This document shows, in pieces, positions 1-39,582 of a DNA stretch of 39,582 nt. The number at the start of each line of letters is the position of its first letter. Position 1 is the stretch's first letter. The notes under the pieces were generated by a model. It did no database searches, had not been told where the DNA came from, and worked only from the letters and a program-made list of their open reading frames with translations. Source of the stretch: a virus; the IMG/VR virus record IMGVR_UViG_3300043398_000276, positions 1 through 39,582 of that record. One strand, written 5' to 3'. Made by a program: the position numbers and the translations under genes.

Positions 1-49
1 TGTGTGCGTGTGTGCGCGTGTGTGCGTGCAGGCGGGCGCGTGCGTGTGG
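1..49. repeat. GT/GC-rich low-complexity end
   Basis: The first 49 bases are almost only G, T and C in alternating TGTGTGCG-type runs. Composition is unlike anything else in the window. It lies at the very edge, so it may be a natural phage terminus, a simple repeat or an assembly/sequencing artefact. The sequence alone cannot separate these. Confidence 0.6.
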
Positions 50-64
50 CATGTGGGCACAAAC

Positions 65-217
65 AACGTAGCAACGTAGGCAGGTGTAGTAGTGTGTGTG
101 TGTAATAGATACACTTATTATTATAGCGAATCATCGTTTACGTCGCTGGCTACGATTTGGTTTTTTTATGTAAAAGATCGTAGCAAAAAAGTGGGAAACG
201 TAGGCAACGTAGGCAGG
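65..217 (+). repeat. Direct repeat pair of an AACGTAG(G)C-type block
   Basis: Positions 65-84 and 197-217 are near-identical. Each has AACGTAG(G), then CAACGTAGGCAGG, so each copy is itself a tandem of an AACGTAGG unit. The copies differ by one inserted G and start 132 bp apart. Further CGTAG/CTACG words occur between them. Repeats next to terminase genes can be terminase-binding or replication-iteron sites. No function can be assigned from sequence alone. Confidence 0.55.
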
Positions 218-510
218 ACAAATGGTCCAATGTTTCGTAAGTCTTTACGCTGCCTTTAGTTGCGCTTTATTTTGAGTGATTCACTATGGGTGCTGGCGGC
301 ACGGAGGGAGGCCTTTGTTCGATAGGTGGCCCCATGATGCCGTTTTTTTGACCATCCCCCCTACCGGCCTTTGACCTAGGGTAGTAAGTATATCTAAGTC
401 ATTACATTTCCCATATATACGCCAAAAAAATATACAACTATTTTTTTTCCCAGTCCCCCTTGCTATCGCTCTGCTAACGCCTTCCCATTGAAATTTTCGC
501 AAAAACGGCC

Positions 511-538
511 TTGACTCACCTGCGGTGGGCCTTATTAT
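511..538 (+). promoter_or_regulatory. Sigma70-like promoter before the terminase genes
   Basis: TTGACT at 511-516 and TATTAT at 533-538 are separated by 16 bp; each box matches the sigma70 consensus at five of six positions. Transcription would start near 545, at or next to the ATG at 546. If the promoter is real, that ATG would be leaderless, and the in-frame ATG at 582 would become the better start because GAAGG lies upstream at 566-570. It would drive the packaging/structural operon. Confidence 0.5.
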
Positions 539-545
539 TGGCCGC

Positions 546-1616
546 ATGAACGCTACCAAGGCCTCGAAGGTACGAAACTGGATGATTGCCACTGGCCGCG
601 AGATGGAATGGCGCGCAGCAGACGCACGGCTCGTTTTATCGGGCTTCCCTGCGGGGCAAAGAGATATCGTGGCGGCGAAGGAGTTTGAGAAGGAGCACGA
701 TATCGCGGTGGCTTCCGGTAGCTCTCCGGCGCCAACGCCTGGGCCCGGCAGCGGACCCGACAGCGCGGTGGCGGCGGTGGCGCCCGTGGGTGCCGGCCGG
801 CGGGTGCATGTCGAGAACTTGGGAAATGGCGATCAGGTGGACGTGACGGCGCTGTATGACTCGATTGTGGCAGCGGAGAAGGAGGCGTATCGAGATGGTG
901 AAACGGGCGCGGGACTGGTCGGGGTTGGACATGGTGACGGGCGAGGTGGACGGGATATCGAATCTCCAAGGGATGCCGAACACGGACTTCGCCAGCGATC
1001 TTGGGACGGTTCGGTCGAGATCCCGGAAGGCGAAGCGGCGCAGCACGTCGAAGGACGGTCCCGAGGCCGGGGAGCCGGACGGCGCGCTGCACGGGACGGC
1101 GCCGGAGGATCCGGAGGACGCCCGCGCGCGGCGAAAGCGCCGGCGAAAAGTCGGGTGGAACCAGCCGAGCCTCCGTCGTCAAGTCTGGAAGATGCGGATT
1201 TTGAGGCAGAAGATGGCGAGGGCGACGAATGGAACGATGATTCCGACGAAGAAGTTGAAGTGGTAGAGGACACCCGGCCGCGCGTGATCGACCGTGCCCC
1301 GGTCAGTGCGCGCACGGCGTTCCAGTGGGTGTTTGACAACGTGGGTGACGACAGCCTGGAATCCGACGACGCGCCCAGTGAAGGCGCCTGGCAACTGCTC
1401 TGCGCCATTCGCAGCGACAAGAACCTCAAGCGCGATTTCTACAAGCAATACGCTCAGAAAATGATGTCACTCAAGGACGCCGACCGCAATGAACGAATCC
1501 GCGACGACGACCGCGAACAAATTCGCATCATTGATGACCTTATCCGACTGCGTGAACGGGCCGTATTACAAACTTCCGCCCAAGGAAATGCTGAACAATC
1601 TGCGCTGGCGTCGTGA
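546..1616 (+). CDS. Terminase small subunit-like protein
   Basis: This 356-residue protein sits directly upstream of TerL, the usual place of the small terminase, which binds the packaging site and hands DNA to TerL. The C-terminal part (about 260-340) contains APSEGAWQLL at 276-285 followed by a helical FYKQ segment; I associate this Pro-Ser-x-Gly-Ala plus Phe-Tyr pattern with small-terminase-like phage proteins. Residues 215-242 are strongly acidic. Residues about 117-213 are Gly/Arg/Asp-rich and look disordered, and here a second gene appears to run in another frame (895-1266). No clear N-terminal HTH is visible. The start is uncertain: GTG 525, ATG 546 and ATG 582 are all open, and no strong Shine-Dalgarno precedes the first two. 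The end overlaps TerL by 128 bases. The role rests mostly on position. Confidence 0.6.
   Translation: MNATKASKVRNWMIATGREMEWRAADARLVLSGFPAGQRDIVAAKEFEKEHDIAVASGSSPAPTPGPGSGPDSAVAAVAPVGAGRRVHVENLGNGDQVDVTALYDSIVAAEKEAYRDGETGAGLVGVGHGDGRGGRDIESPRDAEHGLRQRSWDGSVEIPEGEAAQHVEGRSRGRGAGRRAARDGAGGSGGRPRAAKAPAKSRVEPAEPPSSSLEDADFEAEDGEGDEWNDDSDEEVEVVEDTRPRVIDRAPVSARTAFQWVFDNVGDDSLESDDAPSEGAWQLLCAIRSDKNLKRDFYKQYAQKMMSLKDADRNERIRDDDREQIRIIDDLIRLRERAVLQTSAQGNAEQSALAS
895..1266 (+). CDS. Candidate overprinted gene inside the small-terminase gene
   Basis: A 123-residue frame lies entirely inside the upstream gene in its +1 frame. ATG 895 is preceded by AAGGAGG at 879-885 with 9 bases of spacing, one of the best ribosome sites in the window. 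By eye, 30 of its first 35 codons end in G or C, against 15 of 35 for the enclosing frame over the same bases, so the coding bias of this genome follows the inner frame here. The protein is basic, with Arg/Lys clusters at about 40-53 and 77-85, which could bind nucleic acid (inference). Its last 25 residues or so mirror the acidic stretch of the outer frame and may be unconstrained. No family is recognised. The alternative is a chance open frame, or a pair of compensating sequencing indels that swapped frames. Confidence 0.55.
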   Translation: MVKRARDWSGLDMVTGEVDGISNLQGMPNTDFASDLGTVRSRSRKAKRRSTSKDGPEAGEPDGALHGTAPEDPEDARARRKRRRKVGWNQPSLRRQVWKMRILRQKMARATNGTMIPTKKLKW

Positions 1617-3345
1617 AATTATCCGATTCGGCAACGCCTCCAAGGAAAACGCCTACGAACTGTGGGTGATGTGCGCCCGCGACATTCTGTTTTGGTTCAA
1701 CACCTTCGTCTGGACCTACGACCCGCGCCGCACTGACAACAACGTCGTGCCGATGATTACGTATCCGTTCCAGGATATCGCCATCATGCAGGGCAAGGCG
1801 GCAATCGAGACCCCGAACGATTTGCTCTGGGAAAAAAGCCGCGATCAAGGCGGCTCGATCATGACGCTTGGAATTTATCTTTGGATGTTCCAGTTTCGTG
1901 AACGTGAATCCTTCCTCGTTGCCTCGCGCAAAGAAGATTTGGTGGACAAGAAGGACGATCCTGACTGCCTGTTCTGGAAACTGGATTTCATGCTGGAACA
2001 CCAGCCCGCGTTCATCCGTCCGAAGGTGAACCGGCTGGACATGCACTTGTATAACTACAACACGAAAAGCGTGATCGACGGCACATCCACCACCGGCGAT
2101 ATCGGCCGCGGTGGCCGCCGGCGCAGTGTCCTGCTGGATGAATTTGCGTCGGTGCCAAATTCCTACAGCGTCATGGCGGCAACCCGCGACGTGACCCGTT
2201 GTCGGTTTTTCCTGTCAACACCGAAGGGCCGGACGAATGCGTTTGGTGAACGCGCGCACAATGCCAAGGTCAAAAAGATTTCGCTGCACTGGTCGCTGCA
2301 TCCCGAAAAAAATCCCGGCCTGTATAAATCGGTCGGGCATGAACTCATCATTCTGGATACCGCCTACCGATTCCCGGAGAAATATCAATTCGTCCTCGAT
2401 GGCAAGTTGCGCTCGCCGTGGTATGACGGCGAAGAAGCCCGCGTCGCGCACCCGCTCGAAATGGCGCAGGAAGTTGATATCAATTACCTGGGTTCCGAAT
2501 CCCAGTTTTTCAACGCGATGGTGGTTGAGGAATTGATGGCCAACGTGGCGCGCCGGGAACTGTTCATCGGTGATCTGAGTTTCAATTCGGATCACAATGG
2601 CGTGGAACCGCTCGGGTTTTACACCAATCCCAACGGCAAGCTCCGACTGTGGGTCAATCTCCGGCATGACGGCAAGGCGCCGCCTGGCGGGTTCGTGATC
2701 GGCGGCGACGTGGCGGCCGGCACCGGCGCCAGCAACTCGGTGCTGTCCGTGGTGAACGACGCGACGCACGAGAAGGTGGCGGAATACGCCAATCCGAACA
2801 TCACGCCCGAGGAATTTGGCCGGTTTGCCGTGGCGCTCTGTAAGTTCTTCAACAATGCCTACTTGATTTGGGAAAGCAACGGTCCGGGAACGCAGTTCGG
2901 GACTTCCGTTCTGCGCGCCGGATACCGGAATATTTACTACCGAAAATCGAATGACATCAGCGTGTCGGCGAAGTTCTCCGACAAGCCCGGTTGGCATTCG
3001 ACGACGGAGAACAAGGGCGACCTCCTGGGCTTCTATCGTTCATGCCTTGCATCCCGGGATTTTGTGAATTATTCGATTGAAGCCTTGCAGGAAACCCTGT
3101 TTTACGTGTATGATCCTGGCAAGGGTGGTGTGGTTCACGCGGAAAGTCGTTCGTCGGAAGTGTCGGATCCGTCCGGCGCGGAAGCGAATCACGGTGACCG
3201 CGTGATTGGAGATGCGCTGGCATGCAAGATCGCCTGCAAGGCACTGGGCGCGCCGATCGTCGAGAAAGCGCCCGTGGCATTGCCGGGTTCGATTGCGTAT
3301 CGGCGGTTGCAGGACGCGAAGGTCGGAAAGGACGAATGGTCGTAG
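1489..3345 (+). CDS. terL: Terminase large subunit
   Basis: This is the ATP-driven DNA-packaging motor and headful/cos nuclease (618 residues). The ATPase domain shows a TerL-type Walker A, KSRDQGGS at 116-123, a Walker B LLDEFA with D217 and E218, and a coupling motif STPKGR shortly after. The C-terminal RNase H-like nuclease shows GGDVA (D407), IWESNGPG (E462) and HGDRVIGD (D570, D575) as the acidic metal ligands. Length is normal for the family. ATG 1489 is chosen because AAGGA lies at 1473-1477, though 11 bases is long spacing. ATG 1534 and GTG 1552 are alternatives, and the codon bias becomes clearly TerL-like only from about 1552. The gene overlaps the small-terminase gene and, at its end, the lipoprotein gene by 10 bases. 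Confidence 0.95.
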   Translation: MNESATTTANKFASLMTLSDCVNGPYYKLPPKEMLNNLRWRREIIRFGNASKENAYELWVMCARDILFWFNTFVWTYDPRRTDNNVVPMITYPFQDIAIMQGKAAIETPNDLLWEKSRDQGGSIMTLGIYLWMFQFRERESFLVASRKEDLVDKKDDPDCLFWKLDFMLEHQPAFIRPKVNRLDMHLYNYNTKSVIDGTSTTGDIGRGGRRRSVLLDEFASVPNSYSVMAATRDVTRCRFFLSTPKGRTNAFGERAHNAKVKKISLHWSLHPEKNPGLYKSVGHELIILDTAYRFPEKYQFVLDGKLRSPWYDGEEARVAHPLEMAQEVDINYLGSESQFFNAMVVEELMANVARRELFIGDLSFNSDHNGVEPLGFYTNPNGKLRLWVNLRHDGKAPPGGFVIGGDVAAGTGASNSVLSVVNDATHEKVAEYANPNITPEEFGRFAVALCKFFNNAYLIWESNGPGTQFGTSVLRAGYRNIYYRKSNDISVSAKFSDKPGWHSTTENKGDLLGFYRSCLASRDFVNYSIEALQETLFYVYDPGKGGVVHAESRSSEVSDPSGAEANHGDRVIGDALACKIACKALGAPIVEKAPVALPGSIAYRRLQDAKVGKDEWS

Positions 3346-3611
3346 CAGCCTGTGTGTTGGCCGCGCTCGCCGGATGCTATAACAAGCAGTCCGGCGAACT
3401 GACCGCGAAGATTCCAATTCCGATGACCGGGGTATCCTTGGTGGAAGCCTCGGTGAAATTTCACAATGAGCAACAGTGGCAAGATCCAATTCAAGGGGTG
3501 ATCAGTGAGCCAGCGCATGCTTCAAATCGCAAGGATTCTGGTGGTTATTTTTTTGGTTTGCTTGGTGTCGCATTTCTTGTGTGGCGCTGGATGCACCGAA
3601 AAAGCGGGTGA
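3336..3611 (+). CDS. Small lipoprotein with C-terminal membrane segment
   Basis: A 91-residue protein begins with a short hydrophobic signal and a textbook lipobox L11-A12-G13-C14, so it should be processed by signal peptidase II and lipid-anchored at C14. The C-terminus (about 70-85) is another hydrophobic segment followed by WMHRKSG, a positive tail. AAAGG at 3327-3331 supports ATG 3336, which overlaps the end of terL. The last 107 bases overlap the next gene in a different frame. Overlapping lipoprotein and membrane-protein pairs recall Rz/Rz1 spanins, but spanins do not normally carry a second C-terminal membrane segment, and neither partner has the usual periplasmic coiled coil. Function is therefore left open: possibly lysis or superinfection exclusion. 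Confidence 0.65.
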   Translation: MVVAACVLAALAGCYNKQSGELTAKIPIPMTGVSLVEASVKFHNEQQWQDPIQGVISEPAHASNRKDSGGYFFGLLGVAFLVWRWMHRKSG

Positions 3612-3930
3612 GAACATCACTACCCATGCCCTGCAATCGAAGCCGTGGTTCGATCCCAACGCCGACCTGTTGACCAACATTTTTGGAATGGCAAAGTCGA
3701 TCATGGCCGGCGAAACCCCGTGGTTTTACGCGATTATTCTGTTGGCATGGGCGTGGTTCCGTGAAAAGGCCGTGCAGGCGTATCGCGGCGCCCTGCATTC
3801 CACCGTTTCCGCCATCGAGACCGCCGGCGCCAGCGAGGTCAAGGCGTTGGTGAAAAAGAACACGGAAAAATTTGGATATGCCGACTTCCTCCACTCGCTC
3901 GTGGAGAAGTGGACGACGAAGGGGAAGTAG
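3505..3930 (+). CDS. Membrane protein overlapping the lipoprotein gene
   Basis: A 141-residue protein with a hydrophobic N-terminus (about 11-27) ending in CGAGC, a poor lipobox around C30, and a second hydrophobic stretch, PWFYAIILLAWAWF, at 72-85. The remaining C-terminal part is helical and charged. GTG 3505 is preceded by AAGGGG at 3493-3498 with good spacing; the in-frame ATG at 3517 is the alternative. It starts 107 bases before the lipoprotein gene ends, and a GGAGGGG site for the portal follows within 25 bases of its stop. Two membrane segments plus position could suit a holin-like or host-membrane role, but I recognise no family. Confidence 0.65.
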   Translation: MSQRMLQIARILVVIFLVCLVSHFLCGAGCTEKAGENITTHALQSKPWFDPNADLLTNIFGMAKSIMAGETPWFYAIILLAWAWFREKAVQAYRGALHSTVSAIETAGASEVKALVKKNTEKFGYADFLHSLVEKWTTKGK

Positions 3931-3951
3931 TTCAGTCCTGGAGGGGACCCG

Positions 3952-5733
3952 TTGGAGCTTGACAGTTCGCAAATTCAGAAGTTGCGAGAGTCGATGACGT
4001 ATAGCCGTGGACGCATGCGGCACTTCATGGACTGTCGAAACAATCACATACGCCAGTATGTCGGCACTCGTTATTCCACCGATGGCGCGGCCCACAAGAT
4101 GCCGCTGAATCTTCTCGAAATAACGGTCAACATCTACCTGCAAAAATTGGCGGCAAATTCCCCGCAAGTGTTGGTCAAGACTCCCTACGGCAATCTTCGT
4201 CCCCGCGCTGAAACGCTCCAGCTTGCCATCAATCATTTGCTTGGTGAAATCAACTTCCGGCGCAGTCTGCAACAGGTCGTCATTGACGCCATGTTTGGCA
4301 TTGGCGTGGCCAAAATCGCGCTTGCGGAAGCCGGGTCCGTCAACATTGACGGCACGGCACATACACATGGCCAGCCGTTCTTTGACTGCGTGAGTCTGGA
4401 CGATCTTGTAATTGACATGAACGCGACCCGGACGGAAGAACTGCAATACATTGGCAACCGCTACCGGATGGATGTCGAGGACGCGCTGGCGTTTGAAGGA
4501 TTCGATCCCCGGGCGCGTCAAGCCCTCAAAGAATCGGCCTACGAGGACGACGGCGCCGGGTTCATCGACGAGCAAGGCACGGAAAAGGCGTCCGATATTT
4601 CGTCCGGTGGAAAATCCACCGACAAGAAATTCATGTCCTGTTTTTATTTTTGGGAAATCTACATTCCCAAGACTTCGATGCTGCTCACTTTGTCGGACAA
4701 CCCGAATATTCCGATTCTTCGTCAACGTCCGTGGGAAGGTCCGGAAACCGGCCCCTACCGCATTCTTGCCTTCCACCACGTTCCCGATCAGGTGTTGCCG
4801 CTGCCGCCGGTGGCCATGCTCATGGACATGCACGAAGCGGCCAATGGCCTCATGCGGAAGCTCATGCGCCAGGCCAGTCGGCAGAAAACCATTGGCCTTG
4901 TCCGGACGGGCGCGGAGCGTGACGGCGAACGGGTTGTCAGCGCGAAGGATGGCGACGTGCTGTCGTCGGATGATCCCGGATCCTTCAACGAGGTTTCCGT
5001 GGGCGGCATCGACCAGCGGAATTTCGCCTTCCTGCTGCAACTGAAAGAACTTTACTCATGGACGGCCGGAAACCTTGATGCGCTCGGCGGTCTTGGCGCG
5101 CAGTCTGAAACGCTCGGCCAGGACGAACTGCTGACCAAAAGCGCGAATGACCGCGTGGCGTCCATGCAGGAAATGACCGTGGAGTTTACCCAGGACTGCG
5201 TGACCGAACTCGGGAAATTTCTCTGGTATGATCCCATGATCGACCTGCCGCTTGTCAAGCGCAGTGGCGGCGTGGATATTCCGGTGCGGTTCTCTCCCGA
5301 GTTGCGCGAAGGTGATTTTTTCGACTACAACCTGAAGATCGAGCCGCATTCGCTCCAGCGGCAGACGCCGGGTTCGCGCATGCAATCCCTAATGTCCATC
5401 GTGGAACGGTTTGTGGTCCCGCTTATGCCGATGCTGCAACAGCAGGGGCTTTCTCTGGACCTGCGGTCGTTCATCCGGATTATTTCGCAATATGCCAATC
5501 TGCCTGAACTTGGCGAAATTCTGATTTCCAGCACGACGCCGATTCTCCCGGGTCAGCCGATCCAGGCCGGCATGTCCGGCCAGGAAGGCCCGATGAAGCC
5601 GGCTTCGACCACCCGGCACTACGAGCGCACGAGCAAATCAGCCGGGAACACGGCCGGAAAAACGCAGGATTTAATCAACCGAATGATGACGGCGCCGGCC
5701 GGCGGCATGCAGCCTTCCAACATGGGGGCTTGA
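3952..5733 (+). CDS. Portal (head-tail connector) protein
   Basis: This 593-residue protein follows terL and precedes scaffold and capsid genes, the standard place for the portal, the twelve-subunit ring at the unique capsid vertex through which DNA enters and leaves. The sequence has the portal-like mix of long helical stretches and a conserved central region: MHEAANGLMRKLMRQ near 286-300, then a Gly-rich LDALGGLGAQSETLGQ near 374-389 leading into a long helix. Starts other than ATG are needed: TTG 3952 has GGAGGGG at 3940-3946, whereas the first ATG is 14 codons in and has no site. It resembles the connector type of short-tailed phages. The C-terminal 60 residues are Pro/Gly/Met-rich and probably flexible. 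Confidence 0.85.
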   Translation: MELDSSQIQKLRESMTYSRGRMRHFMDCRNNHIRQYVGTRYSTDGAAHKMPLNLLEITVNIYLQKLAANSPQVLVKTPYGNLRPRAETLQLAINHLLGEINFRRSLQQVVIDAMFGIGVAKIALAEAGSVNIDGTAHTHGQPFFDCVSLDDLVIDMNATRTEELQYIGNRYRMDVEDALAFEGFDPRARQALKESAYEDDGAGFIDEQGTEKASDISSGGKSTDKKFMSCFYFWEIYIPKTSMLLTLSDNPNIPILRQRPWEGPETGPYRILAFHHVPDQVLPLPPVAMLMDMHEAANGLMRKLMRQASRQKTIGLVRTGAERDGERVVSAKDGDVLSSDDPGSFNEVSVGGIDQRNFAFLLQLKELYSWTAGNLDALGGLGAQSETLGQDELLTKSANDRVASMQEMTVEFTQDCVTELGKFLWYDPMIDLPLVKRSGGVDIPVRFSPELREGDFFDYNLKIEPHSLQRQTPGSRMQSLMSIVERFVVPLMPMLQQQGLSLDLRSFIRIISQYANLPELGEILISSTTPILPGQPIQAGMSGQEGPMKPASTTRHYERTSKSAGNTAGKTQDLINRMMTAPAGGMQPSNMGA

Positions 5734-5737
5734 AATC

Positions 5738-6088
5738 GTGCCGATCTACGGGTATATTTGTGACGGTTGCGGTGTTCAGCAAGAGCGATTTTTGACCAGC
5801 GCTCGGCACCCGAAGACGGTCCGGTGTGAATGCGGGAAGCGGGCGCGGCGCGATTTTTCATCGCAAGCCATGGCGATCCCGCAGACGTGGAGCAAGCCGA
5901 TTTTGTCCAACGGCGCGGGAGTGCATCCGAGCCAGGCGAAAGCGGAGATGGCCCGGGCGAAGAAGCATGGGATTGACGTAAGTTTCACGAAGGACGGGCG
6001 CGCGGTGTTTGAGTCGCGTTCGCAACGAAAAAAATATTGCCGGTTCATCAATCTCCATGATCGAGATGGTGGATACGGAGACCCATAA
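5738..6088 (+). CDS. FmdB-like zinc-ribbon protein
   Basis: A 116-residue protein that opens MPIYGYICDGCG, the signature of FmdB-type single zinc ribbons. The likely zinc ligands are C8, C11, C30 and C32. The second pair is C-x-C rather than the more usual C-x2-C. Residues after about 45 are basic and low in hydrophobics, and end in a GYGDP tail. Small zinc ribbons of this kind are commonly found between head genes of phages, with unknown role; transcription regulation or capsid assembly have been suggested by position only. The GTG start at 5738 lies just after the portal stop; upstream there is only a G run within the portal end. Confidence 0.8.
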   Translation: MPIYGYICDGCGVQQERFLTSARHPKTVRCECGKRARRDFSSQAMAIPQTWSKPILSNGAGVHPSQAKAEMARAKKHGIDVSFTKDGRAVFESRSQRKKYCRFINLHDRDGGYGDP

Positions 6089-6099
6089 AGGGAAATCGA

Positions 6100-7041
6100 A
6101 TGAGCGATGATGGCAGCGAAGTAGCGGACAACGACGCCATGTATCCGGATGCCCCGGAAGGCGGCGTGACTACTCAACCGAAGGAGCCGGAAGCTCCCGA
6201 GGATGTCATACGCGATTTTTTCTCAAATCGGGATGCCGATAAACCGGCGCCCGATGCCGGCACGAAAGAACCCTTGGACGATTGGTTCACAACCGATCTC
6301 CAGGACCGTGCCGATGCTGCTGGCTTTTCCAGGGAGGAAGCTCTCGCCCTGGGACAGCAAAGCCTGAAAACCGTCCTGACCGCGCTGGATCGACGCGCGC
6401 CCGCGGATGCCCATTCCCGCATGGCGCCGCCACCCGATCCGCGAAACCCGGCAGACGACCAAGGCCAGCAAGGTGGTGACCCCAAGAAGTCGGCCAAGTT
6501 CGATCTGAAGTTGGATCCGAACGCCTACGACGAGGGAATCATCAAGGCGATGGAGGGCATGAACGAACACTACGCGAATCAAGTCGCGGAGATTCGTCAA
6601 CAGGTGCTAGGTGTCAACGGGCATATTGCAGCCCAAGCGGCGAAGGACTTCGAGTCCGGCATGGACCGGAATTTTTCGTCGCTTGGGGAGGAATACCAGA
6701 CTGTTTTCGGCAAGGGGCCTATGCGGACCATGCAGGTAAACAGTTCGGTCGCCCGTGCGCGGAATGAGGTCGTCCTCATGATGGATTCCATTGCCACCAG
6801 CGCGAAACAGCGTGGGTTGCGGGTTCCGTCCGATGAGGAATTGTTCAAGCGCGCCGTGCATGCTGTGTCTCCCGACATCGCTGACCGAATCGCCCGGAAG
6901 AAATTGGCGGGAAATTTGGACAAGCGGAATGGGCAAATGGCAACGCGCGCTTCAACCTCCCGTGCTCCGGCTCGTGGAAGCGGAGATCAGGGATTGGCTG
7001 CCGTGCGTGATAAAATGCAGGATCTTGGCATTCTCGACTAA
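6100..7041 (+). CDS. Scaffold-like head assembly protein
   Basis: A 313-residue, acidic and polar protein directly before the capsid gene, where scaffolding proteins usually lie. The N-terminal 130 residues are rich in Asp, Pro, Glu and Gly and look disordered. The middle (about 140-200) is helical and suited to coiled coil. Residues about 255-313 end in a Lys/Arg-rich tail, a common capsid-binding feature of scaffolds. Scaffolding proteins line the procapsid interior and leave before or during DNA packaging. There are no catalytic motifs to suggest a protease. AAGGGA at 6088-6093 sets ATG 6100. The identification is by position and composition, not by a recognised domain. Confidence 0.7.
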   Translation: MSDDGSEVADNDAMYPDAPEGGVTTQPKEPEAPEDVIRDFFSNRDADKPAPDAGTKEPLDDWFTTDLQDRADAAGFSREEALALGQQSLKTVLTALDRRAPADAHSRMAPPPDPRNPADDQGQQGGDPKKSAKFDLKLDPNAYDEGIIKAMEGMNEHYANQVAEIRQQVLGVNGHIAAQAAKDFESGMDRNFSSLGEEYQTVFGKGPMRTMQVNSSVARARNEVVLMMDSIATSAKQRGLRVPSDEELFKRAVHAVSPDIADRIARKKLAGNLDKRNGQMATRASTSRAPARGSGDQGLAAVRDKMQDLGILD

Positions 7042-7062
7042 GCCCACCGTGATTCCTTCCAT

Positions 7063-7087
7063 TTCTTCCTGAAAAACTCAGGAGGAA
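7063..7087 (+). promoter_or_regulatory. Hairpin enclosing the capsid-gene ribosome-binding site
   Basis: Bases 7063-7072 pair with 7078-7087 (ten pairs, one G-U) around the five-base loop 7073-7077. The 3' arm contains the whole AGGAGGA Shine-Dalgarno of the capsid gene, whose ATG is at 7094. The stem would hide the site from ribosomes unless opened, or it could protect the 5' end of a processed transcript. There is no T-run, so it is not a terminator. Confidence 0.6.
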
Positions 7088-7093
7088 TTTTTC

Positions 7094-8146
7094 ATGGCTG
7101 AACTCAGTATCGACGACCTGGTCGATTTGACCACGGTTACGCTCTCGACGCTCGACAAGGGCAAGTGGCAGGATATCGCCACCGACCTGCAAGAGTATGT
7201 CGCTCTCAAGAAGCTGCTCAAGAAGAACAAGATTTCCTTCGATTCCGGCAAGGCCATTGACGTGAACGTCATGGTGGATTACGAGGATTCGGCGCAAAAC
7301 GTCGGCCTTTTCCACGTTGACGACGTGAATGTCAGTGACGGGATGAAGCGCGGCTCGATCCCCTGGCGCAGCACCACGGCAAATTATGCGTGGGACGTTC
7401 AGGAAGTCGCGGTCAACCGCAATCCGGCGCGCATCATCGACCTGCTCAAGACCCGCCGCGCCGGTTCGATGATCTCCCTTGCCGCCAAGATGGAGTCGAA
7501 TTTCTGGGGCAAGCCCGCCACTTCGTCCGACAACGTGATGCCGTTCGGTATCCAATACTGGATCGTCCCGAACTCGGCCGAAGGCTTCAACGGCGGCGCC
7601 GCCGCCGGCTTCACCAGTGGCCCGGCCGGACTCAGCCCGACGACCTACACCCGTTGGAAGAACTGGACCGCCCAGTATACCAACGTGACGCAGGAGGACT
7701 TCATCCAGAAGATCCGTCAAGCGATGGTCAAGACCAACTTCATGTCGCCGGTTGACGACATGATCGGTGGTCCCACGGGTGACAATTACGGCTACTACAC
7801 CAACTACGACGTGATTTATCAGTTGGAGAACGTGGCCGCTGCTCAGAACGACAATTTGGGCAACGACGTGGCCTCGAAGGATGGCCGCGTCCTGTTCTAT
7901 CGTCGTCCGGTGACCTACGTTCCCTATCTCGATTCCAACAACCTGGAAGCCGGTGAACAGGATCCGTTCTACGGGATCAACTGGAGCGTTTTCCAGCCCG
8001 TGTTCCTGCAAGGCTTCTACATGAAGGAAGGCAAGCCGCGTCCGTCCCCGAAGCAGCACAACGTTGTGGAGGTCCACTGGGATCTGACCTACAACTTCCG
8101 CTGCGTGAACCGCCGGCGCTGTTTCATTGTCAACAAGAGCGCGTAA
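7094..8146 (+). CDS. Major capsid protein
   Basis: A 350-residue protein that builds the icosahedral head. It follows portal and scaffold candidates, is followed by a decoration candidate, and has the strongest ribosome site in the head operon (AGGAGGA). The sequence shows no signal peptide or membrane segment, is rich in aromatic and Gly residues, and has the spread of short beta-type segments expected of HK97-fold capsid proteins. Its N-terminal start, with Leu-Val-Asp-Leu-Thr-Thr, followed by a helical region and a WGKP loop region near 138, fits a family of capsid proteins I associate with podovirus-like and metagenomic phages. Codon use is strongly biased, as expected for a highly expressed gene. 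No cleavable N-terminal delta domain is visible and no separate maturation protease gene was seen. Confidence 0.85.
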   Translation: MAELSIDDLVDLTTVTLSTLDKGKWQDIATDLQEYVALKKLLKKNKISFDSGKAIDVNVMVDYEDSAQNVGLFHVDDVNVSDGMKRGSIPWRSTTANYAWDVQEVAVNRNPARIIDLLKTRRAGSMISLAAKMESNFWGKPATSSDNVMPFGIQYWIVPNSAEGFNGGAAAGFTSGPAGLSPTTYTRWKNWTAQYTNVTQEDFIQKIRQAMVKTNFMSPVDDMIGGPTGDNYGYYTNYDVIYQLENVAAAQNDNLGNDVASKDGRVLFYRRPVTYVPYLDSNNLEAGEQDPFYGINWSVFQPVFLQGFYMKEGKPRPSPKQHNVVEVHWDLTYNFRCVNRRRCFIVNKSA

Positions 8147-8221
8147 TTTCGGCTCTTGATTCTGGTCCGCTTGTTGCGGTTCCGGGATGACGATGAAGAA
8201 TCCATTTGAAAGGACTCTCTC

Positions 8222-9034
8222 ATGAACAAGGTGATGTATCGCGGCGCCAATTCGGGGCGTGGTCCCAGTCCGGAAATCTGGGCCGGTTGCCCGATTCTGG
8301 ACATGATCCTGGACCCGAATGTCGGCGTTCATTTTTTCGACGACTTCCTGAACTTTGGCGTGGGCGCAACCGATGCGACCAACGGCTACAAGTTCTACAT
8401 TGACTCCAGCAACACCGTTTCCCAGTTGGCTACCGAAGTCAACGGTGTCGTGCAACTGCTGACCGACACCACGGACAACGACGCCCCGATTCTGACCACT
8501 GGCGGCAACACGGCCGGCATGGGCAAGATCGTGACCAGCACGGGCAAGAACCTGTGGTTCGAGGCGCGTATCCGCGTGGCCTCGGCGGCGCTCACGGAAA
8601 TGGCCATGTTCATCGGTCTGACGGAGGAAGCCTGTGCCGCCGATAACGGCCTGATTTCCGACAACCCGGACACCGACATCGCCACCGTGATGGCCGACAA
8701 GGACTATATCGGCTTTGCCAACTTCACAAACGCGGCGCCGGTTCTCGCTGCCTGCTACAAGAAGGCCGGCGGCACCGACGTGGTTGTCGATTCCAACGTG
8801 CAGACGTTGGCGCTCGACACCTGGTATAAGTTGGGTCTGAAGTTCGACGTGATCAACGACACCCTCAAGTGGTATGTCGATGGCGTCGAACAGGCGTCCC
8901 TGGATGTCTCAGGCGCCGGCACCACCAACTTCCCGAGCGGCGAAGAACTGGCGTTGACGTTTGGCTTCAAAAACGGGACCACGACCGCCAAGAAGCTGGA
9001 TATCGACTGGGTGCGCTTCGCGCAGTTGGCGTAA
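8222..9034 (+). CDS. LamG-like capsid decoration protein candidate
   Basis: A 270-residue protein right after the capsid gene with similar high-expression codon use. After an N-terminal arm (1-36, with an RGANSGRGPSPEIW stretch) comes HFFDDFLNFG, then alternating beta-type segments with LWFEARIRV, WYKLGLKFDV and LKWYVDGVEQ. This order is typical of concanavalin/LamG-like jelly-roll folds, which often bind sugars. Lectin-like domains on capsids are used for surface decoration and weak adhesion. The arm may anchor the protein to the capsid shell. AAAGGA lies at 8210-8215 before ATG 8222. A GC-rich hairpin follows the stop. The fold call is good; the decoration role is inferred from position. 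Confidence 0.65.
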   Translation: MNKVMYRGANSGRGPSPEIWAGCPILDMILDPNVGVHFFDDFLNFGVGATDATNGYKFYIDSSNTVSQLATEVNGVVQLLTDTTDNDAPILTTGGNTAGMGKIVTSTGKNLWFEARIRVASAALTEMAMFIGLTEEACAADNGLISDNPDTDIATVMADKDYIGFANFTNAAPVLAACYKKAGGTDVVVDSNVQTLALDTWYKLGLKFDVINDTLKWYVDGVEQASLDVSGAGTTNFPSGEELALTFGFKNGTTTAKKLDIDWVRFAQLA

Positions 9035-9041
9035 CGATCAT

Positions 9042-9066
9042 GGGGCCGGGGGCGTTCCCCGGCCCC
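9042..9066 (+). terminator. GC-rich hairpin after the decoration gene
   Basis: GGGGCCGGGG at 9042-9051 pairs perfectly with CCCCGGCCCC at 9057-9066 around the loop GCGTT. It follows the decoration gene stop by 7 bases. No T-run follows, so it may be a partial terminator, a pause site or a 3'-end stabiliser that keeps capsid transcripts high relative to tail transcripts. Confidence 0.6.
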
Positions 9067-9088
9067 GATTCATTGCGAGGGATTGGAC

Positions 9089-9868
9089 ATGGCCGAATCA
9101 TCGCTTTCCCTGGGTTTACCGGACTTCGAGCGCGAAGTGGGGTATTTCCTTGGATTTGGCGGTGATTCTTCTGCATGGACGGCAGATCAGGACAGCCTGG
9201 TGACGCGCATTATCAAGCGCGGACTCCGGCAGTTCTATTCTCCTCCAGTAGTCAACCAGGGTGAAGCGCCTCATGAGTGGACCTTTCTCAAGCCGGTAAC
9301 GACTTTGGCAACGGTGTCTGGCACGAAAGCCTACACGTTGCCGGACGACTTCGGCGGCATTGACGGGGTTATGACCTTCAATGTCGATCAAGGCTTGCGG
9401 GAAGTGCAAATTGTTTCGGATGCATGGATCCGGATTCGGAATCAGGGGTCGGAAGACTCTGGGTATCCGGTAGCTGCGGCGATTCGTCCGAAAACCACGA
9501 CTGGCGCCGATGGTCAGCGGTTCGAGATGATCCTTTGGCCGAAGCCCGATGGCGTTTATACCCTGACTTATTGCTACCTTGCTCTCGTCGGCGCCTTGTC
9601 AGACTCGTATCCGTATCCGTATGGCGGCCAACGCCACGCGGAAACGGTTCTGGCAAGCTGCCTGGCCGCTGCTGAAGCGGAAAAGGATGAGGTCAAGGGA
9701 ACCAAGTGGCAGATCTTCATGGAGCGTCTTGCCGCAAGCATCGCCCATGACAGACGGTTTTCCGCCCCTCGTTTTCTGGGTTACAATTCAGATCGTTCGG
9801 ACGATGGTAACTCCATGGTCCCGCGCGCGCTGACCTACACAACCTACAACGGTGTTCTTCCAAGCTAG
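9089..9868 (+). CDS. Head-tail adaptor / neck protein
   Basis: A 259-residue protein between head and tail genes. Near residue 37 it has a helical region with IIKRGLRQFYSPP, followed by EWTFLKP and a beta region with YTLPDDFGGIDG. The order of a helical, residue-counting N-terminus, a Tyr-x-Leu-Pro-x-Asp-Phe motif and an all-helix C-terminus is what I associate with gp4/gp11-type adaptor (tail accessory) proteins that close the portal ring and carry the tail. Helix AETVLASCLAAAEAEKDEV near 192-210 supports a helical bundle. GAGGGA at 9077-9082 supports ATG 9089 over an in-frame TTG two codons earlier. Confidence 0.65.
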   Translation: MAESSLSLGLPDFEREVGYFLGFGGDSSAWTADQDSLVTRIIKRGLRQFYSPPVVNQGEAPHEWTFLKPVTTLATVSGTKAYTLPDDFGGIDGVMTFNVDQGLREVQIVSDAWIRIRNQGSEDSGYPVAAAIRPKTTTGADGQRFEMILWPKPDGVYTLTYCYLALVGALSDSYPYPYGGQRHAETVLASCLAAAEAEKDEVKGTKWQIFMERLAASIAHDRRFSAPRFLGYNSDRSDDGNSMVPRALTYTTYNGVLPS

Positions 9869-9878
9869 GAGAGTGAAA

Positions 9879-10727
9879 ATGAATCTGCACAATCTGTATG
9901 ACGCTCTCCGTCGCGCCGACGTGCGAAGCGATAGCAAGGGCCTTCTGACTCCATCCGGCTGGTTGCTGGCGTGGGGAAATACGGTCCCGACGGATGCCAC
10001 GACCGGGTATGCGCCCGGCGCTTTGTTTTTTCACATTGATAGCAGCGGTCAAACGTCGCTCTACAAGAACGACGGCAGTTCGACCAGTTGCGATTTCAAT
10101 GCCCTGACCACTGACACCATGGCCGGTCCCATTGTCCTCGGTGACAATGAGACTCTGGCCTTGGGTGACGGCACGGATGCCACCTTGAAGTGGGATGCCA
10201 CTGATTTGGTTCTGGCTTTGGCCGCGACCGCCACATGGGTGATGGGAACGGATGCCGCGCTGCTGAATATGTTGCTGCGCGGTTCTCTGTCCATCGACCG
10301 TGCGGCGGCTGCCGGTGCGGTTGCGCTTCGCTTCGGCGAAACGCTGACCGAGGGCGGTGAAATCCGCGTCATGGACGAGGATGTTGCCATTGTCGCTGGC
10401 GCGTCCACGGATCTCACCCAGAACGTTCCTGCCGGTTCCGTGATTCTCATGGTTCAGGCCAATCTGGAAACCATCGTGACGGCCACTACCGCTGTCAAGG
10501 TGGGCATTGGTGTTTCCGCCGATCCGGACGCTTACGGAAAAACATCAGCCTTAACCAAGAATCTCAAGGTTGATACGGTTCCCGATTGGGCCGCTGGCGG
10601 TTCTGCCATTGACGTGAAAGTGTTTGCCGTGGATACCAATGGCGCCGCCGCTGGCACGTTGGACACCGGCACGGTGCGCGTTCGCATCATCTACTGGGTT
10701 CCCAACAGCCTGGATGACGCGGCGTAA
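9879..10727 (+). CDS. Structural protein of unknown role
   Basis: A 282-residue protein, Ala/Thr/Gly/Val-rich, without membrane segments. The N-terminus (1-45) is helical with a WLLAWGNTVPTD stretch. The middle holds short repeating beta units (LGDNETLALGDGTDATLKWD near 98-117) that recall fibre-shaft or beta-helix sequence. The C-terminus is a beta domain ending in VRIIYWVPNS. It lies between the adaptor and the nozzle protein and before a hairpin terminator candidate, so it is most likely a virion protein (decoration or fibre-like). GGAGAG before ATG 9879 sets the start. No specific family recognised. Confidence 0.65.
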   Translation: MNLHNLYDALRRADVRSDSKGLLTPSGWLLAWGNTVPTDATTGYAPGALFFHIDSSGQTSLYKNDGSSTSCDFNALTTDTMAGPIVLGDNETLALGDGTDATLKWDATDLVLALAATATWVMGTDAALLNMLLRGSLSIDRAAAAGAVALRFGETLTEGGEIRVMDEDVAIVAGASTDLTQNVPAGSVILMVQANLETIVTATTAVKVGIGVSADPDAYGKTSALTKNLKVDTVPDWAAGGSAIDVKVFAVDTNGAAAGTLDTGTVRVRIIYWVPNSLDDAA

Positions 10728-10744
10728 GTTTTCGCCTTTGAGAA

Positions 10745-10768
10745 CGGGGGAGGACCACCACTCCCCCG
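10745..10768 (+). terminator. Hairpin terminator candidate before the nozzle gene
   Basis: CGGGGGAG at 10745-10752 pairs perfectly with CTCCCCCG at 10761-10768 around an eight-base loop, and AA/TT can extend it with one bulged G. It is followed by GTTTCC, a short and imperfect T tract. It lies in the 60-base gap before the 786-residue tail gene, so it may separate head from tail expression. Confidence 0.6.
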
Positions 10769-10787
10769 GTTTCCTCGGACACTTTAT

Positions 10788-13148
10788 ATGCCAGCCATCA
10801 ACCGAAAACTTGTCGATCTTCAGCCGCCGATTGCCGGCATGGATCGTCGTTGGTCATATCAGAAGCAGCCGCCCTACACAACGCCGGACTGCCTGAATAT
10901 TCGGTGCCGTGATACCATGAAGGGGCGCGTCCGTGTGGCTTCGCGGCCTGGCATCATCAAGCATTCCTACGATCTTTTGGGTAGCGGCGTGCCGGTGCGT
11001 ATGCTGAATACCGTGGATGTTGTAAAGACCGATGGCTTCAATTTTTGGTCTGACTCGTTCAAAGATGGCCTCAGCGCGGAATGGGCGGTGGCCTCATGGG
11101 TTGGCACGCTCCCGGAAACGACGGATGATTTTGCATCCATTGACTACAACACCCCAGTCGGCGCCGTCCGATCAGCCTTGACATTCGACGAATCGCAGTC
11201 GTATGAAATCTGCATGACCATTGTTCCCTATGCGGGCGCGTTTCATGGGAAATACCAGATTTTCGCGCGCATGGACAACACGACGCCGGTTGCTACCACC
11301 GAGGGGATTATTGTCGAATTGGTGATGACCGGGACCACCGGTGCCTATACTGGGAGTATAAAATCTTATGTTGGCGGTTCGTTGACAACTTATACGTTGA
11401 CACCGGGAACTGTGACTCCTCGGCCCGGTCTGTTTAAGGTTCTGGTTACTGGCGATACGGTCAAGGTTTATTGGCATGGGACTCAGCTTATCAGCCAGGC
11501 CGTTTCTGGTTCTCAGAATGGCCGACGGTTTGGTTTCGGGATGGAATGCACCGTTTCCGGTGGCCTTTGCCTGGTCGAGAATTACCTGATCCAGTATTAC
11601 TACGGTTCCGCGCGTAATACCCGCAGAATCATGGTTGCCAGCGCCGGTGGGAGCCTCTATTACGAGACTTTCTTGCGAACTCTGACAGCCCTGTCAACTT
11701 CATTGACCCTGGCGTCAGACAGGCTTTTGCAGTCAGCGGAACGGGGTCAAAAGCTCTATATTGCTGACAATAGTGACACAAGGGCGTATGGAACTGACGG
11801 TGTTGTCACTGGCGGCGGCGTGACGCTGGATTCAGCCACCTATTCCAACTGGACCACCCTTGGAATTGACACGGATGACGATGTTGTTGTTATTTCAAAT
11901 GGGACTGGATCGGTTGTCAATGGCACCTATGCGATTACGACCGTAGCATCCGGAACGCTGACAATTGCAAATGTCGGTGGTAATGGTAACTGTACATTTA
12001 GGATACAGCGTTGCCCGAAGGTCTATGATCCGCTGGCCGGGACACTGACAAAAATGACAGCGACTGCCGGACAAGTGCCGACGGGTTGCCCAATGGTTTG
12101 TCTTTATCGCGATCGTATTGTTTTTGCTGGCGGCGATGATCCGCACGTCTGGTATATGTCTCGCCAAGGCGATGCCTTGGATTGGGATTATTCCGCGTCA
12201 AGCGATGACGTGCAGCGTGCGGTGGCTGGCGAAAGCGCGGACGCCGGACTGATTGGCGATACGCTTCGAGCCCTGATTCCCCATTCGGATGATTATCTCA
12301 TTTTCGGTTGTGAATCGTCGCTTTGGCGGCTTCGTGGTGATCCGGCCATTGGCGGTGAAATTGACAATCTTAGCAAGACGGTCGGAGTGGTAGATAAAAA
12401 CGCCTGGTGCCGGGGTCCGTTGGGCGAAATCGTATTTCTCAGCCAAGACGGAATCTATGCCTTGCCGCCGGGTGCCACTTCCTATCCGCAAAGCATTTCC
12501 CGTGAGAAGCTGCCACGTGAGCTGCGCGAAATTGACCGGAATACAACTACGGTCACAATGGCATACGATTTTCGTGATCGTGGTGTCCATATTTACTTGA
12601 CGCCGAACGATAGCAAGGGGCGATTGCATTTCTGGTTTGACTGGGAAGACAAGGCGTTTTTTCCAGTGGAACTCCCAAACAGTTATGAGCCGACCGCCAT
12701 TCTTTCATATCAAGGTCCAAATGCGGAAAATAGCGCCGTTTTGATTGGCTGCCGCGATGGCTATGTTCGTCGATACCGCAACGAAATGGAGACGGATGAG
12801 GGCACGGAAATCGAAAGCTTCGTCCTCTACGGGCCGATTAATCTTGGCACCGGGAACTACATCGAAGGTATGCTGGCTGAGATTATTGGTGTTGCGGCGG
12901 CGAATTCAGGCAGCATTTCATGGTCGATCCTGGTTGGTGAAACAGCGGAAGCGGCGGTGTCGGCAACTCCGTTTTCTTCCGGAACATGGACCATCGGCGA
13001 TAACAGCGGTTTGAATTTCAAGCAGCTTCCGCGTGCCCGAGGCGCAGCATTCATTTTGAAACTTGAAAACGGGCAGGCTGCCAGGCGTTGGTGCGTGGAG
13101 TCGGTGCTTGGCGTGATTCGTCAGTCTGGAAAACAACTTTTATTCTAG
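10788..13148 (+). CDS. Tail nozzle / tubular protein B-like (T7 gp12-type)
   Basis: A 786-residue beta-rich protein. Several signatures match the tail-nozzle family of short-tailed phages: a short N-terminal arm leading to DRRWSYQKQPPYTTPDCLNI, a run near 438-470 with RDRIVFAGGDDPHVWYMS followed by GDALDWDY, then SSLWRLRGDP near 507 and LSQDGIYALPPG near 551. These recur as blades of a beta-propeller that forms the channel below the adaptor ring through which DNA leaves. A region near 80-270 looks like an inserted LamG-type jelly roll (AFHGKYQIFARMDN, LFKVLVTGDTVKVYWHG). No strong Shine-Dalgarno precedes ATG 10788. Confidence 0.75.
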   Translation: MPAINRKLVDLQPPIAGMDRRWSYQKQPPYTTPDCLNIRCRDTMKGRVRVASRPGIIKHSYDLLGSGVPVRMLNTVDVVKTDGFNFWSDSFKDGLSAEWAVASWVGTLPETTDDFASIDYNTPVGAVRSALTFDESQSYEICMTIVPYAGAFHGKYQIFARMDNTTPVATTEGIIVELVMTGTTGAYTGSIKSYVGGSLTTYTLTPGTVTPRPGLFKVLVTGDTVKVYWHGTQLISQAVSGSQNGRRFGFGMECTVSGGLCLVENYLIQYYYGSARNTRRIMVASAGGSLYYETFLRTLTALSTSLTLASDRLLQSAERGQKLYIADNSDTRAYGTDGVVTGGGVTLDSATYSNWTTLGIDTDDDVVVISNGTGSVVNGTYAITTVASGTLTIANVGGNGNCTFRIQRCPKVYDPLAGTLTKMTATAGQVPTGCPMVCLYRDRIVFAGGDDPHVWYMSRQGDALDWDYSASSDDVQRAVAGESADAGLIGDTLRALIPHSDDYLIFGCESSLWRLRGDPAIGGEIDNLSKTVGVVDKNAWCRGPLGEIVFLSQDGIYALPPGATSYPQSISREKLPRELREIDRNTTTVTMAYDFRDRGVHIYLTPNDSKGRLHFWFDWEDKAFFPVELPNSYEPTAILSYQGPNAENSAVLIGCRDGYVRRYRNEMETDEGTEIESFVLYGPINLGTGNYIEGMLAEIIGVAAANSGSISWSILVGETAEAAVSATPFSSGTWTIGDNSGLNFKQLPRARGAAFILKLENGQAARRWCVESVLGVIRQSGKQLLF

Positions 13149-13156
13149 GAGTGGTT

Positions 13157-13435
13157 ATGTCAAAGCCCGGGTCCATCCTTTCGACGGAAGAACTGGCCTA
13201 TTCCGACACGGTCGGTTTGAGCGCGGCATTTACTACCAGTCGGATTCGTCTTTGCGCTACTACGGCTTGCCGGGTGCTGATCGGCGCTGCGCCCGTGGTC
13301 ACGAATGTAACCGGGCTTCTTTTACCGGCAAATCTTCCGGAAATTTTCGATGTCAATATCGGTGACAAGGTTTCCGTGGTGATTACCACAGGGACCACCG
13401 CCAGCAAGCTGACCGTTTCTCAGATCATCACCTAG
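13157..13435 (+). CDS. Small structural-operon protein, unknown
   Basis: A 92-residue protein with beta-type sequence and no membrane segment. The C-terminal half ends in VSVVITTGTTASKLTVSQIIT. AGGAGTGG before ATG 13157 is a good ribosome site, and only 8 bases separate it from the nozzle gene and from the next fibre gene. It may be a small virion or fibre-associated protein. No family recognised. Confidence 0.6.
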   Translation: MSKPGSILSTEELAYSDTVGLSAAFTTSRIRLCATTACRVLIGAAPVVTNVTGLLLPANLPEIFDVNIGDKVSVVITTGTTASKLTVSQIIT

Positions 13436-13443
13436 GACGAGTT

Positions 13444-14361
13444 ATGGCATTTGCAAACCGGGGCGGTGGCCCCAGCGAATCCGATCCTGTCCGCTTGCGG
13501 CGGGCAATCAACCAGATCCGTCATGACGCTTCGTCGTCGGCCGGGAAAGTGTTGGCCGATGCCACTGACACCTTGTTGGAGTATTTGGATGGCAAGGTGG
13601 ATAATGCCAGCATCGAGGTTAATGCGACAACTCATGAACTGCGTGTCAAGGCCTTGGGAATCCTCACGGCCATGATAAATGATCTGGCGGTAACTGCCGG
13701 GAAGCTGGCTGTCGATTCTGTTATTACCGCTAAAATCTTGGATTCCAATGTGACGACGGCGAAGATTGCTGATCTGAATGTGACCACCGGGAAACTCGCT
13801 GATTCTGCGGTGACGGCTCAAAAAATAGCATCAGATGCCGTTACCACCGTGAAAATTCTGGATTCCAATGTGACCGGTCCAAAATTGGCCGCGGCGGTTG
13901 CCGGGTTGGGTTTGTCTCAGAATGGTTCCGGAAATTTGGATGTCAATGTCGATGGTTCTACACTGGAAATCAATGCTGATGCTCTCCGCGTGAAGGCTGG
14001 CGGCATTGGATCGAGCCATTTGACGGATGGGGCGGCTTTGGCTGAAATTTTGGATGATGATGGCGCCGGCAGTGGTTTGGATGCTGACCTGCTCGATGGG
14101 GAGCATGCCAGCGCCATTCACGCCGTTGCCAACCTGACTACCAGCGAAGTTGACACCAGTAAGGTATTGAAGCCGAATGGGTCCGGTGGTGTTGGCTGGC
14201 AGGCCAGCAGTGGCGGCACCATTGAAACGCTTACGACCACTGAAACAACGGCAGATAAATTCCTTCGCCCGGATACTGCCGGCGGAGTTCGCTGGAACGC
14301 CTTTTCGCACAAACATACGGACTGGTTCGGCACGCTGGCCCTTATGGGTCTTACTGGTTAA
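13444..14361 (+). CDS. Tail fibre-like protein
   Basis: A 305-residue protein. Residues about 78-148 carry repeated segments of the type (V/I)TT-x-KI-x-D-x-NVTT and KLADSAVTAQKI, a pattern of trimeric fibre shafts. Residues about 213-224 hold DADLLDGEHAS, a sequence type very common in phage tail fibres near the junction of shaft and tip. The end has FSHKHTDWFG. The N-terminal 50 residues may bind the virion. The protein would help recognise the host surface. It is short, so other fibre-type genes downstream may supply the receptor-binding tip. Confidence 0.7.
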   Translation: MAFANRGGGPSESDPVRLRRAINQIRHDASSSAGKVLADATDTLLEYLDGKVDNASIEVNATTHELRVKALGILTAMINDLAVTAGKLAVDSVITAKILDSNVTTAKIADLNVTTGKLADSAVTAQKIASDAVTTVKILDSNVTGPKLAAAVAGLGLSQNGSGNLDVNVDGSTLEINADALRVKAGGIGSSHLTDGAALAEILDDDGAGSGLDADLLDGEHASAIHAVANLTTSEVDTSKVLKPNGSGGVGWQASSGGTIETLTTTETTADKFLRPDTAGGVRWNAFSHKHTDWFGTLALMGLTG

Positions 14362-14375
14362 GGGAAGGGGGATTT

Positions 14376-14735
14376 ATGGGGATGCTTGGTTTCGAAATCA
14401 CTGGCGCGGTCATCATGTGGAGCTTCGGTCTTGTATTTGTGTCATTGACAGGCCTCGCCGGGATCATCTGGCGCATGACGCATGAGAAGATCGATACCAA
14501 CAAGAAAACGTCAGAGAAGGAAGCCGAGTTGATCCGCCAGGAGCATCGGGAATACCGGGACAAGGTGTCAGACGGTCACAGGCGGATTTACGAAAAGATC
14601 GACGAGGGGCAGGATCGGGTGGTCAAGCTGCTGGAAAAGCAGACTGACAATATCAACATACTGGCAATCAGCCAGGCGGAACAGCGTGGGCGCTTGGATG
14701 CCGTTGAAAACAGGATCAAAGAGAGGAAGCCGTGA
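14376..14735 (+). CDS. Membrane-anchored coiled-coil protein
   Basis: A 119-residue protein with one N-terminal membrane segment (about 6-31, VIMWSFGLVFVSLTGLAGII) followed by a long charged helix (35-117), likely coiled coil. This architecture is shared by inner-membrane spanins, XhlA-like lysis proteins and some pinholin partners. No lipoprotein partner is seen nearby. A GGGAAGGGGGA stretch precedes ATG 14376; the second ATG at 14382 has better spacing. The last codon overlaps the GTG of the next gene. A lysis role is inferred only from topology. Confidence 0.6.
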   Translation: MGMLGFEITGAVIMWSFGLVFVSLTGLAGIIWRMTHEKIDTNKKTSEKEAELIRQEHREYRDKVSDGHRRIYEKIDEGQDRVVKLLEKQTDNINILAISQAEQRGRLDAVENRIKERKP

Positions 14736-15343
14736 ATTATTACACCTTCGAAGGCTATCCGTATTTAGACGAAAAGGGCTTGAACCCTCACGTTCCGCTG
14801 GCAACGACGCACAATGAGCGGACGTGGCCTGGCGAACTTGACACCATGCGGCGCGATGGCCGTCTGACCATTGTAGACCAGACGCCGGAGAACCATCCCA
14901 ACCCGAAGGCGGGACGCGGCTGGGCTTGCGCGATACTGGCCGACCTGTCCGTCTATGACGGGTTTGTCGAAGTGGCCGCCGATGGACCGGACGGCGAAAT
15001 CATCCACAAAATTTATGGCGAGTTGCATTGCCCCGTGGGGAAGGGCGCGGTCCACGACTGCGCCAAGCTGGACCGGCACCTGAAAAAGTGCGACACGGAA
15101 ATCGAGTCTTCCGAATACGTCTGTGATGAATGTGACGATGAGCTTGCCGTCATTGAAGAGGCTAAATTGACCGGGCGTCTGAAGCGTTCGGTCAACCTTC
15201 TCACCAAGGAAATGGTGGACCATGAGAAGAACCTCGACCGCCTTCATGGCTTGCGTGAGCGGATCGTCCCGGAAAAAACGGCGGCGGATGAAAAGTTCGC
15301 GGCCTTGAAATCCGAACTGGAGTCGAAGCGTGGCGGATCGTAG
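14732..15343 (+). CDS. Unknown protein with C-terminal coiled coil
   Basis: A 203-residue protein beginning at a GTG that overlaps the previous stop (GTGA). The N-terminal 100 residues are a mixed globular domain with PYLDEKGLNPHVPL and PGELDTMRRDG stretches. C95, C111 and the pair in YVCDECDDE could bind metal. Residues about 140-200 form an Arg/Lys/Glu-rich helix likely to be coiled coil. It lies between the membrane coiled-coil gene and a fibre gene. It could be an accessory structural protein or chaperone, but I do not recognise it. Confidence 0.6.
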   Translation: MNYYTFEGYPYLDEKGLNPHVPLATTHNERTWPGELDTMRRDGRLTIVDQTPENHPNPKAGRGWACAILADLSVYDGFVEVAADGPDGEIIHKIYGELHCPVGKGAVHDCAKLDRHLKKCDTEIESSEYVCDECDDELAVIEEAKLTGRLKRSVNLLTKEMVDHEKNLDRLHGLRERIVPEKTAADEKFAALKSELESKRGGS

Positions 15344-17432
15344 CGGGAATCTCAACGCCTTCACGGCGGCGAACGGTGACCGGTTTACCGGAAACTGGCA
15401 ACTGAACAACGGTCAGGCTATGACCTGTGACGCCGGCGCGACCGTGACGACGACCGGCTATTATACCGGCACCATCGAGGGACAGATCGTCTGCAATCTG
15501 ACGATGGATAACCCCTTCCGCCTGCGGTCTTCGCAGACCAAGCCTACATCTGGTGACTGGGCTGGCCTCTCATGCAACGGTGTGGACGCCAACAGCACGC
15601 TCAAGGGTGCGATCATCGAGGACTGCGACTTCGGGATTTATTTCAACTCGACCTATGCAGCGGACAACCTTGACCTCGACAAGGTAAAATTCAACAACTG
15701 CGCCTTCGCCATCGGTGTGAATAGTGGGGCCGTGTCCGGAATTGATTTCGGCGACATCGAAATAGCGGGCGGCGGCACGTCGGCGACGGCGTTCACCGAG
15801 TGTATCCGCATGGCGGCATCGGGAACGTGGACGTTGGGCCGCGTCTGGATTCATGACCGCTCCCACAACAATTCTGCCTCGACTGATCCGGTTATCGACA
15901 TGCAGGCCGGGACATTGACAATCGCCGCGCTCATTATCCAGCGTGTTGCCAGCCATTCACGATACATCTACCGGACTACGGGGACGCCGACACTGAATCT
16001 GACAAAGGTTTGGATCGATAATCCATCGAACTCCACGGCGATTGATGATGCGATTTTTTACAATTGGACCAGCGGCACCCTAAACGTGGACGGCGGTATC
16101 GTACGAAGTTTCAGTGCGCTTGTAGATGACTGCGTAACGAATGCCCTCGTGACGTTTGACAATGTGGATTTCTATGGCTTGGGCCGTTACTCATTCATCG
16201 AGGGCGGAAATTTCACCCACTGTTATTTCGATGGCATAACCTATAGCACGAATCCGGTTCGGCGCGGGGGTTCGATTTCCAGCATTGCCAACACTGGCAC
16301 GGCCGACGGATCGACTGAATACAATCCTGGCGGATCGACTGGATTTTACTCTGTGGATTCGATTAATGACACGCAGGCGACGCCGAATTACCCGCCGTCG
16401 ATTTCGTCCGACCTCAATGTATCGTCAGTCACGGCCAATGGTGCAGCATTCGCGTGGACGGTCGGTTGTCCGGGTCGAACCGTGGTCATGATCGACGATG
16501 CGGCGCGAACAGTCAATGGGTGGTTCGATTCCGCTGAATATGTCGGTGTCGGCTGGGAAAGCTACACGGAATGGATTGATTATTCCGGCAAGGGCAAGAC
16601 GATTGACACGCTGACCAGCCGGACGCGGACCATTGCGAACCATTTGAAGGACAATACGGCATTCAAGGGGCGCCTGAAGTTTATTCCCTTTTGGGAAGAC
16701 CCAACTGACGCCGTGCATGGATCTGAGCAGTCGTTTACGACGCTGGCGAGTAGCACGACGCCGACGTTCTCCGGCATTGTCAGCCTGACTGATATGGGTG
16801 ACGGCACTCTGCTGGCCACTTGGACCGGGGCAACGGATGGTGTGAAATTTGAGGTGCACCTTCACACGTCCAGCATGAACGATACGAATCTGGATGCTCG
16901 AACCTATGTTGTTGGTTGTGTGGATGACAATGGTGGGTCGAGTTATTCTTACCGGATTGCCGTAACGGCTCAGGGCGCCGCCAAGCTGACCAAGAACACA
17001 ACCTACTACTGCGCGGTGCGGGCGATTGGCGCCGGGGGTCTGGATGACGGAAACACGGTCAATGCCAGCAAGAAGGTGACCAATCCCGTCGATCTTGGCA
17101 GCGTTGATGTCGTCATCCCTCAGGGTGCGCCGGTGTCGCTGCAAACGACGGCGACGGCGATTTATACCTGTCCGTCCGGCAAGGTGGCGTCGGTCAAATT
17201 GTCCTGCGCGAACGTGGACAGTTCCAGCCGGCCGTTGACGCTGCATCTGGTTCTCTCCGGTGGTTCGGAAGCGGCAACGAACAAGCTGGTCAACGCAGTG
17301 GTGTTGTCAGCGAACGCGGATCCGAATAAATACGGCCCATTCGTGCTTAACGCCGGGGACAAGATCAGCGGATTGACCGATTCGAATGACAAAGTGGTTG
17401 CGACTCCTACCCCTGTGGAGGTAACGCTATGA
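15330..17432 (+). CDS. Large beta-rich fibre or spike protein
   Basis: A 700-residue protein of Ser/Thr/Asn/Gly-rich beta sequence. About 40-340 shows short repeated strands with small residues (for example NCAFAIGVNSGAVSGIDFGD), as in right-handed beta-helices of tailspikes. About 480-588 looks like a fibronectin type III domain, with SLTDMGDGTLLATWTGA and TTYYCAVRAIGAGG. The final 110 residues are another beta sandwich. GTG 15330 has GGAG at 15319-15322 and overlaps the previous gene by 14 bases. A virion host-binding or tail surface role fits, but no catalytic residues of a polysaccharide lyase or hydrolase could be identified. Confidence 0.65.
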   Translation: MADRSGNLNAFTAANGDRFTGNWQLNNGQAMTCDAGATVTTTGYYTGTIEGQIVCNLTMDNPFRLRSSQTKPTSGDWAGLSCNGVDANSTLKGAIIEDCDFGIYFNSTYAADNLDLDKVKFNNCAFAIGVNSGAVSGIDFGDIEIAGGGTSATAFTECIRMAASGTWTLGRVWIHDRSHNNSASTDPVIDMQAGTLTIAALIIQRVASHSRYIYRTTGTPTLNLTKVWIDNPSNSTAIDDAIFYNWTSGTLNVDGGIVRSFSALVDDCVTNALVTFDNVDFYGLGRYSFIEGGNFTHCYFDGITYSTNPVRRGGSISSIANTGTADGSTEYNPGGSTGFYSVDSINDTQATPNYPPSISSDLNVSSVTANGAAFAWTVGCPGRTVVMIDDAARTVNGWFDSAEYVGVGWESYTEWIDYSGKGKTIDTLTSRTRTIANHLKDNTAFKGRLKFIPFWEDPTDAVHGSEQSFTTLASSTTPTFSGIVSLTDMGDGTLLATWTGATDGVKFEVHLHTSSMNDTNLDARTYVVGCVDDNGGSSYSYRIAVTAQGAAKLTKNTTYYCAVRAIGAGGLDDGNTVNASKKVTNPVDLGSVDVVIPQGAPVSLQTTATAIYTCPSGKVASVKLSCANVDSSSRPLTLHLVLSGGSEAATNKLVNAVVLSANADPNKYGPFVLNAGDKISGLTDSNDKVVATPTPVEVTL

Positions 17433-17881
17433 CACTCCTGGCAGGCCAGAAGAAAACGCTGTTACGAGGCAAGGGTAATCCGCCGGGCTGGCCGCAAAAT
17501 TGGGAATTTCCTGGATCCAATCCACCTGGTTGGCCGAGACCGATTGCTGACGGCCTGGTGGAGTTCCATGTTGACCGTGATGTGAAGTTGGAAATCTACT
17601 GCCAAGACAGTTTTGACGAGGATACGGACGCTCTTGTCGGGCACTATTTCGAGGTTGAAGCGTTTGACCAGAACGGGAACCGGGTGCGCCTGCGCGACTC
17701 CGAGGATGTTCCTTGGGCCATGCGCGCACTGATTCAGATCGGACCCACCGAGAATGCGCATTTTGGATTTTCTCGCTTTTTGCAGTTCGATCTGGTGCGG
17801 GCGGTTGGTCGAGTCCGGGGGCGGGTCAGGGTGTTCGGCGACTCCTCCACTGCTATGACAGATTTCGAGGTTCGGAAATGA
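17429..17881 (+). CDS. Pro/Trp-rich N-terminus protein, paralogue of the next gene
   Basis: A 150-residue protein whose start overlaps the previous stop by 4 bases (ATGA). The N-terminus (13-37) is rich in Pro, Gly and Trp (GNPPGWPQNWEFPG). The rest is a small beta domain with DSFDEDTDALVGHYFEVEAF. The first 110 residues or so of the next gene repeat the plan: Pro/Trp tract, then ILDEFGDDTDDLSCHWIRVSA. The two are probably tandem duplicates, with the second having gained a propeller. Likely tail-tip or fibre proteins. Confidence 0.6.
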   Translation: MTLLAGQKKTLLRGKGNPPGWPQNWEFPGSNPPGWPRPIADGLVEFHVDRDVKLEIYCQDSFDEDTDALVGHYFEVEAFDQNGNRVRLRDSEDVPWAMRALIQIGPTENAHFGFSRFLQFDLVRAVGRVRGRVRVFGDSSTAMTDFEVRK

Positions 17882-19296
17882 GTTTCGCGTATGCAGCCAA
17901 GGCGCCAGCGGCGGTAAGCTGTCCATCCGGTCCTCCGGGCTGGCCGTCTGGCTGGCCTTTGGAGCCCGGTCCGCCGTGGCCTCCGGGCGAATGGCCTATT
18001 GCCATTGAGGCGGGCGACTACACCCTTGATGTCGATATTTCAACTCATGTGACGACCGAGGATCTGGACTGCGTGGAACTGGAATCGCGGATTCTCGATG
18101 AATTCGGCGACGACACGGACGATTTGTCCTGCCACTGGATTCGTGTTAGCGCGACGATTGACGGAACTCCTGTGTCCATGCGTCTGGATCCGGCGGATGA
18201 TTGGGTGACGGAATTACTGCTTCCCGCCGTCAATTTCGAGGGAACGAAGATTGGGGCCTATGAGTGGGTGTATTTGGATTTGGACAGCGCGGACTATCTG
18301 AAAACGATAGAATGGTCGTTGGATATCCCGACAGTAGATCCAGTGGTGGAGAACGAGGCGGAAACATTTGTGCTGGCGCCGATGGAAACAGAGCTTGTTG
18401 TTGACGCTTCAGACACATACATCGAATCTGCTGAGAGCATTTTTCCATACGGTAATCATATATATGTTGCGGCAAGAGGCAGTGATCGTGTCAGCAAGTT
18501 TTTGAAAGCTGATCTGAGTTTGGTTTCGAGCATTAATAATTCGACGGTCTTTGCAAACCTATATTCATTGGCAGAAGATGGCGGATATCTTTTTTCGATA
18601 GAATCCGGTGGATATATTGGCGAAATTCGTCTTTCTGATTTTTCATTGACGCGATCTTACGACATCCCATCTGTTGGCGGTGCCCAGCTTGCTGTTGCCG
18701 TAGATTCAAATTATGTTTATGGTGGTGGCGATACCAATAGCCGTCTTACTAGGGTGAACAGGTTGTCTTTTGTTGCCGACGGATTCTTGTCGTCAGCGTC
18801 TGCGCTTGACGGAATTCGTGAAATATTGATTCGTGACGGATATTTGTGGGTTTTGGCGTCTGACGACGATATGATCACTCGGATAAGCGTAGCATCATTC
18901 AGTATTGTTGACAGTCTTTCCGATGTTTCCATGGATACTGCGAGTTCAATGGCTTTTGGTGATTCTTATTTGGGAGTCCTTTCATATGTCGAAGATATTG
19001 TAACATTTATTGATCCTGAAGATTTTTCAATCGCCGGGACGGTTTCTGGTATTACGTCAAATTCCGGGTCAGAAATCAAGTTTGCCGACGGATATTTTTA
19101 CGTTACAGCTTCAGGTTCTCCAGGGCAAATCAGGCGGATCCGGGAGTTTTCAATGGAATTGGTGGAAACGTATTCTGATTCGGCAGGACTGAGAAATGCT
19201 GGATGTTTTTGTGTTTCTGGTGGATTCGCTTACTGTTCGCCAGATGATGGAACCGGTAACGATAAACTTTCAAAAATCAATCTTGGTTATTCGTAG
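17878..19296 (+). CDS. Pro/Trp-rich domain fused to a beta-propeller (receptor-binding candidate)
   Basis: A 472-residue protein. Residues 15-41 are Pro/Gly/Trp-rich (CPSGPPGWPSGWPLEPGPPW). Residues about 45-145 match the small beta domain of the previous gene. From about 180 to the end, repeats alternate a 'Gly-Tyr-Leu/Phe' strand and a Ser/Asp-rich turn (for example DGGYLFSIESGGYIGEI and DGYLWVLASDDDMITRI), typical of NHL/YncE-like beta-propeller blades. That half of the gene is clearly more AT-rich and uses codons ending in T or A, unlike its own N-terminus, so the propeller may have been acquired separately. As the last fibre-type gene it is a good candidate for receptor recognition (inference). 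ATG 17878 overlaps the previous stop (ATGA). Confidence 0.65.
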   Translation: MSFAYAAKAPAAVSCPSGPPGWPSGWPLEPGPPWPPGEWPIAIEAGDYTLDVDISTHVTTEDLDCVELESRILDEFGDDTDDLSCHWIRVSATIDGTPVSMRLDPADDWVTELLLPAVNFEGTKIGAYEWVYLDLDSADYLKTIEWSLDIPTVDPVVENEAETFVLAPMETELVVDASDTYIESAESIFPYGNHIYVAARGSDRVSKFLKADLSLVSSINNSTVFANLYSLAEDGGYLFSIESGGYIGEIRLSDFSLTRSYDIPSVGGAQLAVAVDSNYVYGGGDTNSRLTRVNRLSFVADGFLSSASALDGIREILIRDGYLWVLASDDDMITRISVASFSIVDSLSDVSMDTASSMAFGDSYLGVLSYVEDIVTFIDPEDFSIAGTVSGITSNSGSEIKFADGYFYVTASGSPGQIRRIREFSMELVETYSDSAGLRNAGCFCVSGGFAYCSPDDGTGNDKLSKINLGYS

Positions 19297-19307
19297 AGGA
19301 GGTTGTC

Positions 19308-20585
19308 ATGGGTGGTGGAGCACAAAGTCTTGGCCCCGGTGGAGCCGCATGGAATCGTCAGCCACAAGTTTATGACCCGCTGGCTGGTTGGAATCGTATC
19401 AATGCAGGTTCCCAATACGGTCTTGCGCCCGGGATTGAAATCCGGCAGAACGCAAACGGAACGTATGGCGTTGTCCGTCAGTGGGATAAATCGAAGGTCG
19501 TTGGCCGTGCCGGCAGCATTGAAGAACTCATGAATTCTCCCCAGTTCAGCGCGAATTGGCGCACGGGTCCGGCGCCGGCGATGCCGGGCCAGGGTGGCGG
19601 TGCCGCAGGCGGTGGCACTCCGGCCCCCGGCGCAACGGGTGCCTACATGCCTCCGACTCAGACGGCTGGCATGCCTGGTGAATATACCCCTCCGGCCAGT
19701 GGCATTCCTGGCAATCCGGCGATCAACCCGCTGATTGAGGATTTTCGCGCGCAACAACAGCGCGCCAACCAGGCCAACGAAGCCCGATATGCTGATATCA
19801 AGGGTCAGCACGAAGGCCAATACACAAATATCATGGGCCAGTTGGAAGGACTTGGCACTCAGCAAAAAGCCGATGTCAACACGCAGTATGCGGGGATTGG
19901 GTCGCGGATCGGTCAGGACATGGTTTCCCGCGGCCTGTCAGGGACGACCATCGCTCCGACGATGGCCATGGGCGTGGAACGTGAACGGCAGGCGGCTCAG
20001 TCCCGGTTGCAGGAGGGATTGACCCGTGAACGCCTCGGCTACCAGACCAGTCTCATGGGCGACAAATTGGCCTTCATGGAGCGTCGAAACGATGTCGGTC
20101 CGGACGTGGGTCAGTTCAATGCCCTGCTGAACGCCTACGGTCAGGCTGGAAGCCCTGGCGGAAATGGTTCAGTGACCTATGGCGCCGGTGGCGGTGCATC
20201 GTATAATATGGGCGGCGGTGGTGTTCCGGGTGGTGGAATCGGTGGCGCCGGTAGTCCGGTTCCCGTTGGCATGGGTCAGGGCGCGCCATTTGTCCCGAAC
20301 CAGAACGGGTTCGGTGTGGCGCCGGACAAGTCGCCCACGATGGTGGCTCCCGCGCCGGGTGGTGGCACGACCTCCACGTATATTCAGGGAGTGGTTCGCC
20401 GCGATGCCAACGGTAACCCCATTCCCATTCAGGGGCCGGCGCCGACGACCGTTACCCAGACGCCGCGCGGGACGACCTACACTCGGATCATGGGTCCGAA
20501 AACGACGGTCCAGCCGTCCGCATCACAACTGCAAGCGCAGATTCGCGCGCGCAGCATGCGGGCGCCGGAACGGGCAGGCTGGTAA
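19308..20585 (+). CDS. Gly-rich internal virion protein candidate
   Basis: A 425-residue protein with a strong ribosome site (AGAGGAGG) before ATG 19308. The N-terminal 60 residues are globular; 80-140 and 280-345 are Gly/Pro-rich; 145-250 is a helical Gln-rich stretch likely to be coiled coil, including EARYADIKGQHEGQYTNIMG. It lies just before another Gln-rich protein and the giant polyvalent gene. Short-tailed phages often have such a trio of internal 'ejection' proteins that leave the head with the DNA. That role is inferred from position and composition. Confidence 0.6.
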   Translation: MGGGAQSLGPGGAAWNRQPQVYDPLAGWNRINAGSQYGLAPGIEIRQNANGTYGVVRQWDKSKVVGRAGSIEELMNSPQFSANWRTGPAPAMPGQGGGAAGGGTPAPGATGAYMPPTQTAGMPGEYTPPASGIPGNPAINPLIEDFRAQQQRANQANEARYADIKGQHEGQYTNIMGQLEGLGTQQKADVNTQYAGIGSRIGQDMVSRGLSGTTIAPTMAMGVERERQAAQSRLQEGLTRERLGYQTSLMGDKLAFMERRNDVGPDVGQFNALLNAYGQAGSPGGNGSVTYGAGGGASYNMGGGGVPGGGIGGAGSPVPVGMGQGAPFVPNQNGFGVAPDKSPTMVAPAPGGGTTSTYIQGVVRRDANGNPIPIQGPAPTTVTQTPRGTTYTRIMGPKTTVQPSASQLQAQIRARSMRAPERAGW

Positions 20586-20597
20586 CCAGGGGACAAC

Positions 20598-21857
20598 ATG
20601 GCCATCAACGTAAGTTACAATACCGATCCTCGCCTTTCCGGGACAGCCGCCTATGCAGCCGGCGCCGGCGAGTATCAGCAGCGTCAGCAGCAGCGCGGTG
20701 ATGCTCTGGCGGCCCAGGCGCGGCAGGCTGGCATGCAACAGCAGCAGCTTGACTTGCAGCGCGAAAACATGCAGTTGGCCGACAAGCGGTATTACGAGGG
20801 GATCGAGAACGAAGTTGACCGTGACCTCTGGATGTCGCAGCAAGGGTTGATCGAGCGCGAACAGCAGATCCAGGGCCAGATGCGCCTGGGCGATCATGCC
20901 GCCGAATTGGAGCGCACTCAACGTCTTCAGATGATGCCGTGGGCGCAGCGGCAACTGGAACAGATGGAAGAAGAAATGTTCCGGATCCAGATCGACCCGT
21001 CGTTGGACGATTTCGAGCGCGAGTCCGCGATGCGGGAAAAGGGATTGCAGTTGCAGCGGGTTCACTCCGCCGCGAATGCCGCGCAGCGCGCACAGTCACG
21101 TTTTCCGCAGGGGCAGGATGTCGGCGATTCGTGGAATGATGGCAACACCGGCGCGATGATCACTCGTGATAACGACGGCAATGTCCGGCTGCTGCTGAAA
21201 CCGGACGAAATCAATCCGGAGCCGAAGGGCGTTCCGCAGTTTAAGGATTTGGCGGCAATTCAGAAATCGGCGTATGAGGCTTTGACGCGAATGACTGGTG
21301 ATGGAACGATGGTTCCGCCAACTCCACAGGATGTTGAAGATTTTACTATGCGGATTTTGGCACTTCGGAATCGAATTATGAACCAGTCTCCCGCCGCGCC
21401 CGTGGAACAGCAAGGCGGAATGCCACCGCCAGAACAGTCAGCCCCGGTTCAGGATCCCATGCAGGGCGTCGCGCCACAAGGTGACCCGGAAGAATTGCGC
21501 CAGGCTGCATTGCAGGCCGCGCCGCAACCTGACAAGCTGGTCGGTGATCAAGGCAAGGAGTGGTTTCGGAATGCTGTTGGCGTCGAAAATGATGAGGTTG
21601 GCGTTGTTGTAGATGCCGTTTTTGATTTGGTTTTTACGCAGGGTAAAAATCTCATTTCGCCCGAAGGCAGGGCTTTGCTTGAAGGCTTACCCGAACCGGA
21701 AATCCGTAAAATAGCTCGCGCCCTTGCTGCCACCGGCGCTATGTCTGAATTGATCAAAGATGAACGCAAGCAGAAAATCAATGAAGCCAAAGGCCGCGCT
21801 CCGCGTAGCGCTTCTATGTTGTCAGGGAACATGGCGCCCGCTGGTTGGGGGCGGTAA
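20598..21857 (+). CDS. Gln-rich coiled-coil internal virion protein candidate
   Basis: A 419-residue protein. Residues about 25-160 are Gln/Glu/Arg/Met-rich and strongly coiled-coil-like (with QQRGDALAAQARQAGMQQQQ). About 270-320 is a Pro/Gln linker. The C-terminal 100 residues are a helical domain. AGGGGA precedes ATG 20598. Its TAA shares a base with the ATG of the giant gene, so the two are translationally coupled. It is probably a structural partner injected with, or needed to load, the giant protein. No family recognised. Confidence 0.6.
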   Translation: MAINVSYNTDPRLSGTAAYAAGAGEYQQRQQQRGDALAAQARQAGMQQQQLDLQRENMQLADKRYYEGIENEVDRDLWMSQQGLIEREQQIQGQMRLGDHAAELERTQRLQMMPWAQRQLEQMEEEMFRIQIDPSLDDFERESAMREKGLQLQRVHSAANAAQRAQSRFPQGQDVGDSWNDGNTGAMITRDNDGNVRLLLKPDEINPEPKGVPQFKDLAAIQKSAYEALTRMTGDGTMVPPTPQDVEDFTMRILALRNRIMNQSPAAPVEQQGGMPPPEQSAPVQDPMQGVAPQGDPEELRQAALQAAPQPDKLVGDQGKEWFRNAVGVENDEVGVVVDAVFDLVFTQGKNLISPEGRALLEGLPEPEIRKIARALAATGAMSELIKDERKQKINEAKGRAPRSASMLSGNMAPAGWGR

Positions 21858-24800
21858 TGGCCGATCCACTGGCGATCTTGCAAGACGAATTGCAGCGCGC
21901 TGAACAGCCCGTGCAGGATCCCATTGCCATCTTGAAGGATGAATACTATACCCAGATCGAGCAACAGCCCGAGGCGGTTCCTCAACCGAAAAACTACGGG
22001 CTTCCCCCGCGCTACAAGTGGAATTCTCTCGGGCCTATCGGGTCCGGTGAAACCGTTTCCCGCCTCGGGAAATCTGGCGAACTCGTGCCGTTTGTCGGCA
22101 TGTTCAGTAGTGTGAAAAAACTTCATGGTGTTCGGTCGGCGCTGGATGCGCTGGACGCCGAACAGAAGGGGACCAGCGATCCGCTGGACGATACAACGCG
22201 GACGCAATATCAGGACACGGTGCAGGAATTCCTTGCCAATTACGAGTATGCCCAAACCCGTGGCTACAGTCTGCCGGCGGAAATTTCCAGCGTGGTTGCC
22301 CAGATGGTGCCATTCGCCATCGAAATTTGGGCCACGGGTGGCATTGCCGGCAGTGCGCGCGCCGGTGTCGGCGCTATGGGTAAGCAAGCCTTGGGCATGG
22401 TCGGCAAGGGCATGTTCAAGCGCGCCGCCATAAAAATGGCTACTCGTGGCGGGGCATTGGCGGCTGCTGGCATGACGCGCGCGGCGCTCATGCCGGGTCG
22501 AATCGCCAAAAAGTATGAAGAGCTTCGCATGCCGAAAGTCCATGTTGCGCCCAATGGCGAACTGACGATCAACCGAAATGAGGACGGCGCGGCAACGGCA
22601 TTTTTCAAAGCCTTCGGCGATGTCGCTATCGAAAACATTTCCGAGGAAACCGGGTCGCATATTGGCAAGGCTTTGTCGAAAATTCCCGGCGTGGACGCGG
22701 CCAAGCAAAAGATCGTTCATGCCATTTCAAAGGCATGGGGTCAGACGGGTAAAAGTTCCGCTGAACTTATGCGTCGTCTGGCTACCAAAGCCGGATACCA
22801 TGGCGTCCTCGAAGAAATTGGCGAAGAACGACTTGGCGACGCTCTCCGGGTGGTTACTGGTGTTGACAATTTCGGCCTTGAGGGTGACGAGAATACCACC
22901 TTCAATCGCGCCGTGGCGGCGATTCCTTCCGGACGTCAACTACTCATTGAAACCGCCTCCTTCATGGTTCCTGGTGCCGTGCAGCAAGCCGGCGCCCGGA
23001 TCATCGACCGGAAGGCCAGCGCCATGCGCGCGGCCGACGAAAAGGCGCAGCTTGACGATGCCGTGCGCGCCAACCTTCGATCCCCGGAAGGCGCCCGTGA
23101 TTTCGTGGATATGTTCCCCGAGGCGGCCACGGAAATTGGCGCCACAAGTTCCCCGAGCCGGGCCATCCTCGACAAATACTTTCCGGATATCCGCTGGTCG
23201 AGCCGGGAACGCATGGAATTTGCCGATGCCGTCCGGGGGGCGTTGGCGGAGAAAAACAAGGGTGCCACGGTGCCGGCGCAGGAAGCCACACAGGAAGCCC
23301 CGGAAGTGGCGCCTGAACCCGTCCAGCCGGCCGCTTATGAACCCGAGGCCGTCACTGAGGCCCCCGCCTTGGAACCGATTCCTGAGCCTGTAGTGCAGCC
23401 AGAACAGCCTGCGGCGCCAGTTCAACAGCCGATTGCTGAACCTGAACAAACTCAACAACCTGAACAATCTGTAGATGACAACCCGGACATTCGCCTGGCC
23501 GGGGCGGTTTCCGATGCCTTGAAAAGTGGTAAGTCATTCAAAAACAAGGACTTCTTTGACCTTGCTGACCAAGTTTACGGCGGCACGCGGGCCGAAGGCA
23601 AATACCGCTCGTCCGACGCCTATGACGCCATGGAACTTGGCGTAAACCGCTACGTGGGCGAGATTATCGCCTCCCGGCCTGATGCCGCCGGCGCCAAGGA
23701 AGCCATTGGCCAGATCGGTCAGATCGTTGACCGCCTGCCCACCCAGACAAACCGCACGGGCGAAAAGGACGTTCTGCAACAGTTTTCGACCCCGCCGGAC
23801 TACGCCTTTGTGGCGGCATGGGCGGCAAATATCAAAGAGGGGGATGCCGTCCTGGAGCCGTCCGCCGGCACCGGATCCCTGGCTACCCATGCCAGGACGG
23901 CCAAGGCCACTGTCACGGCCAACGAACTCTCCAAGCGCCGTGCCGCGCTCCTGAAGTCCCTGGGCGTCGATGTCATGACGGAGGACGCGGAGCATATCAG
24001 CAACCTGATCCCAGAAGGGAAGCGGCCTAACGTGGTTCTCATGAACCCGCCGTTCTCGCATTCCGGTGAGCGCATGGGGACAACGAAGATTGCCGGCATG
24101 GACCGGCGCCATGTGGCCTCGGCCCTGAAGGCACTGAAGCCGGGCGGCCGTCTGGTGGCGATCATCGGTGCGCCGATGCGCGGCGAGGAATCCAACGCTT
24201 CCCGCCAGTGGTTTGCCGACATTGCCAAGGAATATGCCGTCCGGGCGCACGTCATGGTCGGCCGCGGCGTGTATCGGAAATACGGCACGACGTTCCCGAC
24301 GCGCATGCTGGTGATTGACAAGGCGGGTCCGGCGCCGCTGCCCAAGATTCAGAATGCCGAAACGCTGGAACAACTGGTCGATCTACTGGAAGGTGTTCGC
24401 AATGCAAAAGTCAGTCCTGCAAGCGGTCAAGCGGCTGAACCAACGGCCGATCAACCAGTTGGCCAAGAAGTTCCTGTTGCAAGAGAAACAACCGCTCCGG
24501 TTGCACGTCCAGCACAGCCTGGACCTGCTCCAGTGGTTGCTGGAGAACCGGCCGGAGTCGGCGCAGGGCGATCCGGCGGAACTGAGGGAGGCGGCCGCGA
24601 TGCTGGAATACCACAGCAACCAGGACCAGGTGTTGAAGCTGCTGACAGAGGGGTTGCCGAAGGACGCGATCGAGGCGACAAACCCGGTGGACCTGGCGGG
24701 GCCAATGTCGAACTGGCTGGCAATGAGTCTGCCGTCGTCGAACGAGTAGAAGCGCCGGTTGAGAGTGTCCAGCCGACTGCTGCCGCGTCTGAATCCACGG

Positions 24801-27800
24801 AATCCTCTACTGTTGACGAGAACGAGGAATCGGAGATCACCGAGGCCGTGTTCGATCCGTGGAAACCGACAACCAATTTCGGCGGCAAGAAGCATCCTGG
24901 TTCATTGGCAGAATCCACCGCCTTGGCTGCTATCAAAATGCCGGTGATGAAAACCAAGGTCCATATCCCGAAGGATGTCATTGAAACTGGCCGGCCGTCC
25001 GAATCGCAGCTTGAAGCCGTGGCTTACATTGCACAGGCACATAATACTATGTTGCCAGGGACGGAAATTCGATCTGCCGGTGCCTTGGGTGACGGCACAG
25101 GATCGGGTAAGGGCATTACCCTTGCGTCAATTATTTTAGACAACATGATGCAGGGCCGAAAGAAGGCGTTGTGGATTAGCAAAAATCAAGATTTAGCAGA
25201 AGCCGCTAGGTTGGATTGGCAGAAAATCGGACAATCAGCCGATGATATTTTCCTGCTGAATGATTTCAAGGCCAGTGATCCAGTTGATAAAGACACCGGG
25301 ATTCTTTTCACGTCTTATTTTACGATGGCAAAGGATTATAAGATTCCGGCCAAAAGCCGACTTCAACAGATTATTAACTGGGTTGGCGCGGATTTTGATG
25401 GGGTCTTGATCTTTGACGAATCGCATATCATGGGCAATGCCAATAAATCGGGTCGCAAAGAAGCGGCGGCGGTGGCTTTGGCCGGTATCGAATTGCAAAA
25501 CGCCCTACCCAATGCGCGGATCGTCTATTCCTCGGCCACGATGTTCACCGAAGTGCGAAACATGCTCTATGCTGAACGCCTTGGCCTATGGGGGCCAACC
25601 ACTTCGTTTCCGACAAAAGAAGATTTTATCAACGCGGCCAATGAGGGCGGCGTGGCATTCATGGAAATGATTTCGCAAAACCTGAAAGCGTTTGGCAAAT
25701 ATATAGCGCGCAGCCTTAGTATGAACGATGGGACGCCAGAAGGCACGGTGGACTACAGCATCCTCGAACACAAACTGACGGATGAACAAAAGACTTCCTA
25801 TGATATTTTCGCAAAAACGTGGAGCCTGATTTACAAGAACATGCATACCATGTTCGAGCATTTGGGCTACAAGGGCCGTGACAAGGCGAATGCTGAAGGC
25901 ATGTTCCAGTCGTCGGTGCAGCGGTTCTTTGGTCAAGTCCTGATGGCGCTGCAAGCTCCGGCAATGATCAAGTCGATCCAGCAAGACTTGAAGGACGGAA
26001 ATTCCGTCTTGATCCAGTTGACCAACACCGGCGATGCCGCCCAGGAACGCGCCATTGCGGAACGCGAAAATGAAGACGATGAAATTGACGTGACCCCGCG
26101 TGAAATGTTGACACGGTTTCTGGATGCAGCATTTCCCACCACCATCATGGTCGAATCCATTGACGACATGGGCAATAAGGTTACGGCGCCCTTACTGGAT
26201 TCCCAAGGCAAGCCGGTTGAAGATCAGGAAGCCGTTCGTATCCGCGAAAAGCTCAAAGACGACCTCGGCATGGTAGCATTTCCGGAAAATCCGTTGGATA
26301 TGCTCATCAATCATTTCGGGCCGGACATGGTAGCCGAAGTGACAAGCCGAAAACGGCAAATCCTGCGGAGCAAAGACGGAAAAATTCAGATTAAGAATCG
26401 TGGTGGAAAGGGCGCGAACCTTGCGGAACAGAAGGCATTTCAGGACGGCAAAAAGCGGATTGTCATTTTCAGCAAGGCCGGCGGCACTGGCGCCAGTTAC
26501 CACGCCGATCTTGGGGCCAAGAACCAACAGAAGCGCATTCACTACCCGTTCCAACCCGGATGGGAAGCCAACGTGTTCTTTCAGGGGCTTGGTCGATCAC
26601 ACCGCACCAACCAGAAGCAGGCGCCATCCTATCGCCTGATTACCACCGACCTTCCCGGCCAGCGCCGTTTCATTTCCACCATTGCCCGGCGCATGGAACA
26701 AATGGGTGCGCTGACACACGGCAACCGCAAGGCCACTGGCGGAGTGTTCAAATCCACGGACAACCTGGAATCCAAGGAAGCCCTCGATGCTCTCCGTTAT
26801 TTCTTGCTGAAGATGCGCGACAATGATGTTGCCGATATTTCGCGTGACGAATTTGAATCGGCAACGGGGCTGGACCTTGAAAACGACACGCAATTCCCAA
26901 CCATGGGTCGGTTTCTGAATCGCATTCTTGCTTTGCCTTTTCAAATGCAGGTCGATGTCATGAACCAGTATTTGAAAGTGCTGGAAGACAAAATTGAACT
27001 GGGAAAGGCGTCTGGGCAGATCGACCAGGGGATTGAAAATTACAAGGCGGAAAAGATCACCGAGAATCAGACCAAGGAAGTCTATCACGATCCGGAAAGC
27101 GGGGCTAAGGCGTTCTATCACAAGCTGACGGCCACCCATAAGATCGCCGTCCGTGAATGGCGCGACGTGCGGACGGCGCATTCATTTGTGGTCAACAAAA
27201 AGAGTGGCAATATCTTTGCCGTGGAAGACGGCCCGGACAAAACGGATGATGTCAGTGGCCGCATGTATAAGACGTATCGTTTACGTGGCCATGGCGACCG
27301 CACCAATATTGTCGAGCGCGCGGAATTGGACGCCAATCGTTCAGGTAATTGGCAGCACGTTTCCGACAAAAAGGAAGCGGAGAAGTTGTGGGATGAGGGT
27401 TTGAAAACTGCGCCCAAGACACGCGAAAATGAAATCCATCTGATTTCCGGTGCGTCCCTGCCAATCTATCACAAACTCGGACGTGGCCAGCCTCGTGTTA
27501 TGCGTATGATGGTTGGAAAAAAGAAGCTTCTGGGCCGTATCATTAGCGCGGACGTGATTGAGGAAGTTCTCCAGAATATTGGTGTGGCTAATGATCCGGT
27601 CAAGGTATCCAGTGGCGAAGCCTTTGACAAGGTGATGAATGGCAATATCCAGCTCATTTTAGATAACGGCTGGAAGATCCGAAAAATGATGGTGGGCGGT
27701 CAAAAGCGCATCGTCCTGGATGGTCCCACCATTTACCATGCGAAAGCTCTTGCCAACGTGGGCGTTTTTACGGAGCGTGTTGGTGGCGCCCTCAAGACCA

Positions 27801-30800
27801 ACTTTTTCATTCCTGCCACCCAGGAAGGACTTGCCGCTGTCACCACCGAACGGCCCATTGTCCGGCTCATGTCGTTGGATTCCACCGAACACATGGCTGC
27901 CATGGCACCCTACTCCAATACCGATGTTCCCGGCGGTTTCACCAATACCGGCAATACGGCCGCGCCCACCATCGGCAAGCACGAGATCGTGTCCGATATT
28001 TCCCGGATCTTCGGCGTCAAGATCGGTTTTGGCAATGTTCCCAAGGGTGTGGGCGGCCGCTATCGGACCTTCGTTGAAACGGCGCGAATCCACGGCCGTG
28101 AAGCTGCGATCCTTGCCATTGCCGCGCATGAAGTGGCGCATCACCTTGATAAAAAGACTTCCATCCGGGATCTGTGGTCCGGCCAGGCTGAACGCGAACT
28201 TCAAGCCATGGACTACGAGCCGAAAGACCGGGCCTTTGAAGGGTTCGCCGAATATATCCGCCGGTGGACGTTTGGCGACGAAACCCTGAAATCGACAGCC
28301 CCGATGTTCGACAACTGGTTCTGGACCCAATGGGCCGATAAGAACCCGGAATGGGTGTCGCGCCTGGAGCAAATGAAGGACTTGATCGACCGCTACCGCA
28401 ACCAGACCGTTCTGAAGCAGGTGGTGGCCAATATCCACTTTGATCCGAAGCAGTCTGACAAGGACGTTGGCGAATCGACCACAGCCTATCTGGCGCGGCT
28501 TACCCGTGAGGCCGGGCATCGGTTTTACGCACAACACAAGGACCAGTTCCATTACCTGCACCGGATGGAGAAGGACGCAATTAAGCAGGGCTACAAGCCT
28601 GGCCCTGGCAATATTGGCCCCTATGAAAAAGCCCTTACCATGTTCCAGTCCGGGGCTTCCTTGGCCAATACGGCCATCGAGGAAGGCGTTTTTCTCATTG
28701 GCAATGACGGTCAGAAGATCAAACGGATCAGCCGTGGTTTGCGTGAGATATTCGAACCGATTTCACCGAAGGAACGCACGGATTTCACGGCTTATGCCTA
28801 TGCGCGGTCGGCCATCGAGGCATGGAAAGAGGGAACTAATCCCGGTATCGAGAAGGCCCAGGCCAAGGCGGTTTACGATCAGCTCCACAATGAAAAGTGG
28901 GAAGCCGTGGCAAAGGAGTGGACTGGCTTCAATGACAGCCTAATTGTCATGATGGCCGATGCCGGCGTGTTGTCGCGGGAAACGGCGCAGACGATCATTG
29001 CATCGCACAAGAACTACCTGCCGTTCATGCGGTCGGCGGAAGATGTCCGGCGCGCCAAGGATCGTGGCGCGGCATTGCTAAATCTTCCCAACCCTCTCAA
29101 GCGCCGCTTTGGATCCAACCTGCCAATTATCGACCCCGTGCAGGCCACCATCGAGCGCGCCGTGCGGTTCTATAGCGCGGCGGCACATCAGACGATTATG
29201 AATTCAGCGGCCAATCTGGTCCTGAAAACGGAAGGCATGGGCAAATGGGGCGAAGTGGTTGCGCCCGGCCTGAAGGCTACCAAAATTCCGATGACGGAAG
29301 TGAACGAAATTCTGGAAGACATGGGATTCACCATTGCCAACATGGAATCTGGCGACAAGATTTCCCAGTTGGAAGAACACGAGCTTGACGACCTTGCGTA
29401 TTCCTTCATGACGATCTACCGGCCGGACTACTTCTATCGTGGCCGCAAGCCAATTGGTCGCGTATTCGTCAACGGCCAACCGAAGATGTTTGAGTGGGAC
29501 AAGGACATTTACCGCACACTGTCCGGGATGGACGTGGTTCAAATTCCGTGGTTCGTTCGCATCCTCGGAAAATTCACCAACCTCATGAAACTGGGGGCAA
29601 CCGGAGTCAGTGCCGGATTCGCGGTCGGCAATCTCATCCGTGACTATCCCGCCTTCCTGATCCAGCGGAAACACGCTACCGGCCTCAAGGGCGCCTTGCG
29701 CGCCGCTCCCGTGCCACTGCCCGGCACGGCCCTAACCGATTACATTATGTCACTCTGGAACGAAATGCGCGGCGGCGAAGGCGATCCTGTTGTCAAGCTA
29801 TGGAAACAGTTTGGCGGTGAACTCGCGCAAAGTCTGGGCATGGACAAAAAGAAGATTTCCGTTACGGCCGACCAGTTGTTTGGCAAGCGGTCCACGGCAA
29901 CCTTTGTGAACATGGCGAAGCATCCGATTGATGCGCTCCGGACTATTATCTCCGTGTCCGAAGTTGGCCCCCGTATCGCTGAATTCGAGGCGGCGCTTGC
30001 CAAGCAGGGTTATACCCGAGAAGCCATGAAGGCTGGTCAAGTGCCGCCGCTTGGCGTGATTATCCCCGCCATGAATGCCAGCAAAGATGTCACATTGAAT
30101 TTTCAGCGCATGGGCTACCATGGCCGCGTTCTCAATCAAATCTTCCCGTATTGGAACGCACAGCTTGAAGGCGTTGACAAAACAGTCCGGACAATCAAGG
30201 ACGATCCGAAACGGGCGGCAATCAGCATCGCGGCCTTGGTATCCGCCGGTATCGTTTACTGGATGCGCGTTCATGACGAGGATTGGTATAAGGAATCCGC
30301 GCCATGGTTGAAATATGGAACATGGGTTATCACGGATGACGAAGGCAATCCGATTGCACGGCTTCCGCGCCCCCATGAATGGAATTGGCTGTTTGTCGCA
30401 AGCACGGAAGCATTCATGAATCGCTGGAATGACGAAGATCCGAAGGCGGTGCAGGAATGGATTTCCGGTGTGACTTCGGCAACCCTGCCGGGGGCGTGGC
30501 CATCGCTGATTACCCCATTGGTAGAAGTGATTGCCAATAAAGACCTGTCATTCACTGGCAATCCAATTGTCAATGACACGCTCCAGGAACTTCCTGCGGA
30601 ACGCCAGTTCACGCCCCAGACTACGGAAACCGCCAAGGCCGTTGGCCGCTGGCTTGGCTGGTCACCGGCAAAGATCGAGCATTTCGTCAACCGTGTTTCC
30701 GGTGGCCTGTATCGCAAAGCAACCGTTCCCGTGGAAGGTGCGTTTACCGGGTTCGACAAGTATTCCTCGGCCGATCTTCCGGTAATCGGCCGTTTCATGA

Positions 30801-31381
30801 TGCGGAATGACTACCCCGCAAGCCTGAACGAGTTCTACGCTGAACTGGACGATCTGAGTAAGGAAGCCAAGGCGGAAAAGCAGGATGGCACGGAAGGCGT
30901 TGCCGCGCGCGAATTCAACACCATGGACCGCTACCGCAACGTCATGAGCGCCATGCGTGATTTGCGCGACAAGGCAAGCAAGGAAGAAGCCGTGTTGATC
31001 GACCGCTACCGGATCGGCCTTGCGCGCCAGGCACTTGACAAGGACCGGCTGGAACGATACCCGACACCATGGAAGGACGAGAACGCTCCCGAGGCCGTCC
31101 AGAAGGAGATGGCGCGCATTGTCGGCAGCGCGGCTTATCAGGCCAGCGCAGCGCGTCCACAGCGGCAAATGGGCGAGTCCATCGACCACTACCGCGAGCG
31201 CCTTGCCGAACATGAAAAATCCGTGAAGAACGCGGAAGCCTTCTTGGACGAAACGGGGCTGGAGGCAGTCGATATCCGACCCATGATGCTCGGCGAAATG
31301 CGCCGGCGCGGCTTGAAAACGGCCAACGAAGGCGCCGCGCGCCGTCTGCGTTCACTGGGCGATGACGACAGCGACCGATAA
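21857..31381 (+). CDS. Giant polyvalent protein: methyltransferase, Strawberry-notch helicase, metallopeptidase-like, LPD38-like
   Basis: A 3174-residue, single-frame protein. About 140-330 is a hydrophobic/amphipathic Gly/Ala region that may touch membranes. About 475-545 is a Pro/Glu/Gln linker. About 630-810 is an adenine-specific methyltransferase (LEPSAGTG near 666; NPPF 730-733). About 845-985 is a linker containing a second gene. About 1000-1700 is a Strawberry-notch/DarB-like SF2 helicase (Walker A GTGSGKG 1080-1086; DESH 1187-1190; SSAT 1225-1228; QGLGRSHR 1576-1583). About 2080-2140 has HEVAHH (2091-2096) with E2132, zinc-peptidase-like. About 2570-2900 resembles the LPD38 domain of large phage polyvalent proteins. 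P1 DarB is a virion methylase-helicase that protects injected DNA from type I restriction; a similar role is likely. ATG 21857 has GGGGG upstream. Confidence 0.85.
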   Translation: MADPLAILQDELQRAEQPVQDPIAILKDEYYTQIEQQPEAVPQPKNYGLPPRYKWNSLGPIGSGETVSRLGKSGELVPFVGMFSSVKKLHGVRSALDALDAEQKGTSDPLDDTTRTQYQDTVQEFLANYEYAQTRGYSLPAEISSVVAQMVPFAIEIWATGGIAGSARAGVGAMGKQALGMVGKGMFKRAAIKMATRGGALAAAGMTRAALMPGRIAKKYEELRMPKVHVAPNGELTINRNEDGAATAFFKAFGDVAIENISEETGSHIGKALSKIPGVDAAKQKIVHAISKAWGQTGKSSAELMRRLATKAGYHGVLEEIGEERLGDALRVVTGVDNFGLEGDENTTFNRAVAAIPSGRQLLIETASFMVPGAVQQAGARIIDRKASAMRAADEKAQLDDAVRANLRSPEGARDFVDMFPEAATEIGATSSPSRAILDKYFPDIRWSSRERMEFADAVRGALAEKNKGATVPAQEATQEAPEVAPEPVQPAAYEPEAVTEAPALEPIPEPVVQPEQPAAPVQQPIAEPEQTQQPEQSVDDNPDIRLAGAVSDALKSGKSFKNKDFFDLADQVYGGTRAEGKYRSSDAYDAMELGVNRYVGEIIASRPDAAGAKEAIGQIGQIVDRLPTQTNRTGEKDVLQQFSTPPDYAFVAAWAANIKEGDAVLEPSAGTGSLATHARTAKATVTANELSKRRAALLKSLGVDVMTEDAEHISNLIPEGKRPNVVLMNPPFSHSGERMGTTKIAGMDRRHVASALKALKPGGRLVAIIGAPMRGEESNASRQWFADIAKEYAVRAHVMVGRGVYRKYGTTFPTRMLVIDKAGPAPLPKIQNAETLEQLVDLLEGVRNAKVSPASGQAAEPTADQPVGQEVPVARETTAPVARPAQPGPAPVVAGEPAGVGAGRSGGTEGGGRDAGIPQQPGPGVEAADRGVAEGRDRGDKPGGPGGANVELAGNESAVVERVEAPVESVQPTAAASESTESSTVDENEESEITEAVFDPWKPTTNFGGKKHPGSLAESTALAAIKMPVMKTKVHIPKDVIETGRPSESQLEAVAYIAQAHNTMLPGTEIRSAGALGDGTGSGKGITLASIILDNMMQGRKKALWISKNQDLAEAARLDWQKIGQSADDIFLLNDFKASDPVDKDTGILFTSYFTMAKDYKIPAKSRLQQIINWVGADFDGVLIFDESHIMGNANKSGRKEAAAVALAGIELQNALPNARIVYSSATMFTEVRNMLYAERLGLWGPTTSFPTKEDFINAANEGGVAFMEMISQNLKAFGKYIARSLSMNDGTPEGTVDYSILEHKLTDEQKTSYDIFAKTWSLIYKNMHTMFEHLGYKGRDKANAEGMFQSSVQRFFGQVLMALQAPAMIKSIQQDLKDGNSVLIQLTNTGDAAQERAIAERENEDDEIDVTPREMLTRFLDAAFPTTIMVESIDDMGNKVTAPLLDSQGKPVEDQEAVRIREKLKDDLGMVAFPENPLDMLINHFGPDMVAEVTSRKRQILRSKDGKIQIKNRGGKGANLAEQKAFQDGKKRIVIFSKAGGTGASYHADLGAKNQQKRIHYPFQPGWEANVFFQGLGRSHRTNQKQAPSYRLITTDLPGQRRFISTIARRMEQMGALTHGNRKATGGVFKSTDNLESKEALDALRYFLLKMRDNDVADISRDEFESATGLDLENDTQFPTMGRFLNRILALPFQMQVDVMNQYLKVLEDKIELGKASGQIDQGIENYKAEKITENQTKEVYHDPESGAKAFYHKLTATHKIAVREWRDVRTAHSFVVNKKSGNIFAVEDGPDKTDDVSGRMYKTYRLRGHGDRTNIVERAELDANRSGNWQHVSDKKEAEKLWDEGLKTAPKTRENEIHLISGASLPIYHKLGRGQPRVMRMMVGKKKLLGRIISADVIEEVLQNIGVANDPVKVSSGEAFDKVMNGNIQLILDNGWKIRKMMVGGQKRIVLDGPTIYHAKALANVGVFTERVGGALKTNFFIPATQEGLAAVTTERPIVRLMSLDSTEHMAAMAPYSNTDVPGGFTNTGNTAAPTIGKHEIVSDISRIFGVKIGFGNVPKGVGGRYRTFVETARIHGREAAILAIAAHEVAHHLDKKTSIRDLWSGQAERELQAMDYEPKDRAFEGFAEYIRRWTFGDETLKSTAPMFDNWFWTQWADKNPEWVSRLEQMKDLIDRYRNQTVLKQVVANIHFDPKQSDKDVGESTTAYLARLTREAGHRFYAQHKDQFHYLHRMEKDAIKQGYKPGPGNIGPYEKALTMFQSGASLANTAIEEGVFLIGNDGQKIKRISRGLREIFEPISPKERTDFTAYAYARSAIEAWKEGTNPGIEKAQAKAVYDQLHNEKWEAVAKEWTGFNDSLIVMMADAGVLSRETAQTIIASHKNYLPFMRSAEDVRRAKDRGAALLNLPNPLKRRFGSNLPIIDPVQATIERAVRFYSAAAHQTIMNSAANLVLKTEGMGKWGEVVAPGLKATKIPMTEVNEILEDMGFTIANMESGDKISQLEEHELDDLAYSFMTIYRPDYFYRGRKPIGRVFVNGQPKMFEWDKDIYRTLSGMDVVQIPWFVRILGKFTNLMKLGATGVSAGFAVGNLIRDYPAFLIQRKHATGLKGALRAAPVPLPGTALTDYIMSLWNEMRGGEGDPVVKLWKQFGGELAQSLGMDKKKISVTADQLFGKRSTATFVNMAKHPIDALRTIISVSEVGPRIAEFEAALAKQGYTREAMKAGQVPPLGVIIPAMNASKDVTLNFQRMGYHGRVLNQIFPYWNAQLEGVDKTVRTIKDDPKRAAISIAALVSAGIVYWMRVHDEDWYKESAPWLKYGTWVITDDEGNPIARLPRPHEWNWLFVASTEAFMNRWNDEDPKAVQEWISGVTSATLPGAWPSLITPLVEVIANKDLSFTGNPIVNDTLQELPAERQFTPQTTETAKAVGRWLGWSPAKIEHFVNRVSGGLYRKATVPVEGAFTGFDKYSSADLPVIGRFMMRNDYPASLNEFYAELDDLSKEAKAEKQDGTEGVAAREFNTMDRYRNVMSAMRDLRDKASKEEAVLIDRYRIGLARQALDKDRLERYPTPWKDENAPEAVQKEMARIVGSAAYQASAARPQRQMGESIDHYRERLAEHEKSVKNAEAFLDETGLEAVDIRPMMLGEMRRRGLKTANEGAARRLRSLGDDDSDR
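24402..24749 (+). CDS. Overprinted 115-residue gene inside the giant gene
   Basis: A complete gene lies in the +1 frame of the giant gene, in the linker between methyltransferase and helicase (outer residues about 849-964). ATG 24402 follows GGAAGG at 24388-24393 with 8 bases of spacing. By eye, 28 of its first 35 codons end in G or C, against 8 of 35 in the outer frame for the same bases; elsewhere the outer gene is GC-ending. The inner product is well-mixed and helical, with VLQAVKRLNQRPINQLAKKF, LHVQHSLDLLQWLLEN and QVLKLLTEGLPKDAI segments, while the outer product here is a Gly/Pro/Arg/Asp-rich tract. I recognise no family. It could act with, or against, the giant protein. A chance frame of this quality is unlikely. 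Confidence 0.7.
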   Translation: MQKSVLQAVKRLNQRPINQLAKKFLLQEKQPLRLHVQHSLDLLQWLLENRPESAQGDPAELREAAAMLEYHSNQDQVLKLLTEGLPKDAIEATNPVDLAGPMSNWLAMSLPSSNE

Positions 31382-31398
31382 TATTTCCATTTTCCCCC

Positions 31399-31427
31399 TT
31401 GATTCTATTCGCGCCGCAGGCTACCAT
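31399..31427 (+). promoter_or_regulatory. Promoter candidate for the replication block
   Basis: TTGATT at 31399-31404 and TACCAT at 31422-31427 are separated by 17 bp; each matches four of six sigma70 consensus bases. Transcription would begin near 31434, exactly where the structured leader begins, about 127 bases before the first gene. Confidence 0.35.
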
Positions 31428-31433
31428 CTGAGC

Positions 31434-31541
31434 GTGGCCTCGGAACCACACTGCATACACTGAATGTCGTCGCCGGCGCGGGATCCCCCGAGGCCACTCT
31501 CGTGTCCGGGCGCGGCTGTAACCTTTCGGGGTTGCAGCCGC
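31434..31541 (+). ncRNA. Structured leader or small RNA between giant gene and replication block
   Basis: Two strong inverted repeats. The outer one pairs GTGGCCTCGG (31434-31443) with CCGAGGCCAC (31488-31497), ten perfect pairs with GAG/CTC extending it after one mismatch, enclosing 44 bases that also contain GGGATCCC. The second pairs 31512-31523 with 31530-31541 (twelve pairs, one G-U) around TTTCGG. No T-run follows either. It is not a tRNA. It could be a regulatory 5' leader, a processed RNA or a replication-origin fold. No known riboswitch or ribozyme core was recognised. Confidence 0.5.
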
Positions 31542-31560
31542 CGTATTCATCGGGAATTTT

Positions 31561-31779
31561 GTGGCAAAACTGAAGATCGTCTATATCGACAAACACGGAG
31601 CGCCATACATTGCGGAATGGCGGCCGGAAAACTCGCTGGATATGGACGAGAAAGTGTTCAAATTCTGGGTTGATGGCGAATTGGATTACGACGACATGCT
31701 GAAAATCCGCAAAATCATATTTGCCTGCACGACCCTCTGCAACATCCGCACTCTACCCACCTACCAGGAGAAAAAGTAA
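31561..31779 (+). CDS. Small unknown protein, first gene of the replication block
   Basis: A 72-residue protein from GTG 31561, preceded only by a weak GGGA. It opens MAKLKIVYIDKHGAPYIAEW, with a compact mixed alpha/beta look, then an acidic DGELDYDDMLKI helix and Cys at about 55 and 59. Its TAA overlaps the next ATG by one base. Position at the head of the nuclease/Sak4 operon suggests an accessory replication or regulatory role. Not recognised. Confidence 0.65.
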   Translation: MAKLKIVYIDKHGAPYIAEWRPENSLDMDEKVFKFWVDGELDYDDMLKIRKIIFACTTLCNIRTLPTYQEKK

Positions 31780-32036
31780 TGAGCGATATCGTCCAGCTAC
31801 CCGGCGCGCAATCCAAGGCGCCGCTGCAATTCAAGGTCTATGCCTCGCCTGGTGGCGGGGTAAACATCTCATTCTCGGAACCCGTCACCGACTTTCGTAT
31901 GGTGGCGCCGCAAGCCGTTGACTTGGCTTTCCGCCTGGTCCAGATATCGCTTGCCACGGTCCAGCTTGACGCGCAGACTCGCATTGCCGCTAAGAACATT
32001 GCCGCCCTGAAGCATCCGGGGATGCCCAATGGATAA
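31779..32036 (+). CDS. Small unknown protein before the nuclease-ATPase gene
   Basis: An 85-residue protein. An AGGAG site in the end of the previous gene serves ATG 31779. N-terminal 40 residues are beta-type (LQFKVYASPGGGVNISFSEP); the second half is a long helix with DLAFRLVQISLATVQL. Its stop overlaps the next gene's ATG by 8 bases, so translation is coupled to the nuclease-ATPase. Unknown, probably a partner in replication or recombination. Confidence 0.65.
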   Translation: MSDIVQLPGAQSKAPLQFKVYASPGGGVNISFSEPVTDFRMVAPQAVDLAFRLVQISLATVQLDAQTRIAAKNIAALKHPGMPNG

Positions 32037-34008
32037 GCCCTCCACGTCGATCAGCGAGGCCAATTCCTGCCTTGCCGCCGTCGGCTTCAAGAAGATCATG
32101 GGCCTGACCGAAGAACAGTCGCCGGAACAGGTGGACGGAATGAAATTCCATTCTGCCATCGAAGGTTTCTGGAAAACTGGCGAAACTCGGGCGATCAATC
32201 CGCGCATCGACAAGTGGGTGGCCGCCTATCTGGCATTGCCGGATGTCGCCGAAATTCAGGCGGCAAAAAAGGCGGTGGAACTCAAAACCACCAAGGATTT
32301 TGACGGCCTGACAATCAATGCACGAACCGACCTCGCCTATCAGCATGAAGGCCAGACCATCGTTGTTGACTACAAGACGCGCTCCAAAAAGGCGCTCTCG
32401 TATGGCGGCGAAACAATTTCCAGCCAGGAGAAGTTCCAGCTTGCCACCGAGGCATGGATGCTCAATCTCCCGCTACCAGCCAAGGGCGAAATTCACATCG
32501 TCGTCAAGGATAAGGATGAGCCGTTCGCCTACATCCTTGAAGGCTGGATCGACGAATCCGATATTGCCATCGTGAAGGCGCGCTTTGAGGAATTGCGCCG
32601 AGCCTATGAGACAAAGGTATTCCGGCCGGAGCCGTCGTTTAAATGCCGGAATTGCAGCTTTATCGAACAGTGCCAAGAAGGGCGCGCGTTCAATGGCGAT
32701 TTCAACCCACCGAAGAATTCACCACCACAGAAAGGACAGGACATGGTTGTTTTGAACAGTTCAAAAGATTTTGCCACTCAAAAGCGGTATCTCAAGCTGC
32801 TTTTGGTTGGGGAAACCGGGACGCTGAAAACGCGCACGGCACTGGCGTTTCCGAAACCCGTCGTCATTGACATCGAGGGCGGCACCCAGTTCTACCAGGA
32901 GGAATTCGACTTCAAATGGTCGAAAACGCAAGACCTCAAGGCTATCGACCAGATTTTTACCATGATGGCCCAGAACCCGGAGTTCGACACACTGGTGATC
33001 GACCCATTCACCCTCTACTGCGATGCAGTTCGGACCTATTTCATGAACCTGTTTTTGGTTCACGAAACCGGCAAAACCAACAAGGGTGAATACTTCCGCA
33101 TGGATGCCAAGGACTACGCTCCCATTGCGGACTACATCGAGCCGCGCCTCCGCTTTCTGACGCAACTCAACTGCCATGTGGTCCTGACGACGCATGACAA
33201 GGACGAGTATATTGGCCGGGAAAAATCAGGCCGGAAGGTTCCCGACGCGCAAAAGCACGTCGAACGCTACATGGACGTGGTGATCTACTTGACACAGCAC
33301 TTGGACGCCAACAACCAGACGGTGGTTGTCGGACAGGTCAAGAAGGACCGGACCCATCGGCTTCCTAGCCGAATTGAAAACTTCTGCTTTGACACGCTCA
33401 AGGGCTATTGGGCCGATTATCTGGGGCTAACGGCCGGAAAATCAGTGATGGAAGTTGGAGTTGATGGCCAGGCGGTTGCCGTGCCGACCGTGGCCCCCAT
33501 TGCGGCCCCGGTAAGCGCGCAAACCAATGGCGCTCCCGTGCCGGCGGCTCCTGTTGCGGAGATGGCCACAGCTTCTTCACCTCGCATTCACGTCGAAACA
33601 CCGGGTTCCCAGGATGCCAGCCCGGCTACTCGCGGCAAGATCCAGACCAAGTTCCAGAAAATGGGCGGCTCTCCGGAAGTCGCCGATGACTGGATGGCCT
33701 CGTGGATTGCCAGGCAAAACGGAAACGGGTTCACCCAGACCCGCCTTCTCGCCGCGGCTACCGGCCTGGCCGCCAAGGATATCGCCCTGTTTGCCCTGGG
33801 TGATCTGAAGGGCGCCCTGAACATCGACCAGCCGATTTGGGAGCAAATTCTCAAGAATCGCTCCGTCACCAAGGCTTCCGAACTGTCGGAGGCCGCGATT
33901 TACGAACTTCTCGGCAAGCTGGAAGGAGGTATGAACCAGGACGAACTGAGCGCGCACGTTGCGCGTTGGCCCTTTCGGGCGAAGTCCACACCACCCGCGA
34001 ACTCTTGA
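32029..34008 (+). CDS. Cas4-like PD-(D/E)XK nuclease fused to a Sak4-like ATPase
   Basis: A 659-residue fusion. Residues 1-230 are a Cas4/AddB-type nuclease: D101 and D114-Y-K116 give the PD-(D/E)XK metal site, and C14 with C206-x2-C209-x5-C215 gives the classic four-Cys iron-sulphur cluster. Residues about 240-470 are a RecA-fold ATPase of the Sak4 type used by phages for single-strand annealing: Walker A GETGTLKT at 261-268 and Walker B LVID with D325. A Pro/Ala/Val linker (about 485-520) leads to a helical C-terminus. The parts are usually separate neighbouring genes. An internal ATG at residue 239 (32743) has its own ribosome site, so the ATPase may also be made alone. GGGGA lies before ATG 32029. 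Confidence 0.8.
   Translation: MDKPSTSISEANSCLAAVGFKKIMGLTEEQSPEQVDGMKFHSAIEGFWKTGETRAINPRIDKWVAAYLALPDVAEIQAAKKAVELKTTKDFDGLTINARTDLAYQHEGQTIVVDYKTRSKKALSYGGETISSQEKFQLATEAWMLNLPLPAKGEIHIVVKDKDEPFAYILEGWIDESDIAIVKARFEELRRAYETKVFRPEPSFKCRNCSFIEQCQEGRAFNGDFNPPKNSPPQKGQDMVVLNSSKDFATQKRYLKLLLVGETGTLKTRTALAFPKPVVIDIEGGTQFYQEEFDFKWSKTQDLKAIDQIFTMMAQNPEFDTLVIDPFTLYCDAVRTYFMNLFLVHETGKTNKGEYFRMDAKDYAPIADYIEPRLRFLTQLNCHVVLTTHDKDEYIGREKSGRKVPDAQKHVERYMDVVIYLTQHLDANNQTVVVGQVKKDRTHRLPSRIENFCFDTLKGYWADYLGLTAGKSVMEVGVDGQAVAVPTVAPIAAPVSAQTNGAPVPAAPVAEMATASSPRIHVETPGSQDASPATRGKIQTKFQKMGGSPEVADDWMASWIARQNGNGFTQTRLLAAATGLAAKDIALFALGDLKGALNIDQPIWEQILKNRSVTKASELSEAAIYELLGKLEGGMNQDELSAHVARWPFRAKSTPPANS
32731..32745 (+). 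promoter_or_regulatory. Internal ribosome site and ATG between nuclease and ATPase
   Basis: AAAGGA at 32731-32736 lies 6 bases before an in-frame ATG at 32743 (residue 239 of the fusion). The product MVVLNSSKDFATQKR onward would be a complete Sak4-like ATPase. It marks either a dual-start gene or the relic of a gene join. Confidence 0.5.
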
Positions 34009-34018
34009 CCAGTTGGCA

Positions 34019-34042
34019 GGGTATCAGGCGGGAGGGATACCC
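34019..34042 (+). other. Hairpin between the ATPase and DUF669-like genes
   Basis: GGGTATC (34019-34025) pairs with GATACCC (34036-34042), seven perfect pairs with a ten-base loop. No T-run follows. It lies in the 85-base gap and could stabilise or tune transcripts before the DUF669-like gene. Confidence 0.4.
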
Positions 34043-34093
34043 CGTCACTGCATGTATCCATCACAAAAAACACTGAACATGGAGGATTGATTT

Positions 34094-34684
34094 ATGGCCA
34101 GAGTTCATTACGAAGATCTGCCGGACAGTCCGGACGAGTTGGACAAGTTCAACATCTTGAAGGCCGGCTTCCACGACTGCGTGATCGAGTCCCACAAGAT
34201 CCACGATTCCGAGGATCCGGACACGGCGCCGGACGTGATCGAGGTTCGTTTGCGCGTTCAGGAAGGCGCCTGCAAGGGTCAGACCCACAATGAGCGCATC
34301 AAGCTGCCGTTCCCCGGCGAAAAGGACGGCGCCAAGAAGAACCGGCAGATCTTCTTGCTGAAAACGGGCGTCATTTCCGAGAACGATTTCAAGGCCGGCA
34401 CCCGCTGCCCAATCGACTACGACGCCCTGCCCATCGACGGCAAGGGTGTTACGGTTGAAATCACGCACAACGAGGGATCCAAGAAAGACGCAGACGGCAA
34501 GCCGAAGATCTACGCCAACGTGGCGTTCGGCGGCTGGCATGCCTATGGCTTCCGTCCGGCTCCGAAGGCTCAGTCTGGTGGGAACGCGGCGGCACCATTC
34601 GGCACCGTGCCACAAACCCAGGCGGCTCCGGCGGCACCGCAGGCACCGGCACGCAAGGCAACCCGCGATTTCAGTCAGATCTAA
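34094..34684 (+). CDS. DUF669-like protein, probable single-strand DNA-binding partner
   Basis: A 196-residue protein. The first 140 residues match the pattern of DUF669 phage proteins: a KAGFHDCVIESHKIHD entry strand, a central EVRLRVQEGACKGQ strand where the motif 'G-x-x-x-x' opens into a loop, a NRQIFLLKTGVI helix and a final KIYANVAFGGW strand. The last 50 residues are a Gly/Pro/Ala/Gln-rich tail ending in DFSQI, like the acidic or flexible tail of SSB proteins. DUF669 genes typically sit beside Cas4-like nucleases and Sak4, as here, and are thought to bind single-stranded DNA. GGAGG at 34081-34085 sets ATG 34094. Confidence 0.75.
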   Translation: MARVHYEDLPDSPDELDKFNILKAGFHDCVIESHKIHDSEDPDTAPDVIEVRLRVQEGACKGQTHNERIKLPFPGEKDGAKKNRQIFLLKTGVISENDFKAGTRCPIDYDALPIDGKGVTVEITHNEGSKKDADGKPKIYANVAFGGWHAYGFRPAPKAQSGGNAAAPFGTVPQTQAAPAAPQAPARKATRDFSQI

Positions 34685-34820
34685 CCCCAGAATCACCGGG
34701 TGGTGAACGGGAAGGCGCGCCGCGACGGCGCATGGCATCAACAGGGTGGTGAAAGTGATCCGGACTACGCCAATCCACCGCGCGCCAACTCCCGCTACTA
34801 CCTGAGAAAGGAAAATTGTT

Positions 34821-37010
34821 ATGCCAGTTTCCACCACCCGGGAAGAAACTCGCAATGTCAACTTGGTCCGCGTTATCTGGTCCAACACCGAAGGCTTTCA
34901 TATCCTCGGTGTCCGCGACGAAGAGTCCAAGGAAGCCTATTCCTGCCTCGGCATCATTACCGATCCGCAGCTTGGCGAATCGCTCAAGGTTACCGGCAAA
35001 TTCGAGGACAACTCGAAGTTCGGCAAGCAATTCAAGTTCACCAGTTTCCAGCGCATCATGCCGGCCACCACTGCCGGCATCTTGCACTACATCACCACCA
35101 TTGCGCGGTGGGTCGGTGTGCGCGTGGGCAAGAAGATCATCGAGGCGTATGGCGAGGATTCACTCCGCGTTCTCAAGGAAGATCCAGACCGCGTAGCGGC
35201 GGAAATCAAGGGCATCACGCCGGCCAGGGCGGCGGAAATCGCAGAAACGCTGTCGCGGAACGAGAAGGAGGAAGCGGTTTACCTCCAAATGGGCGAACTC
35301 TGCTCCGGTAAGATATCCGATTTTCTCATCAAAAAGGCCGTCAGGGAATGGGACGACCCCGTAGGCAAGGTCCGGGAAGATCCATACTGCCTCATGAGAC
35401 TGCCGGGCTGCGGCTTCCCGTCTGCTGACCGGGTGGCGGCCGGCATGGGCATCATCGGACCCGATCCGCGGCGCATGGGCGCGGCCATGGTTTCCGTCTT
35501 GCAGGCGGCCGCCGGCCGTGACGGCCATACCGTCATACCCAACGAATATGAGTTCATGGCCGAAGTGGCCAAGCTCACAGGTATCGCCGAAATCTCTGAC
35601 GAGGCCAAAAACAACGCTGACGGGCGCGGGGCCATCGTCGGCGCCAAGTCCTACCTCAAGTCCTACCACGAGGCCGAACGGTCGATTTCGGCTGATATCC
35701 GGCGCATTACGACCTATGCCAAGGAATACCCCAAGCTCCGGATTGCCACCGATGACTGGGCTGACGACCAGCGCGCAGCCATTGACATTCTGGTCAACAG
35801 TCCGGTTTGCCTGCTGGTGGGCGCTCCTGGCACCGGCAAAACGTGGACCCTTGGCCAGTTCGTCCGGGCCATTGGTTGCCTGGGCCTCCGGATTGCCCTG
35901 GCGGCACCCACCGGCAAGGCCGCCAAACGGATTTCCGAGAGCATGGACGGCACCGGTCTGACCGCCATCACGATCCACCGGCTCTTGGAACCCACGGCAA
36001 CCCCAGGCGGTGACGACTTCGTTTTTTCGCGCTGTTCCACCTACCCCATGGACTGCCAACTACTGATTGTTGACGAAACGTCTATGCTGGATGTCAGGCT
36101 GGCGGCGAAATTGCTGGATGCCGTGCCGAGCGGTTGCCGGGTGATCTTTGTCGGCGACCCCCACCAGTTGCCATCCGTGGGCGCCGGATCGGTCCTGCGT
36201 GACCTGATCGAGTCCAAGGCTGTCCCCACCGCCACCCTCACGGAAATCAAGCGCAACAAGGGCGAGATTGTCACAGGCTGCCATGCCATCATGAAGGGCA
36301 AGTTGAAACTGCCGGCCTCGTCGCCATTGTCGGTTGCCACTGGACATAATTGGCGGCACTTAGAATTGGATGAACCGGCGGAAATAATCGCGCAGGTGGT
36401 GACACTGGCAACCGAGTGGGCAACCGGGCGCGGAATCGCGCTGAAGGATTTGATCGTCATTTCTCCGTTTAATCATCGCAACAAACGGGATATGTCATGC
36501 CAGGACTTCAATATTCGGCTACAGGAATTCCGTAACCCGCCGGCCGCTGGCAAAACGGAGATGTCCGGTGGCATCCGCATCGGTGATCGGGTAGTCCGAT
36601 TGGCCAACAAGGTTTACAAGGACGCCATTTCCGGGCTGGATGTTCCGGTGGTAAACGGGGATCTGGGCATGGTCGAGAACATCACCGGGGACCACTTGAC
36701 CGTGCTGTTCGAGTCTCCCGAGCGCCGTATTGAAATGAAGCGTGGCGAGGCAGAATTGGCCCTTGCCTACGCGCTGACGTGCCACAAAATGCAGGGAAGC
36801 GAGGCGCGGCTGGTGATTCTGCCGGTGCATAAATCGTTTGGTCCATTTCCGAACCGGGAGTGGATCTACACGGCCATGTCCAGGGCAAAAGAATTGCTGG
36901 TGACGGTAGGGCAGGCTGATGCGCTGGATTATTGGGTATCCAGAACGGGCATTGGTTTGCGGAAAACGAATTTGAAAAAGTTCATGGCAGGAAAGGACGG
37001 TGCAAAATGA
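34821..37010 (+). CDS. RecD2-like SF1B DNA helicase
   Basis: A 729-residue helicase that unwinds DNA 5' to 3'. The first 250 residues are the RecD2-type N-terminus, with helix-hairpin-helix-like GITPARAAEIAE near 136. Motifs in order: Walker A GAPGTGKT 334-341, DETSML 418-423, GDPHQLPSVGAG 445-456, then CHKMQGSEA near 655 and YTAMSRAKE near 685. Length is normal for RecD2. It completes a recombination-dependent replication set with the nuclease, annealing ATPase and DNA-binding protein. AAAGGA at 34807-34812 sets ATG 34821. The TGA overlaps the next ATG. The 136-base gap before it holds no supported gene. Confidence 0.9.
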   Translation: MPVSTTREETRNVNLVRVIWSNTEGFHILGVRDEESKEAYSCLGIITDPQLGESLKVTGKFEDNSKFGKQFKFTSFQRIMPATTAGILHYITTIARWVGVRVGKKIIEAYGEDSLRVLKEDPDRVAAEIKGITPARAAEIAETLSRNEKEEAVYLQMGELCSGKISDFLIKKAVREWDDPVGKVREDPYCLMRLPGCGFPSADRVAAGMGIIGPDPRRMGAAMVSVLQAAAGRDGHTVIPNEYEFMAEVAKLTGIAEISDEAKNNADGRGAIVGAKSYLKSYHEAERSISADIRRITTYAKEYPKLRIATDDWADDQRAAIDILVNSPVCLLVGAPGTGKTWTLGQFVRAIGCLGLRIALAAPTGKAAKRISESMDGTGLTAITIHRLLEPTATPGGDDFVFSRCSTYPMDCQLLIVDETSMLDVRLAAKLLDAVPSGCRVIFVGDPHQLPSVGAGSVLRDLIESKAVPTATLTEIKRNKGEIVTGCHAIMKGKLKLPASSPLSVATGHNWRHLELDEPAEIIAQVVTLATEWATGRGIALKDLIVISPFNHRNKRDMSCQDFNIRLQEFRNPPAAGKTEMSGGIRIGDRVVRLANKVYKDAISGLDVPVVNGDLGMVENITGDHLTVLFESPERRIEMKRGEAELALAYALTCHKMQGSEARLVILPVHKSFGPFPNREWIYTAMSRAKELLVTVGQADALDYWVSRTGIGLRKTNLKKFMAGKDGAK

Positions 37011-37210
37011 ATCCAGACGACCCAGCCATCGGGCCATGCTACGGCCTCACGATCCGGCAGCACTACGAGATCGAATGCCTGACGGGGCTGCTGGCGAATC
37101 CACAGATCGACATTTTGCGTCCAAATCAATATGTAAACGATGCAATTTACTGCGCCGACGCCCTCATTCAAGCGCAACAGGCGCGGGACACGCAGGAGAA
37201 TCAATCATGA
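37007..37210 (+). CDS. Small unknown protein
   Basis: A 67-residue protein with ATG overlapping the helicase stop (ATGA) and a GAAAGGACGG stretch upstream. Helical, with PCYGLTIRQHYEIECLTGLL at about 10-29 and a Gln-rich end. I recall similar short phage proteins of the form 'GLTKREWYA', but cannot name a family. It starts the run of coupled small genes. Confidence 0.7.
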   Translation: MNPDDPAIGPCYGLTIRQHYEIECLTGLLANPQIDILRPNQYVNDAIYCADALIQAQQARDTQENQS

Positions 37211-37830
37211 CGCTATCTGAATTTTGCAAATTGTGGAACGAGAACAAGGCGGATTGGATTGCCGAACCCGGCGGGTGGTTCCGGCACAAAAACGCCGTAG
37301 TGGCTGCCGACGCCATAATTGGTTTTGACGCCATAGTGTATGACGACGCCGTAGTGGGTGACCGCGCCAGAGTGGGTGCCGACGCCGTAGTGGGTGCCCG
37401 CGCCAGAGTGGGTGCCCGCGCCAGAGTGGGTGACGACGCCATAGTGTATAACGACGCCGTAGTGTGTGCCGACGCCGTAGTGGGTGCCCGCGCCGTAGTG
37501 GGTAACCGCGCCAGAGTGGGTGCCGACGCCAGAGTGGGTGCCGACGCCGTAGTGGGTGCCCGCGCCAGAGTGGGTGCCGACGCCGTAGTGGTAGTCGTTC
37601 ATGGAATACGATTCATGGCGAACTGGTCTGGCGATAAAATCCGCATCGGCTGCGAGTTTCATACGCCGGAGGAGTGGGCGGCGAAACTGCCGGAGATTAA
37701 TCGTTTACACGGCTGCGGTGAAAAACACGAGGCAGAGTGCCGCGCTGCTATCGCGTATCTGCTGGCCATGCGCGAAATCTACGGCGAGAAATGCGGGTGG
37801 AGTCCGGCGAAACAGGAGAAAAAGTCATGA
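37207..37830 (+). CDS. Hexapeptide-repeat (left-handed beta-helix) protein
   Basis: A 207-residue protein. Residues 1-29 have EFCKLWNENKADWIAEPGGW. Residues 30-131 are 17 uninterrupted six-residue units of the type A-(V/I/R)-V-(G/Y/C)-(A/D/N)-(D/R), which build a left-handed beta-helix, as in hexapeptide transferases. There is no catalytic His loop or trimer interface of a transferase, so it is probably a binding or structural protein. About 132-207 is a helical domain with IRIGCEFHTPEEWAAKLPE, a type I recall from phage hypothetical proteins. ATG 37207 overlaps the previous stop (ATGA). The repeat DNA is very regular, implying recent growth. Confidence 0.75.
   Translation: MTLSEFCKLWNENKADWIAEPGGWFRHKNAVVAADAIIGFDAIVYDDAVVGDRARVGADAVVGARARVGARARVGDDAIVYNDAVVCADAVVGARAVVGNRARVGADARVGADAVVGARARVGADAVVVVVHGIRFMANWSGDKIRIGCEFHTPEEWAAKLPEINRLHGCGEKHEAECRAAIAYLLAMREIYGEKCGWSPAKQEKKS
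37294..37599 (+). repeat. 18-bp tandem repeat array, 17 units
   Basis: Seventeen 18-base units with cores such as GCCGTAGTGGGTGCC or GCCAGAGTGGGTGCC. Each encodes one hexapeptide. Units are near-identical in DNA, including silent positions, so the array probably changes length by slippage or recombination without frame loss. Confidence 0.9.
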
Positions 37831-38117
37831 GCATCCTTCGCAACGGCTACATGGCGGAAGCCTTGGCGGAACTGCGGCGCGATGCCGGGAAGTTGTGGGC
37901 GGAGCCGATTACTGTGCGGATTGATGACCCAGATGTTGGCAGCGTGTTTTATTTCAAGTTCATTGGCGTTGGTTTCAGGTTTTACGTGACGGCCCTGTCT
38001 GGCCGTTGCGGACATATCGAAATGAAACCTCATGGAGAACCCACAGTCATTTTGAAGTTTACCCCCGCACGCTTCCGGGCCGCGCTGAAACGGATCAAAA
38101 CGAAAGGGAGAAAATGA
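37827..38117 (+). CDS. Small unknown protein
   Basis: A 96-residue protein with AGGAG at 37814-37818 and ATGA coupling to the previous gene. It opens MSILRNGYMAEALAELRRDA, then beta segments GSVFYFKFIGVGFRFYVTAL, and ends in a basic tail (FRAALKRIKTKGRK). Basic and globular, perhaps nucleic-acid-binding. Not recognised. Confidence 0.7.
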   Translation: MSILRNGYMAEALAELRRDAGKLWAEPITVRIDDPDVGSVFYFKFIGVGFRFYVTALSGRCGHIEMKPHGEPTVILKFTPARFRAALKRIKTKGRK

Positions 38118-38296
38118 AGGCGCAAGAAATGCTCGCGGTAGTATTGTGCCATTGCCTTGCGGCTATCGTCATGTGCGTCATTGCGGATGTGATGTTTGAC
38201 GGCGGCTTTTTTTGGACTGGCACAGCGGCATTGATGAGCGCGGGCGTGTTCACGTTCATGCTGCTGCTTTATCTGCACTCAAAGGAGATCGAATGA
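38114..38296 (+). CDS. Small membrane protein, two predicted segments
   Basis: A 60-residue protein with hydrophobic stretches at about 5-27 (LAVVLCHCLAAIVMCVIA) and 32-54 (FFWTGTAALMSAGVFTFMLL). Coupled by ATGA to both neighbours. Small phage membrane proteins can modify the host envelope, block superinfection or help lysis; nothing here decides which. Confidence 0.7.
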   Translation: MKAQEMLAVVLCHCLAAIVMCVIADVMFDGGFFWTGTAALMSAGVFTFMLLLYLHSKEIE

Positions 38297-38655
38297 CCCT
38301 CACCCCCGAACAAATCGAGCGCGTCAACCGCGAGGTCTTCCGGATCGCGTGGCCGGATCGAAAGTGGCTGTCGCCATCAGACAACCCCTATTGCGAAGTG
38401 TGCTACAGCACAGACAGCCGAAGCAACCCCGACCCCCTGCACGACCTGAACGACGCATGGGCGGCTCTGATGGCGACCTGTCCGGCTGGCAGTATTAACG
38501 GAGGGCCGTATCGCGGCGGAAATTTTTTGTGCATGACGAACTGCGCTAATGGCATTGAATATCCCTTTGCGCTCGGTGCCACGCCTTGCCATGCCATCTG
38601 CCGCGCCATCCTCGCCACGGTCGGCAAAACGCTGGAGGGGGTGGCGGGTGGGTAG
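38293..38655 (+). CDS. Small unknown Cys-containing protein
   Basis: A 120-residue protein with AAAGGAGA upstream and ATGA coupling. The first 30 residues are helical (LTPEQIERVNREVFRIAWPD). NPYCEVCYS gives C-x2-C near 34-37 and two or three more Cys follow near 81-99, possibly zinc-binding or disulphides. It opens like other phage-encoded small proteins I have seen but no family is assigned. Confidence 0.7.
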   Translation: MTLTPEQIERVNREVFRIAWPDRKWLSPSDNPYCEVCYSTDSRSNPDPLHDLNDAWAALMATCPAGSINGGPYRGGNFLCMTNCANGIEYPFALGATPCHAICRAILATVGKTLEGVAGG

Positions 38656-38872
38656 CGAACGAGTTGCTCCGTTTTCATGCGGCTCAGAATTCGGTGACTG
38701 GATGATCCGCAACTGCAAGGACGGTTGCACGAAGTATGCGGATAAACCAGATCGCGCCCGCTGCGCGATTGACTACGAGGTCGGACTGGCCTACTGCCTT
38801 GACGGGACTGTTCCAGTTGAGATATTTGAGCGCATGGGCAATGGCGGAACTTGCAAGGAGAAAACCGTATGA
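38648..38872 (+). CDS. Small Cys-rich unknown protein
   Basis: A 74-residue protein from GTG 38648, with GGAGGGG at 38634-38640. It overlaps the previous gene by 8 bases. CGSEFGDWMIRNCKDGC followed by a Cys about 12 residues on (C11, C23, C27, C39) is a pattern of small phage proteins ('GSEF..W...NC..C') and is probably a metal site. The ATG 38869 of the next gene overlaps its stop. Function unknown. Confidence 0.7.
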   Translation: MGSERVAPFSCGSEFGDWMIRNCKDGCTKYADKPDRARCAIDYEVGLAYCLDGTVPVEIFERMGNGGTCKEKTV

Positions 38873-39111
38873 CCGACTTCACCCACGGCCTCCGCGCTCC
38901 GGTGCTGGCGTGGCTACGAGAGCAAGCGGGCGAGGATTGGCGGGAGCCGGATCGCGAGTGGATGGATGACGAGATGGGAGTCGTCTTCGAGTGGAGTAAA
39001 ACACACTTCCATTTTCAAATGTTCTTTGACGCCGTGAATCTTGGCGGATCAGTCTGCGGGCCATTTACCCCCGAGAAATTCCGGGAACTGCTGCGGAAGG
39101 AAAAAGCATGA
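38869..39111 (+). CDS. Small unknown protein
   Basis: An 80-residue acidic protein with AAGGAG at 38855-38860, 8 bases before ATG 38869. It is Trp-rich with helices (APVLAWLREQAGEDW, PEKFRELLRKEKA) around a beta segment with HFHFQMFFDAV. ATGA coupling to both sides. Not recognised. Confidence 0.7.
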   Translation: MTDFTHGLRAPVLAWLREQAGEDWREPDREWMDDEMGVVFEWSKTHFHFQMFFDAVNLGGSVCGPFTPEKFRELLRKEKA

Positions 39112-39404
39112 ACACCATTTGGAAACTCGTATTTCCGCTGGCTGACGGTTTGATAATTCAACTCATGCCAGACGGGGCCACGTTCTTACATTCAGGGATG
39201 CAAATGCCGAATAGCGACTGTGAGCCGGAGATGGCGACCTGGTGGCGGGTGAATACTGCGAACCCGCTCAAGAATCGTCGATTCAGGATTTTTGGGACCG
39301 GACACGAAATACCAGATACAGAAATGGCGGAGTATATTACGTCTTTTATAACCCGTAACGGCGAGTACGTCTGGCACCTGTTTTCGGAAAAGGAAAAATC
39401 ATGA
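39108..39404 (+). CDS. DUF7352-like small protein
   Basis: A 98-residue protein. It starts MNTIWKLVFPLADGLIIQLM and has FRIFGTGHEIPD near 59-70 and YVWHLF near 87-92. The 'W-x-Y/F-P-(L/I)', 'GTGH-x-(I)' and 'VWHLF' order matches DUF7352, a small beta protein found in phages and many bacteria, role unknown. Coupled by ATGA. Confidence 0.7.
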   Translation: MNTIWKLVFPLADGLIIQLMPDGATFLHSGMQMPNSDCEPEMATWWRVNTANPLKNRRFRIFGTGHEIPDTEMAEYITSFITRNGEYVWHLFSEKEKS

Positions 39405-39582
39405 TGACCGATGAACGGCTGGCGGAAATACGCAACTCTCTGACCATTGGAATAATCGGCGATACTCAGCCGTGGCAATTTGACAAGGAAAACGAAGGCC
39501 GGATATTTGATTCTGTTTGGGGGCTTTTGAATTCCGGGTCGCGCTCGCTAGGGTGCCACGTTGAAACGGATGGCGAAGGCGA
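39401..39582 (+). CDS. Unknown protein, cut by the window end
   Basis: An open frame from ATG 39401 (second ATG 39404) that overlaps the previous stop and has AAAGGAAAA upstream. Sixty codons are visible: MMTDERLAEIRNSL, then GIIGDTQPWQ and a Gly/Ser-rich end. Same spacing and coupling as its neighbours, so it is very probably a real gene continuing past the window. Confidence 0.65.
   Translation, partial: MMTDERLAEIRNSLTIGIIGDTQPWQFDKENEGRIFDSVWGLLNSGSRSLGCHVETDGEG

Follow-up and report, generated by a model that had tools for sequence, protein, structure and literature searches.

Small genes wholly contained, out of frame, in larger ones have been described in bacteria and phages. In Bacillus subtilis, comS is a small out-of-frame gene within the giant gene srfAB, and its product, ComS, regulates competence (PMC8160284). 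In phage lambda, the spanin gene Rz1 is nested in the +1 frame of Rz, and gene callers routinely miss it (PMC6139136). Separately, Iyer et al. (2017) described a polyvalent methylase-helicase dyad, including strawberry-notch forms, that occurs with LPD domains in phages and plasmids (PMC5512222). The words "overlapping" and "linker" are absent from the text of that study, and a nested gene is outside its description.

The locus analyzed here is similar to comS/srfAB in that a small out-of-frame gene within a giant gene has its own product, but the organism, the host gene, and the protein are different, and the gene analyzed here occurs repeatedly across many phages and plasmids, with free-standing relatives in addition. 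Like Rz1, it is a phage gene wholly embedded in the +1 frame. However, Rz1 is a lipoprotein partner of Rz, whereas the present protein is predicted to be soluble and helical, and its outer gene is a virion-type polyvalent giant. Since nested genes as such are already known, the novelty resides in the family to which the protein belongs, in how widely this family occurs, and in its members that stand free of the giant. No earlier report of this gene was found in the literature searched, which left most subscription papers and all bioRxiv preprints outside. Long nested genes (here, 108 to 156 codons) that can be traced over tens of phage and plasmid lineages and that have free-standing relatives are rare.

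Organization of the locus

The window, i.e., the whole stretch of DNA analyzed, has 39,582 nucleotides (IMG/VR virus record IMGVR_UViG_3300043398_000276, positions 1 to 39,582). Its relevant features are as follows.

1489-5733, + strand: context genes, terminase large subunit (1489-3345) and portal-like head-tail adaptor (3952-5733)
21845-31381, + strand: outer giant polyvalent gene, 3178 codons, first in-frame ATG at 21857 (Pfam AAA_34, Helicase_C_4, and LPD38; DarB-like methylase PHROGs)
23735-24400, + strand: adenine-methylase domain of the outer protein, ending in LLEGVR (PHROG matches)
24388-24393, + strand: putative ribosome-binding site GGAAGG of the nested gene (outer residues E-G)
24401-24404, + strand: start signal, outer codon AAT (N) followed by G, giving the inner ATG
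24401-24889, + strand: Gly/Pro/Ala/Arg-rich linker of the outer protein, carrying the nested gene (sequence composition)
24402-24749, + strand: nested gene, 115 codons (115 amino acids), +1 to the outer frame, product predicted to be all-helical (homology, substitution pattern, AlphaFold model)
24890-25804, + strand: AAA_34 (strawberry-notch NTPase) domain of the outer protein (Pfam)
26288-27037, + strand: Helicase_C_4 (strawberry-notch C-terminal) domain of the outer protein (Pfam)
30278-30724, + strand: LPD38 large polyvalent protein domain of the outer protein (Pfam, E = 4e-27)

The terminase and portal-like genes identify the window as a tailed-phage contig. Genes at 6100-13148 and 15330-21857 had no PHROG match at an E value of 1e-3, and those of the latter region may encode further virion proteins. 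The outer gene resembles the dyad of Iyer et al. (PMC5512222): it fuses an adenine methylase to a strawberry-notch SWI2/SNF2-like ATPase, carries an LPD domain, and shares the window with packaging genes. The nested frame lies wholly inside the outer open reading frame (ORF). An identical contig from another metagenome (IMGVR_UViG_3300047547_000326) stops at about window position 24410, within the first codons of the nested gene, which suggests that the assembly breaks or that strains vary at the linker.

Codon usage in the two frames

The initial annotation had proposed a hidden gene in this linker, and its frame, its coordinates, the position of the Shine-Dalgarno sequence (8 nucleotides upstream of the ATG at 24402), and its codon counts were reproduced exactly. 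Of the first 35 codons, 28 end in G or C in the inner frame against 8 in the outer one; over all 115 codons, the figures are 100 and 39. Outside the overlap, codon counts show that the outer frame is GC-ending, as had been remarked.

Not all these features are evidence for a gene. When the outer gene was shuffled synonymously, the inner frame remained free of stops in 20% (by permutation) to 54% (by resampling) of the cases, because a Gly/Pro/Ala/Arg linker seldom gives +1 stops, and frame openness was dropped as an argument. The high G/C content at inner third positions (GC3) was also dropped as sole evidence, since it is partly a by-product of the amino acids of the linker; a second linker, rich in Pro, Ala, and Glu (23285-23464), has high inner-frame GC3 as well. 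The low GC3 of the outer frame and the codon usage in the overlap, on the other hand, are not by-products of linker composition. The codon-usage score of the inner frame (+0.116) equals that of the flanks (baseline of +0.115), whereas that of the outer frame in the overlap is -0.218. Ten ORFs in the +1 and +2 frames of the giant gene were compared, and 24402-24749 is the only one in which codon usage beats that of the outer frame, its codons resembling those of the genome; the others failed, e.g., the 271-codon ORF at 22578-23393. We regard this asymmetry as stronger evidence than the open frame, and homology and substitution patterns as decisive.

A conserved start among relatives

The inner protein of the window is too diverged for direct searches, and the outer gene was therefore needed as bait. 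With the inner protein as query, neither direct tblastn nor a pattern search gave a match, and its pairwise BLASTP alignment with a relative (L003) was insignificant, so that profiles were required. The bait retrieved 80 genome loci and 78 viral loci, to which plasmid loci were added. The best identities of the window outer protein to these relatives were 38 to 52%; since the window has no close relative, its copy is supported via the family rather than by a direct dN/dS.

The same +1 ORF, at the same start position of the methylase-helicase linker, was found in 81 loci (72 distinct sequences), in all of which it starts 5 nucleotides upstream of position 240 of the methylase profile model. At this start, the outer codon was AAT in 45 of the distinct sequences, GAT in 23, CAT in 3, and TAT in 1, and the codon of the next residue starts with G. 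NAT is thus found in 72/72, yet NAC is commoner than NAT in the methylase flank (1157 versus 893). The relatives also keep the ribosome-binding site, with GGAG or GGAGG upstream of the inner start in 58 of the 72. A single silent change in the outer protein (AAT to AAC) abolishes the inner start, and the function of the inner gene is therefore directly testable.

Some loci depart from this pattern. The inner-start site is GTG in L161, and homologues with a shifted start were present in three others (L104, L127, and L166). In two loci (L154 and L155), the outer codon is NAC, the inner frame is closed, and the linker is short, which is a clean loss of the nested gene, and no homologue was detectable in L144 and L128. 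Overall, the nested gene is carried by a clade of giants with few losses, and a separate clade of short forms lacks it. The latter proteins (~1470 amino acids, nearly all from Alphaproteobacteria) have a homologous methylase-strawberry-notch core but differ in the ending of the linker, and neither the inner start nor an inner homologue was found in them. No nested ORF follows the methylase in the DarB-like giants of Klebsiella, Serratia, Pseudoalteromonas, Pseudomonas, and Vibrio phages. In two annotated plasmid records, the giant alone is annotated across the nested gene; the family was overlooked because gene callers reject nested genes. An intact copy is found, for instance, on plasmid MEALZ_p of the cultured methanotroph Methylotuvimicrobium alcaliphilum 20Z (NC_016108, 105156-105497, minus strand). 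Three copies contain in-frame stops (two TAG in L219, TGA in L239, and TAG in L240), suggesting decayed or recoded elements. One short-form gene, on plasmid p7 of Azospirillum argentinense (L203), is flanked by type I-E cas genes on one side and by a restriction endonuclease that binds phosphorothioated DNA on the other, a location suggestive of a role in defense for this form.

The inner protein is very probably translated separately, and we strongly infer internal initiation at its own Shine-Dalgarno site and ATG on the mRNA of the giant. Programmed +1 frameshifting could otherwise append the ORF to the methylase, and in the window the inner frame is indeed open for 29 codons upstream of the ATG. 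Yet the conserved element is a Shine-Dalgarno site plus an ATG, L006 has an inner-frame stop 5 codons upstream of the ATG, L007 and L011 have few open codons there, and the free-standing genes described below start at the same N terminus as the nested ones, all of which make a frameshift very improbable.

Selection on both frames

Codon-position divergence was computed over 51 pairs of sequences. At outer positions 1/2/3, it was 0.416/0.280/0.223 in the overlap, against 0.185/0.121/0.465 in the methylase flank and 0.156/0.110/0.485 in the helicase flank. The third position is thus the fastest in the flanks, whereas in the overlap it is the slowest (outer third, i.e., inner second) and the outer first position, i.e., the inner third, is the fastest. 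This reversal, found in 17 of 17 disjoint pairs, shows that the inner frame is under purifying selection. With the inner protein fixed and codons used as in the genome, an open outer frame would have a median probability of 0.001 (P = 0.002 in the window), and both frames are therefore maintained; in the relatives, a single ORF joins methylase and helicase. The initial annotation had proposed an alignment of homologous giants as a check on whether both frames stay open and which one substitutions favor: both are open, and all 17 pairs favor the inner one.

A new family of small proteins predicted to be helical

A profile built without the clade of the window picked up the window protein (E = 4.6e-11), and a profile of the plasmid clade matched the remaining members with 97% probability. 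The members have in common the pattern LN..PLN..A...L....pdP..LY.LQL..W.LE. AlphaFold2 predicted a compact, all-helical structure for the window protein (pLDDT of 94.5 and pTM of 0.87), in agreement with the "normal helical protein" noted earlier, while the model of a distant member was mostly helical (pLDDT of 90.2 and pTM of 0.83). The proteins are acidic, with a median pI of 4.8 (5.9 in the window).

Searches of Pfam, NCBIfam, PHROG, and PADLOC gave no significant match common to the members, only isolated weak matches of single members, and the profile search suggested with the initial annotation returned no relative naming a function. The best Foldseek E values were 1.1 to 1.9 (both models against the PDB, and the window model also against viral models), and the best VIA-align Z score, for the window model only, was 2.5. 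The nested gene therefore belongs to a new protein family. A YqeY-like ORF, identified by eye (L194:7948-8394), matched the nested profile weakly (E = 8.5e-5 in its genome), and both proteins are helical. This match is probably due to chance, and a YqeY/GatB-type fold was absent among the listed Foldseek and VIA matches.

A frame left open by chance, in a linker rich in GC and poor in stops, has in its favor the shuffles that stay open (20 to 54%). It is refuted by the 17 of 17 pairs with reversed rates and by the profile match, while the fixed start, the codon usage, and the confident fold also speak against it, and its probability is practically nil. From these comparisons of sequences, 24402-24749 is almost certainly a real gene, and the joint claim of a nested and separately translated gene, any function left aside, is highly probable. 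Homology, start, and selection support the original proposal that a tolerant linker encodes a second, real protein in another frame.

Copies outside the giant gene

Whole genomes were searched with the inner-protein profile, which revealed nested copies in several phyla. The draw of Thermodesulfobacteriota contained about 13 free-standing genes, 12 loci of which were analyzed in detail (L242 to L253). They form one clade (SH-aLRT of 99.6) and have ordinary codon-position rates. Their genomic context is not conserved, with neighbors, identified by eye, as varied as Ppx/GppA-like proteins, PAS-domain kinases, NUDIX, rubrerythrin-like, and isoaspartate methyltransferase-like proteins. In four further loci (L195, L254, L255, and L256), the inner gene is intact but the surrounding giant is deleted or broken; in all of these except L254, a leftover of the outer linker frame has stayed open. 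Of the 17 genomes with free or giant-less copies, 15 yielded no AAA_34 helicase, the remaining 2 having weak AAA_34 matches in ORFs of ~960 amino acids. The inner protein therefore does not depend on the giant, and both a purely in-linker origin and a strict role as partner of the giant become doubtful.

Two origins had been put forward, birth in the linker or absorption of a small gene into the giant frame. The tolerant linker does house a real protein, but the family is not confined to it, as the 12 free loci show. The free-standing relatives are compatible with absorption as well as with a later escape from the nested position, the tree being unrooted and based on 115 columns, and they open the question of capture versus escape to study. 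De novo overprinting in the linker, followed by the escape of one copy to the chromosome in Thermodesulfobacteriota, is a tentative reading that we put a little short of even. In its favor, nested copies are widespread and varied, whereas the free ones make up a single clade in one of the phyla drawn; however, the normal codon usage of the inner frame and the aberrant one of the outer frame are those expected for the absorption of a pre-existing gene, and the tree is small and unrooted.

Putative role of the nested protein

The product would be a separate 13-kDa protein, usually acidic and predicted to be all-helical. Judging from its location, it may be a self-sufficient small binding protein, serving as an adaptor or as an inhibitor of a host factor and made by the element alongside the giant, with an even chance that both work in the same process. 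Their shared program might be the establishment and protection of incoming DNA, and the free-standing bacterial copies would then use the same protein without the giant.

The initial annotation had suggested a partner or inhibitor of the giant enzyme, for which the genomes lacking AAA_34 so far give no support. The fixed proportion that it proposed for the two proteins is likewise unsupported so far. A dedicated partner, chaperone, or inhibitor binding the methylase-helicase would have its co-production guaranteed by nesting. Many cognate chaperones are small, acidic, and helical, as is the inner protein. It is always nested in the giant among the phages and plasmids sampled, and L154 and L155 lose it together with the shortening of the linker. 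The packaging of Dar proteins in P1 can also require a small protein, as in DarA/Hdf (PMC12810830). Nevertheless, free-standing copies in genomes without the helicase and intact inner ORFs in the four loci with deleted or broken giants make this role unlikely, and direct binding to the giant equally so.

A protein with its own host target, for anti-defense or host takeover, merely housed in the giant gene, would be compatible with these free-standing and giant-less copies, and an unrelated second nested gene (see below) fits a slot for varied cargo. But the PADLOC, PHROG, Pfam, and NCBIfam searches brought no match, and chromosomal copies next to housekeeping genes would be odd for an anti-host protein; we consider this role possible but rather doubtful.

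A second nested gene in the same linker

In the giant of phage BS-TP4, which infects Bacteroides salyersiae (L198:3710-4069), and in 12 related viral contigs (L205 to L216), the same linker contains a conserved +1 ORF of another kind, with the pattern MEQKYYVA...LTITxHPGxLTExDI. Its codon-position rates are also reversed (0.421/0.355/0.303 in the overlap versus about 0.16/0.14/0.54 in the flanks), and profile comparison found no relation between the two nested families. At least two kinds of nested gene therefore occupy this linker. We tentatively suggest, with somewhat less than even confidence, that the methylase-strawberry-notch linker is a cargo slot in which mobile elements have repeatedly housed whole small genes out of frame. 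If so, one stretch of DNA would supply both the giant enzyme and a separate effector, and one of the nested genes would have a second life as an ordinary chromosomal gene.
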